The notes beneath the pieces were generated by a model that was not told the DNA's origin, made no database searches, and saw only the letters and a program-made list of their open reading frames with translations. From Planctomycetia bacterium (GTDB lineage: Bacteria > Planctomycetota > Planctomycetia > Gemmatales > HRBIN36), in assembly GCA_016795155.1 (NCBI GenBank), contig JAEUIE010000060.1:1-64000 (forward strand): a stretch of DNA of 64,000 nucleotides, written 5' to 3'. Below, in pieces: positions 1-64,000 of this stretch. Both the position numbers and the translations under genes were made by a program. Numbering within the stretch: position 1 is the first letter of the stretch; each line of letters opens with the position of its first letter.

Positions 1-1470
1 AGTGCATCAGACCATGTAGCACATTTTCACTTACGCAACGGTTCCACTAACCTGGGAACGGGCGCTTCCGTGACGGGATTGTACCTGGACAACTCATCGG
101 CAACGGTCACGAATGGAAGCAATATCACAGGCTCAATAAACTTGTCGAACAATAGCAACTTATCGCTGCCAGTATCGCAGACACTGTCCGGTTATGTTTT
201 CGTCAATTCAGGAAGTTCTCTGACCACAGGCGGCAACATCACTGCAGCAGGCGGCTTCTGGGAGCCTGCCTTCTTGGTTGGTTCTGGGGGAAACCTGACG
301 CTCGGCGGCGATTTAACTGCCACCGGCGGTGGGTATGGCCAGACTGGCGTAATTGATTTGCGAGATCCTGGGTCAGTTCTGAATGCCCAAGGGCATGATA
401 TCACCGGATATGCTCTCCGGATCGGCTGGAACAGCCCAGGCGCTACTTTGCTCAATCGTGGCAATTTAACACTCGAACAGTTGTATGTTCCTGACCAAGC
501 GTTTCAGTTGAGTGCATCAGACCATGTAGGGCATTTTTTCTTACGCAACGGTTCGACCAATCTGGGAACGGGCGTTTCTGTGACGGGATTGTACCTGAAC
601 AACTCAACGGCAACAGTAACGAATGGAAACAGTATCACAGGCACAATAGACCTTTCGAACAACAGCAGTTTGTCGTTGCCGGTATCGCAGACGCTGTCTT
701 GGTACATTTATGTCAATTCAGGAAGTTCTCTGACCACAAGCGGCAATATCACTGCAGCAGGCGGCTTCTGGGAGCCTGCCTTCTTGGTTGGTTCAGGGGG
801 AAACCTGACGCTCGGCGGCGATTTAACTGCCACCGGCGGTGGGTATGGCGGCACTGGCGTAATTGATTTGCGCGATGCCGGCTCAGTTCTGAATGCCCAA
901 GGTCATGATATCACTGGATACGCTCTCCAGATCGGCTGGAACAGCCCAGGTGCTACCTTGCTCAATCGAGGCAACCTAACGCTCGAGCATTTGTATGTTC
1001 CTGACCAGGCGTTTCAGTTGAGTGCATCAGACCATGTAGGGCATTTTCACTTACGCAATGGTTCGACCAATCTGGGAACGGGCGTTTCTGTGACGGGAAT
1101 GTATCTGGACAACTCATCGGCAACAGTCACGAATGGCAACAGTATCTCAGGCACAATAAACCTGTCGAACAACAGCAGCTTGTCGCTGCCGGAGTCGCAA
1201 GCACTGTCCGGTTATGTTTTCGTCAGTTCAGGAAGTACTCTGATCACGGGCGGCAATATCAGTGCAGCAGGTGCCTTTTGGGAACCTGCTTTTCTGGTTA
1301 GTTCAGGGGGAAGCCTGACGCTCGGCGGCCATTTAACTGCCACCGGCGGTGGCTATGGCGGCACTGGCTACATCGATTTGCGAGATCCTGGGTCAGTTCT
1401 GAATGCCCAAGGGCATGATATCACTGGATACACTCTCCAGATCGGCTGGAACGGCTTAGGTGCTACGATT
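1..1470 (+). repeat. In-frame 510-bp tandem repeat, about 2.9 copies visible
   Basis: The segment starting AGTGCATCAGACCATGTAG recurs at 1, 511 and 1021, a period of exactly 510 bp (170 codons). Copies differ by scattered substitutions only, with no visible indel, and the third copy diverges after about 1470. The array probably extends upstream of the window. It is protein-coding, not a CRISPR or satellite. Confidence 0.92.
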
Positions 1471-1974
1471 TTAAATGATGGTGCTATCACTGTCATCAAT
1501 TGGAATCAAGGCAATAATACACTTCTAACTCTTTACGGTGGCAACGATACCTTCACTACACTCAATCTGACTACTGGTTCTCAACTCATTATCGCCGATA
1601 CACTGGGGCAAACCACCGGGCTTACGCTCCTTGGTCTAAGCGCTAGCAGCTTGAACATCGATTCCACGAGCAAACTCATCCTCGACATCAATGGTCTCGC
1701 AACTGACTGGATCCTCCGCTGGGCCAACCCCAATGGTGGCGACCATATTGCTGACCTGACCAACCTGATTGCAGTGGGCCGCATTGAGCTGAATAACCCA
1801 GGCAACTACGACTATCAGATCTATTCCTCCCCAGATGGATTCACGTACATTGCCAATGCCGTACCCGAACCTTCCACGCTACTGCTCATCGGAGCAATAG
1901 GCGTTGGATCGCTTGCCTACTATCGACGGCACAGGAAACTGAGACAAAGCCGGGAAGATATATTGATCGGTTGA
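1..1974 (+). CDS. PEP-CTERM surface protein with long tandem repeats (5' end outside window)
   Basis: The reading frame is open from base 1, so the gene starts upstream; the first internal start codon (GTG at 70) lies inside a repeat and is not the true start. 657 residues are visible. The first ~490 residues are nearly three copies of a 170-residue unit rich in Gly, Ser, Thr and Asn, with short recurring patterns such as LTLGGDLTATGGGYG, as in beta-helical or adhesin-like exported proteins. A non-repeated region of ~140 residues follows. The end is a standard PEP-CTERM sorting signal: VPEPSTLLLIG, one hydrophobic helix, then a basic tail (YYRRHRK). Known for the family: export by Sec followed by exosortase cleavage and attachment to the envelope or matrix. 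Inferred: a structural surface or matrix protein. No exosortase gene is seen in the window. Confidence 0.85.
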   Translation, partial: SASDHVAHFHLRNGSTNLGTGASVTGLYLDNSSATVTNGSNITGSINLSNNSNLSLPVSQTLSGYVFVNSGSSLTTGGNITAAGGFWEPAFLVGSGGNLTLGGDLTATGGGYGQTGVIDLRDPGSVLNAQGHDITGYALRIGWNSPGATLLNRGNLTLEQLYVPDQAFQLSASDHVGHFFLRNGSTNLGTGVSVTGLYLNNSTATVTNGNSITGTIDLSNNSSLSLPVSQTLSWYIYVNSGSSLTTSGNITAAGGFWEPAFLVGSGGNLTLGGDLTATGGGYGGTGVIDLRDAGSVLNAQGHDITGYALQIGWNSPGATLLNRGNLTLEHLYVPDQAFQLSASDHVGHFHLRNGSTNLGTGVSVTGMYLDNSSATVTNGNSISGTINLSNNSSLSLPESQALSGYVFVSSGSTLITGGNISAAGAFWEPAFLVSSGGSLTLGGHLTATGGGYGGTGYIDLRDPGSVLNAQGHDITGYTLQIGWNGLGATILNDGAITVINWNQGNNTLLTLYGGNDTFTTLNLTTGSQLIIADTLGQTTGLTLLGLSASSLNIDSTSKLILDINGLATDWILRWANPNGGDHIADLTNLIAVGRIELNNPGNYDYQIYSSPDGFTYIANAVPEPSTLLLIGAIGVGSLAYYRRHRKLRQSREDILIG

Positions 1975-1995
1975 TGTTGGCATTTGCCTGCTGAT

Positions 1996-2021
1996 GGAAG
2001 AGAAACCACGCCGGTTCTTCC
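1996..2021 (+). terminator. Weak hairpin downstream of the PEP-CTERM gene
   Basis: GGAAGAGAAACC is followed after five bases by GGTTCTTCC, which pairs with one bulge. It lies 22 bases after the stop codon and there is no clear U-tract. It may be a terminator or chance. Confidence 0.3.
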
Positions 2022-2061
2022 ATATCCTGACTGAGTAACTCAACTCAGTTAGTGTCTCGTT

Positions 2062-3039
2062 ATGCCCTTACTGTCCCTTCATAACATCACCCATCGTTAC
2101 GGCAAGCATACTGTGCTGGATGGTGTGTCGTTGCAATTGGAGCCGGGGGCGATTGGGTTGTTGGGGCCTAATGGTGCAGGCAAGAGCACGCTACTGAAGA
2201 TATTGATGGGCTTGGTCAAACCGACTAGCGGCGAAGGAACACTGCTGGAACGCAATCTGCGTGGCCCATCGTTTCCAAGACGTCGGCTGTTGGGCTACAT
2301 GTCCGAAGCGGATGCCTTAGTGCCTGGGCTACGTGGTGCGGAATATGTTGCCCTGGCTGGTGAACTCTGTGGCATGCCGAAAAAGGACGCCAGCCGACGG
2401 GCCCATGAGCTGCTGACCTATCTTGGTCTGGATGATGCTCGCTATCGCAAGCTGGAAGAATACTCCACGGGTATGAAGCAACGAGTCAAGTTGGCCCAGG
2501 CGTTGGTACACGATCCACCACTTCTGCTTCTGGACGAACCAACCAGCGGGCTTGATCCCGCTGGTCGCGAAGCCATGCTGGGCCTGCTTAGCACCCTGGC
2601 CAAACAGCATGGCAAATCATTTCTGCTATGCACCCATGTGCTGGGTGATGTGGAACGCACTTGCGAAACGACGGTCATCCTGCACAAAGGTAAAGTACTG
2701 TGCCAGGAACGTACTGATGCCCTTCGTGCACAGCGAGATGACCGATTTCGCCTGAGAGCCGAAGGAGATGTGGAAGCCTATCGCACTTTGCTTACCGAGC
2801 AAAACATTTCAGTGAAGACTTCAGAACGGGATGGCTGGAAGGTGACACTGGCTGACGGAGTACACACCGATCAGTTATTCAGGCTGGCTGCACAGTGTGA
2901 TGTTATCATCACCCAGTTGCAGCCTGATGATGAAGACCTGGAGCGGGTCTTCCATCGCTTGCTGAATCAGGGCAGGCGATCTGGTTCCGACGAATTGCGG
3001 CTGTTGCCTTTCCCTACGGAGACGGCACATGCCTCTTAG
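2062..3039 (+). CDS. ABC transporter ATP-binding protein (first of cassette)
   Basis: 325-residue ATPase of the ABC-2 exporter class. Visible: Walker A GPNGAGKST near residue 37, signature YSTGMKQRVKLAQAL near residue 140, and Walker B with D-loop LLLLDEPTSGLDPAG. About 100 C-terminal residues after the nucleotide-binding domain form an accessory region often found in this class (CcmA/NatA-like). Its 3' end overlaps the permease gene by 11 bases, so the two are probably translationally coupled. It should energise export by the adjacent permease in the cytoplasmic membrane; the substrate cannot be told from sequence. Confidence 0.92.
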   Translation: MPLLSLHNITHRYGKHTVLDGVSLQLEPGAIGLLGPNGAGKSTLLKILMGLVKPTSGEGTLLERNLRGPSFPRRRLLGYMSEADALVPGLRGAEYVALAGELCGMPKKDASRRAHELLTYLGLDDARYRKLEEYSTGMKQRVKLAQALVHDPPLLLLDEPTSGLDPAGREAMLGLLSTLAKQHGKSFLLCTHVLGDVERTCETTVILHKGKVLCQERTDALRAQRDDRFRLRAEGDVEAYRTLLTEQNISVKTSERDGWKVTLADGVHTDQLFRLAAQCDVIITQLQPDDEDLERVFHRLLNQGRRSGSDELRLLPFPTETAHAS

Positions 3040-3982
3040 TTTGCTGGGATACCGCTCCTGGAAGGGCAAGCTGGGAGGTTCCTGGCGTGCCATCTGGCCC
3101 ATCAGCCGGGTTTCCCTGATGCTCGTGTTCAGGCAGAAACTCTACTGGGTGCTCTACGTCCTGGCACTGATGACATTTTTTGTCTTCTTTTTCGGCATCT
3201 ATCTCTTTTCGCAGATAGATCCCGAAACCATGACGCCTCAACGTACCGGCGTGCCTGGCCAGACGATGTCACGTTTCTTTGTCGATATCAAGAACACCAT
3301 TCAAAAAGATTTGAAACTATCGGGTGACATCGAGACGTATCGAAACTTCTATGTGCTACAGGGTTACTACGTCATGGTCGTGCTGGCGCTGGCTGGTAGC
3401 CTTATCATCGGCAACGATTATCGCTACGGAAGCCTCGCGTTTTATCTCAGTAAGCCCATGGGCCATTGGCATTATCTCATGGGGAAGATTCTCGCTGTTG
3501 CCATCTTCTCCATGTTAATGACACTAGTGCCGGCCCTCGTTCTGTACCTCGAATGCAGCATGCTGATGGAGGAAGGGTACTTCGAGAATAACCTGAATAT
3601 CCTGAGAGGCATTACCTGGTATGGCTTGGCCATTGCGCTGGTGTTGGGCATTCTGGTGGTAACACTGGCCAGTGCGGTGCGGCGTACTGCTCCTTTAGTG
3701 ATGATCTGGATTGCGCTGCTGGCGATCTGCCCGGTCATGGGCAATCTTTTTGTGGATCGTCTGGGTTACTCCCCCAACTGGCGATTGATCGATTTATGGA
3801 ACGATCTGTATGTCTTTGGTTCGTGGTGTCTGAACATCACACCGGTTCCTCCTGCAGGGCCTCGGGGTATGGTGCGTCGTCAGCCTGAATTACTGCCCGT
3901 GGTCATTGTCCTATCGTCGTTGATGATCGTGTGTGTGATTTATCTTCATCGAAAGATTCGTGCGGTGGAGGTGGTGACATGA
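3029..3982 (+). CDS. ABC-2 type transporter permease
   Basis: 317-residue membrane protein with about six hydrophobic segments (for example near residues 36-60, 110-130, 155-180, 205-230, 230-250 and 290-310). The segments and the large soluble loop after the first helix fit ABC-2 permeases. It sits between two ATPase genes, overlapping the first by 11 bases and the second by the 4-base ATGA at 3979-3982. The coupling suggests a single transport complex with two different ATPases, or one permease serving two. No substrate-binding protein is encoded nearby, as expected for an exporter. Confidence 0.85.
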   Translation: MPLSLLGYRSWKGKLGGSWRAIWPISRVSLMLVFRQKLYWVLYVLALMTFFVFFFGIYLFSQIDPETMTPQRTGVPGQTMSRFFVDIKNTIQKDLKLSGDIETYRNFYVLQGYYVMVVLALAGSLIIGNDYRYGSLAFYLSKPMGHWHYLMGKILAVAIFSMLMTLVPALVLYLECSMLMEEGYFENNLNILRGITWYGLAIALVLGILVVTLASAVRRTAPLVMIWIALLAICPVMGNLFVDRLGYSPNWRLIDLWNDLYVFGSWCLNITPVPPAGPRGMVRRQPELLPVVIVLSSLMIVCVIYLHRKIRAVEVVT

Positions 3983-4905
3983 GCGAAATTCTGTCGCTGA
4001 GCCATGTCAGCAAATGGTATGGCCCGGTTTTAGGTTTAAGTGATGTCACTTTGAAAGTGACGCCGGGCATTACCGGGTTGGTGGGCCCCAACGGTGCAGG
4101 CAAAAGCACCTTGATGAAGCTGGCGACCGGTCAACTTCGACCTGATCTGGGCAGCGTACAGGTGTGTGGTCATTCTGCCTGGTCGTCGGCTGCAAAGAAT
4201 CACTTTGGATTCTGCCCGGAAAATGATGTTTTCTACGAAGAAATGACAGGCCGCCAGTTTGTTCGGGGCATGACTCGGATGTGCGGTTACAATAAGCGCG
4301 AAGCCAACCGCCGGGCTGATGCTGCCATTGAACAGGTCGGCATGGCAGATCGAGCAGATAAAAAACTGCGAGGTTACTCCAAAGGAATGCGGCAGAGAGT
4401 CAAGCTAGCCCAGGCCCTGGTGCACGACCCGACGCTGCTGATCCTGGATGAGCCGATGAATGGAGTCGATCCGGTCGGCAGAATGGAACTCTATGCCTTG
4501 TTCCATCAATTAGCTGATTCCGGCAAGGCCTTGCTGGTTTCGAGTCATCAACTCGATGAGCTGGAGAAACTTACCAATCGGCTGGTGATTATCGCTCGAG
4601 GAATGCTGGTGGCTTCAGGTACCTTGAGTGAAATTCGGAACACCCTGGCGGATTTGCCATTATCTGTCAGATTAGATTGCGATCAGCCCCGGAAGTTGGC
4701 AGCGGATCTGTTAAACCTGCCTGATGTATTAGGAGTGGAGTTGGCGGATGTACATTCCGTGCTGGTGCGAGTGCAGCACAGCAGGCATTTCTTTGCCCAG
4801 TTAGGGGAATATGTTGCACGCGAATCCATCGCCTTGAGACGGATGGAAAGCCTGGATGCTTCCACGCAAGCAGTGCTGGATTACGTGCTGCAGGGTGTGA
4901 AATAG
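3979..4905 (+). CDS. ABC transporter ATP-binding protein (second of cassette)
   Basis: 308 residues from the ATG at 3979, chosen over an upstream GTG at 3931 because GGAGG lies 7 bases before it and it forms the ATGA overlap with the permease stop. Walker A is GPNGAGKST, the signature is YSKGMRQRVKLAQAL, and Walker B is LLILDEPMNGVDPVG; note MNGVD in place of the usual TSGLD. It is clearly related to the first ATPase of the cassette but diverged, so the pair may work as a heterodimer. The following gene is convergent, with two bases between stop codons. Confidence 0.92.
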   Translation: MSEILSLSHVSKWYGPVLGLSDVTLKVTPGITGLVGPNGAGKSTLMKLATGQLRPDLGSVQVCGHSAWSSAAKNHFGFCPENDVFYEEMTGRQFVRGMTRMCGYNKREANRRADAAIEQVGMADRADKKLRGYSKGMRQRVKLAQALVHDPTLLILDEPMNGVDPVGRMELYALFHQLADSGKALLVSSHQLDELEKLTNRLVIIARGMLVASGTLSEIRNTLADLPLSVRLDCDQPRKLAADLLNLPDVLGVELADVHSVLVRVQHSRHFFAQLGEYVARESIALRRMESLDASTQAVLDYVLQGVK

Positions 4906-4907
4906 AT

Positions 4908-5303
4908 TTATCGCCAGCGGCCGAAGAAAATTCCGCCACCAACAGAGGAGCGCACACGGGGATTATCCAGTCGTTCGGAACGCTGCAGATATTCCTGGTT
5001 GATGCGGTTCACCTGAAATTCGTTGCCATACTTGGCAGAAGGCCAGCGATGCCCGAATTTTTCCTGTCGATCAAGCCTGTCCAGATACTCCATGTCATAA
5101 AAATTGCGGGAGTTCCAGTTCATGTACAGCGGCTGAATATTGCCATAATGATAGCGTTCGAAATAGCTGGCGCCATAATACGGTCCGATATTGCCAGGCA
5201 AAACTTGCCGGGTTACTTCATCCGAGCCGCTGCCTTGAGCATAACCAGCCAGTGGTAATAACAGTAACGCTGCAAACGACAGAACGAAGCTGGTTTTCAT
5301 CAT
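4908..5303 (-). CDS. Small secreted protein of unknown function
   Basis: 131 residues from the ATG at 5303; AGGA stands about 10 bases upstream. Longer in-frame starts would put a non-hydrophobic stretch before the signal peptide, so they are unlikely. The leader MMKTSFVLSFAALLLLPLAGYAQG is a typical Sec signal peptide with AxA-like cleavage. The mature part is rich in Tyr, Arg and Asn (YYGASYFERYHYGN, NRNFYDMEYLDRLDRQ-like patterns) and ends GGGIFFGRWR. I do not recognise a family. Confidence 0.7.
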   Translation of the reverse strand: MMKTSFVLSFAALLLLPLAGYAQGSGSDEVTRQVLPGNIGPYYGASYFERYHYGNIQPLYMNWNSRNFYDMEYLDRLDRQEKFGHRWPSAKYGNEFQVNRINQEYLQRSERLDNPRVRSSVGGGIFFGRWR

Positions 5304-5472
5304 GTTGGTCGTCCTGACAAAAAGAGGTGTGAGACGTACGAAAGGTGCATCCTTACAAAGTAAATGTACCCCATTGTCAATAAATCTGCCTGTAGCTGAT
5401 GGCACGGCCAGGCTGGTTCCAGGATAATCTGTATCGATTGTAATCAGATGGCGGAATGCAGGAGTAAGAGGC

Positions 5473-6111
5473 GTGGATGAATTATGGCCGTTCATGGTGG
5501 TGTCGTTGGTATCGATCTTCACCATGATTGATCCACTGGGCAATATCCCCGTTTTTATTGCATTAACGGAAGGTCTCAGCCCGGCGCACGTTCGCAGGGT
5601 AGCTGCCCGTGCAATTCTCACTGCACTGGTCATCCTTGTACTGTTTCAGTTTGCAGGTCAGGCTATTTTTGATCTTTTTCATATTTCATCCAACAGCCTG
5701 CAGATTGTCGGTGGTGTTATCTTCTTTGTGACAGGCTACGAAATGCTCCAGGCCAGGCTGACTCGTTCTCTGCATGATAATGGCCCCAGCGAAACGAATT
5801 ATGCCAACGATATTGCCATCACCCCGCTGGGTATCCCCATGATCTGCGGCCCAGGTGCTATCACCACAGTCATTCTTCGCATGACGGAAGCAGATTCTTC
5901 ACTCAAGAAGGGAATGCTGCTACTCACCATTGTGGTAGCTCTGGCCATTTCCTTCCTGATGCTGGTTGCTGCCAAATCTATTCTTCGCTTCCTGGGTGAA
6001 TCAGGCAACAAGGTACTGCTGAGGCTGATGGGCCTGATCGTGATGGCTATTGCTGTCGAACTATTTTTCAGTGGTCTTACGCCATATGTCAAAGCGATGC
6101 TGGCTAAGTGA
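5473..6111 (+). CDS. MarC family integral membrane protein
   Basis: 212 residues, GTG start with GGAG about 8 bases upstream. Six hydrophobic helices and the family hallmark near the start, FTMIDPLGNIPVF, followed in the second half by TPLGIPMICGPGAITTVI. Both halves carry the P-L-G / P-x-x-x-GPG motifs expected from the internal duplication of the MarC (UPF0056) family. Members are inner-membrane proteins annotated as NAAT-type transporters or of unknown role; the old link to multiple antibiotic resistance is not supported by later work. The gene stands alone, with dut convergent two bases after its end. Confidence 0.9.
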   Translation: MDELWPFMVVSLVSIFTMIDPLGNIPVFIALTEGLSPAHVRRVAARAILTALVILVLFQFAGQAIFDLFHISSNSLQIVGGVIFFVTGYEMLQARLTRSLHDNGPSETNYANDIAITPLGIPMICGPGAITTVILRMTEADSSLKKGMLLLTIVVALAISFLMLVAAKSILRFLGESGNKVLLRLMGLIVMAIAVELFFSGLTPYVKAMLAK

Positions 6112-6113
6112 GA

Positions 6114-6566
6114 TTATTTTCCAGTGTGGCCAAAGCCGCCTGCCCCACGTTCGGTGACGGGCAACGTATCCACAACCTGCCAGTTGACTCGCATGACCGG
6201 GGCAATCAGCAACTGTGCAATGCGCATGCCCCGTTCGATCTGCACTGGTTCCCTGCCCAGGTTAATCAAACCAACTTTCACTTCTCCTCGATAGTCAGCA
6301 TCGATGGTTCCCGGAGCATTTGCCAAGGTTAATCCATGCTTGATGGCCAGTCCGGAACGAGGCCGAACCTGTCCTTCATATCCAGGTGGAATAGCCAAAC
6401 TGAAACCACAGGGGATCAGCACCAGTTGACCAGGTTGAATCAACAGCGGCGCAGTAACCGCAGCAGGCAGATCCATCGCAGCAGCATGTTCTGTCTGATA
6501 GGCGGGAAGTGGAAGGTCCTGATTGCCCGGAAGTTGTTGGATTGCAATCGCAATTTGGTTTAGCAT
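6114..6566 (-). CDS. dut: Deoxyuridine 5'-triphosphate nucleotidohydrolase (dUTPase)
   Basis: 150 residues, the normal size of the homotrimeric dUTPase. The conserved motifs appear in order: AAAMDLPA (motif 1, Asp), RPRSGLA (motif 2), [13 protein letters not shown] (motif 3, uracil pocket and catalytic Asp), GMRIAQLLI (motif 4), and [11 protein letters not shown] (motif 5, the flexible Gly-rich P-loop-like tail). It hydrolyses dUTP to dUMP and pyrophosphate, keeping uracil out of DNA and supplying dUMP for thymidylate. Convergent with the MarC gene and divergent from dacB. Confidence 0.97.
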
Positions 6567-6639
6567 GGTAGCCTGCTGGTGAATGGTCAGATAAGCACTA
6601 CCGTATCAGATGACGGTTTATTTCCAAGCTGGTAAATCA

Positions 6640-8214
6640 ATGTCTCAATTCCTCATCCTGACTGCAATGGTATGGTTCGTTCCTTTTACATTGCAGGCAC
6701 AAAGCGCAACACGTCATTCGTTATCGGAAGCAGTCAAGGAAGTAACGGAACTGCCCCGCTATAAAACCTCGCACTGGGGCATGCTGGTGGTCGATGCAGT
6801 TAACGGTGAAGTTTTGCTCGATCATCAGAGTGACAAGTTTTTTGCACCTGCATCGTGTACCAAGCTGTTCAGTGTTGCTGCTGCCTTGGAATCGCTAGGC
6901 CCAGACTTTCGGTTCCGCACACCGCTGGTGCACACCGGCAAACTGGATGAAGCCAATAAGACACTGCAAGGCGACCTGATTCTGGTTGCCAGCGGTGACT
7001 TGACCATGGGCGGTAGGACTTTGCCTGATGGCACCATCGAGTTTGCCAACAACGATCATACCTATGCCAATGGCAGCACTCGTGGGCAACTCACTTCAGT
7101 TGATCCCTTGCAGGGGCTGAACCAACTCGCCAGGCAACTGGCAGAGAAAGTAAAAAGCATCGAAGGAGAGATTATCGTGGATGATCGACTCTTTGAACGT
7201 GCTGAAAGTACTGGCAGTGGACCAGGCAGATTGACTCCTATTCTCATCAACGACAATTTGATTGATTTCACCATCACGCCAGCCGAGAAGGTTGGCGAAC
7301 CCGCCAAAATCGAATACCGTCCAAAGGGAAGTGCTATACATGTCGATGCCCAGGTGAACACGGTAGCTGCAGAGGAGAATGGAAAAGCAGTCAAACCAGT
7401 TATCACCATGGTTGCACAGCAGTATGGGCGATATGTCGTAAGGGGTACCATTCCTGAAAAGCATAAACCGCTGGTTCGGGTAAAGGAAGTGGATGACCCT
7501 GCATCGCACGCCCGAAGCCTGTTGATTGATGCTTTGCGAAAAGCTGGTGTGCAGGTGAAAACTTCGTCGCTGGCAGTCAATCCACATGAAAAACTACCTG
7601 CCAGTGATGCTGTGAAGAACCTACCCAGACTGGTTGAACTGGAATCGTCACCATTTTCCGAAAACGCCAAGCTGATTCTCAAGGTCAGTCATAATCTTCA
7701 TGCCAGCACACTTCCTTTGTTGATGGCGGCACAGAAACAGCAGCAGACATTGAACCAGGGTATGCGGCTGCAGGGGCAGGCATTGAAACGAATTGGCGTG
7801 CCACTGGATAGTGTCATATTTGGTGGTGGAGCAGGGGGAGCGAGGGCGGATCATGTCACGCCACGTGCTGCAGTAACTCTGTTGAAACAGATGGCACAGC
7901 GCGAGGATGGCAAACCCTTCAGGCAGGCTCTTCCTATTGTGGGCGTAGATGGAACCACGGCTGTTTCAGTAAACAAAGACAGCCCGGCACGAGGCAAGTT
8001 TCAAGCCAAAACAGGTACGTTGTCCTGGTCAAACGGCATGCAGAACAACAGTATCATGACCAGTAAAGCTCTATCGGGTTATGGCGAAACAGCGAAAGGC
8101 AGACAGATCATTTTTGCCTTTTTTGTCAACCATGCCATGATTGGTGAAACTGGAACAGAACAGGCAGGTAAAGATTTGGGCAGGCTATGTGAAATCGTTT
8201 TCCAGATGGAATAA
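6640..8214 (+). CDS. dacB: D-alanyl-D-alanine carboxypeptidase/endopeptidase, PBP4 type (peptidase S13)
   Basis: 524 residues from the ATG at 6640, which puts the signal peptide MSQFLILTAMVWFVPFTLQAQS at the N-terminus; an in-frame ATG at 6610 would add ten residues. Penicillin-binding motifs: SxxK as SCTK at about residue 72, SxN as SHN at about 350, and KTG at about 457. The large insertion between SxxK and SxN is typical of PBP4. It trims or cleaves peptidoglycan stem-peptide cross-links in the periplasm, relevant because planctomycetes are now known to make peptidoglycan. arfB starts two bases after its stop. Confidence 0.93.
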   Translation: MSQFLILTAMVWFVPFTLQAQSATRHSLSEAVKEVTELPRYKTSHWGMLVVDAVNGEVLLDHQSDKFFAPASCTKLFSVAAALESLGPDFRFRTPLVHTGKLDEANKTLQGDLILVASGDLTMGGRTLPDGTIEFANNDHTYANGSTRGQLTSVDPLQGLNQLARQLAEKVKSIEGEIIVDDRLFERAESTGSGPGRLTPILINDNLIDFTITPAEKVGEPAKIEYRPKGSAIHVDAQVNTVAAEENGKAVKPVITMVAQQYGRYVVRGTIPEKHKPLVRVKEVDDPASHARSLLIDALRKAGVQVKTSSLAVNPHEKLPASDAVKNLPRLVELESSPFSENAKLILKVSHNLHASTLPLLMAAQKQQQTLNQGMRLQGQALKRIGVPLDSVIFGGGAGGARADHVTPRAAVTLLKQMAQREDGKPFRQALPIVGVDGTTAVSVNKDSPARGKFQAKTGTLSWSNGMQNNSIMTSKALSGYGETAKGRQIIFAFFVNHAMIGETGTEQAGKDLGRLCEIVFQME

Positions 8215-8216
8215 AC

Positions 8217-8672
8217 ATGTTGCCAACACGAAAAGAATCTCTGCAGGATCTGGTTGTTCCGCTGCACCCTGATGGCGAGGTGCAGATTGGAGTGGATGAA
8301 TTTCACTGGCAGTTTTCCCGCAGTGGTGGCCCCGGTGGGCAGAATGTCAACAAGCTGGCCACCAAGGCTCAGCTTCGCTGGAATCCTCGTCAATCTGCAT
8401 TGCCTCTGGATGTGCAGTTGCGACTGGTCAAAAACAGCAGAAGCTATTTCACCAGCGATGGCGAAATGCTGATCGTATCACAGCGTTATCGCACACAGCT
8501 TCAGAACATGCAGGATTGTCTGAAGAAACTGCACGAGCTTATTCTGCTGGCGGTTCCGCCGCCGAAAATCAGACGAGCTACCAGACCAACCCGTGGCTCC
8601 AGGGAGCGACGACTGCAATCCAAAAAACAGCACAGTGAACGCAAAGCGGCTCGACGCATGAAACACGATTAG
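8217..8672 (+). CDS. arfB: Alternative ribosome-rescue factor, peptidyl-tRNA hydrolase ArfB
   Basis: 151 residues. The class I release-factor GGQ motif is at residues 40-42 within SRSGGPGGQNVNK, and the protein lacks the codon-recognition domains of RF1/RF2. The C-terminal tail is strongly basic (RRATRPTRGSRERRLQSKK), the part that in ArfB enters the empty mRNA channel of stalled ribosomes. Function: releases the nascent chain from non-stop ribosomes. It is probably co-transcribed with dacB. Its stop overlaps the convergent PepSY gene by four bases. Confidence 0.95.
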   Translation: MLPTRKESLQDLVVPLHPDGEVQIGVDEFHWQFSRSGGPGGQNVNKLATKAQLRWNPRQSALPLDVQLRLVKNSRSYFTSDGEMLIVSQRYRTQLQNMQDCLKKLHELILLAVPPPKIRRATRPTRGSRERRLQSKKQHSERKAARRMKHD

Positions 8673-9316
8673 CCAGCAGCTTGCTTTTCCCGCTGGCGTC
8701 TGGCCCACTTCACTTCCCAGGGCAGAAAGAACAGATAGATGCCGGTGATCCACAAACCCAGCACAATAACTGCCGTGGGCAGAAAGACCCAGTATTTCGC
8801 ATTGTCATGAAACCATGAACCATCGTGCAATGCTTCAATCCAGTCGGAGCGTCGTTCAGCACTGTGCAGCACTTGTCGAGTATCCAGATCAAGTTGTACC
8901 TCCCATCGGTTTTTCGATTGTACCTTGACCAGGCCTCGCTTGGGCTGAATGTCGAGCCTTTCAACATCTGACCAGTCACGAATCCCCGCTTCTGGAACAG
9001 CCCGTGCCGCCTCGAGAATGGCTGCCAGCGTCATTTCGGGCGAAAGCCCTTTCCCTTTCATCGTGGGTGGTTGCACCCAGTGCCAGTCTTTTTTCAGTTG
9101 CAGCAACAGGCCCGTGACAATGACGACCAGAAAGGGAACTGCAATAACAAAAGCACCCCACCGGTGAGATTTCCGCATTAAAACACGATAATTGATAGCC
9201 ACCAGTTTGCCTCTCTCAACAGGATGCCGGAATGAAGTGAACAGCCTGGCATTTTCCTTTTTCCAGACGGTTCCATGTGTTTGAGTATCGGCATTCATTT
9301 CATACACTACAAGCAC
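8669..9316 (-). CDS. PepSY-associated membrane protein
   Basis: 215 residues from the GTG at 9316, supported by GAGGA about 8 bases upstream; the ATG at 9298 has no ribosome site. A first helix lies near residues 52-72 (WGAFVIAVPFLVVIVTGLLL) after a basic RVLMRKSHRW stretch; a periplasmic PepSY-like domain follows (ending VQLDLDTRQVLHS), and a C-terminal helix (VFLPTAVIVLGLWITGIYLF) with a basic tail. The pattern of helix, PepSY and helix matches the short PepSY_TM-like proteins linked to iron or redox functions in other bacteria. Its exact role is unknown. Confidence 0.82.
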   Translation of the reverse strand: MLVVYEMNADTQTHGTVWKKENARLFTSFRHPVERGKLVAINYRVLMRKSHRWGAFVIAVPFLVVIVTGLLLQLKKDWHWVQPPTMKGKGLSPEMTLAAILEAARAVPEAGIRDWSDVERLDIQPKRGLVKVQSKNRWEVQLDLDTRQVLHSAERRSDWIEALHDGSWFHDNAKYWVFLPTAVIVLGLWITGIYLFFLPWEVKWARRQREKQAAG

Positions 9317-9348
9317 GAAACATCCTCTATTGCAAGGATTAACCAGGT

Positions 9349-9750
9349 ATGAAAATCTCCCGTTTACTCCTGTTACTGTTGAGCGTATTTTGCCTCAACG
9401 GTGGAATGGTGCAGGCCGATGACAAAGATGCCCTGCGTGAAAAACTCGATACCGCCATCGTCGAAGGTATCCGTCTGCTCGAAGCTAAGGAATATGCCAC
9501 CTTCCTCAGGCATTTTGTTCCACCAGATATGCTCAAACAACTGGGTGACGACAAATTCGACGAGTTCGCCAAGAAGTTCAGTGAAAAGAAAGCCGGTCAA
9601 CTGCTGGCAGCACTCAAAAGTGTCAAGAATGAAAAACCAAAATTGGACGACGATGGCACTACTGCCACTTTCGATGTCAAGATCGAAGATGCTCCGCGCA
9701 AAACAGTTGTCTTCAAGAAAATCGACAAGTACTGGTACATCAGTAACTGA
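9349..9750 (+). CDS. Small secreted protein of unknown function
   Basis: 133 residues with a clear signal peptide (MKISRLLLLLLSVFCLNGG, cleavage near AQA-like VQADD). The mature part has a helical first half (LREKLDTAIVEGIRLLEAKEYATFLRHFV) and a beta-rich end (TATFDVKIEDAPRKTVVFKK, DKYWYISN), like NTF2-like or DUF4878-like stress proteins in which a small helix bundle packs on a sheet; this resemblance is a guess. Divergent from the PepSY gene, 32 bases between start codons, and followed by a strong hairpin. Confidence 0.75.
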   Translation: MKISRLLLLLLSVFCLNGGMVQADDKDALREKLDTAIVEGIRLLEAKEYATFLRHFVPPDMLKQLGDDKFDEFAKKFSEKKAGQLLAALKSVKNEKPKLDDDGTTATFDVKIEDAPRKTVVFKKIDKYWYISN

Positions 9751-9771
9751 TCGATGTTATTCCTGAATCAT

Positions 9772-9801
9772 AACACCTCGCGGATAAATCTGCGAGGTGT
9801 T
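9772..9801. terminator. Bidirectional hairpin terminator between convergent genes
   Basis: A perfect 10-bp stem, AACACCTCGC and GCGAGGTGTT, with a 10-base loop, lies between the stops of the small secreted protein and the convergent glycosyltransferase gene. The T-rich flank TGTTGTTG follows on the plus strand. Confidence 0.8.
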
Positions 9802-9812
9802 GTTGTTGACGG

Positions 9813-11261
9813 TTACATCGGGGATGCAAAAAGACTGATCTCATCAAGATTTTCAGAAGTGACTTTCCACTGTACCACACGCTCACCCAGACAATCCAGT
9901 ATCTGCAGCAGATTGTCGTGATACACATGATCGGCAGCACTTTCCACCACTGCTGATTTGGGCTGAAACGCTACACCAATGCCTGCACCTTGCAGCATGC
10001 AGGAATCAGGGTCACTGTCACCCACTGCCAGTATCCGGCTAACATCCACACCCAGATGCTCGCTCATGTGCAACAACACATTCAGCTTGCAGATCTTGTG
10101 ATCGGGACAACCCTTATCATGCTGCATCGCGGGCGACAGGGTAATCTCGCCCGTAGCAACGTTATTCTGAAACCGCATGACGTGGGCCAAGCTGAAATCA
10201 GCAAATACCCGACGTCGAACAATCTCTGTCGCCACCCGGAAACTGTCGCTGACGATACCCACCCGGTATCCTGCCTTACGCAAGGAAACCACCAGTTCGG
10301 CGGCGCCTGACATCAAGGGCATGCTCAGTGCTGCTTCTTCAAATACTTTGCGCGGTGTTCCTGCAAACAATGCCGCGATACGCCGAGTACGTTCATCAGG
10401 CTCCATGGAAGCGCTATCCAGCAGTTGATTCAGTTCATGGGTCTTGTTGGTGCGCTGGGCGAGGTTGACGACCACCCGGCCTTTGAGCAGTGTCCCATCC
10501 ATATCGAAAAGCGCCAGCTTTTCAGGCTGCCCCAACCGCTGGAAGATCATCGACATCTCAGCCTGCGAACGTCTTTCCACTTCCTGCACTTCGCGTACCT
10601 GCTGCAGATCGAGCCGGTTGTATCGTGCTGCCCGGTCGAGAATCACACGCACCACCTGCTTGGCCATGTCGCCCAGCACTTCAAGCGGCTGACTGTCGTG
10701 CTGCAGATGACCAATGTCTACCTGTTCGATGGTTGCACCAGTGGCTGCTATGTCCAGCAATAGCGCCACATCTACCCCATAATCTGTTTCAAACCGGATT
10801 TTGCGGAAGATGGATCGTCGGGCAGCAATGAGACCACCCAGTGGCTGTTCGAAATGGGCCAGTTCCGGGAAAAACGTCAACAGCAGCGGCCGGGCTGTCA
10901 GCATCGTGACACGCCCAGCACTGCGGGAGAACCGGGCTTTGACGAAATCAGCCTTACCATCGATGATCGGCCTGGTCATCCGAGCAATGACATCCTCTTC
11001 CAGCCCGGATAGATCGCCATCGAGGAACATCACAATCTCGTTGGTGGCGGCCCAGATGCCATCTTCCATCGAAGCGCCTTTGCCCATCAAGGTGCTCATC
11101 ACCACGCGGGCGCCTGCCTGCTCCGCCAGTTCGGGTGTACCGTCAATCGAACCATCGTCAATCACAATCACTTCCGTGACACCGGGGGCTTTCTTTGCAT
11201 AGGCCACCACCGAGGCTACCGTGGGACATTCATTCAAAACTGGGATGATGACTGTTATCAT
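9813..11261 (-). CDS. GpgS-like glycosyltransferase fused to HAD-IB phosphatase
   Basis: 482 residues from the ATG at 11261, chosen because AGGAG lies 7 bases upstream and the GT-A fold starts directly (MITVIIPVLNE); upstream in-frame starts add unrelated sequence. Residues 1-245: GT-A glycosyltransferase with VIDDGS at 34-39, the metal-binding DGD at 81-83, and RVTMLTARPLL ... EQPLGG (117-143), a pattern I recognise from glucosyl-3-phosphoglycerate synthases (GT81). Residues 249-455: SerB-like HAD with DMDGT (253-257), SDS (338-340), Lys383 and GDSDPD (414-419), all catalytic positions present. Inference: one polypeptide that makes a phosphorylated glycoside and then dephosphorylates it, for example glucosylglycerate from an NDP-sugar and 3-phosphoglycerate. 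Substrate not provable from sequence. Confidence 0.82.
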   Translation of the reverse strand: MITVIIPVLNECPTVASVVAYAKKAPGVTEVIVIDDGSIDGTPELAEQAGARVVMSTLMGKGASMEDGIWAATNEIVMFLDGDLSGLEEDVIARMTRPIIDGKADFVKARFSRSAGRVTMLTARPLLLTFFPELAHFEQPLGGLIAARRSIFRKIRFETDYGVDVALLLDIAATGATIEQVDIGHLQHDSQPLEVLGDMAKQVVRVILDRAARYNRLDLQQVREVQEVERRSQAEMSMIFQRLGQPEKLALFDMDGTLLKGRVVVNLAQRTNKTHELNQLLDSASMEPDERTRRIAALFAGTPRKVFEEAALSMPLMSGAAELVVSLRKAGYRVGIVSDSFRVATEIVRRRVFADFSLAHVMRFQNNVATGEITLSPAMQHDKGCPDHKICKLNVLLHMSEHLGVDVSRILAVGDSDPDSCMLQGAGIGVAFQPKSAVVESAADHVYHDNLLQILDCLGERVVQWKVTSENLDEISLFASPM

Positions 11262-11509
11262 CAGTTTCTCCTGGGGGCAGGCACGATATAAAAATGGTGT
11301 TCGGTTGAGGTCAGTGAAGGGCAGAAGTCTGTCAGTCAGCAAACAGGATTCGGAATAGATCGAGGAAAGTGTGACAAAAACAAAGCCGATACACACCAAA
11401 GAAATACTATCGGCTATGAGCATACACAGCTTTGAGAAAAGCTGCACTTTCACCAAGACTTCATCATTCTACGTTGCAACCACCACGCTGACAAACTTCT
11501 TATCTGACT

Positions 11510-12481
11510 TCATTCGGGAACAGTAATCAGCAGGAACAGATACACGGCGTAGACCAGCAGCAGTAAAACCCCTTCCCAGCGATTGATTTTCTTGCCGGTA
11601 AACATCAGTGGAAACAGGACCAGCGTTACTCCCATCATCCATCGGCAATCCATCTGAAGAATGGATTCCTGCACCGGCAGCGGTCGCATCAGCCCGCTCA
11701 AGCCCAGAATCATCAGGATGTTGAAGAGGTTGGAACCAATCACATTTCCGATCGCCATATCGCTTCGGCCCCGGATGCTGGATACCAGCGATGCCACCAC
11801 TTCAGGCAACCCGGTACCAATCGATACAATAGTCAGGCCGATGATGCGTTCCGTCCAGCCCATCATGCGGGCCAGTTCCGAAGCCCCAGTGACCGTCGAA
11901 TGCGCTCCACCCCCCAGCAAGGCTGTACCGGTGATGATGAACAATGCACATTTCCAAAAGCGGGGTTTGGCAGGGTCTACTGTCAGTTCCTTCACTTCCG
12001 ATTGCAGCACTTCCTTCTGTGATACCGTCAGTTGTTGACGCACCAGGTTTACCAGGTACGCCGTGAAACTCACGTAAATCACGATGCATAGAATCGCATC
12101 AAGAAAGTTGATCGAACCATCCTGAGCTATCACCAGGCACAGCAGTGTGACGATCACCAGCACCGGGTATTCCAGTTGAATTGTATTGCCAACGATGGTG
12201 AGCGGATAAATCACCGCACACATGCCAATGATCACGGTAATGTTGAAAATGTTGGAACCAACGACATTGGCAACTGCAATATCAACCTTATCCTGCCAGG
12301 CGGCAATGGCACTCACTGCGAGTTCCGGTACCGAAGTTCCCGCTGCCACCACGGTCAGACCGATTACTGCTGGGGTCAGCTTGAGCAACGTAGCCAGCCC
12401 CACCGCCCCGCGCAATAGCACTTCTCCGCCCACCACCAGCAGAAACAGACCCAGAATGACCAGGACAATCGAAAGCAGCAT
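11510..12481 (-). CDS. Calcium/sodium antiporter, YrbG family
   Basis: 323 residues, about ten hydrophobic helices in two homologous halves. The alpha-repeat signatures of the cation/Ca2+ exchanger superfamily are clear: AAGTSVPELAVSAIAAW with NVVGSNIFNI in the first half, and SIGTGLPEVVASLVSS with NVIGSNLFNI in the second. The two acidic residues in TS-PE and TG-PE are the ion ligands. It exchanges Na+ or H+ for Ca2+ at the cytoplasmic membrane. Divergent from the helicase gene with about 100 bases between starts. The 248 bases between this gene's stop and the glycosyltransferase start hold no recognised gene. Confidence 0.94.
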   Translation of the reverse strand: MLLSIVLVILGLFLLVVGGEVLLRGAVGLATLLKLTPAVIGLTVVAAGTSVPELAVSAIAAWQDKVDIAVANVVGSNIFNITVIIGMCAVIYPLTIVGNTIQLEYPVLVIVTLLCLVIAQDGSINFLDAILCIVIYVSFTAYLVNLVRQQLTVSQKEVLQSEVKELTVDPAKPRFWKCALFIITGTALLGGGAHSTVTGASELARMMGWTERIIGLTIVSIGTGLPEVVASLVSSIRGRSDMAIGNVIGSNLFNILMILGLSGLMRPLPVQESILQMDCRWMMGVTLVLFPLMFTGKKINRWEGVLLLLVYAVYLFLLITVPE

Positions 12482-12580
12482 AATAGCCTTCCGTCAGGAT
12501 ACTCCGGTACATGGTAATGCCCTCTTCGGATGAAGCTACTAAAATAACAGGCCTTATCCTGATTCCCTCAGAAAGCTGCA

Positions 12581-14881
12581 ATGGATTTGCTCCAAGATTT
12601 AACACCTGCTCAGCGCGATGCGGTCACTCATCATGAAGGACCGCTTCTGGTTCTAGCCGGTCCCGGCAGTGGAAAAACACGCGTCATCACCCGCCGGATT
12701 GCCCATATGCTGCGCAGTGGCATCAAGCCCTGGAACATCCTTGCCATCACCTTCACCAACAAGGCAGCTGGTGAAATGCGGAAGCGGGTTGATGAAGTGG
12801 TTCCGAAAAACAGAGTCATCATCAGCACCTTCCACAGCCTGGGCGTCCGATTGCTCAGGCAATATGCTTCCACGCTGGGCATGGAACCCAACTTCACCAT
12901 CTACGATATGGGTGATCGGAATGCTCTCATCAAGGAATCGATGAAGCAGGCCCAGGTCGATCCCGATGGCTCACATACTACGCCGGATCGTGTGCAGGCT
13001 GCCATCAGCAGAGCTAAGAATGAACTGAAAGGGCCGGAAGCGTTTGCCAGCAATGCCCGTGATTTCTTCGATGAGAAAGTCTCACGAGTGTACCCTATTT
13101 ACGAAAAAAAACTCCGTGCGGCCAATGGCATGGACTTTGACGATCTGCTGTTCTGGCTCGCATATCTGCTGCGAAAATATCCTGAAGTACGCACGGAGCT
13201 CGATGCCCGTTTCAAGTATGTCATGATCGATGAATATCAGGACACCAATTACGCACAGTATGTCATCGCCAAGCAACTCTCCATGGACTTTCCCAATCTG
13301 TGCGTGGTGGGCGATCCTGATCAATCGATCTACCGGTTTCGTGGCTCCGATATCCGCAACATTCTGGATTTCGAGCGCGATTACCCCCAGGCACGCACCA
13401 TCACGCTCGATCAGAACTATCGTAGCACCAAATCCATCCTGGCTGCTGCGGACAGTCTCATCGCCCATAACCGTTCGCGAAAACCCAAAAAACTGGTCAC
13501 GCAAAATGCTGCAGGTGATCGGATCAAACTGCTGAACTTTGCTTCAGGCCTGGATGAAGCGTATGGCATCGCCAAAATCATTCGCGAGCTGGTGGATACC
13601 CAGGATATCAAATTCAAACATTGCGCCATCTTCCTGCGGATGAATGCTTTAAGCCGGGTACTCGAAACAGCTTTCATCAAGCAGCGTATTCCGTATCAGA
13701 TAGTGCGTGGCCTGGCGTTCTTTGATCGCAAGGAAAACAAGGATGTGCTGGCCTACCTGCGTTTGCTGGTGAATCCCATGGACACGATCAGTTTTCGGCG
13801 TGCAGTGAATGTACCTGCACGGGGCGTTGGCGATACTTCGATGCAAAAGCTGGAAGATTTCGCCCTGCCTCGCGAGATCAGTCTGTTGTCAGCGGCTCAG
13901 AAGATGGAACAGATTCCAGAGATCAAAGGCAAAGCAGCAAAGGGGCTGCGAGATTTTGCTGCCTTGATGCAGGGGCTTCAGCCTATGCTCGAAACCTCTG
14001 CGGGAGAAGCAATTCGCGAAGTGATCAATCGTAGCGGATACCGGGCCATGCTGGCTGCAGGCACCGGTGAAGATCTGGAACGGCTGGAGAACATCGAAGA
14101 ACTTATTACAGCAGCTGATGAGTTTGATGCTGAGTTGGCCCAGCGAACTGAAGGAGAAATTGGCAAGCAGGCCGGCGCCAGCAGCAACCTGGCGGCATTT
14201 CTGGAACACATCACCCTGCGAAGCGATCAGGATGCCCATGATGCATCTGCTGACCAGGTTTCCATCATGACGATGCATGCCGCCAAGGGATTGGAATTCC
14301 CTGTCGTCTTCATGCCAGCATTTGAGATGGGCATACTGCCTCACGAACGGTCAGCCAACAATCAGGATGAACTCGAAGAAGAACGCAGGCTGGCATTCGT
14401 CGGCATCACCCGTGCTGAGCGGCATCTCTTCATCAGTCATGCAGATTATCGCGAATTCCGTGGGTCGCAAATGTGCGCCATTCCCAGTCCCTTTCTGGAT
14501 GAACTTCCTGAAGATGTTCTGGAGAAGCAGCGGGTTGCATCTGATCTGGATCGGTTTGATCCCCGTCATGAAGAAAACTACCGCTACGATCGTCCGAGTT
14601 TCAGACAGGCACCGGTGATGACGCGTTCCGTACCCAAGCCCACCTTTGCCAGCTTGAAGACAGGGGCTGAGTTGGCTGGTCTGACTGCCCCACCTGCAGG
14701 CCCGAAAGACCTGAATGCATTTGTCGTGGGAGCGACAGTCAAACATGGTGTTTATGGCCTGGGGAAAATCCAGGAAGTCAGCGGACTGGGCGCAGGCAAG
14801 CGCGTCAAAATACGGTTTGGCAGCGGCGAGAAGACCTTCATAGCAGAAAAGGCACCACTGGAAGTGGTGCCCAAGCCGTGA
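12581..14881 (+). CDS. pcrA: ATP-dependent DNA helicase, PcrA/UvrD family
   Basis: 766 residues, the usual length for SF1A repair helicases. Motifs in order: Q-motif LTPAQRDAV, Walker A GPGSGKT (27-33), Ia ITFTNKAAGEM, Walker B/II DEYQDTN, III DPDQSIYRFRGS, IV LDQNYRS, V TMHAAKGLEFPVVF, VI GITRAERHLFI. The last 50 residues (GATVKHGVYGLGKIQEV ...) match the Tudor-like domain of PcrA that binds RNA polymerase. It unwinds DNA 3' to 5' in nucleotide-excision repair and in clearing replication or transcription conflicts. Stands as a single gene and ends 12 bases from the convergent SurA-like gene. Confidence 0.95.
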   Translation: MDLLQDLTPAQRDAVTHHEGPLLVLAGPGSGKTRVITRRIAHMLRSGIKPWNILAITFTNKAAGEMRKRVDEVVPKNRVIISTFHSLGVRLLRQYASTLGMEPNFTIYDMGDRNALIKESMKQAQVDPDGSHTTPDRVQAAISRAKNELKGPEAFASNARDFFDEKVSRVYPIYEKKLRAANGMDFDDLLFWLAYLLRKYPEVRTELDARFKYVMIDEYQDTNYAQYVIAKQLSMDFPNLCVVGDPDQSIYRFRGSDIRNILDFERDYPQARTITLDQNYRSTKSILAAADSLIAHNRSRKPKKLVTQNAAGDRIKLLNFASGLDEAYGIAKIIRELVDTQDIKFKHCAIFLRMNALSRVLETAFIKQRIPYQIVRGLAFFDRKENKDVLAYLRLLVNPMDTISFRRAVNVPARGVGDTSMQKLEDFALPREISLLSAAQKMEQIPEIKGKAAKGLRDFAALMQGLQPMLETSAGEAIREVINRSGYRAMLAAGTGEDLERLENIEELITAADEFDAELAQRTEGEIGKQAGASSNLAAFLEHITLRSDQDAHDASADQVSIMTMHAAKGLEFPVVFMPAFEMGILPHERSANNQDELEEERRLAFVGITRAERHLFISHADYREFRGSQMCAIPSPFLDELPEDVLEKQRVASDLDRFDPRHEENYRYDRPSFRQAPVMTRSVPKPTFASLKTGAELAGLTAPPAGPKDLNAFVVGATVKHGVYGLGKIQEVSGLGAGKRVKIRFGSGEKTFIAEKAPLEVVPKP

Positions 14882-14893
14882 TCAAGTTCTGCT

Positions 14894-15838
14894 CTATCGA
14901 CTCGTCCCCAGTTTCTGTTCGTACTGCTCGATCAGCTTTTTGGTATTCTGTTCATTGCCCAGGAACAGTTTGATGTTTGCCGAGGCTTGATCGCGCATCT
15001 CTTTGATAATTCTGGGCACTTCCACCTGACGTTTCTTTTCCAGCGCAGTCTGCTTGAGCTCTTCTGCCTTCTGTTCGAAGGTAACATCCGTCCGGGCAGG
15101 GATTTCCTTAACCTTCATGATGATGACGAACCCCTTTTCAGGAGTCTGAAGTACTTCGCTGATTTCGCTATCTTTGAGTTTGAATGCACGTTCTTCAATG
15201 GCATCGTGCGTGGTGTGTCGCCCAAAGGGGTTCAACAAACCAGCGACAGCCGCAAGGTCTCCATTTTCCTGAATGGTGGCATAGCGGATAAACTGATCAG
15301 GATTGTTGCCTATTTCAGTCCAGATTTTTCTGGCCATGCGTTCGTCCCTGACCTGGATCATGCGTATCTGTGCCTGCACGCCATACTTGCTGGCAAATTC
15401 CCGGCGCAGGTCTTCTTCAGTCAGCGACAGACGTGCCGTCGCTAACTTCTGAAGCATGATGCGTGGGCGAATCACATCTTCCCGATATTCAAACAAGCTG
15501 GTCTTTCGCGGGCTGAGCATCGATTTCTCGAAATCTGCCAGGTTGGCTGAGGCAGCAGCCTTCATTTCGCCAATCAGTTCTTCCTGCACTTCACGGTCAG
15601 TGACAGTGATGCCTTTCTCCTTGCAATTCAGTTCGATCAAAGTCCGGTAGACCATCGCTTCCAACTGAGCACGGCCTTTGCGGGCAATCAGTTCATCAGC
15701 CAGTTGCTGACGCGTGATATTCACCCCTTTTACTGTTGCAACAACGTCTTTATCAGCAGGGGTTGCTGTCTGTGCATGGAGTGGACAGCATAAGGCAGTA
15801 TAAGTCACCAACGAAAATGCAGTCATCTTCAAAGTCAT
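14894..15838 (-). CDS. SurA/parvulin-like periplasmic chaperone
   Basis: 314 residues from the ATG at 15838, with GGAGG 8 bases upstream (an in-frame ATG at 15856 lacks one). Signal peptide MTLKMTAFSLVTYTALCCPLHAQT. Residues ~30-135 look like a SurA N-terminal domain (VNITRQQLADELIARKG, helix-rich), followed by a divergent parvulin-like region (IRMIQVRDERMARKIWTEI, FGRHTTHDAIEERAFKLKDSEISEV, KGFVIIMKV) and a helical tail. The parvulin core lacks the usual strong IPTS-like motifs, so isomerase activity is doubtful. Probable role: folding of exported or outer-membrane proteins. Confidence 0.75.
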   Translation of the reverse strand: MTLKMTAFSLVTYTALCCPLHAQTATPADKDVVATVKGVNITRQQLADELIARKGRAQLEAMVYRTLIELNCKEKGITVTDREVQEELIGEMKAAASANLADFEKSMLSPRKTSLFEYREDVIRPRIMLQKLATARLSLTEEDLRREFASKYGVQAQIRMIQVRDERMARKIWTEIGNNPDQFIRYATIQENGDLAAVAGLLNPFGRHTTHDAIEERAFKLKDSEISEVLQTPEKGFVIIMKVKEIPARTDVTFEQKAEELKQTALEKKRQVEVPRIIKEMRDQASANIKLFLGNEQNTKKLIEQYEQKLGTSR

Positions 15839-15945
15839 GAAAGTGCCTCCGTGCACGAAAATACGACCGTTTTATACACGGAAGCGATAAATGCCTCAAG
15901 CCGAACTCTTAATGGCAACTATTGGTCAGCAAGAGGCGAATTGCC

Positions 15946-17391
15946 TCAACTGAAGAGTGATTGAATAATTTTGCCACCCTGGTTGTCGGTCAATTTCATT
16001 TCAGAACCGTTACGCAAATAAGTCAGTTTTTCGTGATCCATGCCAAACAGATGTAATAACGTGGCATGCCAGTCGTAATGGTGAACAATATCCTTGATGG
16101 CTTTGTGACCAAATTCATCTGTTTCGCCATGAACATAACCAGCTTTAATGCCACCACCAGCCATCCAGTGGGAAAACCCATAGGTGTTGTGGTCGCGTCC
16201 AACTTTCTCTTTGCCAAGATCATTTTGTCGCACAGGCAGGCGGCCCATTTCGCCGCCAAAGTGCACAAGGGTGCTGTTCAGTAATCCACGGGATTTCAAA
16301 TCCGTCACCAATGCTGCTGCGGGCTGATCCACTTCCCTACAGCGCTTGGGAAGTTCGCCAAGGATGCTTCCATGATGATCCCATGACTGCCCATGGTTCC
16401 AGATCTGAACAAACCGCACGCCTCGTTCCACCAGTCTTCGGGCAATCAGGCAGCGTTCGCCGTAGTCTCGGGTTACCGGATTATCGATGCCGTAAAGTTT
16501 CTTGGTTGCTTCGGTTTCTTTGGCAAGGTCAAACGCATCCCGTGCAGCGAGCTGCATCTTTGCAGCTAATTCGTAATTAGCAATACGCGCTGCCAGTTCC
16601 TGTTCACCAGGATGTTGTTGCAGATGTTCTTCGTTGAGTTGACGTAACAAATCGAGTTGTTTCGTCTGCACCGTACCTTGCAAGTGAGTGGGAGCATCCA
16701 GGTTCAGAATGCGAGGTTCCTTGGGTCGAACCACCGTACCCTGATACAGGGAAGGTAGCCAGCCGTTCGACCAGTTTTCTCCGCCAAGCAGTGGGAAGCC
16801 TCGCGGATCAGTAAGAGCCACATACGCTGGTAACTCCTGTGATACGCTGCCCAATCCATAGGTAAGCCAACTGCCTAGTGTGGGACGACCTGCCAGCGGG
16901 CGTCCACTGTTCAGAGCATAAACCGATTGGCCGTGATTGTTCACATTGGTCTGCATCGAACGAATCAATGTGATGTCGTCCGCAATCTTGCCCAGGTGAG
17001 GCAACAGTTCGGAAAGTTCCATGCCACACTGGCCGTGCTTGCTGAACTTCCATGGTGACCCCAGCACTTTGCTGCTCGCTTGTGCCGGATTATCGTACTT
17101 CACATCACCGGGAAACTGTTGGCCATCGAGTTCATTCAACTTCGGCTTGGGATCGAACAAATCCATCTGACTCGGGCCACCCACCATGAACAGGGAGATC
17201 ATCGCCTTCGCTTTAGGTTCGTGGTGTGTAGGCTTAGGCAGCAGGTTGTAGGTGGTTTTGGTTAAATCAGGTTTCTTGGGAGGTTGTGCGTGGACTTGCT
17301 CATTCTGGAACAACCAGCTTAATGCCAGCGACGATAATCCGAAGCCGCTGGATTGCACGAAATGTCGACGTGTTGAACAAAACTGGTTCAT
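15946..17391 (-). CDS. DUF1501 (sulfatase-like) exported protein 1
   Basis: 481 residues from the ATG at 17391 (a GTG two codons upstream is also possible). Twin-arginine leader STRRHFVQSSGFGLSSLALSW, so likely folded before export. Family hallmarks: MISLFMVGGPSQMDLFDPKP near residue 65, NHGQSVYALNSGRPLAGRPTLGSWL, RGVRFVQIWNHGQSWDHHG, LVHFGGEMGR, and the C-terminal DWHATLLHLFGMDHEKLTY. DUF1501 proteins share the alkaline phosphatase/sulfatase-like fold and are massively expanded in planctomycetes, usually next to DUF1549/DUF1553 proteins; here no such partner is adjacent. Enzymatic activity unproven. Confidence 0.93.
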   Translation of the reverse strand: MNQFCSTRRHFVQSSGFGLSSLALSWLFQNEQVHAQPPKKPDLTKTTYNLLPKPTHHEPKAKAMISLFMVGGPSQMDLFDPKPKLNELDGQQFPGDVKYDNPAQASSKVLGSPWKFSKHGQCGMELSELLPHLGKIADDITLIRSMQTNVNNHGQSVYALNSGRPLAGRPTLGSWLTYGLGSVSQELPAYVALTDPRGFPLLGGENWSNGWLPSLYQGTVVRPKEPRILNLDAPTHLQGTVQTKQLDLLRQLNEEHLQQHPGEQELAARIANYELAAKMQLAARDAFDLAKETEATKKLYGIDNPVTRDYGERCLIARRLVERGVRFVQIWNHGQSWDHHGSILGELPKRCREVDQPAAALVTDLKSRGLLNSTLVHFGGEMGRLPVRQNDLGKEKVGRDHNTYGFSHWMAGGGIKAGYVHGETDEFGHKAIKDIVHHYDWHATLLHLFGMDHEKLTYLRNGSEMKLTDNQGGKIIQSLFS

Positions 17392-17476
17392 GACCACTAT
17401 ATCGGCTAAGGCAGGTACGCAACTTGTTGCCCTGATGACATCATTCTGTCACCAGGGATCTTGATGGGGCCCAAGT

Positions 17477-18337
17477 TTACTTTTTGTGGAAGGCTTCCTG
17501 CACCAGATCAGGCGAGAAGCCGTTCGGCATCACGCCTTCAGCAGCATACAGATACAGCCCGGCAATATAAATCTGTTTCAGCGTTGAAAGAATAATGCTG
17601 ATGACCACCAGATAAATCACACCCAGACCGATGGCGATGCCGCCCAGCATCATATTTTGCATGGCGGCTCCACCCATTGCTCCTGCAAAGATCAATAACA
17701 AGCCAGGTAAGGTTAGCAGAAAACCAACCAGTCCCATCGTCAGGCCACCTGCCAACCCTTCACCCCAGGTACGACGTAATAATTCACTGGAGCGTTTCAG
17801 TGCGTCAATCGGCCCTTTGCCTTCCACGGCCAGCACCGGCACCACCAGATAGGTCACCGCAGTCCACATCAAACCAAGGAACCCCACAATCAGTTTGCCT
17901 ACCCATTCGGAACGGTCTTGTATGGCTTTCAGAATCATGCCGACGGTGGCTGCGACAAAGGCCCAGCCGAGGATTTGAGGGAAGCGACGACCTGCTGCGG
18001 ATAATCCATCACCCAGAGTGGGATCAATTCCCTTGAAATGCATCACCGCACAGGCTGCCAGTGCTGCATTGAAGAAAATGATGATGAAGTAGTTGATGAA
18101 ATAAAACAGGAAGCCACCGATAGCAATAATCCAATTCCTGGCTTCAGGGTCACCACCCTTGCGTGCCACTTTCACAAACAGGTCAGGCATTGCAATAACA
18201 GGTGCAATAAATGATATCGCAACAATCAGGCAGGCTATTCCACTGAGAATAGGGAAGACCACTAGCGTCTTCTGTTTTTTGAGTACCGCGTAGCTTTGTG
18301 AAATGATTTCCCAACTGCGGCTAAACGATGAAAACAT
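17477..18337 (-). CDS. Multi-pass membrane protein (DUF6159-like)
   Basis: 286 residues from the ATG at 18337, with AGAGGG about 6-9 bases upstream; the longer frame to 18427 lacks a plausible leader. Opens MFSSFSRSWEIISQSYAVLKKQK, a cytosolic amphipathic segment seen in this family, then about six helices: near residues 25-45, 70-100, 115-135, 140-165, 190-220 and 225-260. Glycine-rich helix ends (LAGGLTMGLVGFLLTLPGLLLIFAGAMGG region) suggest tight packing. No catalytic motif. It lies between the two DUF1501 genes on the same strand, spaced 85-105 bases, which may be one transcript. Function unknown. Confidence 0.75.
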   Translation of the reverse strand: MFSSFSRSWEIISQSYAVLKKQKTLVVFPILSGIACLIVAISFIAPVIAMPDLFVKVARKGGDPEARNWIIAIGGFLFYFINYFIIIFFNAALAACAVMHFKGIDPTLGDGLSAAGRRFPQILGWAFVAATVGMILKAIQDRSEWVGKLIVGFLGLMWTAVTYLVVPVLAVEGKGPIDALKRSSELLRRTWGEGLAGGLTMGLVGFLLTLPGLLLIFAGAMGGAAMQNMMLGGIAIGLGVIYLVVISIILSTLKQIYIAGLYLYAAEGVMPNGFSPDLVQEAFHKK

Positions 18338-18440
18338 GGCACAACCCTCTGAGGGGGAAGAAAACGGAAGTATTGTAATCGAAATCTGCAATTCCGGGAT
18401 ATTGCAATTCCTGAAATAACCATGCATTCAGGGCAGCATG

Positions 18441-19892
18441 TTACGAGAGTATATCATGCACGACATGGCCATGCACATCTGTCAGGCGATAATACCGCCC
18501 CTGATGCTGGTAGGTGAGCCGTTCATGATCAATGCCCAGTAAATGCAGGATAGTAGCCTGCATGTCGTGAACATGCACTCCGTTTTCTGCCACACTGTAG
18601 CCAAACTCATCGGTTGATCCAAAACTGGTTCCCGTTTTGATGCCTGCACCAGCAAGCCACATGGTAAAGCAACGTGGATGATGATCGCGGCCATAATCAG
18701 TTGCGGTCAATTTCCCCTGGCTGTAATTCGTTCGACCGAACTCACCACCCCAGACCACCAGCGTATCGTTCATCATTCCTTGTTGTTTGAGATCAGTTAG
18801 CAGAGCATAAGTTGCCTGATCGATGTCTGCACATTGGCGACGGATGCCGCCAGGCAATCCGCCATGATGATCCCAGCCCGGATGGTACAACTGAATGAAA
18901 CGGACGTTCTGTTGAGCTAAACGTCTGGCTAAAAGACAATTGGCAGCAAAGGTCCCAGGTTTCCTGGCTTCTGGCCCATAGAGTTTCCAGACACTTTCCG
19001 GCTCGCTCGCAAGATTCATCACTTCGGGCACGCTGGTCTGCATGCGATACGCCATTTCATACTGAGCAACGCGACTGGCTATTTCAGTATCCCCCGTTTG
19101 TTCCTGTTGCAGTTCATGCAGTTCCTTCAATCGATCCAACATATTCCTTCGCGCAGCTGGACTGATGCCATCTGGATTGGCTAAATACAGAACTGGGTCT
19201 TTGCCACCTCGGAACTGAACTCCCTGATGCGTACTCGCCAGGAAACCGTTGCCCCAGAGCCGGGCATAGAGAGGCTGATCAATGCGATCCTTGGAAATTA
19301 ATACTACAAACGCAGGGAGATTTTCATTCAGACTACCGAGACCATAGCTGAGCCAGGAACCTATCGAGGGGCGACCGGCTAATTGAGAACCTGTTTGAAA
19401 AAAAGTAATTGCGGGATCGTGGTTGATTGCCTCCGTGTGGAGCGATTTCACCAGACACAGATCATCAGCCAGCCTGGCTGTGTGAGGCAACAGGTTGCTG
19501 AACCAGGCCCCCGATTGGCCGTGCTGTTTGAATTCAAATATGGAACCAGCTAGTGGCAATCTTGCCTGATGTGCCGACATACCCGTCAAGCGCTGCCCCT
19601 GCCGCACACTGTCAGGCAGGTCTTCCCCATTCTTTTTGTTGAGCAGAGGCTTATAGTCGAACAGATCAAGTTGCGAAGGGCCACCACTCATGAACAGATA
19701 AATGATGCGTTTCGCTTTGGGTGGATGATGAGGTTTATCCAGTATGCCTTTGAGTGGCCCCGGGGATTTGTCATCAGCCAGTACCTTCGCACCCATTAAC
19801 TTAAACAATGCCGTTGCACCCAGACCCATCCCGGTGGTACTGAGGAAAGATCGTCGTGAGGAAGATTGAAGCAATTGCTGGAGGGAGTGCAT
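18441..19892 (-). CDS. DUF1501 (sulfatase-like) exported protein 2
   Basis: 483 residues from the ATG at 19892. Twin-arginine leader SSRRSFLSTTGMGLGATALF. Same set of blocks as the first DUF1501 gene (IIYLFMSGGPSQLDLFDYKP, AGRPSIGSWLSYGLGS, RFIQLYHPGWDHHGG, LVVWGGEFGRT, GVHVHDMQATILHLLGIDHERLTY), but the two proteins differ enough that they are old paralogues, not a recent copy. It carries the GGEFGRT and H-D-MQATILH motifs of the more common planctomycete subgroup. Probably a periplasmic phosphatase/sulfatase-fold enzyme. Its start faces the TIGR03790 gene. Confidence 0.93.
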   Translation of the reverse strand: MHSLQQLLQSSSRRSFLSTTGMGLGATALFKLMGAKVLADDKSPGPLKGILDKPHHPPKAKRIIYLFMSGGPSQLDLFDYKPLLNKKNGEDLPDSVRQGQRLTGMSAHQARLPLAGSIFEFKQHGQSGAWFSNLLPHTARLADDLCLVKSLHTEAINHDPAITFFQTGSQLAGRPSIGSWLSYGLGSLNENLPAFVVLISKDRIDQPLYARLWGNGFLASTHQGVQFRGGKDPVLYLANPDGISPAARRNMLDRLKELHELQQEQTGDTEIASRVAQYEMAYRMQTSVPEVMNLASEPESVWKLYGPEARKPGTFAANCLLARRLAQQNVRFIQLYHPGWDHHGGLPGGIRRQCADIDQATYALLTDLKQQGMMNDTLVVWGGEFGRTNYSQGKLTATDYGRDHHPRCFTMWLAGAGIKTGTSFGSTDEFGYSVAENGVHVHDMQATILHLLGIDHERLTYQHQGRYYRLTDVHGHVVHDILS

Positions 19893-20014
19893 CACTTTAG
19901 TCTAATCGAATTAAGTGAAGGTTGCCAGAAAACTTCGATACATGTGTCTTATACTTCCAGATGGGCAATCCCATAATAGAAAAGGTGAAAGAACGGCTCC
20001 AGACGAGATACACC

Positions 20015-21367
20015 ATGCGGTACATTTCTTTTCTTTTTGTGTTGTGCAGCAGCACTATCAGTTTTGGACAAATCAACAGCCCGACACTTTTTAGTCCTGA
20101 CAGTGTCTGGGTGGTGGTTAACCGAAACATGATAACTTCCGTCGCTCTCGGAGAGTTCTACTGCCAGCAGCGAAAGGTGCCGATGGATCATCTTCTGCGA
20201 CTCGATCTGCCCGATACCGAAGAAATGTCTCGTGAAGATTATGAAACCAGGCTGCTGGCTCCTATTAGAGACAAGCTCAGGTCTTTTCAGCATCAGGATA
20301 TTATTCTGCTGACTACTTACGGTGTACCCATTCGAGTAGGCAACGCAACACCTAAGGCGGAAGATACTACCCGGATCGAGTTAATCAAGAAAGAACTCAA
20401 GAAGAACTATGATGAACTGAGTGAAGCGAACGATCAAGTACGCAAATTGAACGAAGCAAATGAGAAAGCAAAAGCAAAGTTATACGAAGGTGACGTTGCC
20501 AGGCTGAAACAAGCGATTGTGACATTGGAACAGCAGTCGATGATGCACGATCAGCGGGAGAGCAACGCTGCAGTGGATAATGAACTCGCTCTCATGTGGT
20601 ATCCTCCGTATCCCTTGTCTCGCTGGCAGTTGAATACACGATTCTTCACTATCACAGAATCTGCACGATCCAAAATGCCCCGGATCGTGATGACCTGCAG
20701 GGTGGACGGTCCAACACCAGCAGTAGCCAAACGCATCATCGAGGATGCCATCCAGACGGAGGAAGCGGGCGGCCCTGCGGGGTTCGCTTACGTCGATGCA
20801 CGAGGCATCAACTGGAAAAAAGAGGGTGATGCTGCTGGAGGCACCTATGGCGGTTACGATGAGTCGCTGCGTGAACTCGCTGAACTCTTCAAAAAATCGC
20901 TTTTTCGAACTACTCTCAACAATACGGAAGATGTATTTCGTGTTGGAACCTGTCCGCGCACTGCTCTCTATTGTGGCTGGTATGCATTACAGAATTACAC
21001 ACCGGCATTTGAATTGATGAAGGGTTCCATTGCTTACCACATTGCCAGCTTTGAAGCGGTGTCATTGCGAGAAGCTAACAATAAACGCTGGGTCCCCAAC
21101 CTGCTTCAGGATGGAGCCTGTGTTTCCATTGGCCCCGTATGGGAACCTTATTTGATTGCCTTCCCGAAGCCTGCAACGTTCTTCGGGTTTCTTCTTGCCG
21201 GGCATACGGTTGTGGAAAGCTACTGGCTCAGTAACCATTTCACCAGTTGGCAGATGATGATTATTGGAGATCCACTCTACAGGCCCTATGGTAAAAAGCC
21301 TCGCTTGAAAACAGAAGAAGTGAAGCTCTCCCCAGCGGGTGCAATCTTCCCACCGCGGGTTCGTTGA
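20015..21367 (+). CDS. TIGR03790-family exported protein with coiled-coil insertion
   Basis: 450 residues from the ATG at 20015, which begins a signal peptide (MRYISFLFVLCSSTISFGQ); an open frame reaches back to 19922 without one. Characteristic blocks: VWVVVNRNMITSVALGEFYCQQRKVP, then VGVPIR-like LLTTYGVPIRVGN, RIVMTCRVDGPTPAVAKRII, GFAYVDARGINWK, YCGWYALQNY, and TVVESYWLSNHFTSWQMMIIGDPLYRPY. These are the conserved features of TIGR03790, a family of unknown function common in planctomycetes and acidobacteria. A charged helical insertion of ~55 residues (about 120-180) looks like a coiled coil. Confidence 0.85.
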   Translation: MRYISFLFVLCSSTISFGQINSPTLFSPDSVWVVVNRNMITSVALGEFYCQQRKVPMDHLLRLDLPDTEEMSREDYETRLLAPIRDKLRSFQHQDIILLTTYGVPIRVGNATPKAEDTTRIELIKKELKKNYDELSEANDQVRKLNEANEKAKAKLYEGDVARLKQAIVTLEQQSMMHDQRESNAAVDNELALMWYPPYPLSRWQLNTRFFTITESARSKMPRIVMTCRVDGPTPAVAKRIIEDAIQTEEAGGPAGFAYVDARGINWKKEGDAAGGTYGGYDESLRELAELFKKSLFRTTLNNTEDVFRVGTCPRTALYCGWYALQNYTPAFELMKGSIAYHIASFEAVSLREANNKRWVPNLLQDGACVSIGPVWEPYLIAFPKPATFFGFLLAGHTVVESYWLSNHFTSWQMMIIGDPLYRPYGKKPRLKTEEVKLSPAGAIFPPRVR

Positions 21368-21569
21368 TGAACCCAAAAATAATCGGAAAAGCGTGAAAGA
21401 TTAGCCAGTTGCGCTCCATCTAGATTTTGTTCAGGGAAGTAAATTCGCTGAATTTCATAAGTATCTGCTTGATCGACTGTTTTTGGCAAAGTAAGATGCG
21501 GGACGAGACTCGAAACAGAAAACAGGTAGTAAGCGTGGTTTATTCCACGTCTTGAGTGGAGTTTTAAGT
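21368..21569 (+). promoter_or_regulatory. Upstream region of the T6SS gene run, probable promoter position
   Basis: 202 bases without a gene before tssB. The region must hold the promoter of the tss run if that run is an operon. GGAG lies 8 bases before the tssB ATG. I could not identify a confident sigma-70 or sigma-54 element. Confidence 0.4.
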
Positions 21570-22100
21570 ATGTCTGCAAGTAATCAAAAGAAGATTGGCC
21601 GAGTCCGACCGCCTCGTGTCCAAATCACCTATGATGTGGAAACCAACGGTGCTTTACAGAAGAAGGAACTTCCTTTTGTGGTGGGTGTCGTAGCAGATTT
21701 GTCAGCTCAGCGAACCGAACCCCTGCCACCACTGAAAGATCGGAAATTTGTCGAGGTTGATCGTGATAATCTCAACAGTGTTATGGCCGATGCAGCTCCG
21801 GAAATCAATATACGGGTAGACAACAAACTTTCTGAAGATGGCTCACAGCTATCCGTGCCCTTGAAATTCCGCAGCATGGAAGACTTTCATCCTGCCAGGG
21901 TAGCAGAACAGATTCCTGCCTTGAAAGAATTACTCGACATGCGACAGCGCCTCGATGAGGTGCTCAGCAAAATTGGCGTAAATGCCAAACTGGAAGGCCT
22001 GCTGCAGGAGGTATTGCAGAATACCGCCAAGGTGGAAGAACTCGCAAAGCAAATGGGAATTGCAGCGGATGCCCCTGCAGCACCCACGGAGGAAAAATAA
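21570..22100 (+). CDS. tssB: Type VI secretion contractile sheath small subunit TssB (VipA)
   Basis: 176 residues from the ATG at 21570, with GGAG upstream. Signature blocks of TssB: RVRPPRVQITYDVETNGA, ELPFVVGVVADLSAQ, KFVEVDRDNLNSVM, LKFRSMEDFHPARVAEQIP, and a helical C-terminus. TssB assembles with TssC into the cytosolic contractile sheath that drives the Hcp tube. First gene of the tssB-C-hcp-E-F-G run, with tssC starting three bases after its stop. C-terminal low-complexity tail DAPAAPTEEK. Confidence 0.97.
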   Translation: MSASNQKKIGRVRPPRVQITYDVETNGALQKKELPFVVGVVADLSAQRTEPLPPLKDRKFVEVDRDNLNSVMADAAPEINIRVDNKLSEDGSQLSVPLKFRSMEDFHPARVAEQIPALKELLDMRQRLDEVLSKIGVNAKLEGLLQEVLQNTAKVEELAKQMGIAADAPAAPTEEK

Positions 22101-22103
22101 GCC

Positions 22104-23588
22104 ATGGCTAAGTCGCAAAGTGCAGCAGCAGGTGGAGCAGAGGCAGTACAGGAAGAGAAAAGCCTGCTCGATACCATTCTCGACAATACCAAACCTGCAT
22201 CAAAAACCGAACGTGAGCGCAATCAGGGCTTCATCGGCGAGCTGGTGAAACAGGCATTGAACGCCAAGCCTGGCTCGGTGGTCTCAGGAGACCTGGAACG
22301 CACGATAAAGCTCTGGCAAGCTGAGATCGATCGTAAACTCTCAGCCCAGTTGAACGAAGTCATGCATCATCCTGACTTTCAGAAGGTCGAAGGAACCTGG
22401 CGCGGCCTTGATTATCTTGTCAAGCAATCTGAAACGGGTGATACGCTCAAGATTCGTGTATTGAATGTTTCCAAGAAGACACTGGCCAAAGATCTCGAAA
22501 ATGCTGTCGAGTTTGACCAAAGTGCATTCTTCAAGAAAATTTATGAATCGGAATACGGTGTTCTGGGTGGACATCCATATGGACTGATTGTCGGAGACTA
22601 TGAATTCGGCAAACATCCCGAAGATGTAGAAATGCTGAAGAAGATTTCGGGAGTGGCTGCATCCGCACATGCTCCCTTTGTCTCGGCGGCCTCTGCCAGT
22701 ATGTTCGGGCTGGATGATTACACCGAATTAAATCAGCCTCGCGATCTGGCTAAAATCTTTTCCAGTGTGGATTATGCATCTTGGAAGAGTTTTCGCGAAT
22801 CAGAAGATTCCCGGTATGTTGCACTTGCTTTGCCCCGAGTACTGTCGCGACTGCCCTATGGAGCCGAGACCAAACCTATCGAGGAGTTCAACTTCGAAGA
22901 AGTGGTTGACAAGGATCACAACAAGTACTTATGGATGAACGCAGCCTGGGCTTATGCTGTAAGGGCAACTACTGCGTTTTCTAATGATGGCTGGTTCATG
23001 CGTACTCGCGGCGTGGAAGGTGGTGGCAAAGTCGAAGGTTTGCCAGTACACACCTTCTCCGAAGATGGTGGCAGAACCATGAAATGTCCCACCGAAGTGC
23101 TTATCCCTGATCGCCGGGAAAACGAATTGTCTGAACTGGGTTTTCTGCCCTTACTGCATTGCAAAAACACTGATTTTGCAGCCTTCCTGGGAGCACAGAG
23201 TTGCCAGAAACCCAAGACGTATTTTGATACTGGTGCCAATGCCAACGCCGAGATGTCCACCAAGTTTAATTACCTGATGTGCGTCTCCCGATTTGCCCAT
23301 TACCTGAAGGTGATGGCACGTGATAAAGTTGGTGCCATGATGGAGTCCCACGATGTTCAAAACTGGTTACAGGGTTGGATCAATAACTTTATTGATCCAA
23401 ATCCCGAGATTTCCGGTCAGGAAATGAAGGCCAAACATCCATTACGGGAAGCTCGCATAGCCGTAACGGAAGTAAAGGGCAAGCCGGGTTGGTATCAAGC
23501 TACCGCACACTTGCGGCCCCACTATCAACTGGAAGGCATCGATGCTTCGATGCGCTTGGTGGCGGAACTGCCGCAAGCCAAGAAGTAA
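22104..23588 (+). CDS. tssC: Type VI secretion contractile sheath large subunit TssC (VipB)
   Basis: 494 residues, normal length for TssC. GGAGG precedes the ATG. Conserved blocks: FQKVEGTWRGLDYLVKQSE, SEYGVLGGHPYGLIVGDYEF, HAPFVSAASASMFGL, RYVALALPRVLSRLPYG, NAAWAYAVRATTAF, LPVHTFSEDGG, GFLPLLHCKNTDFAAF, FNYLMCVSRFAHYLKVMARDK, and C-terminal GWYQATAHLRPHYQLEGI. With TssB it forms the sheath. Recycling of contracted sheath normally needs ClpV, which is not in this window. Confidence 0.98.
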   Translation: MAKSQSAAAGGAEAVQEEKSLLDTILDNTKPASKTERERNQGFIGELVKQALNAKPGSVVSGDLERTIKLWQAEIDRKLSAQLNEVMHHPDFQKVEGTWRGLDYLVKQSETGDTLKIRVLNVSKKTLAKDLENAVEFDQSAFFKKIYESEYGVLGGHPYGLIVGDYEFGKHPEDVEMLKKISGVAASAHAPFVSAASASMFGLDDYTELNQPRDLAKIFSSVDYASWKSFRESEDSRYVALALPRVLSRLPYGAETKPIEEFNFEEVVDKDHNKYLWMNAAWAYAVRATTAFSNDGWFMRTRGVEGGGKVEGLPVHTFSEDGGRTMKCPTEVLIPDRRENELSELGFLPLLHCKNTDFAAFLGAQSCQKPKTYFDTGANANAEMSTKFNYLMCVSRFAHYLKVMARDKVGAMMESHDVQNWLQGWINNFIDPNPEISGQEMKAKHPLREARIAVTEVKGKPGWYQATAHLRPHYQLEGIDASMRLVAELPQAKK

Positions 23589-23678
23589 CATCTTTTTGCA
23601 TGAAAAGTGTTTGGGTTCGACGGACCAGATGCTTTTCATTCTGCTCAATCATCATCCGTCGTTACAGGGAGCATAACC

Positions 23679-24164
23679 ATGGCAGCTGACTATTTCTTGA
23701 AAATCGATGGTGCACCAGCTGATTCGCAGACTGAAGGTCATAAAGGGGAGATTCAAGTGGAATCATGGAGTTGGGGCGCATCGAATCCAACTTCAGGTTT
23801 TACTGAAGGTGAAGGACTGGGTGCTGGAAAGGTACAGATGCAGGATTTTCATTTCACCATGAAAAACAGCAAGGCCTCGCCGGTCCTTATGCAACATTGT
23901 GCAACAGGAAAACATATTCCTACAGCCATTTTGACTTGCCGTAAAGCAGGTGGAAAGCAAGAAACCTATTTGAAAATTACTTTCAACAATCTGTTGATCA
24001 GTAGTTATCAAACTGGTGGAAGTGCTGGTGGTGAAGTACCTTTTGATTCCATTTCGTTCAATTATACCGAAATGCTGATGGAGACATTTGGACAAAAGGC
24101 TGATGGTACTGTCGGACCAACAGGGAAAGCCGGTTACAATTTAAAGACGCAAACCAAGAAGTAA
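23679..24164 (+). CDS. hcp: Type VI secretion tube protein Hcp (TssD)
   Basis: 161 residues from the ATG at 23679, with CAGGGAG upstream; the open frame back to 23607 lacks family sequence. Typical Hcp1-type start MAADYFLKIDGAPADSQTEG, then IQVESWSWGASNP, VQMQDFHFTMKNSKASPVLM, KQETYLKITFNNLLISSYQ, and DSISFNYTEMLMETFGQ. Hexameric rings of Hcp stack into the inner tube and carry small effectors. No C-terminal effector domain is attached. A strong hairpin follows, as often found behind genes needing high expression in an operon. Confidence 0.97.
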   Translation: MAADYFLKIDGAPADSQTEGHKGEIQVESWSWGASNPTSGFTEGEGLGAGKVQMQDFHFTMKNSKASPVLMQHCATGKHIPTAILTCRKAGGKQETYLKITFNNLLISSYQTGGSAGGEVPFDSISFNYTEMLMETFGQKADGTVGPTGKAGYNLKTQTKK

Positions 24165-24187
24165 CCGTGATTCTCTTGAGTCATCGT

Positions 24188-24215
24188 AAGGCTTCCGCAG
24201 GCTTGCGGAAGCCTT
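24188..24215 (+). terminator. Hairpin between hcp and tssE (partial terminator or mRNA processing site)
   Basis: Perfect 11-bp stem AAGGCTTCCGC / GCGGAAGCCTT with a 6-base loop, 24 bases after the hcp stop, with only a short T-run after it. Inferred role: attenuation or 3' stabilisation, giving more hcp than tssE-G transcript. Confidence 0.7.
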
Positions 24216-24262
24216 TATCGTTCCATTACCGTTGGACGGTCTGAAATTTTCACAGGGTACCC

Positions 24263-24757
24263 GTGTCGTACGAACCAAATACCAACGTGTTCAAACCCTC
24301 TTTACTCGATCGTCTGCTCGATGCAAACGAAGTGCGTTATGGCCAAACACTCCTGCAACTGGAAGAATCCATACTGAGCGATCTGCAGGATCTGCTCAAT
24401 ACTCGAAGCCCTCCACGAGATCAATTTGCCAATTTGCCTGATGCTGCTAAAACGGTGGCCAACTATGGCCTGATGGATTTTTCCCATTTGGAAATTCAGT
24501 CGCGTGATGACAGAATGCAGATTCTGGATCATATCAAAACACTCATCGAAACCTACGAACCTCGATTGCACGATGTGGAAGTTGTTGAACGTAAGCAGGA
24601 TGATGTAGAAAAAATGGCCAAAGGCGATTTTCGCAAAGGTGCTTTATTTTTTCAAATCAAGGCCAGGCTGGCTGGCAACCCAGGACCTGAAGTGTCATTT
24701 GAAACCATCCTTGAACTGTCAAAGGGGTCACACACCGTCAAGAAGGAATTGTCATGA
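24263..24757 (+). CDS. tssE: Type VI secretion baseplate subunit TssE (gp25-like)
   Basis: 164 residues, GTG start with an AGGGT-like site upstream. Opens FKPSLLDRLLDAN, the standard TssE entry, followed by LEESILSDLQDLLNTRSP and the gp25 core VANYGLMDFSHLEIQSRDDR and IKTLIETYEPRL. The C-terminal FFQIKARLAGNPGPEVSFETILELS completes the gpW/gp25 lysozyme-like fold. It initiates sheath assembly on the baseplate. tssF starts in its stop (ATGA overlap at 24754-24757). Confidence 0.95.
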   Translation: MSYEPNTNVFKPSLLDRLLDANEVRYGQTLLQLEESILSDLQDLLNTRSPPRDQFANLPDAAKTVANYGLMDFSHLEIQSRDDRMQILDHIKTLIETYEPRLHDVEVVERKQDDVEKMAKGDFRKGALFFQIKARLAGNPGPEVSFETILELSKGSHTVKKELS

Positions 24758-26655
24758 GCGTGAAGAAAGATATTACCTGGGTCCACTATGACCAGGAACT
24801 GAGACGTTTCTGGAAACATGCCCAGGAGTTTTCATCGCGCTACAAGCTGGAAGCAACCGCACTCGGACTGGGAGTTGATCGTTCGACTGATCCACATGTT
24901 GAGCGGATGATCGAAGCTTTTGCTCTGCTTACCGCCAGAGTTCGCACCAAACTCGATGATGATTTTCCTGAACTCATTGATGGGATGTTGGGGGTCCTCT
25001 ATCCTCATCTGCTGTCCCCCATTCCCTCGATGAGCATCGTGCAGTTCGATCCGATTCCGGGTGTGTCAGGTCTGGAAAAAGGGTTGACGATACCTGCGAA
25101 TTCCATGCTGGCTACCAGGGATGTGCCAGGGCTTCCCTGTGCGTGTCAATACCGAACCTCCTATCCGGTAACTCTCTGGCCTGTCAAGTTGTTGGAAGCC
25201 AGACTGCAATCGCCACCCTATCCTTCAACCTGGAAACTGGCCCAGCACACTGCAACTCAGGAATCGTTGCGACCCAAGTCAGTATTGCGGTTAGCCTTTC
25301 AAACAACCGGAACAGCTGTCTTTGACAGCCTTTCGCTCGAGCAGTTACGCTTGTACCTGTGGGGTGACAACGTATTAACTGCTTTGCTCCATGAACTGCT
25401 GCTCAATCATGTGATGGCGGTTTCATTCCGTGATGAGACCTTGCCCCAGTCGCGACCGGTCGCATTCTCTGCAGAGGAATCAATTAAACCGGTGGGATTC
25501 AGCTTGGAGGAAGGCATTCTCCCCTATCCGGCACAGTCCTTTCAGGGATATCGCCTGCTCACTGAATTTTTTGTCTATCGGGAAAAGTTTCTGTTTCTTG
25601 ACTTCGGTGGATGGACGCGTGCCAAAGAACAGAAAGCTATTCAGGGGAACAAGATCGAGTTGCTGATCTATCTTGATCGATCCCTGCCAACTGCCTTAGA
25701 ACGTGAAGTAACTTCGTTAAATTTCCGACTTGGTGCAACTCCAGTCATTAACCTGTTTGAGAAAAAGACCGAAGCGATACCGCTTACGTTTGAGAAATAT
25801 GACTATCCCGTCATACCGGATGTACATTATCCTTCTGCTCATGAAGTGATATCCATAACGGACGTTCGGCATGTCGATCCTATTCAAGGGAACGAAACGA
25901 ATTACGCACCGTTTTATTCTTACCGGCATAACGACCGGGAGCGACATCGTGCGTATTGGCAGGCGCGTCGCCGATCCACGCGGGATGAACCTTCAACTTA
26001 TTCGGGCACCGAAGTCGATCTGCATTTCGTCAACCTTGATTTCGATCCGCAGATTCCCTCTGATCCCACCGTGGTGGTAACCACGTTATGCTGCAATCGT
26101 GATCTTCCTTCGGTACTCAGGGAAGCTGGTGAAGCCCTGGCTTTTGAGCCGATGACTGCTTTACCAGTCTCGATCACCTGCCTGAGGCCGGTGACGCCCA
26201 CACTTCGACCCTTGCCTGGACGGGGATCATACTGGCGGTTGATTTCGCATCTGAATCTCAATCATTTATCCCTGTCGGATTCACAGTTGGGCAAGCAGGT
26301 GTTTCTGGAATATCTGACTCTCTACGATTTTGCTGACCCGGAAACCAACAGCCAGATTGCCAAGATTAATCAACAGGTGATTGAAAGTGTTCTTGATCTC
26401 CGAACGCGGCGTAGCGTCGAATTGATCCGTGCAGACGGCATGGTCGGATTTGCACGAGGCATGGAGATCACTATCGAACTCGACGAAGAAAGACTGGTTG
26501 GCCTGGGTTCTTACCTGTTTGCCAGCATCCTGGATCAGTTCTTCGCCCTGTATGCTTCCATTAACTCTTTTACACGACTGATCCATGGCACCAGACAAAG
26601 TGGCGCGGTAGTCAAACGCTGGCCGATCCGCAGCGGAACACGTGAACTCCTTTAA
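24754..26655 (+). CDS. tssF: Type VI secretion baseplate subunit TssF
   Basis: 633 residues, standard length. N-terminal hallmark: ELRRFWKHAQEFSSRY, DPHVERMIEAFALLTARVRTKLDD, FPELIDGMLGVLYPHLLSPIPSMSI. Later blocks include VINLFEKKTEAIPLTFEKYDYPVIPD and a C-terminal region ending SGAVVKRWPIRSGTRELL. With TssG, TssE and TssK it forms the baseplate wedge. Translationally linked to tssE (ATGA) and to tssG (TAATG). Confidence 0.96.
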   Translation: MSVKKDITWVHYDQELRRFWKHAQEFSSRYKLEATALGLGVDRSTDPHVERMIEAFALLTARVRTKLDDDFPELIDGMLGVLYPHLLSPIPSMSIVQFDPIPGVSGLEKGLTIPANSMLATRDVPGLPCACQYRTSYPVTLWPVKLLEARLQSPPYPSTWKLAQHTATQESLRPKSVLRLAFQTTGTAVFDSLSLEQLRLYLWGDNVLTALLHELLLNHVMAVSFRDETLPQSRPVAFSAEESIKPVGFSLEEGILPYPAQSFQGYRLLTEFFVYREKFLFLDFGGWTRAKEQKAIQGNKIELLIYLDRSLPTALEREVTSLNFRLGATPVINLFEKKTEAIPLTFEKYDYPVIPDVHYPSAHEVISITDVRHVDPIQGNETNYAPFYSYRHNDRERHRAYWQARRRSTRDEPSTYSGTEVDLHFVNLDFDPQIPSDPTVVVTTLCCNRDLPSVLREAGEALAFEPMTALPVSITCLRPVTPTLRPLPGRGSYWRLISHLNLNHLSLSDSQLGKQVFLEYLTLYDFADPETNSQIAKINQQVIESVLDLRTRRSVELIRADGMVGFARGMEITIELDEERLVGLGSYLFASILDQFFALYASINSFTRLIHGTRQSGAVVKRWPIRSGTRELL

Positions 26656-27824
26656 TGAACACTAGTATGACTCTGGAACAGAAACTTTTTGAACAGCCAA
26701 CTTCGTTTGATTTTTTCCAAACGGTTTTCATCCTCGAAGTATTGCATCGGGGCCAGCACAGTTCACGTATTGAAATCGAAGAGCAGTTCCGGCTGAAAAC
26801 GTTTCCCTCTCTGGTATTTCCATCCAGTTCGGTGAAATTTCTGCGGAAGAAACTGCACCTGGTCAATAAGCCTCACATCTATGTCAATTTTCTAGGGCTG
26901 ATCGGGCCTCAGGGTGCATTGCCCTTGCACTATACCCTGAAAGTGCTTGCTGCCAGCAAACTGGTAAAGGAAGATGGTCTGTCTACATCGCCACTGCAGG
27001 AGTGGCTGGATCTCTTCAATCATCGATTCCTGACACTTTTTTATCGAGCATGGGAGAAGTACCGTTTTCCCGTCGCCTACTTCCATTCCAACCGCCTTGG
27101 CATTCATCAGGAAAAAACGGCTGGAAAGATTCTAAGCCAGACAGACGACTTCACGCAGGCGCTGTTTTCACTCATTGGTCTGGGTGTCCCCGGTTTGCGC
27201 AACAGATTGCGCGTGGAATCTGTTGACAATACTTCCTCTTCCACCCAGTTATTGGCGATCGTTCCCGATGAAGCACTTTTGCATTACGCTGGTAACCTCG
27301 CTCATCGTCCTCGTCATGCCAGCGGTCTCCAGGCTCTCCTCAGCGATTACTTTAACCTGCGGGTCAAGGTTCAGGTGTTGAAAGGACAATGGCTGCAACT
27401 CGATGCATCAAGCCAGTCACAAATGAGCGAAGATGGGCATTGTTCACTGGGAGAAGATGTGATTGCCGGTGAACGTATCTGGGATTTCAACAGCATGTTT
27501 CGGATTTCACTGGGGCCTTTATCCTATGATAGGTTCGTAGAACTCTTGCCGGACGAGAGCCATGTCAAAGTACGAAAAACTTTTTATCTTCTTTGTCAGA
27601 TGACGCGATTCTACGTCGGACCGGAATTTGATTTTGAAGTGCAGTTGCGACTAAAAGGAGATGAAGTGCCTGCCTGTGAGTTGAGTAATCCCGGTGGCAG
27701 TACACTGGGAGCCAGGCTTGGTTGGAACACCTGGCTACCATCGACGGAAATGCCTGAAGTGGTGGAAGATGCCGTGTTCCAGGCGGATGATCGTACCTTG
27801 CTCGCTGCGTCTATTGTGAATTAA
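26655..27824 (+). CDS. tssG: Type VI secretion baseplate subunit TssG
   Basis: 389 residues. The start codon shares its A with the tssF stop (TAATG). Early blocks: QPTSFDFFQTVFILEVL, RLKTFPSLVFPSSSVKFL, VNFLGLIGPQGALPLHYT, then LFNHRFLTLFYRAWEKYRFPVAY, the best-conserved TssG segment. C-terminus: LSNPGGSTLGARLGWNTWLP, also typical. It binds TssF and TssK in the wedge. Its stop shares the palindrome TTAA (27821-27824) with the stop of the convergent porin gene; the tss run ends here. Confidence 0.95.
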   Translation: MNTSMTLEQKLFEQPTSFDFFQTVFILEVLHRGQHSSRIEIEEQFRLKTFPSLVFPSSSVKFLRKKLHLVNKPHIYVNFLGLIGPQGALPLHYTLKVLAASKLVKEDGLSTSPLQEWLDLFNHRFLTLFYRAWEKYRFPVAYFHSNRLGIHQEKTAGKILSQTDDFTQALFSLIGLGVPGLRNRLRVESVDNTSSSTQLLAIVPDEALLHYAGNLAHRPRHASGLQALLSDYFNLRVKVQVLKGQWLQLDASSQSQMSEDGHCSLGEDVIAGERIWDFNSMFRISLGPLSYDRFVELLPDESHVKVRKTFYLLCQMTRFYVGPEFDFEVQLRLKGDEVPACELSNPGGSTLGARLGWNTWLPSTEMPEVVEDAVFQADDRTLLAASIVN

Positions 27825-29170
27825 TACTGAATTTCCAGACCCGCACTGATCCCCTGAGCAACAAAATCATTGCGTACGCGAGGCAAGTTAGGTGCGTTAG
27901 GCCCGGCCAGTGTGCCAAACGCAGGATTGCTAGGCACATAACGGGGATTGATAGTCTGGTCGATTTGAGCCCCAGGACGAATCACATCATTGATATATAG
28001 CCATTCGTAGCCGAGATAAACGCGAGCATGGCTGGTAACCTGAACACCAAACTGCACGCCTAGCTCAGGCATGACGATGAACTGGTTGTAGCTCTGTTCA
28101 CCCAGGTTCCCGACAAATGTCGTGTTGCCATCTACTGGAGGTGATTGTCCTCCCACTGCCAGAAGACCACCGGTAGCGTTGAGAGTAGTGCCATTACCAT
28201 CAATTATTCCAGATGTAGATCCCTGGATATTCAAACGCTGCTGATTAACTCCCAGCGTCACTTTACCTGCAGCATTAACAAAAAATGCACCCAAGCGGGC
28301 TTCGGCGCGAGTACCCAACTGCAAACCATTAATCTGGTTGCGTGTCTCGAAGGAATCCCTGATCAACAGTGAATTGACTGGCACGAATACGAATTCATCC
28401 GGGATATCAGGATTCGTATTAGGTTGAGCGATCCCCAGAGGGTTTGGGGTTTGTCCACCATTGAACGCGCTGTTTTGTGTCAGATAGAGCTTCTCACTGA
28501 TTTTGAAGTAGCGATAACCAATCGTTCCATCAATCGTCAGAGTTTCGCTGTTCCAGAAGTTATTGCGAACATGGACATCAAAACCACCAAACCGAGCACT
28601 ATTTTCAATGAGCAGACTGCCACTGACGCCGGAAGCAGGATCACTGACAATATTACCTACTTGCTGGAATGCCTGAGCATCAAAGATCGGGCGGGTAATC
28701 AGGGCCGGCCCAGTAGTCTGTGAATCGAATATGGTAGTGAATGTCCGCTTATTGAAGCCGGTAAACCCGAAGCCCAGCCCCCAGGTGTGCTGCTGATTCA
28801 GCCAGATGCCTGCATCTATTCGAAGCCCATTGAAGTCGCCAAAATCAAGCGATTGATCGCCAAAAAGTATACGAGTATCAGGATCACCCAGTGCACCGGC
28901 AAAATCGCCTGCACCGGTTGTGGCTAACGGCGTGGCAAAAGGTGCGTCGCTCATCCACCAGCGTGCATAGCCTGCACTCAACCAGACCTGTTGCCAAGGA
29001 CCACGTTTCTCACAAATCGGTTCGCAGGGATTCCAATCCGTAGGATGCACGCTGGCTGCCGATGGGGTGGTACTGGGAACGGGTGTTGTGGGAATGACTT
29101 CCTGTTGCGCATAGGTCGCAGAAGTCAAGCCCAGGCAAGATAACGTCGCAAACACGGATTTTCGCAACAT
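27821..29170 (-). CDS. BBP7-family outer-membrane beta-barrel protein
   Basis: 449 residues from the ATG at 29170, with GAGG 8 bases upstream. Signal peptide MLRKSVFATLSCLGLTSATYAQ. After a Pro/Thr linker and NPCEPICEKRGPW, the block VWLSAGYARWWMSD begins the BBP7 barrel (PF07585-type, widespread in planctomycetes). Then alternate Gly- and aromatic-rich strands: TWGLGFGFTGFNKRT, VHVRNNFWNSETL, GTIGYRYFKISEKLY, FFVNAAGKVTLGVNQQ, RVYLGYEWLYINDVI and the C-terminal ISAGLEIQY ending in an aromatic. Likely a porin-like barrel in the outer membrane. Not obviously part of the T6SS despite its position. Confidence 0.85.
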   Translation of the reverse strand: MLRKSVFATLSCLGLTSATYAQQEVIPTTPVPSTTPSAASVHPTDWNPCEPICEKRGPWQQVWLSAGYARWWMSDAPFATPLATTGAGDFAGALGDPDTRILFGDQSLDFGDFNGLRIDAGIWLNQQHTWGLGFGFTGFNKRTFTTIFDSQTTGPALITRPIFDAQAFQQVGNIVSDPASGVSGSLLIENSARFGGFDVHVRNNFWNSETLTIDGTIGYRYFKISEKLYLTQNSAFNGGQTPNPLGIAQPNTNPDIPDEFVFVPVNSLLIRDSFETRNQINGLQLGTRAEARLGAFFVNAAGKVTLGVNQQRLNIQGSTSGIIDGNGTTLNATGGLLAVGGQSPPVDGNTTFVGNLGEQSYNQFIVMPELGVQFGVQVTSHARVYLGYEWLYINDVIRPGAQIDQTINPRYVPSNPAFGTLAGPNAPNLPRVRNDFVAQGISAGLEIQY

Positions 29171-29550
29171 GACAAAGTCCTCGTCATCTAACCTGGAATC
29201 AAACACACATTCCGCTCAATCATAACGACAAGTAGATACCTTCGTTATCGGAGACTTTGCCTAACTTACTTGATTGAAACAAACCAATTGAACTCCCCGA
29301 AATGCCATGCTTCGATTAATTACGTTGTAAACCCTGATGTTTATAGCTGTTACAACGATTATGCATGACATGAAAAACGGATAATATGGGCTATGCTAAG
29401 AAAACGGGAAGACTATTCGGGTTACAAAAAGAAATCATGCTTGCGACTGAAGTCCAAGTTGCTCTAATGGAATGTACGTTTGGTTGGTAGTGGTTTGCCC
29501 AGGCCACCTTTACTCCTGGTTGTCGCTCGTTTACCTTTCATGGTGGTAAT
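29171..29550. other. 380-bp intergenic region between divergent exported-protein genes
   Basis: No gene seen. It separates the starts of the BBP7-type porin (minus) and the 1877-residue protein (plus), so it must contain both promoters. An 8-bp perfect inverted repeat is listed separately. Confidence 0.6.
29323..29357. promoter_or_regulatory. Inverted repeat, possible operator
   Basis: CGTTGTAA and TTACAACG form a perfect 8-bp inverted repeat with 19 bases between the arms, in the centre of the divergent intergenic region. It could be a regulator site or a chance palindrome. Confidence 0.3.
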
Positions 29551-32500
29551 ATGACTCTGTCTCGAAGAACACGCTGGTTTCAGTCTCGTTTTTTTGAGAA
29601 TAGCAATACACGAAAACGAACGGTGAAGTGCTATCGTCCGGTCATGGATGTTCTGGAAGATCGACTCGTTCCTGATGCTGCTCTCAGTATTCTTGGTGGT
29701 GTCGTAACTTACACCGGCGATACGGGAGCCAACGACTTCTCATTCACTCGCCTGGCTGACGAATACGTTATTTCAAACAACAATCATACGATTGTCACCG
29801 GTGTACCGGGAGTAACTTACAGCAACGGGAATCGCACCGCCACTTTCTCCGCCATTGGAATCTCTCAACTCAATTTCAGCTTTGATTCAGGCAGCGCCAA
29901 CGATGTCTTTCTGGGTGGCTTTGATGCTCCTATCGCTGCACTGAACATCAATGGTGGCAGCAATCCTAACTCCGATGTAACACTTACTGGTACCGGGTTG
30001 ACCTCAACCGGCACTGTCACGCTGATTGGATTCGACGATATGACTATCGGCCAGTCGTTGACTGCAGCCGGAAATATCACCCTGGGCGCGGATGCCATGA
30101 TCATCTCTCAGCCCATCTCTGCCGGCGCTAATCGTGTCACAGTACATACACGAACCAATGATCATGACATTAATCTAGGTGCTGCTGACAATGCCACTCG
30201 TCTGGGTCTGAATGCCACTGAACTCGATTTCATTACTGCAGGAGTTCTCCAGATCGGAAATGCCAATGCTGGTGTGATAACTGTCTCGGCAGCACTTACC
30301 CCCGCTAATGTTTCAACAGTCACGCTCATCACCGGTGCCGCCATTGTTGATTCTGGTTCTCTGACTGTCACCAATTTGCGATTTAGCGCAACAGGAAATG
30401 TTGCCCTGGATGGTGGTTTCAGCACGGTTGCGGGTTCAACCAGTGGATCGGTTAGCATTACAAATAACGCGAATCTCACTGTAGGCAATGTGGATACAGC
30501 CAGCGGTATTAGTTCTGGGGGTAACATTGATGTTGTGGTGAGTGGTTCGTTATTGGTTGCTGCTAATGTTACAACGACAAGCAATAACGACATCACATTA
30601 ACGACCGTCGACGCTGCAGCAGTTGGTCAGAATATTCAAGTGAACGGTACCGTAACGATACAGTCAGGCACTGGCGATCTCATTCTGAGAGCTGGTGATA
30701 ATCTGACTATTGCCACTGGTGCTTCGCTTACGACATCGGGGACAGGTGAGATCAATTTGACGGTTGATTTCGGTAGCGCAGATCCGCAAGGCAATACGCT
30801 CACAGCAATCGGAGTAATCTACAATACTGCAACGATAACTGATTACGCTGGAGGGTCACAGGGTGATACCTTCGTGACGACGGCTTCTGCAAACACAGTT
30901 ATCCGGGTTGCGGGTACAGGAGGCGTCGATACGATCCAGGTCGATGGGGAAGGTCAAGTAGTTACCGCATCAAACGGATTAATCAGAGTTAATACACGAC
31001 AGAATATCACGCTGACCAGTGTTGAGAATGTTTTCGTGATCAACGCCATATTTTTGATCGAAGGTGATGATGGCGATAATACTGCTGTTTACGATCCAGT
31101 TGCAGGGACACTGCAGGTGGATACCACGAATTACATAATTAATAGCAATTCATTCATTTATGATGGACTTGGTGGTTCAGATTCCTTGACTGTGCAAGGT
31201 ACCAATGTTGATGATTCTTTGCTCTTTCGAACTCGTAGTGGCTCGCCTGATACTTCCGAGTTCAGTCTGAACGGCGGTCCGTTCCACGGACTTATCAACG
31301 TGGAATCATTCGACTTTAATGGTTTGGCCGGCAATGATCTGATGACGGTAGATTATGTTTTCGGCAACCCGGTTCGTTCGGGTGGCATCGATTACGATGG
31401 TGGCGGAAACAATGATATCCTGGCTGTTACTTCACCTCTAGCGGATGCTCGAACCGGCAGTTACTTGCCCGGTGCCAATTTTGGTGATGGAACAATTTCA
31501 GTTAGCGGTGGAAACATTCGATTTGCCAATCTCGCACCAGTAGACATTACTGGTTTCGCAACCTTCACCGTACTGATGCCCGACAGCCATGATGTCATCG
31601 ACATTGCTGCAGGCACCGCTTTTACCAATCCACTGCAGAATGCACTTGTTATTTCTGGAAGTTCCTTCGCCACTCCTTTTGAACCATTAGCAGTTTGGAA
31701 TGTTACTAATCTCATCATTGATACCACAACCGTGGCAGGTACAGACACGATTACTCTTGCAGCAACAGGCGCAGCAGCGGCTCACAATGTAGCCAACCTG
31801 CAAATTATCACGGGTACGCTCGTTGATACCGTAAATGTGACTGGTACGGTAAATCTGGCAGGAAGCCTCACGATCGATGTCGGAACAGGCGACAATACGG
31901 TTACTTTCCAGGGTATCACCATTAATGCTCCGACGGGTATTGCTCAGTTGGGTGATGGCAACAACGTGCTGAACGGAATTACTACCACTCTGAATACAAC
32001 CATCGGTAACATCAGTCTGGCTGCTCCTGTGCAAGGTACCGCCGCCAATGCTCAGACTCTGCTGGCCAACTCCAATTCAGGCAATATTGCATTGAACAGT
32101 GTTGGCAACACTGTCAGCCTTAATACGTTGACTTTGACAACGGTAACCGGGACAAATATTCTTTCGGGAATAGACGATCCTCCTGAAAAAGCCTATCGAG
32201 CAGGTACTCAAATTTTCAATGGTGAAACAACTGTCTCAGCCGGAACTGTAACATTTGATGGTACACCACACAATGGTCCCATCACATTCAATGGGACATT
32301 AACCGGTACATCTTCAGCAGTCATAGTCACCACCTCAGGTAACACCAATTTCATCCAGGCAGTCAGTGTCGGTTCCCTGGTGACCAATGGTGGTGGCAAC
32401 ACGCGCATCAACACTGCCACTGTCACCACGGTCAACGGACAGACCTACGATGACGCAGTTGTGCTGCTGGTCACCACTACTCTCACTTCGACCAATAATC

Positions 32501-35184
32501 AAACGATTCAGTTTAATAACACGGTAAATGGCTTATTTGGATTAACAGTCACCACCTCTGGTGACACCATTTTCAACCAGCCTGTAAGTGTTGGTTCATT
32601 ACTGACCAATGGCGGAGGCAATACACGCATCAACACAGCAACCGTCACCACGGCCAATGCTCAGACCTACGATGATGCTGTTTTGTTGTTGGTTACTTCT
32701 ACTCTCACCTCGACAAATAATCAAACTATTCGGTTCAATAACACAATAGATGGCCCTGGTGGATTAACAGTCGATACCACGGGTGATACCATCTTTGGTG
32801 ATTTCATCTTGGTTGATAGTATTGGCAATGGAACAGCACTTGCTTTTTTGACGACAAATCCCGGTGGCACCACTGCAATCAATGGCGGCTTGGTGCGTAC
32901 CACGGGGAATCAGTCTTATCAAGATCCAGTCACAGTCGGTTCGGTAGCCAGTTTCATCACTACAACTGGTGGCACCATTCGCTTCTTCAGCACCTTGAGC
33001 AGCCCACCCTGCACGAATGTTACCTTTGACGATCTTGGCAGTGGTGGAGATATTGTTTTTGATGACATAGTCAGTGGATTGGGGACATTGACTATCAACA
33101 ATGCAGAGAATGTGACAATCAATGCTTCTATGACAGTTTCTGCACTGGTTCAGTTGACCGGAACAGGAACTACACAGTTTAATGGAGACACCACGGTAAC
33201 AGCCAGTTGTCCCTTTGCAGGAGTCTATGAACTGGATGTTTCGAACGCCAATGTGGTTCTCAATGCAAATGTAACGGCCGATAGTCTGGATGCCCGGTTC
33301 ATTCCCCTGGGGGTTGGCGTCAATCAAACGGCAGGCAACTTGTTAGTTGGAAACCTTAGGCTTGAAGGCACTGGCGCTTTCAACCTTTTACAGCCTGGCA
33401 ATGATGTTGCATTCTTTCTGTCTGCCAATATCAATGGTCCATTGAATTTAGCTGATGCCAACGACCTGGTGATTCGCCCAGCAACTGACAGTATTCCAGC
33501 AGGATTGTTTACCAGTGACGACGCAGTGCTGTTGCGTGCAGGAAGAAACTTTACTGCAGACAATATTGCAGTTACTCTGATTGATGTGGGTGCTGGTGCT
33601 TTCCAGGCGATTCCAGGATTGGCATCCCCTTCTCTCACTGTATTCAATACCAACATCCGTGCAAGTTCTGCTATTCTTGGTTCATCAACATTCAATTCGG
33701 ATAATATTCTTGATGATATCTTCCGAATCAGGCCTAGCACGTTTGTAGCCATCCAGGTGGAAGGCAACCAGCCTGAAACTCTTCCGTTAACAACGCCTGG
33801 AGACAAGATTCAGCCTCTGTTTGGGGATCACCCCGAAATTCCAGTAAGCGTGACAACTACACCTATCATTGGAACCAACAGTTTTGACGGCACCTATAAA
33901 TTTGGTGATGGTTCTATTTTCCGCGATGTCAATTTCTTCAGTATGGAAGGGTTGGACCAGCTTAAGATTCAGGCTGTTGTTTTCCAAACTACTTACAATC
34001 AGTTTAGTATTACGTTAAACGTCACACAACCTTTTGCAAAGCTGGTAAATAATGTTGAGTTCCTTGCACCTGAAAATCTGTTTGTAGTATCCCCTCGGAT
34101 TGTAAATCCACGTGCACCATTTGGAGCGCCACGAGTCACAGTGGGTGATATAGATGGAAATAACCAGCCTGATTTGATTATTGCGAATGGATCAAATGCG
34201 AGCCCAGTTGTAACAGTGGTTAAAGGTGAGAAACTGTTTGGAATTATTTCTGATCCTGATCCTACAAAAGTAACACGGCTCACCAAGAACGACATTCTTG
34301 CTCAGTTTTTTGCATTCGATCCTCGATCCCGATACGCAGGCGGGCTTTTTGTAGCTGCAGGCGATGTTCAGGGGGATGGACTGGATGGAAAGGATGAAAT
34401 CATCATCGGCTCTGACATTGGCCCGCGAGCTACTGTCAAAGTTTTCTCATTCGATACGTTTTCCAAGAAAATGAATCTACCAGGTACTGATATCAGCACC
34501 CTTCTGCCTGCCTCGTTTGGAACCAAAGGGGCACGCGTAGCGGTAGGTAAGGTGACAGGCAGTGAAAATGCAGATATTGTGGTTGGCAGCGGGCCTGGTG
34601 TTACTAACCGCGTCGCGATCATTACTGGCGGCGATACCTTCGCGCTGCGCCGCACGTTCAGTCCGTACACTCCGTCCTTCCGCGGTGGCATCCAGGTGGC
34701 CGTGGGTAAATACGACAACGATGTGTATGATGACATCCTGACGGGGCCTGGTATTGGACGGTCCATTCTCAGCACTTCTGGTCCTCGGGTTTTTGTCTTC
34801 TCCGGCGCACTCATTAAGGACTCCGCACCAGAGACTCCCCCTGCTCCCGGAGTCAACAATCCTATGTACTTGTTCAATCAGACCGTATTCTTTACTCCGG
34901 AAAGCAGCGGTCTTCGTCCTAGAACCTGGCACCTGACTCAAGGCGTATCCAGTGTGGCGTTCTCCAGATTACCCTCCGAAGAGAATACAATCGTAGTGGG
35001 TTCTCCTCGAGGATTACGCACACAACTCCTCAGGTATACAAATAGTAATACAGCTCCTACCAATTATTTTGAATTCTTTAACGATACAGATCCCGGCCTC
35101 AATAGCACTGAGCAGGTACTTAGCGATCGATTATTCACTCGTTATCGCGATGGTGCTTCGATAGTATCCGCTCTGCTGACATGA
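29551..35184 (+). CDS. Giant surface protein with LEDR motif and FG-GAP-like repeats
   Basis: 1877 residues. The N-terminus is a long basic leader (MTLSRRTRWFQSRFFENSNT ... RPVMDVLEDRLVP); the LEDRLVP-type motif marks a large set of planctomycete exported giant proteins. Residues ~45-1420 are low-complexity, Thr/Asn/Gly/Val-rich and repetitive, as in filamentous adhesins with beta-helix folds, including a 74-residue duplication near residues 930-1080. Residues ~1530-1750 contain four FG-GAP-like (integrin/beta-propeller) repeats: VGDIDGNNQPDLIIANG, AGDVQGDGLDGKDEIIIGS, VGKVTGSENADIVVGSG, VGKYDNDVYDDILTGPG, with Ca2+-loop-like Asp patterns. Inferred: surface or matrix adhesin. It lies between tssG and vgrG on the same strand but with 159 bases to vgrG and no coupling. 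Confidence 0.82.
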   Translation: MTLSRRTRWFQSRFFENSNTRKRTVKCYRPVMDVLEDRLVPDAALSILGGVVTYTGDTGANDFSFTRLADEYVISNNNHTIVTGVPGVTYSNGNRTATFSAIGISQLNFSFDSGSANDVFLGGFDAPIAALNINGGSNPNSDVTLTGTGLTSTGTVTLIGFDDMTIGQSLTAAGNITLGADAMIISQPISAGANRVTVHTRTNDHDINLGAADNATRLGLNATELDFITAGVLQIGNANAGVITVSAALTPANVSTVTLITGAAIVDSGSLTVTNLRFSATGNVALDGGFSTVAGSTSGSVSITNNANLTVGNVDTASGISSGGNIDVVVSGSLLVAANVTTTSNNDITLTTVDAAAVGQNIQVNGTVTIQSGTGDLILRAGDNLTIATGASLTTSGTGEINLTVDFGSADPQGNTLTAIGVIYNTATITDYAGGSQGDTFVTTASANTVIRVAGTGGVDTIQVDGEGQVVTASNGLIRVNTRQNITLTSVENVFVINAIFLIEGDDGDNTAVYDPVAGTLQVDTTNYIINSNSFIYDGLGGSDSLTVQGTNVDDSLLFRTRSGSPDTSEFSLNGGPFHGLINVESFDFNGLAGNDLMTVDYVFGNPVRSGGIDYDGGGNNDILAVTSPLADARTGSYLPGANFGDGTISVSGGNIRFANLAPVDITGFATFTVLMPDSHDVIDIAAGTAFTNPLQNALVISGSSFATPFEPLAVWNVTNLIIDTTTVAGTDTITLAATGAAAAHNVANLQIITGTLVDTVNVTGTVNLAGSLTIDVGTGDNTVTFQGITINAPTGIAQLGDGNNVLNGITTTLNTTIGNISLAAPVQGTAANAQTLLANSNSGNIALNSVGNTVSLNTLTLTTVTGTNILSGIDDPPEKAYRAGTQIFNGETTVSAGTVTFDGTPHNGPITFNGTLTGTSSAVIVTTSGNTNFIQAVSVGSLVTNGGGNTRINTATVTTVNGQTYDDAVVLLVTTTLTSTNNQTIQFNNTVNGLFGLTVTTSGDTIFNQPVSVGSLLTNGGGNTRINTATVTTANAQTYDDAVLLLVTSTLTSTNNQTIRFNNTIDGPGGLTVDTTGDTIFGDFILVDSIGNGTALAFLTTNPGGTTAINGGLVRTTGNQSYQDPVTVGSVASFITTTGGTIRFFSTLSSPPCTNVTFDDLGSGGDIVFDDIVSGLGTLTINNAENVTINASMTVSALVQLTGTGTTQFNGDTTVTASCPFAGVYELDVSNANVVLNANVTADSLDARFIPLGVGVNQTAGNLLVGNLRLEGTGAFNLLQPGNDVAFFLSANINGPLNLADANDLVIRPATDSIPAGLFTSDDAVLLRAGRNFTADNIAVTLIDVGAGAFQAIPGLASPSLTVFNTNIRASSAILGSSTFNSDNILDDIFRIRPSTFVAIQVEGNQPETLPLTTPGDKIQPLFGDHPEIPVSVTTTPIIGTNSFDGTYKFGDGSIFRDVNFFSMEGLDQLKIQAVVFQTTYNQFSITLNVTQPFAKLVNNVEFLAPENLFVVSPRIVNPRAPFGAPRVTVGDIDGNNQPDLIIANGSNASPVVTVVKGEKLFGIISDPDPTKVTRLTKNDILAQFFAFDPRSRYAGGLFVAAGDVQGDGLDGKDEIIIGSDIGPRATVKVFSFDTFSKKMNLPGTDISTLLPASFGTKGARVAVGKVTGSENADIVVGSGPGVTNRVAIITGGDTFALRRTFSPYTPSFRGGIQVAVGKYDNDVYDDILTGPGIGRSILSTSGPRVFVFSGALIKDSAPETPPAPGVNNPMYLFNQTVFFTPESSGLRPRTWHLTQGVSSVAFSRLPSEENTIVVGSPRGLRTQLLRYTNSNTAPTNYFEFFNDTDPGLNSTEQVLSDRLFTRYRDGASIVSALLT
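32341..32784 (+). repeat. 222-bp in-frame direct duplication inside the giant gene
   Basis: The segment around 32371-32562 recurs at +222 bp (for example CACGCATCAACAC at about 32402 and 32624), i.e. 74 codons. Copies are similar but not identical; a third, weaker unit follows. It shows that the protein grew by internal duplication. Confidence 0.85.
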
Positions 35185-35343
35185 TTCACACGATATCAGT
35201 AATAACGCCTCGGGGTGATAATCTTGTCATCCCTGAAATTCGATGCTTGCGTTCGCTCTAGATTTCTCTCTAAAATAGAAAGATTCCTGTTGGAGCGGCC
35301 ATTTATTATTTGTTGATATCTCCCAGGAAATCAGGGAGGACAT

Positions 35344-37593
35344 ATGCCTCGTTTCTCACAGCAGAATCACCCTTTGCAGGTCACCACACCCCTGGGCACA
35401 GACAAGCTACTGGCATTTGATCTCAGTGGATCCGAAGCCATTTCACAACTCTATCATTTTCGTCTTGAATGCTACGCGCATCTGGAAGATGCCATTGATT
35501 TTGACAAGTTGCTGGGCGAGAGCATCAGTGTCAGGCTCGAAGTGCCCGGTAAGAAGTATCGCTTCTTCAGTGGCATCTGCTCGCGTATCAGCCAGGGATC
35601 GAGTGACAGTGAATTTACACACTATTCCCTCGAGGTTGTACCAGCTTTATGGTTCCTGACCAAAAAACGACAGTCCCGCATTTTCCAGCATAAGAGTGTA
35701 CCCGACATTCTCAAGGAAGTCTTGCAGGGATTTTCTTTTCAACTGAGCCTCCAGGGTACGTTTGAGCCTCGCGATTACTGTGTCCAATATCGCGAAACAG
35801 ATTTTGCTTTTGCCAGTCGGCTCATGGAGGAAGAAGGCATCTTTTATTATTTCAAGCATGATGAGAGTGGCGCCAAGATGGTGTTGGGAAATTCACCATC
35901 CGCGCATGATCCAATCCCCCATAATGAAAAAGTCACTCTGGTAGATAGCGGGTTCGGCATCGACCAGAATCGTGAACACATTCTTGAATTAGCCAAAACT
36001 CAGGAGGTAATTTCGGGAAAAATAACGCTCTGGGATCATTGTTTCGAGTTGCCTCATAGAAATCTGGAGGCTACCAAAGCGAATCAGGCAACTATTACTG
36101 TCGGCGCAAAATCAATGAAACTGGTGCAGGCAAAAAGCACGAATCTCGAACAATATGATTATCCCGGTGCCTACGCTCAACGTTTCGATGGAATAAACAA
36201 AGGTGGTGGCGAGCAAGCCAGCGAACTGCAGAAAATATTTACAGATAATACACGAACTGTCGGAATTCGTTCCCAGCAGGAAATGGCCAGGGGCATCAGT
36301 CTGACGGGCGCCAGTACCTGTCGTCGTCTGGTACCCGGACACAAAGCAACTTTCGAGTCCATTCCTGATGCAAAAATTGGGAAGATCATGCAGGCTGATG
36401 GCCAATATGTGATAACGCAAATTTCACACCATTGCCGTTCGGATAACTATCGCAGTAATCAAGGAGATTCCCTGTATCGGAATTCGTTCCACTGCATTCC
36501 GCTTGCCTTACCGTTTCGTCCCCAGAGGGCAACACCCAAACCCGTTATTCCGGGTTCACAAACAGCGGTGGTGGTCGGGCCGCCTGGCCAGGAAATATTC
36601 ACTGATAAGTACGGGCGGGTGAAGGTTCAGTTTCACTGGGATCGTCAGGGAACTAAAGATGCAGACAGTTCCTGCTGGGTGCGGGTTGCCACCTCCTGGG
36701 CTGGTAAAGGCTGGGGTATGCTCCATATTCCACGCATCGGGCAGGAAGTTGTGGTCGATTTCCTCGAAGGCGATCCCGATCAACCCATTATCGTTGGCAG
36801 TGTCTGGAATGCTGAGCAGATGCCTCATTACAAGCTGCCCGACGATCAGAATAAAAGTTATCTCAAGAGCAACACTACTCCAGGAGGAGACGGATTCAAC
36901 GAAATTCGTTTCGATGACACGAAGGGCAAAGAACAGATTTTCTTACACGCTGCACGGAATTGTGACACGCGAGTGAAAAATGATGATTTTGAAACAGTGC
37001 TGGGCAACCAGCATCTGATCGTTGGTGATAATAAAAATGGCAAAAAGTATGATCGGATCGAGGAGATAAACCGCGATCAACACACCAAGATCGGCAGGCA
37101 TCAGAACGAGAACATTGGTGGAAACTATTTGTTGACGGTCGGGTACAATGAAGCTGGTTCGGGCAACATGGATGTAAAAATCGAGAAAGACCACAAGATG
37201 GCGGTCGACGGTAACGATCACCTCGTAGTTAAAGAATCGAGTTTGGAGAAGATTGGTAAGGACAAAGTGATTAATGCTGCCAGCAGTATTCTCACCGATG
37301 CAGGATCGGGTATTCTGCTCAATGCTGCTCAGGAAATTTACATCAAAGCGGGCATGAATATCATTCTGGAGGCTGGCACGCAAATCAGCCTGAAAGTAGG
37401 TGGTAATTTTGTTGATGTCAGCGCCGCCGGAGTTGCCATCAACGGCACAATGGTGTTAATCAACAGCGGCGGGGCGGCTGCTTCTGGCACTCTCAAGAAA
37501 GGTCCGGACGCAGAAGAAGCAAAGAAAGCCGAACCAGTAGCACCCAAGTTGGCAGATGATTCGAAATCGGGTCAGAAATCCTGTGCAGGCTAA
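35344..37593 (+). CDS. vgrG: Type VI secretion spike protein VgrG (TssI)
   Basis: 749 residues, ATG preceded by GGGAGGA. N-terminal gp27-like part: PLGTDKLLAFDLSGSEAISQLYHF, YSLEVVPALWFLTKKRQSRIFQ, CVQYRETDFAFASRLMEEEGIFYYF. gp5/OB-fold: GQEIFTDKYGRVKVQFHWDR, SCWVRVATSWAGKGWGMLHI PRIGQEV-type block, LEGDPDQPIIVGSVWN, then NEIRFDDTKGKEQIFLHA. The beta-helix needle follows (NEAGSGNMDVKIEKDHKM ... AGTQISLKVGGNFVDV). The C-terminus is a short charged tail ending KSCAG with no effector domain. The PAAR gene starts 19 bases after the stop. Confidence 0.97.
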   Translation: MPRFSQQNHPLQVTTPLGTDKLLAFDLSGSEAISQLYHFRLECYAHLEDAIDFDKLLGESISVRLEVPGKKYRFFSGICSRISQGSSDSEFTHYSLEVVPALWFLTKKRQSRIFQHKSVPDILKEVLQGFSFQLSLQGTFEPRDYCVQYRETDFAFASRLMEEEGIFYYFKHDESGAKMVLGNSPSAHDPIPHNEKVTLVDSGFGIDQNREHILELAKTQEVISGKITLWDHCFELPHRNLEATKANQATITVGAKSMKLVQAKSTNLEQYDYPGAYAQRFDGINKGGGEQASELQKIFTDNTRTVGIRSQQEMARGISLTGASTCRRLVPGHKATFESIPDAKIGKIMQADGQYVITQISHHCRSDNYRSNQGDSLYRNSFHCIPLALPFRPQRATPKPVIPGSQTAVVVGPPGQEIFTDKYGRVKVQFHWDRQGTKDADSSCWVRVATSWAGKGWGMLHIPRIGQEVVVDFLEGDPDQPIIVGSVWNAEQMPHYKLPDDQNKSYLKSNTTPGGDGFNEIRFDDTKGKEQIFLHAARNCDTRVKNDDFETVLGNQHLIVGDNKNGKKYDRIEEINRDQHTKIGRHQNENIGGNYLLTVGYNEAGSGNMDVKIEKDHKMAVDGNDHLVVKESSLEKIGKDKVINAASSILTDAGSGILLNAAQEIYIKAGMNIILEAGTQISLKVGGNFVDVSAAGVAINGTMVLINSGGAAASGTLKKGPDAEEAKKAEPVAPKLADDSKSGQKSCAG

Positions 37594-37612
37594 CGTAGCA
37601 GAGGGTAATGTC

Positions 37613-37900
37613 ATGCCACCGGCAGCACGCGTAGGCGATATGCATGTTTGTCCCATGGTTACCGGTGTGGTTCCGCATGTCGGTGGCCCTATCCTGCCGC
37701 CTGGCTGCCCAACAGTATTGATTGGCTTCATGCCTCCAGCACGTCAGGGTGATATGGCGACGTGTGTTGGGCCACCCGATGCAATTGCCATGGGTAGCCC
37801 GACCGTGTTAATAGGTAATATGATGGCTGCCAGACTGGGTGACCCCACGGTGCATGGTGGTTCGATTGTGGTCGGCTTTCCCCAAGTCATGATTGGATAA
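37613..37900 (+). CDS. PAAR-repeat spike-tip protein
   Basis: 95 residues from the ATG at 37613 (AGAGGG upstream; the longer frame from 37556 runs inside vgrG). PAAR motifs: MPPAARVGDMHVCPMVTG, HVGGPILPPGCPTVLIG, PPARQGDMATCVGPPDAI, MGSPTVLIGNMMAARLGDPT, HGGSIVVGFPQVMIG. It is the conical tip that sharpens VgrG and usually binds a metal through His and Cys residues present here. No C-terminal toxin extension, so cargo, if any, must bind non-covalently or be encoded elsewhere. Confidence 0.96.
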   Translation: MPPAARVGDMHVCPMVTGVVPHVGGPILPPGCPTVLIGFMPPARQGDMATCVGPPDAIAMGSPTVLIGNMMAARLGDPTVHGGSIVVGFPQVMIG

Positions 37901-37921
37901 TTGGAAGATTCTAAATGCCAA

Positions 37922-37948
37922 CAAGCCGGGGTGATGAACCCCGGCTTG
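37922..37948. terminator. Strong bidirectional hairpin terminator
   Basis: Perfect 11-bp stem CAAGCCGGGGT / ACCCCGGCTTG with a GATGA loop, between the convergent PAAR gene and the beta-barrel gene, 21 bases after the PAAR stop. Confidence 0.85.
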
Positions 37949-37970
37949 CTGCTTGAAAGTTCAGTACTTC

Positions 37971-39119
37971 TTAGAACCGGATGCGGAATTCCGCTCGCCA
38001 CTGACTCTGTCCCAGGTACTGTTCTGACAAGGCGTGAGCATAGCCCAGACCGAAGTCGTAATTATCGCAGTAGACAAATCGCAAGCCAGGTCCGATGTTG
38101 CAATAGGTCTTTCCACCAGCGGGCGCCACTCCATCCACCAATCCGGTCGTGAAGCTCCAGCCGTTGAATTCGGCGGTACCGATGATCTGCCAGGGTCCAC
38201 GTTCTGCGAACAGATGATTGATACTCCAGTGGTAATGTAATACTGCACCACTCCATGCTGGATCGCCACTGATGGGAATCCAGTAGGCAACCTGTTGCTG
38301 AAGGTAGGTTGCATCGAAGAGTTTCAGGCTAGCCAGAAAGGAGGGTTCCAGTGAAACGTGTCCTGTGCCCAGTCCGCTCGAAGAGGCTCCCGTTGGCAGA
38401 AACGTCTTGAACTGGAAGGTCAGTTGCAGTAATTCGCAATCGAGCAGCAATGATTTGGTACCCAGGTTCATATCGACGAAGCCTGCGTTGTGTCCTTCAG
38501 TATAGTCCAGTGAACGATATGGCATTTCGATAAAGAACGCTGCTTTGTCGCTCGCCACTTCCTGATACATGGTAACTTCAAAGGAATCGAGTGCATTGCT
38601 GGCAGGGCCGTTTTGCGACATGAAGTATGTGCCAATGCGGGAAGCACTCATGTTTTGAATCGTATCGAAGCGATAGCGGGTGTAAGTCTTGGGTCGAACC
38701 GTATCCTGGAAGAAAGCAGCGTTGGCAGTGTGCACCCATATTGGTTCATAACAGGGGTCAGGGCAGCACAGGCATTCAGCCAGGCCGCCAAAGAAGGTGT
38801 CGCAGAATCCGCTGCCACAATTGGCAGTGTATCGGCATTTACTGCCAGGCTTACACAGGCCACTCTGGCAGGTGTCGCCACACAGTGTGCCAGCAGATCC
38901 ACAACTGGAACAACCAGTATGAACCATGGCTGATGGTCGCAGTGTTCCGCAGGAACTGCATTGTACCTGCAGGATGTCGCTGACAGGTGCTTCAGAGACG
39001 ACGGTGCCCGTTAAGGCTGCCCGTGCATAATCAGGCAGGTTATCTCCTGATTGTGCAGACACCTTGCTTGATAAAGGCAAGCCGAGGCAGGCAACGGTGA
39101 TGATGGCGAACAGTCGCAT
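37971..39119 (-). CDS. Secreted protein: Cys-rich N-terminal segment plus beta-barrel-like domain
   Basis: 382 residues from the ATG at 39119 (AAGGAG 10 bases upstream). Signal peptide MRLFAIITVACLGLPLSSKVSAQ. Residues ~48-125 hold about 19 Cys, including two CSSCG motifs, CGDTCQSGLC, CGSGFC and CLCCPDPC. The rest is rich in aromatic beta strands: TYTRYRFDTIQNMSASRIG, AAFFIEMPYRSLDY, SLLLDCELLQLTFQFKTFL, LHYHWSINHLF, and the end AEFRIRF, an outer-membrane-barrel-type terminal strand. Inferred: outer-membrane barrel with a disulfide or metal-binding cap. No named family recognised. Confidence 0.75.
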   Translation of the reverse strand: MRLFAIITVACLGLPLSSKVSAQSGDNLPDYARAALTGTVVSEAPVSDILQVQCSSCGTLRPSAMVHTGCSSCGSAGTLCGDTCQSGLCKPGSKCRYTANCGSGFCDTFFGGLAECLCCPDPCYEPIWVHTANAAFFQDTVRPKTYTRYRFDTIQNMSASRIGTYFMSQNGPASNALDSFEVTMYQEVASDKAAFFIEMPYRSLDYTEGHNAGFVDMNLGTKSLLLDCELLQLTFQFKTFLPTGASSSGLGTGHVSLEPSFLASLKLFDATYLQQQVAYWIPISGDPAWSGAVLHYHWSINHLFAERGPWQIIGTAEFNGWSFTTGLVDGVAPAGGKTYCNIGPGLRFVYCDNYDFGLGYAHALSEQYLGQSQWRAEFRIRF

Positions 39120-39249
39120 ACCGTGGTTCTCCTTCGCTTCGCAGCCGGTACTCACATGAGTGTTGAATTCAGTGAGGTGGTTCGGCAATCAAATATCCAT
39201 TGTTTCAAAACTTCTGTCTGTTGGTTCGTACAGCGATTCTTCACCGCTA

Positions 39250-41124
39250 TTAGTTACCATTGACCAGTCGCAGGTTGATTTGCGCCAAGGCCTGGTTTGC
39301 TTCTTTGCCGACAGCAGTATCCGCCTGAATTCCCAACTGAGCCAGAACCGGAATGGCCTGCTCAGCACGAACTCCTGTGCGAACCATAGCCCTGATAGCA
39401 GCACAGCGAACGGTATCCTGGCTATCCTGCTCTGCGGTCTTGATCAATTGGCTGGCTAGTTCAGGCGTTGCCTTGTCAAATGTCGTCAGGCTCTCGATCG
39501 CCACGATGCGTTCATGAACCTGGCCCATGGAGATTTTCTGAATCGTGGCCTGCATTGGATCAGTCCTGGTCGTTGATGGTGCTGCCACAGATTGTGTCAC
39601 CACTTGTACTGGCTGAACAACAGGCTTGGCAACCGGCTTTGTCTCAACCGCGGGCTTGTTAACTGCAGGTGTCTTGGCCACCGTTGCAGACTGGGTGACG
39701 GGAACTACGGTTGAAACTGGTTGAGCAGCTACTGTGACTTTTGGTTGCATTAGCTGAGGAGCTGCTTGCCTGGGTGTGGGAATTGGTGTAACCGTCTGTA
39801 CTGAAACCGGTGTAGATTTCATGACAGGAGGCGGTTGTACAGCCGGTAGTGCTGGTGCGCTGGCTGGAACTTGAACAACTGGAGGAACTCTGGTCTCCGG
39901 GACAGTAACTACAGGTTGTGTAGAGGTCCCAGCTGATACAGCCAGCGGAAGTGGTGCTGCAGTACTGGTTGTCAATGGAGTTGCAGCGGGTTGTGGCACC
40001 ACCCGAGGTGTTTCGCTGGCAACCACGGTTGACCTGGCTGGGTAGCTGGAAACCACCACTGGCTGATTACGCCCTGTCATCATTTCCCACAGATTCTTCG
40101 GCTTGGATGCTACCACTTCTGCCTGGCCGGGTAAACCGCCATGTACGATATATCCCTGGGTCTGCGGGGTTCCCGACGCACGATCAAAGAGGCGGGCCAG
40201 CGAGTTTCCACTCGATACCGGGATCGCGCGAGAGGCTGTAGCAGCCAGGACGCGGCGTCCTTCCCGAACGATGGCTTCCATCGGCTGTTTCTCAATAAAG
40301 GCGTAATAATCTTCGCCTTTTAAACGAGTGTCGTTGATCTGGCGTGGTGTATTGGAGCTGGCTTTGGATGCAGGTTGTCCAGCCTTTTCGGGATTGTCCT
40401 GTTTCTTGTTGTCGCCTGGTTTTTCGGGGTTTTCTATGTTCTGCTTGACAGGTGTAACATCTTCAAAGCAGCTCAGACACTTTTCCAGTGCGATGCGTGA
40501 AGCGGCGTGCACTCTCGCCGAGGTCTCTTTGGGGAAATTATCGCGATCACTGCAACTGAGAACGATAATCAGGGTTTCGATAGTTGTTTTGTTGCAGCAG
40601 CATCCGTTGGCCAGCGCGAGTGCAGCTTCGTAGCGAACGCATTCATTACGGTCAGATCGCAAGGCCGTAACGAGGGCTTTCCCAGCTTCCGGCCAGTAAT
40701 GGCAATCGACCGTTCCCAGATAACGAACAGCAGCCCGTCGTTCCTTGGCAGCAGCTTCATCGGCCTGGATTTTGGCAGCGGCACCGACAGCGCCTTTATC
40801 TGCCAGTTGCTCTGCCGTGGGTGTTTGTGGACAGAATGATGGAATCAAGCCGCCCGTCATGGCGCCTAACGGAGCGCTGGCGTTGTTCAGCATCTGTCCG
40901 ATCGGCATTTTGCAGATTTCACGACGGCAGGCCTCCTTCTGTTCCCAACTGCAACCAAGAAATGACCAGAGCGTTCGCTGGGGAGCTACAGGTCCAACTG
41001 CAGATGCTACCGCAGGCGCCTGGTTGATGGCTGCGGTCGTTGCACTCTGCTGTGCCTGAGCATGTGTTGATAACACAGAAGCTGTCACCAGACTTGCCCA
41101 ACACCATACATGTCGCATTTGCAT
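39250..41124 (-). CDS. Exported HEAT-repeat protein with long Pro/Val/Thr-rich linker
   Basis: 624 residues. Signal peptide MQMRHVWCWASLVTASVLSTHAQAQ. Residues ~45-230 contain HEAT/armadillo-like helices (RRAAVRYLGTVDCHYWPEAG, ALVTALRSDRNECVRYEAAL, ALANGCCCNKTTIETLIIVL, TSARVHAASRIALEKCL) interspersed with Cys pairs. Residues ~330-540 are a low-complexity Pro, Val, Thr, Ala linker. The last ~80 residues return to HEAT repeats (HERIVAIESLTTFDKATPEL, VRCAAIRAMVRTGVRAEQAI, VGKEANQALAQINLRLVNGN). Resembles planctomycete HEAT-repeat scaffold proteins; likely a periplasmic or surface scaffold. Partner unknown. Confidence 0.78.
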   Translation of the reverse strand: MQMRHVWCWASLVTASVLSTHAQAQQSATTAAINQAPAVASAVGPVAPQRTLWSFLGCSWEQKEACRREICKMPIGQMLNNASAPLGAMTGGLIPSFCPQTPTAEQLADKGAVGAAAKIQADEAAAKERRAAVRYLGTVDCHYWPEAGKALVTALRSDRNECVRYEAALALANGCCCNKTTIETLIIVLSCSDRDNFPKETSARVHAASRIALEKCLSCFEDVTPVKQNIENPEKPGDNKKQDNPEKAGQPASKASSNTPRQINDTRLKGEDYYAFIEKQPMEAIVREGRRVLAATASRAIPVSSGNSLARLFDRASGTPQTQGYIVHGGLPGQAEVVASKPKNLWEMMTGRNQPVVVSSYPARSTVVASETPRVVPQPAATPLTTSTAAPLPLAVSAGTSTQPVVTVPETRVPPVVQVPASAPALPAVQPPPVMKSTPVSVQTVTPIPTPRQAAPQLMQPKVTVAAQPVSTVVPVTQSATVAKTPAVNKPAVETKPVAKPVVQPVQVVTQSVAAPSTTRTDPMQATIQKISMGQVHERIVAIESLTTFDKATPELASQLIKTAEQDSQDTVRCAAIRAMVRTGVRAEQAIPVLAQLGIQADTAVGKEANQALAQINLRLVNGN

Positions 41125-41426
41125 GACTGATGCCCCTTTGTCATCCAGCTAAACTGCCAATACCAGCAGTTGTGAATTGACCTGACCTTCGGCACACATG
41201 AGTACCATCGCCATCTACATCGTCTGCATGACAGGTAAGGCTTAAAGAATAGGTAAATTTTTATGATGGTGATAGTTTTGGCTATCTCAACAGCTTTCAC
41301 TTTCAGGGGGATTCTTCAGATTGTTCTCGATGTTGCAAATTTGTTATGATGGGAGAAATCCTATAAACAACCACCACAATAAATCTGCTGATTTATTCAA
41401 GTTAAATGGAGATTATTCAGCGGGCC
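41125..41426. other. 302-bp gap between same-strand genes
   Basis: No gene seen on either strand. It separates the three-gene operon (ending 41427) from the HEAT gene and probably holds the HEAT gene promoter. The DNA is AT-rich near 41250-41420. No strong terminator hairpin found. Confidence 0.5.
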
Positions 41427-43139
41427 TCATCGTTCTAATGATAAAGTTACGGTTTTTTCCCCACCTTTTTCTACCGTTACCACTTCCCTGGCTTGAGCAT
41501 TATCTTCGCGTTGGCAAACGAGGATATAACTTCCAGCATTGAGATCGGTGAAGGTAAAGTTTCCACTATCGTCTGTCTTGGTGGTCTTCACCGGCATCTT
41601 TTTGTCATCGAACAGCGCTACTGTAAGTCCTCGTTGCGGACGATCACCCTGAACCACGTTCCCCTTAATGGTCGCCAGTTTTTCTTTTGAAGAACTCATC
41701 GCAGGGTCTTCAATCAACACATCCATGATATGTGTGGAAGTCAGGCCAACTCCATTTTCCATGACAACGCCTAGCTTGGCTCGGCCTTTTTGATCAGGCA
41801 ATGTCACGTTTGCCTGCCAGCTATTACTTTTATCAGATTCCGTGGCCGGGATCAGTTTCTCAGGTTCTTTAGGAGCAACATCTCCTAAGAAGAAAAATGC
41901 TTTGCTGATCCCTGTTGGACTTTCAGCAGTGGCAGTTGCCAATACCTTTTCGCCAAGCTGAAACTTCTGCTTACTTTCATTCAGGGATATCCTGATATTC
42001 TTGGGGCGTTCTTTACTGAAGACAACCGTCCATTTTGCTCTTTCACCTAGTGGCGAATCATCTTTTTTGACTAACTCCGCTTCAAATTTACGTTCTCCAT
42101 TCAATCCTTCAGATACTATCTCCAGTGGCCAATCCTGGACGATCGGTTTAATGGAGAAAACTCCTTTATCAGAACTGCTGAACGCCAAGTCAATTTGTCG
42201 AGTGCTGGGATAAGATCTAAGAAGATTCATGCTTCCAATATTAGCACGATCGAAATAAACATTGATTTTGGCATCTTCCACTTCCAGATTATCCACCTCG
42301 ATTCGAGCTTTATACTTATTTTCCGGATCTGGTTTCCAGTAGGTTGGGCCATTAAAACGAATCACATTTCGATCAGGCAGGCTTTTCAAGCCCGTGCCAG
42401 GCACCATATTGGTCACATAAACTTTTGCACGAGGTACGCCGTCTACTTTGATGGAAATGAAACCATCATCAACTGCATTTTTCTTAAACTTGAGTTGCTG
42501 GAGTGCAAGAACAGCATTTTCCTTGTCAGTTGCGTTAATGGAATCAAGCAGGCTCCCTGCGAACTCCTGGCCCGGCAGAAGATTACGCAAGGCAGAACAG
42601 TCGAGTTCCAACCTGCATTCAGGACCGCGAAAGTTGTTTTCGCGTTTAATGTCCACTTTTAAATTACCATTTTTGTCAAGTTCCGGCGTAAACTTGAGAT
42701 ATTCTTCAGGTTTCATGATTTTGAGCTTGACTGACTTGCGAAGGATCTCTTTATCTTTATCTTTTTTATCCAGAACGCTGAATATTAATTCGTTTCCATT
42801 TGGTACCTGAAGTGGTTTCTCCAGTTTGATCAGTATTTCCTGAATGTTCTTACTCATAAGAGTAATGTCATCCAGTTGTTTCAACAACACTTCACCATCA
42901 TTGCTCCGGCAGAAGATCTTCAATGCCAGTTTTTCATCGATAATTTCATCATTTCTGAGGAAAAGGTATAGTGGTAATTCTGTGTTTGGTCTGAGTGGAA
43001 GTGTCTCAAAACGATCCTGTGCCCTGTTCGCGTTCGCTTCAGTGCCAATCAATAGAGTAATTCTCTCCTGAGCCCATGCTGCTGGAATCCACATAAACAA
43101 GAGCAGAGTTAAGGTGGCGTAAACTCTTGGATAATTCAT
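41427..43139 (-). CDS. Secreted protein with C-terminal carboxypeptidase-regulatory-like domain
   Basis: 570 residues from the ATG at 43139, with GGAAGG 9 bases upstream; a TTG at 43160 is less likely. Signal peptide MNYPRVYATLTLLLFMWIPAAWAQ. The bulk is beta-rich, Ig-like in character (residues ~25-470), with blocks such as LPLYLFLRNDEIIDEKLALKI and ATAESPTGISKAFFFLGDV. Residues ~490-570 (IKGNVVQGDRPQRGLTVALF, TTKTDDSGNFTFTDLNAGSY, EVVTVEKGGEKTVTLSLER) are a carboxypeptidase-regulatory-like (CarboxypepD_reg) fold. Third gene of the apparent operon with the two pseudo-caspase proteins, 77 bases after the second, so probably a periplasmic partner. Function unknown. Confidence 0.75.
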   Translation of the reverse strand: MNYPRVYATLTLLLFMWIPAAWAQERITLLIGTEANANRAQDRFETLPLRPNTELPLYLFLRNDEIIDEKLALKIFCRSNDGEVLLKQLDDITLMSKNIQEILIKLEKPLQVPNGNELIFSVLDKKDKDKEILRKSVKLKIMKPEEYLKFTPELDKNGNLKVDIKRENNFRGPECRLELDCSALRNLLPGQEFAGSLLDSINATDKENAVLALQQLKFKKNAVDDGFISIKVDGVPRAKVYVTNMVPGTGLKSLPDRNVIRFNGPTYWKPDPENKYKARIEVDNLEVEDAKINVYFDRANIGSMNLLRSYPSTRQIDLAFSSSDKGVFSIKPIVQDWPLEIVSEGLNGERKFEAELVKKDDSPLGERAKWTVVFSKERPKNIRISLNESKQKFQLGEKVLATATAESPTGISKAFFFLGDVAPKEPEKLIPATESDKSNSWQANVTLPDQKGRAKLGVVMENGVGLTSTHIMDVLIEDPAMSSSKEKLATIKGNVVQGDRPQRGLTVALFDDKKMPVKTTKTDDSGNFTFTDLNAGSYILVCQREDNAQAREVVTVEKGGEKTVTLSLER

Positions 43140-43216
43140 TTGAGATAACCTTCCAGACAATCATTTAAGATATTTGTGAGTCATTATTTTGATCCAGTAA
43201 AGTACTGGTGTCAATT

Positions 43217-46039
43217 CTATTTCCACCGTGCCGATGAATTATTCTGCTGATCTTGGAGCCATTCTAAATAGGGCTTAGCGTTCTCTTTGTGTAATTGAAA
43301 AATGGCATCCTGTGTTTTAGGTTCAGGTAGAACCGCTTCCAGCCTGGCTGCCTTGAACCACTGCTTGTTTTCCCGCAGCTGTTTCAACTGTTCAGGTGCC
43401 TTCTGAATCCAGGCATGGCGAAGGGCGTTAGCACAGTTTTCCCAATCATCCATTGTTATTTGAGTATCATTTATTTGAATATCTTTGACGCCAGCAAGTT
43501 TTAAAAGCGCGATCGAGATGTCACGTCGCCTTGATGCATGTTGTAATTGCGAACTAACCGGGGATGCAGAGGTTGGGGGATTTCCAACACCAGTCGTGTC
43601 GCTGGCTTCGATTCCAGTTGTTCGTTCATGCAGAAGTTGATGTTTTTTGATCAGTCGAGGATAGACTTTCCTGCGATTTTCCGAGGAGAGCATTCCACCC
43701 TGAAGTACACATTCCAGCTTATTGCACGCTGTGGCATCGACTGGAAGATTGTCCAGGTTTTCGAGAATCTCACTCTCAAATCGCTGATTACTCTTCAGCA
43801 ATTTCTGTCTCGCTGTTTCTACTGCGCGAGTTTGAACACCATTATCCTCATTGAACTGTCCCTGATCAATAATATCAGCCAGTTTGATCGATTCCGTTAC
43901 CAGGTTATTCCAGTATTTAAACATCTCTTCATCGGGATGTGTAATCATCATCTCCGCTGTTAACTGTAAGATAGCCAGGCTTTTCCACCATGCGGTATAT
44001 GCCTGATGTTCGAAGTCAACTGTCTTCAAAACCTCCCCATACTCTTGGACTAGTTTTTCGATATCAGTCTTCAAAGTTCTAAAATGTCTTGGATGATGGG
44101 CTTCCAGCAATTTGACGAATAGTTCAGAGTGTTTTTGCCTAACCTCTCGTAATCTCGACTCATCTCTTTTAAATCCCAGACCATTTGGCAGAAATACTGT
44201 GTTTAATTGCATAACAAGAAATTCAAGCTGCAGCCAGGCATGCAATGTTTCAATGAACAAGGCATTCATTTGTGGATGATCAAACTTCCACTTGCCCATC
44301 GGTTGCTGTTGTCTGATGAGATAATCAAGAATCTGCAATTCGATATAGTTGGTAGTTAAAGGTCGTTTGCCCCAATCATTAATAACTGCTTTCATGACCT
44401 GTTGTGTGAGTATACATTTTTCCAGAGTGGGATTATTGCTTTGACAGAGTTTCTTCCAACAGAGGTACAGCATGTCGCGGTGCCGACCTGGACGCTTGTT
44501 CTCAGTATCTTCCTTAACTGCTTTCAATACTACATCAGGGGGGAACGATGCAGCGGGCTTTTCAGATTTGCTGCCCGAATTGAAATTAGTGTTCAACGCT
44601 CCAAACAGTGTCTCATAAACGTTTTCCAAATCGTCAAATCGTTGTGGATCTTGCCGAGGGAAGAGTGCAGACAAGCTGTTGTTTTCAATCAAGGATCGCG
44701 ATCCGAGTAACTCTTTTGCATTATCATCCATGTGTTTTTTCGGATCGATCTCTGCCTTGTTAAGTAATAGATCAATAGATCTTTTGATCGCATCATCTTT
44801 CAGCATTTCTGCTGTACAAATGAGCGAAGTGTTTTCGTAAAGGTGCAGAGTTTTCTCCAGTTTCCACATGTTCGTGAATTGCAATTCAGGTTCGGGATGT
44901 TCCAACCTGCTGTATTTGATTTCCGGTGATGTTGACAACAGATATTTCATATTCAGCTGTTGGTCACGCAGTTCCCAGTTTTTCAGAACTGGTCCAAAAA
45001 CAGTATCAATGAACCGGTTCTCCGCTTCCAGTTGCTTTTTCACCAGATTTTCCTTCTCTTCCTTGCTTTCAGGTTTTGTTGCACTGGCGGGTGATGCCGC
45101 ATCATTTTTTGATGCGACTGGCTTATCTGTTTCAACAAAAACCAGATCGAAGTCTCCAGTACCGTACAGTCTTGGATTCTGAGGTTGCCCTCGATTTTCC
45201 ATTGACCACCGACTCACTCTGTTTCTGACAAATGAGGCAAGTTCCTTGGCGGTGACATACGTTGATTTATTTTTTTCTTGAGCTCCAAACCCGTTGGCTT
45301 CTCCCGATAAGCCTTTTTGCAGGTAGTAGCCAAACGCGCTTTTCCCCTGAGATGGCATCGTGTGGCTGATCTCGCCCTTCGAACATGAGGTCAAGACCAG
45401 CAACCGGTTTTTTTCGAAGGTCACGTGTTTATTCAGCCAGCTATCCAAAGCCTCGGCAACATCATTGATTAATGGGCCTCGGTACAGATCGGTCATCGGC
45501 GATGCGATATCAATCAGTAGCAGCACGTGTTCACTGCGTAATTCTTTAATTTTATCAAAGATATCTTCCATACTCAGCCAACTGCCAGGGTCATCCGGAC
45601 GGGCGTCGGCAGGAAGCAGGTAAACCGTGTTACCTCGTCTAGCGCCCAGTCCTGCCAGATAAATGATCGTGGTAGTTTCCTTCTGATCGGACAATCCATT
45701 GAGAAATCCCAGAATTTGTTTCTTTTCCTGTATTGGATGAGGGTTCTGATATTTCTGCTTGACTGTTTCCTGGAGTGCCTTGTCGTCATAATAAAACCAG
45801 AAAGGCGATGGCCAGGGCTGCTGATATTCAAAGACCGGAATGCAGAATAACTTTGGTTTTTTCGCAGTTCCAAAGAGGAAATATGTTCCACCGATCAATG
45901 ATCCAGTCAGAACTACCGCCAGTAATAAGAGAATCAGCCGGCTTTGCTTATCCAGTTTTTTATAACTGACGGTATCTGCCGTTCGCCATTGTCGCGAGAA
46001 CCCGGATGAACCGGCAGCAGATGTGGGGGAATCAGACAT
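43217..46039 (-). CDS. Membrane-anchored caspase-like (peptidase C14 fold) protein, catalytic residues missing
   Basis: 940 residues from the ATG at 46039, with AGGAG 10 bases upstream. A basic N-terminus and one helix (RLILLLLAVVLTGSLIGGTY, about 35-58) predict N-in, C-out topology. Residues ~60-320 follow the C14 caspase fold: strand KLFCIPVFEY, then TTIIYLAGLGARRGNTVYLL PADA-type block (about 120-142), LLLIDIASPMTD (about 173-184), LLVLTSCSKGEISHT, and FGYYLQKGLSGEA. In active members the first block has HG and the second DxCxxG; here they read LG and DIAS, so His and Cys are replaced. Residues 330-940 are helical, coiled-coil-like, without a known domain. Second gene of the operon, 38 bases from the 1699-residue gene. 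Confidence 0.72.
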   Translation of the reverse strand: MSDSPTSAAGSSGFSRQWRTADTVSYKKLDKQSRLILLLLAVVLTGSLIGGTYFLFGTAKKPKLFCIPVFEYQQPWPSPFWFYYDDKALQETVKQKYQNPHPIQEKKQILGFLNGLSDQKETTTIIYLAGLGARRGNTVYLLPADARPDDPGSWLSMEDIFDKIKELRSEHVLLLIDIASPMTDLYRGPLINDVAEALDSWLNKHVTFEKNRLLVLTSCSKGEISHTMPSQGKSAFGYYLQKGLSGEANGFGAQEKNKSTYVTAKELASFVRNRVSRWSMENRGQPQNPRLYGTGDFDLVFVETDKPVASKNDAASPASATKPESKEEKENLVKKQLEAENRFIDTVFGPVLKNWELRDQQLNMKYLLSTSPEIKYSRLEHPEPELQFTNMWKLEKTLHLYENTSLICTAEMLKDDAIKRSIDLLLNKAEIDPKKHMDDNAKELLGSRSLIENNSLSALFPRQDPQRFDDLENVYETLFGALNTNFNSGSKSEKPAASFPPDVVLKAVKEDTENKRPGRHRDMLYLCWKKLCQSNNPTLEKCILTQQVMKAVINDWGKRPLTTNYIELQILDYLIRQQQPMGKWKFDHPQMNALFIETLHAWLQLEFLVMQLNTVFLPNGLGFKRDESRLREVRQKHSELFVKLLEAHHPRHFRTLKTDIEKLVQEYGEVLKTVDFEHQAYTAWWKSLAILQLTAEMMITHPDEEMFKYWNNLVTESIKLADIIDQGQFNEDNGVQTRAVETARQKLLKSNQRFESEILENLDNLPVDATACNKLECVLQGGMLSSENRRKVYPRLIKKHQLLHERTTGIEASDTTGVGNPPTSASPVSSQLQHASRRRDISIALLKLAGVKDIQINDTQITMDDWENCANALRHAWIQKAPEQLKQLRENKQWFKAARLEAVLPEPKTQDAIFQLHKENAKPYLEWLQDQQNNSSARWK

Positions 46040-46077
46040 GCAAGCCAAGCTCCTGTTCTGGCAAAGGAATCAGCACC

Positions 46078-49000
46078 TTAGCGGCTACCTTCCGCATTCT
46101 GGGGCGCTGGCAACTCGGGGCCTCTCCAATACGTAATATCCTTCGGGACAGTGATTCCGATGGTCGGTTCTTTTTTATCCTGCATCGCGGCACTGATATC
46201 CATCATTTCCAGATGGATTATTCTTGACTTTTCTTCAAGCAGACTTTCTAAAAGCGGAGAGAAATAAACCGTCGTCGCCTTGTCAAAATAATGGTGATCG
46301 ACACGCTTTGCATCGATACCTGATATGACTTTGAAATAATACCGTTTCCCTTCATCATGCATTACTCGCAACACCAGACAATCTACTTTGGATGCGGAGC
46401 GAGTTTGACACTTATCGATGAGGTAGTGATGTTCCCTGGAAAGTAGCAGCTCAGGCTTGCCTTTTCTTAGTTCATAAGGTGAACGTGGATTCAGATCGCT
46501 TATCTTGAAACTTAACGGTTCACGGTTCTTCAGATTGTCATCGAAAACCCATGCATTGAGCTTCAATATTTTGTCTTCTTTCGGGCATTGATCAATATCC
46601 CAGGCAGGAGCTAGGTAATAGCCTTTGTTGGAAATATGCACTGTTCCCGCTGCTGCTTCTTCCTTGCCATTATTAATGGCTTTGACATCCCACCAGACAA
46701 AAAACGGCTTATGCTGCCTGAGTGCTCTGGAACCGTCAATTGGTTGATCGAAAGTTTTTTCCAAGGTAGTAGTCATACGTCTGCGAGTGTAGGAATTTGC
46801 TTCGTTTGTTTGGCTGATATCTGTTAACATCAGATGCCAAAGGGGATTCATCTCGTACTGATCCTTGTTGAATCTAGGTTGATCTTTCCAGTAATGCGCA
46901 AACAACTCGCGAGAATATTTTACTTTATTATTCTGATCATTCAGCAGTTTGATAAACAGGTGGTCGCCAGAAGAGAATGTAATAGCCTGCTCATGTCCGG
47001 TCCAAACGCTCGACTCATAATTGCCAGGCGATAATTCGTGGATCAAGTCATCAAACTTGCCAAGTCGTGGAGCAGAATAGGACTTTGGATTAAATGGCTT
47101 TCCATTACCACCATCGTTATTTTTTGTAAGCAGGATCTTGGGACAAAGCGTTTCATTGAGTGATTTGATTAAATTAGCCGGGTCTGACACAAGCACGATA
47201 TCACCGGGATTCTTGAACTTCCTGATGCATTCAAACTGTTTCTCTGCGACTTTCCATTCACGTGATGTGGTCACGGCAGAAGCATCGTTGAAATACACAA
47301 TACGTAGACAGACATTATGTTCTTTAAAAATACGCTTAATCTTTTCGCTGATTTTCTCTACAATTTTTTCCTCTTCTTCTGCATTCATTTTATCCGGAAT
47401 TAGACCGCTGGAACTATCCGCACCGTCGGTGAGCACCAGCATAGTAACATCTTCGGTACCTTTCGCTGATTTTCTGATATCCTCTTCGAGACACGTCTCC
47501 ATGGACTTGATGAGTGGAGTAAAACTGCGGGGCGGAAGATCAAGCAGGTAATCAATTAAATCCGAGATAGGAATATCGCTTTTTGATTTATATTCATTGT
47601 CATCCTGGCTCTTCTTTTCGTTAACTTCTCCCGAGAAATATCTTTTATCATCTTCTCGACGTTTAATGCTACCCCTGCAGAACAGCCAGCTTGGAATAGT
47701 TTGAGTAATCTCACCATACTTCTTTTCGTAATTCTCTCCATATTTATTTATGAAGTCAGTTTTTGTCCACGGAGCAGATCTACTATCACTAAAAATGCGT
47801 ATCGAAATGTTGACCCCTTCGGGCAGGTTATTGAGCAGTGCAGCCAATCCATGCACAGCTTTGTTTTTCCGAGAATCAAATTGTCTCTCCGTAAGACCTG
47901 CCCTTTTAGCCTTTTCCTTGTCGTCGGGACTTAGATCCATGCTGCCTGAATAATCCATCACAATCGCTAAATGCCCGAGGCCTATTTTCAGATCCGTATC
48001 TGAGATTACACTGAACGACGCTCTCTGTTCCTTTGGCAACTCCGACACAATCAATTTCGGTTGACGATTCACCACAACCGTCAGATCACTCTTCTCTTGC
48101 CATCCTCGGAAGAACAGCCTAGGATTGAAGGTCAACGGCAACGTCTGCGTTTTGTCATCCAGGTTTATTGGATCGCCTTTTAATTTGAAATCAAGTTTTA
48201 GCTTATTCAAGTCAATGGCTCTTCGCTTAACGCCTCCCTCCAGGGAAATGGATGATTTAGCCGAATTCTTTTCATCTTTTATTGGTTCATCCACCCATAA
48301 CGCAGCTTTCCCTTGAATTTTATCTGGCAACTCTTTTTTTACTTCGATAGACCGGTCCTGTGTCAGTTCACTAGTCCAGAGGATAGATTCTTCATGATTA
48401 GTAAAACTGAGCGACTTGCCTGAATTCTTCATCATCTCCTGGATTTCTTTTTCAGGATCGCGCTTAACGGGTGCATCATCAAGGCATATCTGAGCAATCG
48501 TCTGAAAATACGGTTTATTATCGTTGTACCAGTGATCGAGACAAATGCGGTAAGCCTGGGCGTGCAGCAGATCTGTCCACAACCGTTCCCTGTTTGCCAA
48601 GGCAGGTTCCTTCCAGTCCTGATCTAGAGGACGAAGCCTCAAGGTAAAGCGGCTGAAGTCTTCCAAATTTTCAGAGGTCGGTACAGATCCTGCAGAATTT
48701 ACCTGCTTGCTGACAGCATCTTTATTTTCATTCTTGCTGAAAACTTTATCGCGTTGTTGCTGGAATTCACTAGCAAGGCTGCTGGCAAGTGCATCGGCTA
48801 TCGATTCCCAGTTGCTAGTTTGCTGCAATTTTCTCAGCTCTGTATCCTTATCGCCTCCCAATCTTGCAAATTGCATCGAAAAACGCTGTTTCACGATTTC
48901 CTGAATGGAGTTTTTGCTTTCTCCTCCTTTATACGGTTCGTTATTAGCTTTATGCAATTTCTGGCTGATGTTCAATAATTCCTTTAACTCCGTATTTCGT

Positions 49001-51177
49001 AGATGAGTCCATTTTTTGGCATCATCATCAAGCGGCCAGGGAAAACTGAGCAGCAGTTCTCGCCGATACCTTCCTTTTTGTTGGAGATCCAGATCCTTGA
49101 AAGCCTTGGCAAAAAGCTCATATTGTTCTTTGAGTTGCTTCTCGATGGTTAAGACGTTTGCATCGAGCGATTTCCATTTTTCTTCTGTTGCATCGATACT
49201 CTTGATATCGTTCGGTTGTCGGTACAGGATTGTGTTGAGTTCGCTGTTCAAATTGTGAATCTGTTTCCAGAGATCTTTGATATTTTGCACTTCGTCTTTG
49301 TAACTGTTGGTGGAATCTGCCATCCACGCCATATGAAATTGTGTTAAACAGGTTGCTTCACTTACGGCACGATGGTAGACAGAGAGTGCTTTCTGGAGTC
49401 TGGGAAGTACTTTCAAAACCTTTTGATATGAATCCTTGGCATCTTTTAACTGTTGTTCGGCTTTTTCATAATCGTGGGTAAACAGAAGATCTTCGCCCTG
49501 TCTTCGCAGTTCATCAGCCTTCCGAACTTTCATGCTGATCAGCGGCCAGATGCGTTCCGAATATAAAAAGCCTGGAAATTCAGAAACGCCGAAGGTGGCA
49601 CGTTCTGCCAGATATCTCGTCTCTACCGCGAGTGCCCGGAGAGATAATGATCGTTGTTTATCGTTTTCATTTTTGACCCCATGTTTATTCAGCATCCAGG
49701 CCAGATGTTCTTCCACAGTGGCAGGTGGCGCGCCGAGTTTTTCGACATTCTCCAGAATCGTATTGGCTGCGATCTTTCGACTTTCTGGCTTCTCATAGTA
49801 ATTATTCCAGACCAAGCTGGTTTTTTCCACATTTTTTGGAATTCGCTCGCGGGCTTTTTCCATCGCAGTGATAAGGGTATTCAGTTCGTCACTGATAATC
49901 TGTACCGCTTTGGTATAACTTTCATCTTTGGCATCCTGGTTACTGAGGCGCAGGCATTGCTGCAACCGTTGAACCAGCGCACGGTATCGCTGCCAATGAA
50001 CAGGGGTATAAACCTCTGGCCTGGGGCTCTGTCTGGGGCTCTTCTTAACCAAGTCTTGTTCTTTCTGGTGATAATGCTCCAGCTGCTCCAGCACTTTCAC
50101 TTTCCAGTCGATTGGAGAAGAATCCTCGTTTGGTTTGCCTTCTGCTTTTGTGGTGTTCTCTCCGTGTTCAACCAGAACTACTTTGCTGCTATCCACACCG
50201 TTACCGGACAACATGATGGGGGTTTGCCCATTCACAAATCGTTTACTGGTCCAGTCAGAGGTCTGCTTTTTCACGTCTTCAAAAAAACCGGCAAGAGTTA
50301 GACTGGGTTCTTGATTGGAGTTCCTGGTATTTCCCTGTAGTGCTTCCAGAACTTGTGCCAGGAACACACTGCTGCCAAATTCATCACTGTTCCAGGCGGT
50401 TTCCCCCGGACTGCTGCTGCAGATGATGGCACAATGAGGAATCTTTTCGATTCTCTCCTTCATATTTTTATTTTGTAACGCACGTACGAAACCATTATGC
50501 ATCATTCCGGTTTCAGGATGAAAATCTATTCTTGCTGCATCAAACAGCAGAATGATGGGGTCTTTCTCTTTTCTTTGGTTAGCAACTTTCTCAAGTCGGT
50601 TTAGAATCTCATTAACAGGAATTTTGTCATCTGCGCCAAAGAGCATGGGTTCACTGTTTTCTGTCAGCCCCAGCATGCCAAAGTAAACGATTACCACTCC
50701 CGGGGTTACTTCAATTTGGTCGAAAACATCGCGTAATGTATTGTTGTTGAGCGAGTAGGGTTTGCCGGATTTGCCGTCTAGTTTTACTTCCAGATTTTTT
50801 CGGCCCCACCATTTAGCCAGGAAAGAACTCGACTTCTGCTCTTGTTCGGCATTTTGTGAGTTAATCCAGTTTGCCAGTTTCAAACCACCCAGCCAGCCAT
50901 GCAGATCTAGAGGCGTTTCCAGATTCCTGGCTACCTCCGCAGGATTAACACCCACTAGAATGATGGTTGCAGCATCCTGTCTTCCAAGTTTGAGTATCAG
51001 AACAACAATGACTGCCACACACATGAAGATTCCGAGCAACAGCGATAACTGTGTCGTGCGTCGCATCCACCAGGAGGTAGAAGGGCCTTGCGAAGCGGGT
51101 TTCCAGCCATATTTTGGCTGGCGTGCAGGCTTCTTACCACCTCTCCATCCCATCGGCTGATTTTTATCATCAGGCAT
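46078..51177 (-). CDS. Giant membrane-anchored protein: caspase-like domain, helical region, von Willebrand A domain
   Basis: 1699 residues. Basic N-terminus and one helix (about 42-64, LSLLLGIFMCVAVIVVLIL) predict most of the protein outside the cytoplasm. Residues ~70-320: caspase-fold features, VVIVYFGMLGL (about 160), PIILLFDAARIDF (about 212), CAIICSSSPGETAW, VFLAQVLEALQ; the HG dyad position reads LG and the DACxxG position reads DAARI, so it looks inactive. Residues ~350-1000: long helical region. Residues ~1070-1330: vWA domain with the metal site intact, DYSGS, Thr in RSFTPL and LTDGADSS. C-terminal ~350 residues beta-rich, unknown. First gene of an apparent operon with the 940- and 570-residue genes. 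Probable role: extracytoplasmic scaffold or sensor. Confidence 0.74.
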   Translation of the reverse strand: MPDDKNQPMGWRGGKKPARQPKYGWKPASQGPSTSWWMRRTTQLSLLLGIFMCVAVIVVLILKLGRQDAATIILVGVNPAEVARNLETPLDLHGWLGGLKLANWINSQNAEQEQKSSSFLAKWWGRKNLEVKLDGKSGKPYSLNNNTLRDVFDQIEVTPGVVIVYFGMLGLTENSEPMLFGADDKIPVNEILNRLEKVANQRKEKDPIILLFDAARIDFHPETGMMHNGFVRALQNKNMKERIEKIPHCAIICSSSPGETAWNSDEFGSSVFLAQVLEALQGNTRNSNQEPSLTLAGFFEDVKKQTSDWTSKRFVNGQTPIMLSGNGVDSSKVVLVEHGENTTKAEGKPNEDSSPIDWKVKVLEQLEHYHQKEQDLVKKSPRQSPRPEVYTPVHWQRYRALVQRLQQCLRLSNQDAKDESYTKAVQIISDELNTLITAMEKARERIPKNVEKTSLVWNNYYEKPESRKIAANTILENVEKLGAPPATVEEHLAWMLNKHGVKNENDKQRSLSLRALAVETRYLAERATFGVSEFPGFLYSERIWPLISMKVRKADELRRQGEDLLFTHDYEKAEQQLKDAKDSYQKVLKVLPRLQKALSVYHRAVSEATCLTQFHMAWMADSTNSYKDEVQNIKDLWKQIHNLNSELNTILYRQPNDIKSIDATEEKWKSLDANVLTIEKQLKEQYELFAKAFKDLDLQQKGRYRRELLLSFPWPLDDDAKKWTHLRNTELKELLNISQKLHKANNEPYKGGESKNSIQEIVKQRFSMQFARLGGDKDTELRKLQQTSNWESIADALASSLASEFQQQRDKVFSKNENKDAVSKQVNSAGSVPTSENLEDFSRFTLRLRPLDQDWKEPALANRERLWTDLLHAQAYRICLDHWYNDNKPYFQTIAQICLDDAPVKRDPEKEIQEMMKNSGKSLSFTNHEESILWTSELTQDRSIEVKKELPDKIQGKAALWVDEPIKDEKNSAKSSISLEGGVKRRAIDLNKLKLDFKLKGDPINLDDKTQTLPLTFNPRLFFRGWQEKSDLTVVVNRQPKLIVSELPKEQRASFSVISDTDLKIGLGHLAIVMDYSGSMDLSPDDKEKAKRAGLTERQFDSRKNKAVHGLAALLNNLPEGVNISIRIFSDSRSAPWTKTDFINKYGENYEKKYGEITQTIPSWLFCRGSIKRREDDKRYFSGEVNEKKSQDDNEYKSKSDIPISDLIDYLLDLPPRSFTPLIKSMETCLEEDIRKSAKGTEDVTMLVLTDGADSSSGLIPDKMNAEEEEKIVEKISEKIKRIFKEHNVCLRIVYFNDASAVTTSREWKVAEKQFECIRKFKNPGDIVLVSDPANLIKSLNETLCPKILLTKNNDGGNGKPFNPKSYSAPRLGKFDDLIHELSPGNYESSVWTGHEQAITFSSGDHLFIKLLNDQNNKVKYSRELFAHYWKDQPRFNKDQYEMNPLWHLMLTDISQTNEANSYTRRRMTTTLEKTFDQPIDGSRALRQHKPFFVWWDVKAINNGKEEAAAGTVHISNKGYYLAPAWDIDQCPKEDKILKLNAWVFDDNLKNREPLSFKISDLNPRSPYELRKGKPELLLSREHHYLIDKCQTRSASKVDCLVLRVMHDEGKRYYFKVISGIDAKRVDHHYFDKATTVYFSPLLESLLEEKSRIIHLEMMDISAAMQDKKEPTIGITVPKDITYWRGPELPAPQNAEGSR

Positions 51178-51332
51178 GGCGTTCCGTCCAGAATGCTTGA
51201 ATATGAATGAGTAACAACCAGGCTAGCACGATGTGATGTTTTCACATTTCGGGCTAACGGCATATCAAATCTTAACAGTAATCATCATCGCATCTCTGCT
51301 GAGAATTGCAAGAAGGTACTCAATCAGAATCC

Positions 51333-52637
51333 TTATATGGAAACCAGAGATTCCTGCATGATGTTGCGGTTCGCTAAATGGGCAATACCTTTCAATCGTT
51401 GCACTTCTTCCCATCCCAGCCGAATGATCGGGAATACCGTTTTGTTATGCCAGAGCGGTTCATCGAGGTTGACCCACTTCCTGCAGGCTTCACCATCCGG
51501 CGTTCCGGGAATGGGTGAGAACTCTGCTAACATGGACCGGATGCCAGTGTCACGTGCAAAATGAATCGATGCTTCCACATCCTGCAGTTCCGATTGAGGG
51601 TGCCCCAAAATCAGATACGCGGTGATATTCTGTCGTTTCGCTCCAGCAGAAACCAATCGTTCCACCGCACGCACCAGTTCATGCGAGTACACCTTGCGAT
51701 CCGTATGCCTATGCCATTCATATGCACTGCTTTCAAAGCCGAGATGAAATGTCTTGAACCCGGCTTCGATCAGCAAATCTGCCAGCTCTTCCGTGATGAA
51801 CCGAGCATTCAGCGCGTTGGGGGTGTGAAAGTTCACCCGATATCCACGCTGCAGCACTTCCTTTAGAAACCGAATCAGTATCCGCTCAGGTTGATAGAGC
51901 AGGGCATCGTCATAGAAAGCTACATCCGTAACACCTCGCTGCAGTAACCAATCCAACTCCATCAGGGACTTTTCCTGCGAATGACGATAGAAACGGGGAT
52001 CGACGAGAGGAACAGAACAATAACTGCAACGAAATGGACAGCCTTGCGAAAGTTTGAGCACGCCGGTTTTCTGCGTTGGATACCCTTCCCAGAAAGGCAA
52101 TGCCTGTATCTGCGGCTCCACTTCAAGAAACTGCCAAAGAGGTTGCAGTTCGCTTCCTTTAACAACTAAATCAACACCCAGAGATTGAGCATGTGCAGAA
52201 CAGAGCGTGGCATAGACTCCGCCGAGTATGGTTTTCGCAGAAGGGCAGTATTGTTTGAGATCCTTTAGAACTTCACGTACACCTGGATACCAGTAGGTCA
52301 TTACCGTTTGAATCAGTACTGCATCAAACGGTCCTTCCCGCTGCAGATATTCCCGAAACAGCGAGCGAGGCAAACCAAAACGGTGATAGTGCCTGGGAAT
52401 GGATGCAAACTGCTCAGGCTTCTCAATCTTTTCTGATAGAAAGGTGCCTCGATTCCATGCATCACGCCTTGGTTCTGCAGCCAAGGAAAGTGGATGTTCA
52501 CGATCCAGGTAGTCGAACAGTTTCAACTCCGCAGCATGACGAATCGCCCCGGCAACCTTCAACAAGCCGTAAGGCTTCAGCCAGTAATCGTAGGCTGCGA
52601 AATCATAGATCGGAGGATTCACGAGCAGAACACGCAT
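51333..52637 (-). CDS. B12-binding-domain radical SAM protein
   Basis: 434 residues. N-terminus MRVLLVNPPIYDFAAYDYWL is the usual entry of the cobalamin-binding-like domain, with VLIQTVMTYWYPGVREVL later in it. The radical SAM cluster motif is CPFRCSYC (CxxxCxxC) at about residues 200-207. Further blocks: VAFYDDALLY, VNFHTPNALNARFI, FKTFHLGFESSAYEWHR, AYLILGHPQSELQDVEASI. This group covers methyltransferases and other radical enzymes of unknown substrate (often lipid, hopanoid or tetrapyrrole-related). It lies alone, with tRNA-Arg just upstream. Confidence 0.9.
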   Translation of the reverse strand: MRVLLVNPPIYDFAAYDYWLKPYGLLKVAGAIRHAAELKLFDYLDREHPLSLAAEPRRDAWNRGTFLSEKIEKPEQFASIPRHYHRFGLPRSLFREYLQREGPFDAVLIQTVMTYWYPGVREVLKDLKQYCPSAKTILGGVYATLCSAHAQSLGVDLVVKGSELQPLWQFLEVEPQIQALPFWEGYPTQKTGVLKLSQGCPFRCSYCSVPLVDPRFYRHSQEKSLMELDWLLQRGVTDVAFYDDALLYQPERILIRFLKEVLQRGYRVNFHTPNALNARFITEELADLLIEAGFKTFHLGFESSAYEWHRHTDRKVYSHELVRAVERLVSAGAKRQNITAYLILGHPQSELQDVEASIHFARDTGIRSMLAEFSPIPGTPDGEACRKWVNLDEPLWHNKTVFPIIRLGWEEVQRLKGIAHLANRNIMQESLVSI

Positions 52638-52672
52638 GAGGCACTGCTCAGTTCAACTCGAGAGAAGGACAA

Positions 52673-52746
52673 TACGCCTGAAGGGATTCGAACCCCTGAC
52701 CGGCGGATTAGAAATCCGCTGCTCTATCCAGCTGAGCTACAGGCGC
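52673..52746 (-). tRNA. tRNA-Arg (anticodon TCT)
   Basis: 74-nt cloverleaf read on the minus strand: acceptor GCGCCTG pairs with CAGGCGT (one G-U), D-arm TAGCTCAGCTGGATAGAGC, anticodon stem-loop GCGGATTTCTAATCCGC with TCT, T-arm with GGTTCGAATCC. No CCA is encoded. It decodes AGA. Confidence 0.97.
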
Positions 52747-52944
52747 AAAAGGAGCATTTACAGTATAGAAGATTACCCACCAGTTTGTCGGGTTCGGTAA
52801 TACTCCATCTATCTGAAGAAGGCTTCAATTATTAAAACGCACATTGCAAAAAGTTGCAACAAAATAGGTGGATACAGCGCACAAGGTAGCGATTGTAACG
52901 TCTAATGGGATTAGGAGATGGCCAGCCAACATTCGAGGTGTAAC

Positions 52945-53535
52945 ATGTTTCAGCATCGCGTTAACTGTAAGTATTTGGTCATCATGGCTTTGTGGCTGGC
53001 AATTCCCGAAGATGCTACCGCTCAACCCATGCGGCAATTGCCTGGCGTGCGGCCATTCCTGGCAGGTCAACTGCCTCAACAGGGTCAGCCTAACAGTCGT
53101 ACGCGGCCTGCGCCTAACTCGGTTGGGCTCGAATCGACCGATTTCTACCCCAAGAATGGCTACCCCAAACAACTGGGTGATGCCATCGAACTTGGTGCAG
53201 CCATGGCAGGTGGAGCGGGTGGCGCTGCTGGTGGAGTGGCAGGCAACAATGGCAACACCGGCGTGCAGGCGGCAGGCAGCATGGGCTTTCAGGGAAATAC
53301 TGGAAATCAGATTGGGCAGAATACCGGCGGCACCATTCTTGGCGGCTTGTTTGGTGGTGGTGGCGGAGTAGGTGGTGGGACAGGCTTCCGCACTGGTAAT
53401 CAGAACAGCGGATCAGCCAGCGGTTTTGGATTCACCGGTGGTGGATTCACAGGAGCAGTACCGAAAGGCTTTGGCTTTGGTGGCTCCCCACAAACTCCAG
53501 ACTGGAAGATGCCGCTGCATGGCGTGGTACGTTAA
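52945..53535 (+). CDS. Gly-rich secreted protein of unknown function
   Basis: 196 residues from the ATG at 52945, with GAGG 7 bases upstream. Signal-like N-terminus MFQHRVNCKYLVIMALWLAI and cleavage around ATAQP. The mature half first has a short Pro/Arg/Gln part (MRQLPGVRPFLAGQLPQQGQ) and NSVGLESTDFYPKNGYPKQL, then turns into a Gly/Asn/Ala-rich stretch (repeats of G-G-x-G, TGGTILGGLFGGGGG). Low complexity prevents family assignment; could be a structural envelope component. It is convergent with the PSD1-type gene, two bases between stops. Confidence 0.7.
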   Translation: MFQHRVNCKYLVIMALWLAIPEDATAQPMRQLPGVRPFLAGQLPQQGQPNSRTRPAPNSVGLESTDFYPKNGYPKQLGDAIELGAAMAGGAGGAAGGVAGNNGNTGVQAAGSMGFQGNTGNQIGQNTGGTILGGLFGGGGGVGGGTGFRTGNQNSGSASGFGFTGGGFTGAVPKGFGFGGSPQTPDWKMPLHGVVR

Positions 53536-53537
53536 AC

Positions 53538-56165
53538 CTATTCGACATACAAAAACCGATTGGTGCTCATCAGCACCTGGCAATATGCTGCCCATGCTTT
53601 CTTTGCTGAATCGTTTGTCTGCTTTTTGAGCAACTGTATCCATTGCGAGTTGCCTGGCTTGGCGAACCAGGCAGACTGTTCAGCTATCCAGCGTTCTCCT
53701 TGTTCTATTTCACCCGCTGAAGCACTTTGAGCAAACAGCAGTTCAAAGGCTCGTGCAATTCGACTTTTATCGTCTGGTAATTCCTTAAGCAGTCGGTCTG
53801 CGAGCTGTTCCGCCTGCTGCTGAATCATGGAATCGTTCAGGAAGAACAAGGCTTGCGTTGGAACAGTTGAGCACCGGCGTGCATCGCAGTTCGGTGTCAT
53901 CATGGGGAAATCAAACGTATCGAGCATGCTGTAAGGCAGCCGCCTGCGTGCCTGCAAATAGATACTTCGGCGTTTATCCTGTTGGCCTACGGCTTTCAAT
54001 GAACCCGTAAACAAACCATCCGAGCCGACCATGCGTTCGCCCAGCACCGCCTTGCCGTTGTAATCTTCGGTCACCGGCACCGATGGGCCATAGATATCCG
54101 TGTTCAATTGTCCGCTGGCACTCAGCAAAGCATCACGCACAGCTTCCGCTTCCAGCCTGCGTACACTCATGCGAGCAAGCAGACGATTATCGGGATCCAG
54201 TTTTTCCAGTTCAGGCAACCGTTTAGATTGCTGTCGATAAGTCGTAGAAAGCACAATCATTTCATGCAGCCGTTTCAGCTTCCAACCATGTTCCATGAAA
54301 TCGTTGGCTAACCAATCAAGCAATTCGGGATGGCTGGGTTTCTCACCCAAAACGCCAAAATCGCCTGGGGTGTTGACCAGACCTGTCCCGAAATGATGTA
54401 GCCAGACACGATTGACAATGACACGGGCAACAAGGGGATGTGTTCCATCGGTCAGTTGTTTAGCCAGCGTCAGCCTGCGACCTGTTGTCAGTTTGGATTT
54501 GTCTTTGATGGGCAGGTCGGAATTGGTTCGATGCAAAGCCAGGATTGTCAGATCGCCTGGAGTCACTTCGCCGCGAGGCTGGGCATGATCACCTCGATGG
54601 AACAGCACACTTTTGGGCTGATGAGACGCAGGCTCCACCAGGCAATGGATGCCATCACGCGGTGGTTTGGTCGCTCGGAACTTCGTCACCTCTTCCTGTC
54701 TGGCGACAAACTTCTTGTGCGAAGGCGGATCGTACTCTACAAAGAAACCTTTGATAAAACTCAACTCTTTCACGTTGGGATATTTCTTGAGCAGTGCTAT
54801 CTGCTCAGCAGAGCGCTTGTCTGCCGGTGTTTCAATAGCTGCCTTGGCAGGAGGCCGATCTGCTTCAGGCAACTTCTTGAGCTCGCGATCAAAAATCTCC
54901 TGAGCCAGTTTCACCTTGTCGTCATCAATGGCTTTGTCTTTCTTTTTGGCCTCAGCCTCTATCTCATCAGCTTTCTTCTTGGCCTGTTCATCGGTTGCAT
55001 CGACCACCCGGCTATTGGGCTGTTGCCATTTCTGCCAATCGAGGGCCGGATCGAACACAGCCCGAAAGCGATAATAATCTTTGTGCGAAATAGGATCGTA
55101 CCGATGATCGTGACACTGAGCACAACCTACCGTTAACCCAAACAGTGAACTGCTGACAATCTTGATCGTTTCTGCAATAGCCTGGTTACGTTCAGCAGGC
55201 GAATTGTCCATTTGCGTGGCATCAGGCCCCATGCGAAGGAACCCGGTTGCAATCAGCTTTTCCTGAACATTTGCGTCGCTGAGTTTGAACGGTCGTGCCA
55301 CCATCTCGTCGCCTGCAAGCTGTTCCTGAATAAAGAGATCGAACGGTTTGTCGTCATGGAAACTTTTGATGACATAATCTCGATACTTCCAGGCATAAGG
55401 CCTGACGCCTTCGTTGCCTGGCGTGCCTTCGCTTTCACTGTAGCCAGCGACATCAAGCCAATGTCTGCCCCAGCGCTCGCCATAATGAGGGGACTGCAAC
55501 AGCCGATGCACCACCTTGTCATAAGCCTGGGGCGATGCATCATCGAGAAATGTTCTGATCTCTTCAAGCGAAGGAGGCAAACCAATCAGATCGAATGACA
55601 CCCGTCTCAGCCAGGTTCTGCGATCTGCTTCGGGCGAAAAAGGAATCGACTGTGTATTCAGTCTGTTCGCGATGAATGCATCAATATGCGTGCGTGCCTG
55701 ATACCGTGCAGGCACCATGGGTACTGCAGGTTTCTTGATCGGCTGAAATGCCCAGTGCTGGCGATCCTCTTCGGTGATTTGCAGAGCAGCGGGGTCAGCA
55801 GGTTCAGGGCGAAGGGTTTTACCTCCCTGCTCGATCCACTTCCTGATAATGGCTTTCTGTGCCGCATTCAGTTTCTTGAGCCCTTCCGGCATCTCGTCCG
55901 ATTCGATACGTTGCCAAAGTAAACTCTGATCAGCTTTCCCGGGTTGTAATGCAGCTCCCGACTTGCCACCTTTCTTGATGTATGAAGGCAAACGCAGATC
56001 AAGCTTCCCTTTGGGTTTCTCTTCCTCGCCATGACACAGGTAGCAATGTGCCTTCAGGATGGGCCGAACGTGCTGTTCAAAGGTAATGTCTTCGGCGCAA
56101 CATGGAATCGCGCACAACAAAACGTTGAGCGATAGCAGGATCAAAAAACCAGGCAGGCGAACCAT
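53538..56165 (-). CDS. PSD1-type protein: cytochrome-like domain plus DUF1549 and DUF1553
   Basis: 875 residues. Signal peptide MVRLPGFLILLSLNVLLCAI. Residues ~25-115: planctomycete cytochrome C-like (PSCyt1) domain with HCYLCHGEEEKPKGKLDLR, i.e. a CxxCH haem site, and SLLWQRIESDEMPEG. DUF1549: FIANRLNTQSIPFSPEADRR, RLLQSPHYGERWGRHWLDVA, and CAQCHDHRYDPISHKDYYRF, a second CxxCH. DUF1553: RRLTLAKQLTDGTHPLVARV, NRVWLHHFGTGLVNTPGDFG, RMSVRRLEAEAVRDALLSAS, and NDSMIQQQAEQLADRL. Typical of planctomycete clusters for polysaccharide use, but here with no DUF1501 gene alongside. Confidence 0.95.
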   Translation of the reverse strand: MVRLPGFLILLSLNVLLCAIPCCAEDITFEQHVRPILKAHCYLCHGEEEKPKGKLDLRLPSYIKKGGKSGAALQPGKADQSLLWQRIESDEMPEGLKKLNAAQKAIIRKWIEQGGKTLRPEPADPAALQITEEDRQHWAFQPIKKPAVPMVPARYQARTHIDAFIANRLNTQSIPFSPEADRRTWLRRVSFDLIGLPPSLEEIRTFLDDASPQAYDKVVHRLLQSPHYGERWGRHWLDVAGYSESEGTPGNEGVRPYAWKYRDYVIKSFHDDKPFDLFIQEQLAGDEMVARPFKLSDANVQEKLIATGFLRMGPDATQMDNSPAERNQAIAETIKIVSSSLFGLTVGCAQCHDHRYDPISHKDYYRFRAVFDPALDWQKWQQPNSRVVDATDEQAKKKADEIEAEAKKKDKAIDDDKVKLAQEIFDRELKKLPEADRPPAKAAIETPADKRSAEQIALLKKYPNVKELSFIKGFFVEYDPPSHKKFVARQEEVTKFRATKPPRDGIHCLVEPASHQPKSVLFHRGDHAQPRGEVTPGDLTILALHRTNSDLPIKDKSKLTTGRRLTLAKQLTDGTHPLVARVIVNRVWLHHFGTGLVNTPGDFGVLGEKPSHPELLDWLANDFMEHGWKLKRLHEMIVLSTTYRQQSKRLPELEKLDPDNRLLARMSVRRLEAEAVRDALLSASGQLNTDIYGPSVPVTEDYNGKAVLGERMVGSDGLFTGSLKAVGQQDKRRSIYLQARRRLPYSMLDTFDFPMMTPNCDARRCSTVPTQALFFLNDSMIQQQAEQLADRLLKELPDDKSRIARAFELLFAQSASAGEIEQGERWIAEQSAWFAKPGNSQWIQLLKKQTNDSAKKAWAAYCQVLMSTNRFLYVE

Positions 56166-56437
56166 ACAGGCAGCTGGTGGGTCAAGTTGTCGATGTCTAC
56201 CCGTAAGTATCGGCCGAAGGCTCTGGCCGTGTTACCATCGGGTGGGATAGTCCAAGTGTAGCGTGAAGAAAAACAGACCGCAAGCATCGAGTGGGTGGAT
56301 TGTATCGTTCAGAAAATGCCGTAATTCGCACGGGTTACTGCAAGTATGGTGACGGGAAGTAGCCTGAAAGGACGAGAAACCTGAGCATACCATTGCCGAT
56401 AGTGATGGTATGACTAGAAAAATAGTCCGAGAAAGAA
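56166..56437. other. 272-bp gap upstream of tRNA-Lys with one hairpin
   Basis: No coding region seen. An 8-bp inverted repeat CATACCAT (56386-56393) and ATGGTATG (56405-56412) stands 25 bases before tRNA-Lys. The region has purine-rich stretches such as GACGGGAAGTAGCCTGAAAG but I could not match it to a known structured RNA. Confidence 0.4.
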
Positions 56438-56510
<73 letters not shown>

Positions 56511-56582
56511 CTGTTCATGAAGCCTCATTGCAAGTGCAATGAGGCTTTGTTGTTGATATTGTTGCTCACTTATAATACCCGC

Positions 56583-57320
56583 ATGTCCAACCTCGGTCAC
56601 GCTATCGTCTTCTTCCTTCGCACCGCGTGGCATATCCCTGGGGTGTTGCTAAAACCAGGCTGGTGGGTGCCTCATTGGGCCAGTGCCCTGTTGGGAGTAT
56701 TGCCTTTAGCAGCAGCGGCTGGGCTTGCCATGGGTGTCATTGCCTGGTTGCAACTGCGTGGACTGTTGGCGCCCTATGGCAGTGTGGAAGCGTTGCCTCG
56801 CGTGTTGCTGCTGACCGTCGTTTGGGAGTTTGGACCGATAGCGGTGGCGTTTGTCGCAGCAGGCCGACTCGGTGCCGGGTTGGCTGCAGAGTTGGCCGCA
56901 CTCAAGGAAAGTGAACAGATCGATGCTGCCCAGGTGCTGGGCATTCGCATCATCCCCAGGTTGGTTGCCCCGCGTGTGCTCGGTTGCATTCTCGCCATGC
57001 CTATCCTGACGGTGTTTGTCGATTACCTGGCATTGGCATCGAGTTTCACCGCGGAAGCGCTGGCAGGAACGATGACCTGGATGGAGTTCGCCCGGGCCAG
57101 CCTGATGTATCTGAACCTGCTCGACAGTATTCTTTCAGTTCTCAAGACCTGCGTGTTCGGCTACCTGATCGCATGTGCCGGGTGTTATGCAGGCCTACGA
57201 GCCAGCGGCGGTGCAGTGGCAGTAGGCCGGGCAGCGACGCAAGGCGTGGTGCGGGCCACGCTGCTGATCCTGCTGGCGGATGTCCTCCTCGTTAAGGTGA
57301 TTCAGTTGATAGTTGGTTGA
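56583..57320 (+). CDS. MlaE-family (ABC) lipid transport permease
   Basis: 245 residues from the ATG at 56583; an open frame back to 56517 runs through the tRNA flank and is unlikely. MlaE features: early helix after HIPGVLLKPGWWVPHW, VWEFGPIAVAFVAAGRLGAG, AAELAALKESEQIDAAQVLG, LVAPRVLGCILAMPILTVFV, and a C-terminal helix pair (TLLILLADVLLVKVIQLIVG). MlaE permeases move phospholipids between the inner and outer membrane together with an MlaF ATPase and an MlaD-type binding protein; neither partner gene follows, so they must lie elsewhere or the gene is an orphan. Confidence 0.87.
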   Translation: MSNLGHAIVFFLRTAWHIPGVLLKPGWWVPHWASALLGVLPLAAAAGLAMGVIAWLQLRGLLAPYGSVEALPRVLLLTVVWEFGPIAVAFVAAGRLGAGLAAELAALKESEQIDAAQVLGIRIIPRLVAPRVLGCILAMPILTVFVDYLALASSFTAEALAGTMTWMEFARASLMYLNLLDSILSVLKTCVFGYLIACAGCYAGLRASGGAVAVGRAATQGVVRATLLILLADVLLVKVIQLIVG

Positions 57321-57333
57321 TGTTTTGAGTGTA

Positions 57334-57356
57334 GTCATCATGCTCCGTGTGATGAC
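57334..57356. repeat. REP-like small palindrome, copy 1
   Basis: GTCATCA-TGCTCCGTG-TGATGAC, preceded by TA and followed by GGGA. A second related copy lies at 63823. Likely a dispersed intergenic palindromic repeat. Confidence 0.5.
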
Positions 57357-57449
57357 GGGATGTGCAATTGCGAGCGTGCAAAACTTGATACCCCAACCAA
57401 TTCCCTTCGCAGCGACTTCATTTATCGTTATGCTCTTTTGCCGCCGCGT

Positions 57450-57587
57450 CTTCACGGCGGAGCGTGAGGACAACAAACCAGAATGGTGATGTGCGTACCT
57501 CTCCCACACTCCCCTTGGAAAGGGAAGGAAAAAAGCAACTCTACGCATGTAAACACCCCGGCGACACTGCTCAGTGTCACCCGGATG
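57450..57587. repeat. GC-rich inverted repeat and CTCTCCC...GGGAAGG block
   Basis: Contains CCGCCGCGTCTTCACGGCGG and, near 57499-57533, CTCTCCCACACTCCCC followed by GGAAAGGGAAGG. Such blocks recur in bacterial intergenic DNA as short palindromic repeats. It may also terminate the neighbouring convergent transcripts. Confidence 0.35.
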
Positions 57588-58811
57588 TCACACTTTACTG
57601 GTAGGTGCCGGTGAGGCTTCTGTCTCAGAGCGGCCACCTGCAGCGCGCTGTGTGCGCGCCATGATTTCAGCCAGTTGCTTCATGATTTCCTTGCGGGCAT
57701 TATCGTAAACTTTGGTGTCGGCACGCTGAGCCGGGGTCTCATCGGAGAAATCCATCTCGTCCGAATCACCTTCATCTTCTGATGACGATTCTGCAACGGG
57801 TTGGCATGCTTTGATGCTATCGTTGTACTTCTGCTCTTCCTTGAAAAGTGCAAGTATCTCTGGGCTGGGCAGGTAGTACCAGTTAAGGCCATGTCGGCCA
57901 CTGGGCAGCTTAGCGGTGGCCATCATGCGGGTGAAGGCTCGTTTGGAGTAGCCACGTTTGAGAATTTCAGCTTCGAGCACTTTCTTGCGGATGGGTTTGC
58001 CCTTCATGATGTTAACGACATGAACCATCAATTCGTCGCTGAGCATGTCCACTTCGGAATCGGGTTGCCAGGTTTGCGTCTGTCTGGCTGGTCGCACGTG
58101 TTGGTGTGGCGCCAAGTCGCGCAAGTAGAGTCTGCCGTTCGGATGAAACTCGGCACGGTACTGTGTGCCGATGATACCGTACTGGTTTTTGACGTTGGTG
58201 AGCACGCGGAACGATGGGTTGGTGGGGTGATAATGGAGCGTATGGATGATGCGGGCACATTGCGAGCCGGTGCGGGCGAAGGCTCCGTATTGGCGATTTT
58301 CGTGCATGCCTTGCGAACGTGGTGCGAGGATGATGCAGTTGGTTTCTTTCGCGAGTTCGCGGAGCTTCGTCCAGAAGTGGAGCAAGGCTGCTTCGGGAGC
58401 GTTCGCGGCATCGTCGAGCAGTTCTTCCACTTCATCGACTACGAGCAGCAGAGGCTTGTGTTCGCGGACGTTCTGTTCGATGAACTGAAGCAGGTGTTCT
58501 GGTGTTTGTGAGTCTTCAGTATTCGAGTAGATGACTTCGCGAAGGTGCGAGTAGATGGGTTCCTGGGGATGCAGATGGATCGCCCGCAGTTCACGCTGCT
58601 GCGGCGAACTGATGAAGAGGGAGATGCACTGATTGTCATCTTTGGTCGGCGTGTAGGTGTAAGCAGCGGCGAAAACGCAGGCGAACCGCGATTTGCCCAC
58701 GCCTGGAACGCCATCGACAAGTACGAGTTCGCCTGGAGGCAACACGTCGGGGTTAGCCTTGGGTGGCGCAGGGACAGGGTTAGGCGGCGAAATCGGAAGC
58801 AGCTCAGCCAT
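57588..58811 (-). CDS. AAA-family ATPase (RepA/KaiC-like P-loop)
   Basis: 407 residues from the ATG at 58811, with GAGGTG 7 bases upstream. Walker A GVPGVGKSRFA at about residue 37, Walker B LLLVVDEVEELLDD at about 125, then ETNCIILAPRSQGMHENRQY, a sensor-like strand as in RepA/AAA_25 ATPases, and AFARTGSQCARIIHTLHYHP. The C-terminal third carries a winged-helix-like region (RKKVLEAEILKRGYSKRAFT) and an acidic tail (SSSEDEGDSDEMDF). ATPases of this type sit in planctomycete genomes and in plasmids or phages, tied to DNA handling or regulation. No replication or phage genes flank it. Role unknown. Confidence 0.75.
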   Translation of the reverse strand: MAELLPISPPNPVPAPPKANPDVLPPGELVLVDGVPGVGKSRFACVFAAAYTYTPTKDDNQCISLFISSPQQRELRAIHLHPQEPIYSHLREVIYSNTEDSQTPEHLLQFIEQNVREHKPLLLVVDEVEELLDDAANAPEAALLHFWTKLRELAKETNCIILAPRSQGMHENRQYGAFARTGSQCARIIHTLHYHPTNPSFRVLTNVKNQYGIIGTQYRAEFHPNGRLYLRDLAPHQHVRPARQTQTWQPDSEVDMLSDELMVHVVNIMKGKPIRKKVLEAEILKRGYSKRAFTRMMATAKLPSGRHGLNWYYLPSPEILALFKEEQKYNDSIKACQPVAESSSEDEGDSDEMDFSDETPAQRADTKVYDNARKEIMKQLAEIMARTQRAAGGRSETEASPAPTSKV

Positions 58812-59050
58812 GATGGCACCTCGGGTTGAAGGGTTGGCTGTTGATGAACTGTGGATGTGCAAAAGCGTCGCAATCTTACAGGGTCGAACCGAATACAGTT
58901 ACGACCCTGCCACGGATTACCAACAGGGTTGATCAACCTGCGGTGTACCGGATTTTGTGTTTCGGTGTCAAAGAGAAAAAGTTACGTGAGACTATCTGAG
59001 ACAGTTGAGGGTGGGTGTCAGCGGGCAGTTTTTAGCAATAAATCTGGTCA

Positions 59051-59629
59051 TTAATCAGCAGATTTGAGTGACAACTCATCGGACGATTCAGGCTGGGAAT
59101 TTGGCTTGATATTAGTTTTTCTAAGCTGAACGTACATGGCCCCTGAAATAATCGTTAACAGAACTGCTATGCCAACATATGCGATACGGATTTTGGAAGT
59201 TGATTTTGGATCTTTTTCATGATCAGCCAGCATTTTTTTGAGATGATTGGTTAGCTTCGTGAAGTACTCTTTCAACCATTCGTCATCTATAGAGTTGCTC
59301 AGTTTTTCAGTGATTTGAAGTTGTTCCTGATCGAGTCTTCTTAATTCAGGCAGGAAATACTGGTGATACCAGTCATCTTCTTTATCCGTGGGACGTTTGA
59401 GTTGCTTCAATTCATCGATAGTGCGCTTAATCTCCATCTTAAGTTCACGTAATTCGGGTTCTATTTTTTGATAGGAATGAAAGTCAGTAATCTGGCGGGT
59501 TACGTCATTAATACTCTTTTTATTCTTGAGGAATTGTTTATGAAGCGAGATATAGTTGTTTTCAACGGTGCAACCCGAAAGAAGCATCAAGATGATGAAC
59601 AACGAATACGCCCTACAGCATCTTCGCAT
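59051..59629 (-). CDS. Lipoprotein with coiled-coil region and C-terminal membrane helix
   Basis: 192 residues from the ATG at 59629; a GTG four codons upstream is possible. Lipobox LSGC near residue 20, after a hydrophobic run (YSLFIILMLLSGC), so probably lipidated. Residues ~30-145 are highly charged and helical (ELRELKMEIKRTIDELKQLK, LDQEQLQITEKLSN), then RIAYVGIAVLLTIISGAMYVQ is a transmembrane helix, followed by a short polar tail. The combination of lipid anchor and a C-terminal helix is unusual. No family recognised; AT-rich relative to the neighbouring glmM gene. Confidence 0.6.
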   Translation of the reverse strand: MRRCCRAYSLFIILMLLSGCTVENNYISLHKQFLKNKKSINDVTRQITDFHSYQKIEPELRELKMEIKRTIDELKQLKRPTDKEDDWYHQYFLPELRRLDQEQLQITEKLSNSIDDEWLKEYFTKLTNHLKKMLADHEKDPKSTSKIRIAYVGIAVLLTIISGAMYVQLRKTNIKPNSQPESSDELSLKSAD

Positions 59630-59934
59630 CACACATCTCACTTTGTGAAGTCAGGGAAATTTCAACTCAATCCTACATGAAACAGAGTTGTTTTGCCAAT
59701 AAAAACTGATTGCTTCCCACTGAACACAGCTAGACGCAGCCTACGGATTTTGAGCTATCAGCTGGGATAAGGTGCGTGACTCTGAATACAGAGACACACA
59801 CCCTACGGATACTGATACTGCGTTTGATCTCAGGAGCGGCGCAGCGTTAGCTCGCCGGTGAGACCACGCAACAATTGCACGTCCAACCGGCGGGCTAACG
59901 CCGCGCCGCTCTTTGGGAATTAGTCAACTCGCAC
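59630..59934. other. 305-bp gap; contains inverted repeat
   Basis: No gene seen. It holds the 25-bp-arm inverted repeat listed at 59835-59910 and a duplicated short motif CCTACGGAT (about 59739 and 59812). Confidence 0.5.
59835..59910. repeat. Inverted repeat with 25-bp arms (REP/BIME-like)
   Basis: Arms AGCGGCGCAGCGTTAGCTCG (59835-) and its complement ending CTAACGCCGCGCCGCT (to 59910) differ at two positions that would still pair as G-U, over a 26-base spacer. The GCGTTAG(C) CGCCGG core resembles dispersed palindromes in planctomycete intergenic DNA (from memory). It stands 24 bases behind the glmM stop and could act as a terminator. Confidence 0.6.
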
Positions 59935-61299
59935 TTAATTGTGGATCATTGAACCCACTGCTTCGCAGAGTGCTTTGGCACCGATGCCATTGGGTGCTTC
60001 TGCAATCACTCGCACGATGGGTTCGGTGTTGCTGGGGCGGACGTGGACCCAGCGGTCGGGCCAATCGAGGCGCAGTCCGTCTTCTCGATTAGCGATGGCT
60101 TCGGGGTGTTGCTTGACCATCAAATCATACAGTGCAGGCAGGCGGTCGGGGCTCAGGGTGTACTTATCTTTCTGGATGGCATACTTCGGCAAAGAATCGA
60201 CGATCGCACTCAGCGGTTTGTTTTCCTCGGCAAGCAGGCTCAGTACCAGAGCCATGCCGATGTAGGGATCACGGACCCAGCCGACGCGGGGGTCAATCAC
60301 TCCGCCGTTGCCTTCGCCGCCTATGAGGGCGTGCACTTCGCGCATGCGGGCGACGACGTTGGCTTCACCCACCGCGCTGCGGAAGAATTTGCAGCCATGC
60401 TTGTTGGCGATGTCTTCATTGATGCGTGAGGTAGACATGTTGACCACGACCGGGCCTTTACGTTGACGCAGCACATATTCCAGGCTTAATGCGAGTGTCA
60501 GTTCTTCGCCGATGTATCGCCCATGTTCGTCGATCAAAGCCAGGCGGTCAGCATCGGGGTCGAGGGCGAAGCCAACAGCACAGCGTTTTTCTGCCACCAG
60601 ATGCGCGATGGTTTTCAGATTCTCTTCGGTTGGTTCCGGGGTGTGAGGAAAGGTATCGCTGGGATGCAGGCCGATGCCTTCGACCATGCAACTGAGGTTC
60701 ATCTGCAGAAACAGTTGAGCGAGCGGGCCTCCTGCTCCGCCGTTGGCATCGACAAAGACGCGGAAGCCTTTGCGTCGCAATGCCTCCACGTTGGCTACGG
60801 TGGAAGCCAGGCGGGCATGAATCTGGATGGCGGATGAGGTTTCATTAGCTGGTGGAGCCTGCTGCCAATCGGTGGAAGCATATTGGCTGGTGCGAACCGC
60901 TGCTTTTCGCTGATAGAGGTCGACGATCCTGGCGCCTTCTGTCGGGGCCAGCACCGCGCCATCGCTGCCGAAAAGTTTCAGGCCATTCCACGGTGCAGGA
61001 TTATGGCTGGCAGAAATCTGGATGCCTCCCGCCAGTTTCATCTCGCGGATGATGACACCGACGGTGGGGGTTGGGACGATGCCCAGGTCAAGCACCTTGC
61101 AGCCTGCACTGAGTAAGCCGGCAGCAGCAGCAGCGCCGAGCATGGTGCCACTGGGCCGATTATCGCGGCTGAGGGCCACGGTTTTGTCCGAACCGAGCCA
61201 GGTGCCGAGAGATTCAGCGAAAGCGAGCGCCACCGCAGGCGTCAGGCTTTCACCCACGATGCCACGAATGCCGGAAACGGAGACGATGAGTGAGGACAT
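59935..61299 (-). CDS. glmM: Phosphoglucosamine mutase / phosphomannomutase (GlmM type)
   Basis: 454 residues, full length. Alpha-D-phosphohexomutase hallmarks: GIRGIVGESLTP start, active-site Ser in GGIQISASHNPAPWNG (about 100), metal loop DPDADRLAL (about 246), sugar-recognition GGEGNGGVI (about 330), and C-terminal phosphate-binding RPSNTEPIVRVI. It isomerises glucosamine-6-P to glucosamine-1-P (toward UDP-GlcNAc) or mannose-6-P to mannose-1-P; the RPSNTEP loop and short length lean to GlmM but the two are hard to tell apart. Single-gene unit. Confidence 0.88.
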   Translation of the reverse strand: MSSLIVSVSGIRGIVGESLTPAVALAFAESLGTWLGSDKTVALSRDNRPSGTMLGAAAAAGLLSAGCKVLDLGIVPTPTVGVIIREMKLAGGIQISASHNPAPWNGLKLFGSDGAVLAPTEGARIVDLYQRKAAVRTSQYASTDWQQAPPANETSSAIQIHARLASTVANVEALRRKGFRVFVDANGGAGGPLAQLFLQMNLSCMVEGIGLHPSDTFPHTPEPTEENLKTIAHLVAEKRCAVGFALDPDADRLALIDEHGRYIGEELTLALSLEYVLRQRKGPVVVNMSTSRINEDIANKHGCKFFRSAVGEANVVARMREVHALIGGEGNGGVIDPRVGWVRDPYIGMALVLSLLAEENKPLSAIVDSLPKYAIQKDKYTLSPDRLPALYDLMVKQHPEAIANREDGLRLDWPDRWVHVRPSNTEPIVRVIAEAPNGIGAKALCEAVGSMIHN

Positions 61300-61460
61300 G
61301 GAGCTATCTTATGACGGGTAACATTGTTCAGCATGTGGAATGGAAAACTCTGGATGTAAGCCAAATGTAATTGACGGCACTTTGCAATGAATCAAAATGG
61401 AAGTTAGGTAATACGGCTAAAGTTCTGTGTAATGAATGTTTGGTGGATTGGAACCGTCAA

Positions 61461-61937
61461 ATGCGCGTTGGATACGATTCGACTACTGAACGTGAATTGT
61501 TCATCCTTGAGATTCCGGATGCCATGAAGCTTCCGGAAATTTGCCTTTCCACACCACGTTTTGTTTGTCTTTTGCTTTGGAACGCCGAGAAGACATCTGA
61601 CAAGATGTTGATAGACGTGGCAAACTGGTTGCTCAACTATGGGGCGGCCTACTTATGCTGTTGGGGAAATGACTGTGAGAGGGTTCACGATACTATCGAC
61701 ATGGTTGATATCAGTCGAAATCCGAGTTGTGATCAGGTTGTTATGACCACGTGGCACAGAAATGAACTTCTCGACGATGCCATCTATTTTGCATTGGATA
61801 TCGCTTGGCCGGACAAGGGATATTCTGACGGTTGTGGTTCAGTACTCGCTGTGTGCATCGACAACGCTGAGATTGCTGAGAAGGTGCGTGCGGCATTCGT
61901 GGATCCGCACAGTTTTCGAGGTCGTATGTGTCCGTAA
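61461..61937 (+). CDS. Hypothetical protein
   Basis: 158 residues from the ATG at 61461 (GGAA-type site upstream); the open frame back to a TTG at 61371 is also possible. Blocks: RVGYDSTTERELFILEIPD, LLLWNAEKTSDKMLIDVANW, LLNYGAAYLCCWGNDCERVH, VVMTTWHRNELLDDAIYFAL, and VCIDNAEIAEKVRAAF. The globular mix of helix and strand with several Cys and Trp is consistent with a soluble enzyme-like or immunity-type protein, but I recognise no family. Confidence 0.55.
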   Translation: MRVGYDSTTERELFILEIPDAMKLPEICLSTPRFVCLLLWNAEKTSDKMLIDVANWLLNYGAAYLCCWGNDCERVHDTIDMVDISRNPSCDQVVMTTWHRNELLDDAIYFALDIAWPDKGYSDGCGSVLAVCIDNAEIAEKVRAAFVDPHSFRGRMCP

Positions 61938-61954
61938 ATGCGGCACGCTTTACG

Positions 61955-62260
61955 TTATGATTTCCGAAGCCGAAGTTTGTTTATTACAACCACATGATGC
62001 TCTTGGACAATGCCATAGTTGACAATCAACATGCGAGTGAAACCGACGCATCTTGTCACTCTCAGAAATGGCAGGTCATCAATTGGTTCGCCGAATCTCC
62101 TTGGTCTTCGCGCGAGATTTTTCTCTAACTGGAGTAAGTCTTGTTCGAACTTCTCGAGTCGAGTAGCGTCTTCTTTCAAGAATTCATAAGTTTTTCTGAT
62201 CCATGACTTAACTGCGCTCCAGTCAACTCGATATGGGTTGTCCAAGGCAAGCCTTTCCAT
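61955..62260 (-). CDS. Putative RelE/ParE-like toxin
   Basis: 101 residues. N-terminal helix pair (LALDNPYRVDWSAVKSWIRK, FEQDLLQLEKNLARRPRRFG), then beta strands DLPFLRVTRCVGFTRMLIVN and VVVINKLRLRKS, with the basic C-terminal end typical of RelE/ParE-fold mRNA- or gyrase-targeting toxins. Size, order and TAATG coupling with the upstream 87-residue gene fit a type II toxin-antitoxin operon; the order antitoxin then toxin is usual for ParDE. Family similarity is faint and must be tested. Confidence 0.45.
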   Translation of the reverse strand: MERLALDNPYRVDWSAVKSWIRKTYEFLKEDATRLEKFEQDLLQLEKNLARRPRRFGEPIDDLPFLRVTRCVGFTRMLIVNYGIVQEHHVVVINKLRLRKS

Positions 62261-62523
62261 TAGTGCGCAATCAGATTCTTCTCGATCTTCTCAAGACGCC
62301 CGAGTAGTTTTTGGAGTTCCTTGCGGACATCTGCGAGTTCCTGCGATGTATGCCCTGCCTTCCCAGGTCTCTTTTTGATTTCGGAGAGCACCTTTTGAAG
62401 GCTAACAGGCTTAGTAGCGCGTGCTATCATCTCCACATCCGTGGGCATACGATAGTCCGGCCCGAAGAGCTTCTTCAGATCGCTCATCGTATACCGTTTC
62501 TTGCGTTGCACTGCTTTGGCCAT
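62260..62523 (-). CDS. Small basic protein, possible antitoxin
   Basis: 87 residues. Basic N-terminus (MAKAVQRKKRYTMSDLKKLF), then PDYRMPTDVEMIARATKPV and a C-terminal helical coiled coil (ELADVRKELQKLLGRLEKIE). Shares TAATG with the next gene (one-base overlap). Small size and a separable helical C-terminus suit an antitoxin, but it lacks a recognisable ribbon-helix-helix or helix-turn-helix signature. Confidence 0.5.
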   Translation of the reverse strand: MAKAVQRKKRYTMSDLKKLFGPDYRMPTDVEMIARATKPVSLQKVLSEIKKRPGKAGHTSQELADVRKELQKLLGRLEKIEKNLIAH

Positions 62524-62629
62524 CTATTTTATCCCTCGAATGGTCTGCGGCTCGGCGGGAGCCTCGCCTTCCCAGACATCCTCTGCCGTCATTATTGTAA
62601 CCTCGTCGATGGCTACAAAACAAGCGCAC

Positions 62630-63742
62630 CTACCCCAACACCCCTTCTTCACTCTCTTTAATCAGTTGATCAACCACATCTTTCAGGCTGCCGGTTTTGT
62701 GGAACGTTGCTAACTGGCGGTCGGCGCTGGAGCCGTTTTCTAGGATGTCGAAGGCGTATTCCACTTCCTTGCGAGAGCCGAGGTCGTCGAGCACATCATT
62801 GAGGAACCAGGTTAGGAACTCGCGGATGAGATGGCTGGCAGGTTTTTCGGTCTGCTTGCCCAGATCGAGCAGGCTGCCATCGAGGCCATAGCGGACGGCA
62901 CGCCATTTGTTCTCTTCAATCAATGCCATCGGGTAATGTCGGAAAGTCAGGTTGTCGCGGCGGAGTTTCCACAGCTTGGCAATCAGAGCCTGGAAGATGG
63001 CAGCGACGCAGACTGCTTCGTCCACTCGCGTGCAGACATCGCAGAGGCGGAATTCGAGCGTGGGGTAGCTGTGATTGGGACGCACATCCCACCAGAGCTT
63101 CGAGCCATTGGGAATGCAGTTGGTCTTCACCAGCACGTCTACGAACTGAGTGAACTGTGCATAGGAATCGAAGGTTGGCGGGATGCCGGAGCGGGGGAAG
63201 TGGCGGAAGATGATGCTGCGGTAGCTTTTCAGGCCGGTCTCGCGGCCCATCCAGAATGGCGAACTGGTGGAGAGGGCCAGCACGTGGGGCAGGAAGTAGC
63301 GAGACACCTTCATGGCGTCGAGCATGAATTCCTTGTCTTCGATGCCGATGTGGACATGGGTGCCGAAGATGAGGAGCTGGTGGGCGAGGTCGCGCATGTC
63401 TTTCCACACGCCGAGGTAGCGCTCGAACGGGGTGATTTCCTGCTCAATCCAACTGGAGAACGGATGTGTACCCGCTGCTGCAATCTTGAGACCGTGCTTT
63501 CCAGCGAGTTCCATCACGCCTTTGCGAAGGCGGATGATTTCCGAACGTGCTTCGGCGGGAGTCCGGCAGATTTCCGTGCCCACTTCGATCATGCTCTGAT
63601 GCAGTTCGGCTTTGACTGCTTCGCGCATCACCAGCTTGCCTTCGTCGAGTATCTGGGTGATGTAGCTTTTCAGTTCCCGTGTTGCAGGGTCAATGATCTG
63701 GTACTCTTCCTCGATGCCTATGGTCAGCGAAGGGGGCTTCAT
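62630..63742 (-). CDS. Carboxylate-amine ligase, YbdK/GCS2 family
   Basis: 370 residues. Opens SLTIGIEEEYQIIDPATREL, the glutamate-cysteine ligase type 2 signature. Further blocks: ELHQSMIEVGTEICRTPAEA, AAAGTHPFSSWIEQEITPFE, GTHVHIGIEDKEFMLDAMKV, LALSTSSPFWMGRETGLKSY, WWDVRPNHSYPTLEFRLCDV (substrate/metal acidic residues). E. coli YbdK has weak glutamate-cysteine ligase activity in vitro and the physiological substrate is unresolved. Most similar to the GCS2 proteins of planctomycetes and actinobacteria (EgtA-like). A long open frame on the opposite strand is its shadow. Confidence 0.93.
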   Translation of the reverse strand: MKPPSLTIGIEEEYQIIDPATRELKSYITQILDEGKLVMREAVKAELHQSMIEVGTEICRTPAEARSEIIRLRKGVMELAGKHGLKIAAAGTHPFSSWIEQEITPFERYLGVWKDMRDLAHQLLIFGTHVHIGIEDKEFMLDAMKVSRYFLPHVLALSTSSPFWMGRETGLKSYRSIIFRHFPRSGIPPTFDSYAQFTQFVDVLVKTNCIPNGSKLWWDVRPNHSYPTLEFRLCDVCTRVDEAVCVAAIFQALIAKLWKLRRDNLTFRHYPMALIEENKWRAVRYGLDGSLLDLGKQTEKPASHLIREFLTWFLNDVLDDLGSRKEVEYAFDILENGSSADRQLATFHKTGSLKDVVDQLIKESEEGVLG

Positions 63743-63822
63743 GAGGGGTCCTTAGTGGGCAAGTGATAGAGCAATTTTGTCATGTTCTGGGTAAATGGCA
63801 ATAATGATTCAGGTAGTTTGTA

Positions 63823-63846
63823 GTCATCTCGCTCCGTCGAGATGAC
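63823..63846. repeat. REP-like small palindrome, copy 2
   Basis: GTCATCTCG-CTCCGT-CGAGATGAC, again preceded by TA and followed by AGGA. Same outline as the copy at 57334 (TAGTCATCnnGCTCCGTnnGATGAC) with compensating changes in the stem. That pattern of stem covariation is what one expects of a mobile or RNA-selected palindrome family. Confidence 0.55.
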
Positions 63847-63885
63847 AGGACCACGCGAGATGAATACATGTTGCCGCGAGACTTG

Positions 63886-63925
63886 CCCCTCACCCCCGAC
63901 CCCTCTCTCACGAGGCGTTGAGGGG
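63886..63925. repeat. CCCCTCA...TGAGGGG inverted repeat
   Basis: Arms CCCCTCA (63886) and TGAGGGG (63919) enclose CCCCCGACCCCTCTCTCACG. A common kind of GC-rich intergenic repeat; it may serve as terminator for the gene entering from the right edge. Confidence 0.4.
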
Positions 63926-63931
63926 AGAATA

Positions 63932-64000
63932 TTAATGTGGGAGAAAGAACATGCCGGTGATGAACATACCGATCCAGAGAATGAGGAAGAGTACGGAGAC
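63932..64000 (-). CDS. 3' end of a small membrane protein (truncated by window edge)
   Basis: 22 codons and a TAA stop on the minus strand spell VSVLFLILWIGMFITGMFFL and two more residues: a continuous hydrophobic helix. It is too short for certainty, but the helix plus the intact frame to the edge suggests the end of a membrane protein gene upstream of the window edge. Confidence 0.4.
   Translation of the reverse strand, partial: VSVLFLILWIGMFITGMFFLPH

Follow-up and report, generated by a model that had tools for sequence, protein, structure and literature searches.

The window, that is, the complete stretch of 64,000 nucleotides that was analysed, carries three adjacent open reading frames on its minus strand, encoding proteins A, B and C (Table 1). 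Counted from the ATG starts of B (position 46039) and C (43139), the genes are separated by 38 and 77 bases, as described in an earlier note on this DNA; counted from a TTG, B comprises 943 aa. That note took the products for an extracytoplasmic signalling or scaffold complex of two pseudo-caspases and a secreted partner, and overlooked that the same window contains genes of a type VI secretion system (T6SS), a contractile molecular harpoon, between positions 21552 and 37900. Together with TssK, TssL and a short TssM of 547 aa, which are encoded side by side on another contig (C10) of the same genome, these genes make up a T6SS core with the sheath (TssB/TssC), the tube (Hcp), the baseplate (TssE/F/G/K) and the spike (VgrG/PAAR). 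The TssL on contig C10 was recognised by PF09850 (E 1e-13) and has one C-terminal transmembrane helix.

Three further genes were observed in this region. A 1877-aa protein without a Pfam match is encoded between TssG and VgrG and has a partial relative in L139. The gene of a 405-aa secreted protein, by eye probably an outer-membrane beta-barrel and a candidate outer-membrane partner, has homologues beside the T6SS clusters of seven loci (L034, L035, L043, L044, L099, L134 and L141). Finally, a secreted HEAT-repeat protein is encoded next to C and is also found near A in L034, L049, L094, L100 and L173.

Table 1: Features of the T6SS region and of the A-B-C genes in the window.
Feature	Position	Strand	Basis or description
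TssB	21552..22100	+	PF05591, E 1e-57
TssC	22104..23588	+	PF05943, E 3e-131
Hcp (TssD)	23607..24164	+	PF05638, E 1e-34
TssE	24263..24757	+	PF04965, E 3e-16
TssF	24754..26655	+	PF05947, E 8e-184
TssG	26655..27824	+	PF06996, E 4e-83
1877-aa protein	29551..35184	+	no Pfam match
VgrG (TssI)	35344..37593	+	PF05954, PF04717
PAAR spike tip	37556..37900	+	PF05488, E 4e-22
405-aa secreted protein	37971..39188	-	probable beta-barrel, by eye
HEAT-repeat protein	39250..41124	-	secreted
Protein C	41427..43139	-	secreted; string of MG/Ig-like beta-sandwiches, CarboxypepD_reg at end
Protein B	43217..46039	-	tail with one W motif, one TM, dyad-less caspase-like domain, helical solenoid
Protein A, 1699 aa	46078..51177	-	basic cytoplasmic tail, TM, caspase-like, helical, beta, vWA and C-terminal beta domains
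A, vWA domain, ~aa 1066-1350	47128..47982	-	MIDAS D1075-x-S-x-S, T1220, D1251
A, caspase-like domain, ~aa 66-330	50188..50982	-	PF00656 and alignment
A, His position L169	50671-50673	-	alignment; Cys position is D213-A-A (A214-A215)
A, transmembrane helix, aa 44-62	50992..51048	-	N-in, positive-inside rule
A, cytoplasmic tail, aa 1-43	51049..51177	-	short; two conserved W-R/K/Q motifs (W11, W25)

Domain architecture of proteins A, B and C

Both large proteins possess the single N-terminal helix noted earlier, at residues 44-62 in A and 38-56 in B. Since the positive-inside rule predicts an N-in orientation for A, its caspase-like, helical and vWA parts would be located in the periplasm, and the same plan is predicted for B. 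The W-R/K/Q motifs recur in the tails of most homologues, usually twice in A and once in B, and W11 and W25 of the A tail are nearly invariant among 21 homologues.

The caspase-like fold proposed for both proteins was supported by two routes. A matched PF00656 over residues 149-288 with an E value of 7e-5, which is above the curated cut-off, and the same family was matched by five of 21 A homologues (best 9e-10). For B itself no caspase match was obtained with Pfam, and its similarity to the caspase model NF047832 (E 4e-4) remained below the cut-off of that model; the A profile matched the caspase region of B with an E value of 2.4e-35. Profiles of A (residues 64-949) and B (34-903) aligned over approximately 820 columns at E 6e-57, which identifies the two proteins, as judged by profile comparison, as paralogous across the caspase and helical domains and assigns the caspase fold to B by homology. 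The paired subunits suggested in the earlier note are thus in fact paralogous.

Alignment placed L169-G and D213-A-A of A, and L134-G and I181-A182 (DIA) of B, at the catalytic His and Cys positions, confirming the loss of the dyad in both proteins of the window. The LG reading is special to the present genome and does not extend to the family, as HG is retained in 26 of 34 full-length A homologues. The canonical Cys of the D-x-C motif is absent in 30 of these 34 and was found in none of the 29 homologues of B, or of fused B-C proteins (BC), that were listed. As the Cys is confined to so few proteins, the caspase-like family is mostly pseudo-enzymatic, with both residues lost in both proteins of the present genome, although A may still be active in some lineages. 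Four A homologues (L034, L035, L037 and L133) contain the Cys, and all four also have HG, so that their His-Cys pair is apparently intact (HG with DVC or DSC) and they are possibly active caspases in a T6SS. The earlier statement that the complex is not proteolytic hence holds for the present genome, but the intact His-Cys pair of A occurs in three lineages (L034/L035, L037 and L133). An active or conditionally active caspase-family protease complex, serving T6SS effector processing or self-killing, would be in line with these four proteins; against the missing residues in A and B of the window and the missing Cys in the great majority of A and in all B/BC proteins listed, we regard it as extremely improbable.

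The vWA domain of A has both the typical fold and the MIDAS pattern DxSxS...T/S...D, which reads D1075-Y-S-G-S, T1220 and D1251-G. The metal ligands, described as intact in the window, proved to be invariant in all 21 homologues for D1075, S1077, S1079 and D1251, and 12 of the 21 matched PF13519 (VWA_2). An AlphaFold model of A (mean pLDDT 74) matched vWA domains in Foldseek. When residues 500-1699 were compared with the PDB by this method, the vWA matches were PilB, Ku80 and CMG2, with the part comprising the vWA and beta domains resembling the pilus tip protein PilB, and TssM was not among the matches. A PDB sequence search with A1 and A5 gave nothing useful, and NCBIfam holds no name for A.

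C begins with a signal-peptide-like stretch in which no lipobox was read and ends in a CarboxypepD_reg domain (aa 497-576, E 2.8e-11), consistent with the secreted protein described before. B is joined to C in a single protein of 1350-1900 aa in about 17 loci. The fusion in L043 is collinear and in register, B corresponding to residues 1 to ~900 and C to ~930 to the end. A model of this BC protein (residues 390-1589, mean pLDDT 87) shows a helical solenoid and, after it, a row of about seven beta-sandwiches of macroglobulin/Ig type. Foldseek returned beta domains like those of complement and alpha-2-macroglobulin with low whole-chain TM-scores, and the search was therefore used for the domain type only and not for similarity of the whole protein. 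On the A tree, the separate form of B and C needs at least two changes; as L036 and some rows of the class sample were labelled fused with no BC gene in view, we do not decide firmly between fission and fusion.

Co-occurrence with the T6SS and a shortened TssM

The order of the three genes was checked in relatives and recurs in most of the approximately 20 loci examined, and the frequent fusion of B and C strengthens the reading as paired subunits with a conserved order. The view of an extracytoplasmic complex was supported, and the signalling role attached to it found no support, leaving the earlier interpretation upheld in part. Neighbours of A-B-C in relatives are again T6SS genes, namely TssK, TssA, TssB, TssC, TssE, TssF, TssG, ImpE and VgrG; on account of these neighbours, an assignment to conflict systems that contain caspase and vWA domains (PMC7159879) was set aside. 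In one relative from the class (L134), the genes are transcribed in the order tssK-tssL-tssM'-A-tssF-tssG, tssM' denoting the short tssM gene. A directly follows tssM' in L137, L146 and L147, and in two Singulisphaera loci (L094 and L099) a tssK-tssL-tssM' block in convergent orientation comes after A and BC.

Co-occurrence was analysed in 61 genomes of the order, the present one included. A was detected in 26 and TssC in 25 of them, both in 24 and neither in 34, so that A accompanies TssC in 24 of 25 cases and occurs in two of the 36 genomes lacking TssC (Fisher p 1e-13, which, like the values below, overstates independence between related genomes and serves as a guide only). Both genomes with A only are draft assemblies with A itself split across contigs or frames, and each of them contains a short TssM, as do all 26 A genomes of the order (p 1e-12). 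One genome (G053) carries TssC and a short TssM with no A detected, its tssM' lying 232 bases from a contig edge, and four genomes (G017, G048, G052 and G058) matched the short TssM, with TssC and A both undetected. Among 20 separately sampled genomes from other orders of the Planctomycetia, full-length A, a criterion that was applied after the matches had been seen, was present in exactly the eight TssC genomes and in none of the 12 others (p 8e-6). Matches to the full A profile were rejected as a measure for the phylum: the 163 of 294 genomes concerned matched nearly always through unrelated caspase or vWA proteins, and the phylum count was restricted to open frames of ~1600-1900 aa with a match in the caspase region.

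Relatives also differ in the copy number of their T6SS genes. Tandem tssC pairs were observed in nine genomes (G014, G020, G037, G056, G060, G003, G147, G197 and G254; e.g., loci L135, L139 and L142), the second copy being more divergent, and two TssC paralogues may build the sheath. Two different A-B(C) sets in combination with several tssC genes are found in G028 (L034, L038) and G049 (L031, L050), which suggests two T6SSs in these genomes, each with its own A-B(C) set.

Taken together, gene neighbourhood and co-occurrence strongly argue that A, B and C belong to the T6SS. One might instead consider a separate envelope system, for example an adhesin, a surface scaffold or a signalling device, that merely travels with T6SS genes: in the window the trio lies 3.5 kb from the PAAR gene, the nearest T6SS gene, and is convergent to it, and the PilB-like part of A would suit such a system. 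Three findings speak against this possibility, namely the association over 61 and 20 genomes, an operon in which A is flanked by tssM' and tssF, and the coinciding loss of part of TssM; we consider it very unlikely.

The shortened TssM (TssM') matched PF14331, the IcmF-related N-terminal domain, in all 25 homologues; hydrophobic helices lie close to its N-terminus, and a further one closes the protein. It stops 0-17 residues past the last transmembrane helix in 39 of 41 rows, in which some loci appear twice, and in the present genome it ends 1 aa past TM3. Profile comparison with the full-length TssM of sister classes, which extends for ~900-1000 residues beyond TM3, aligned TssM' with residues 15-472 (E 1.4e-18). 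PF06761 (TssM), covering part of the region missing from TssM', did not pass its cut-off in any of the 61 genomes of the order or in the 20 of the class sample, but did so in 35 genomes of other planctomycete classes, where the open frames measure ~780-1500 aa and mostly 1100-1400; for PF06744 nothing over the cut-off was obtained in the present genome. On these profile searches, the truncation is judged to be a trait of the lineage and not an artefact of assembly.

A proposed periplasmic conduit and its relation to known systems

How a T6SS crosses the envelope depends on its membrane complex. The adjacency of tssM' and A indicates that A sits at the place of the remaining TssM part, and we consider it likely that A, B and C constitute the periplasm-spanning part of the T6SS membrane complex in Planctomycetia, replacing the periplasmic half of TssM. 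Direct descent from that half was tried and rejected, as hhalign of A and BC against four full-length planctomycete TssM proteins gave E values of 0.28 or worse; since A and BC share no similarity with periplasmic TssM, the replacement is deduced from genomic context. TssJ is perhaps also replaced by A-B-C. Near the T6SS clusters no recurrent lipobox protein was found, nor was an outer-membrane anchor for A-B-C identified.

The retained base would consist of TssL and a TssM ending just past TM3, on which A, B and C would stand. The cytoplasmic tails, with their two motifs in A and one in B, probably dock on TssL, TssM' or the baseplate. We infer that A and B together form the periplasmic wall of one conduit, in which the caspase domain would serve as a folded building block rather than as a protease, and the beta-string of C, fused to B or separate, could extend toward the outer membrane. 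The metal site of the vWA domain probably holds a partner subunit or a ligand of the envelope or the prey. With somewhat less confidence than in the replacement itself, we favour the view that a conduit rebuilt from two paralogous pseudo-caspases on half a TssM represents a third type of membrane complex among T6SSs, in which the caspase fold is structural.

The main competitor of this proposal is an accessory or regulatory function of A-B-C, such as contact sensing or a firing gate operated through the vWA or caspase domain, with unrecognised proteins forming the trans-envelope channel. Domains of both types are often regulatory or ligand-binding, and the His-Cys pair in three A lineages as well as the widely retained HG hint at a non-structural role in some of them. 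Nevertheless, A-B-C accompany the core genes almost without exception, in contrast to typical T6SS regulators, A adjoins the truncated tssM, and the clusters yielded no other large, conserved protein of the periplasm, making such a function unlikely.

The proposed conduit resembles the canonical TssJLM complex (T6SSi) in its TssL (DotU), in the N-terminal cytoplasmic domain and membrane helices of TssM and in the standard baseplate and tail genes. It differs in that TssM ends after TM3, the IcmF central and C-terminal region being undetected by profile search, and in the additional A, B and C, which show no sequence relationship to the part that TssM has lost; full-length TssM exists in other planctomycete classes. 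In the T6SSiii of Bacteroidota, TssNQOPR take the place of TssJLM, with TssR containing a vWA domain and TssN serving the baseplate (PMC10781749). Both cases share the non-homologous substitution of membrane-complex parts by periplasmic subunits with a single transmembrane helix, one of them with a vWA domain. However, T6SSiii lacks TssJ, TssL and TssM altogether, whereas the Planctomycetia keep TssL and the cytoplasmic/membrane part of TssM. Their subunits are pseudo-caspases, with no PKD-like TssP or vWA lipoprotein TssR recognised among them and no lipobox in C; the vWA domains of A and TssR are alike as far as their descriptions go.

With C14 homologues, i.e., orthocaspases, EACC1-associated caspases and pseudo-orthocaspases, A and B share the caspase fold, as seen from PF00656 and the similarity to NF047832, and, with the last of these, the loss of catalytic residues. 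In pseudo-orthocaspases, His and Cys are reported to be replaced by Tyr and Ser (PMC6426788), a pair that differs from the replacements in A and B. In contrast to these homologues, A and B are predicted to be periplasmic, membrane-anchored and paired, are linked to a T6SS and are fused to helical, vWA and MG-like parts.

A search of the open-access literature turned up no work on T6SS membrane complexes of planctomycetes, and no kinds of such complex beyond TssJLM and the unrelated TssNQOPR. A half-TssM base combined with caspase-like subunits would mean that the periplasmic part can be exchanged as a module, the cut lying just past TM3. The proposal offers a function for a planctomycete family of 1700-aa proteins without a library name and would add a structural role to the caspase fold. 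With vWA domains in two unrelated membrane complexes, a task common to both becomes testable.
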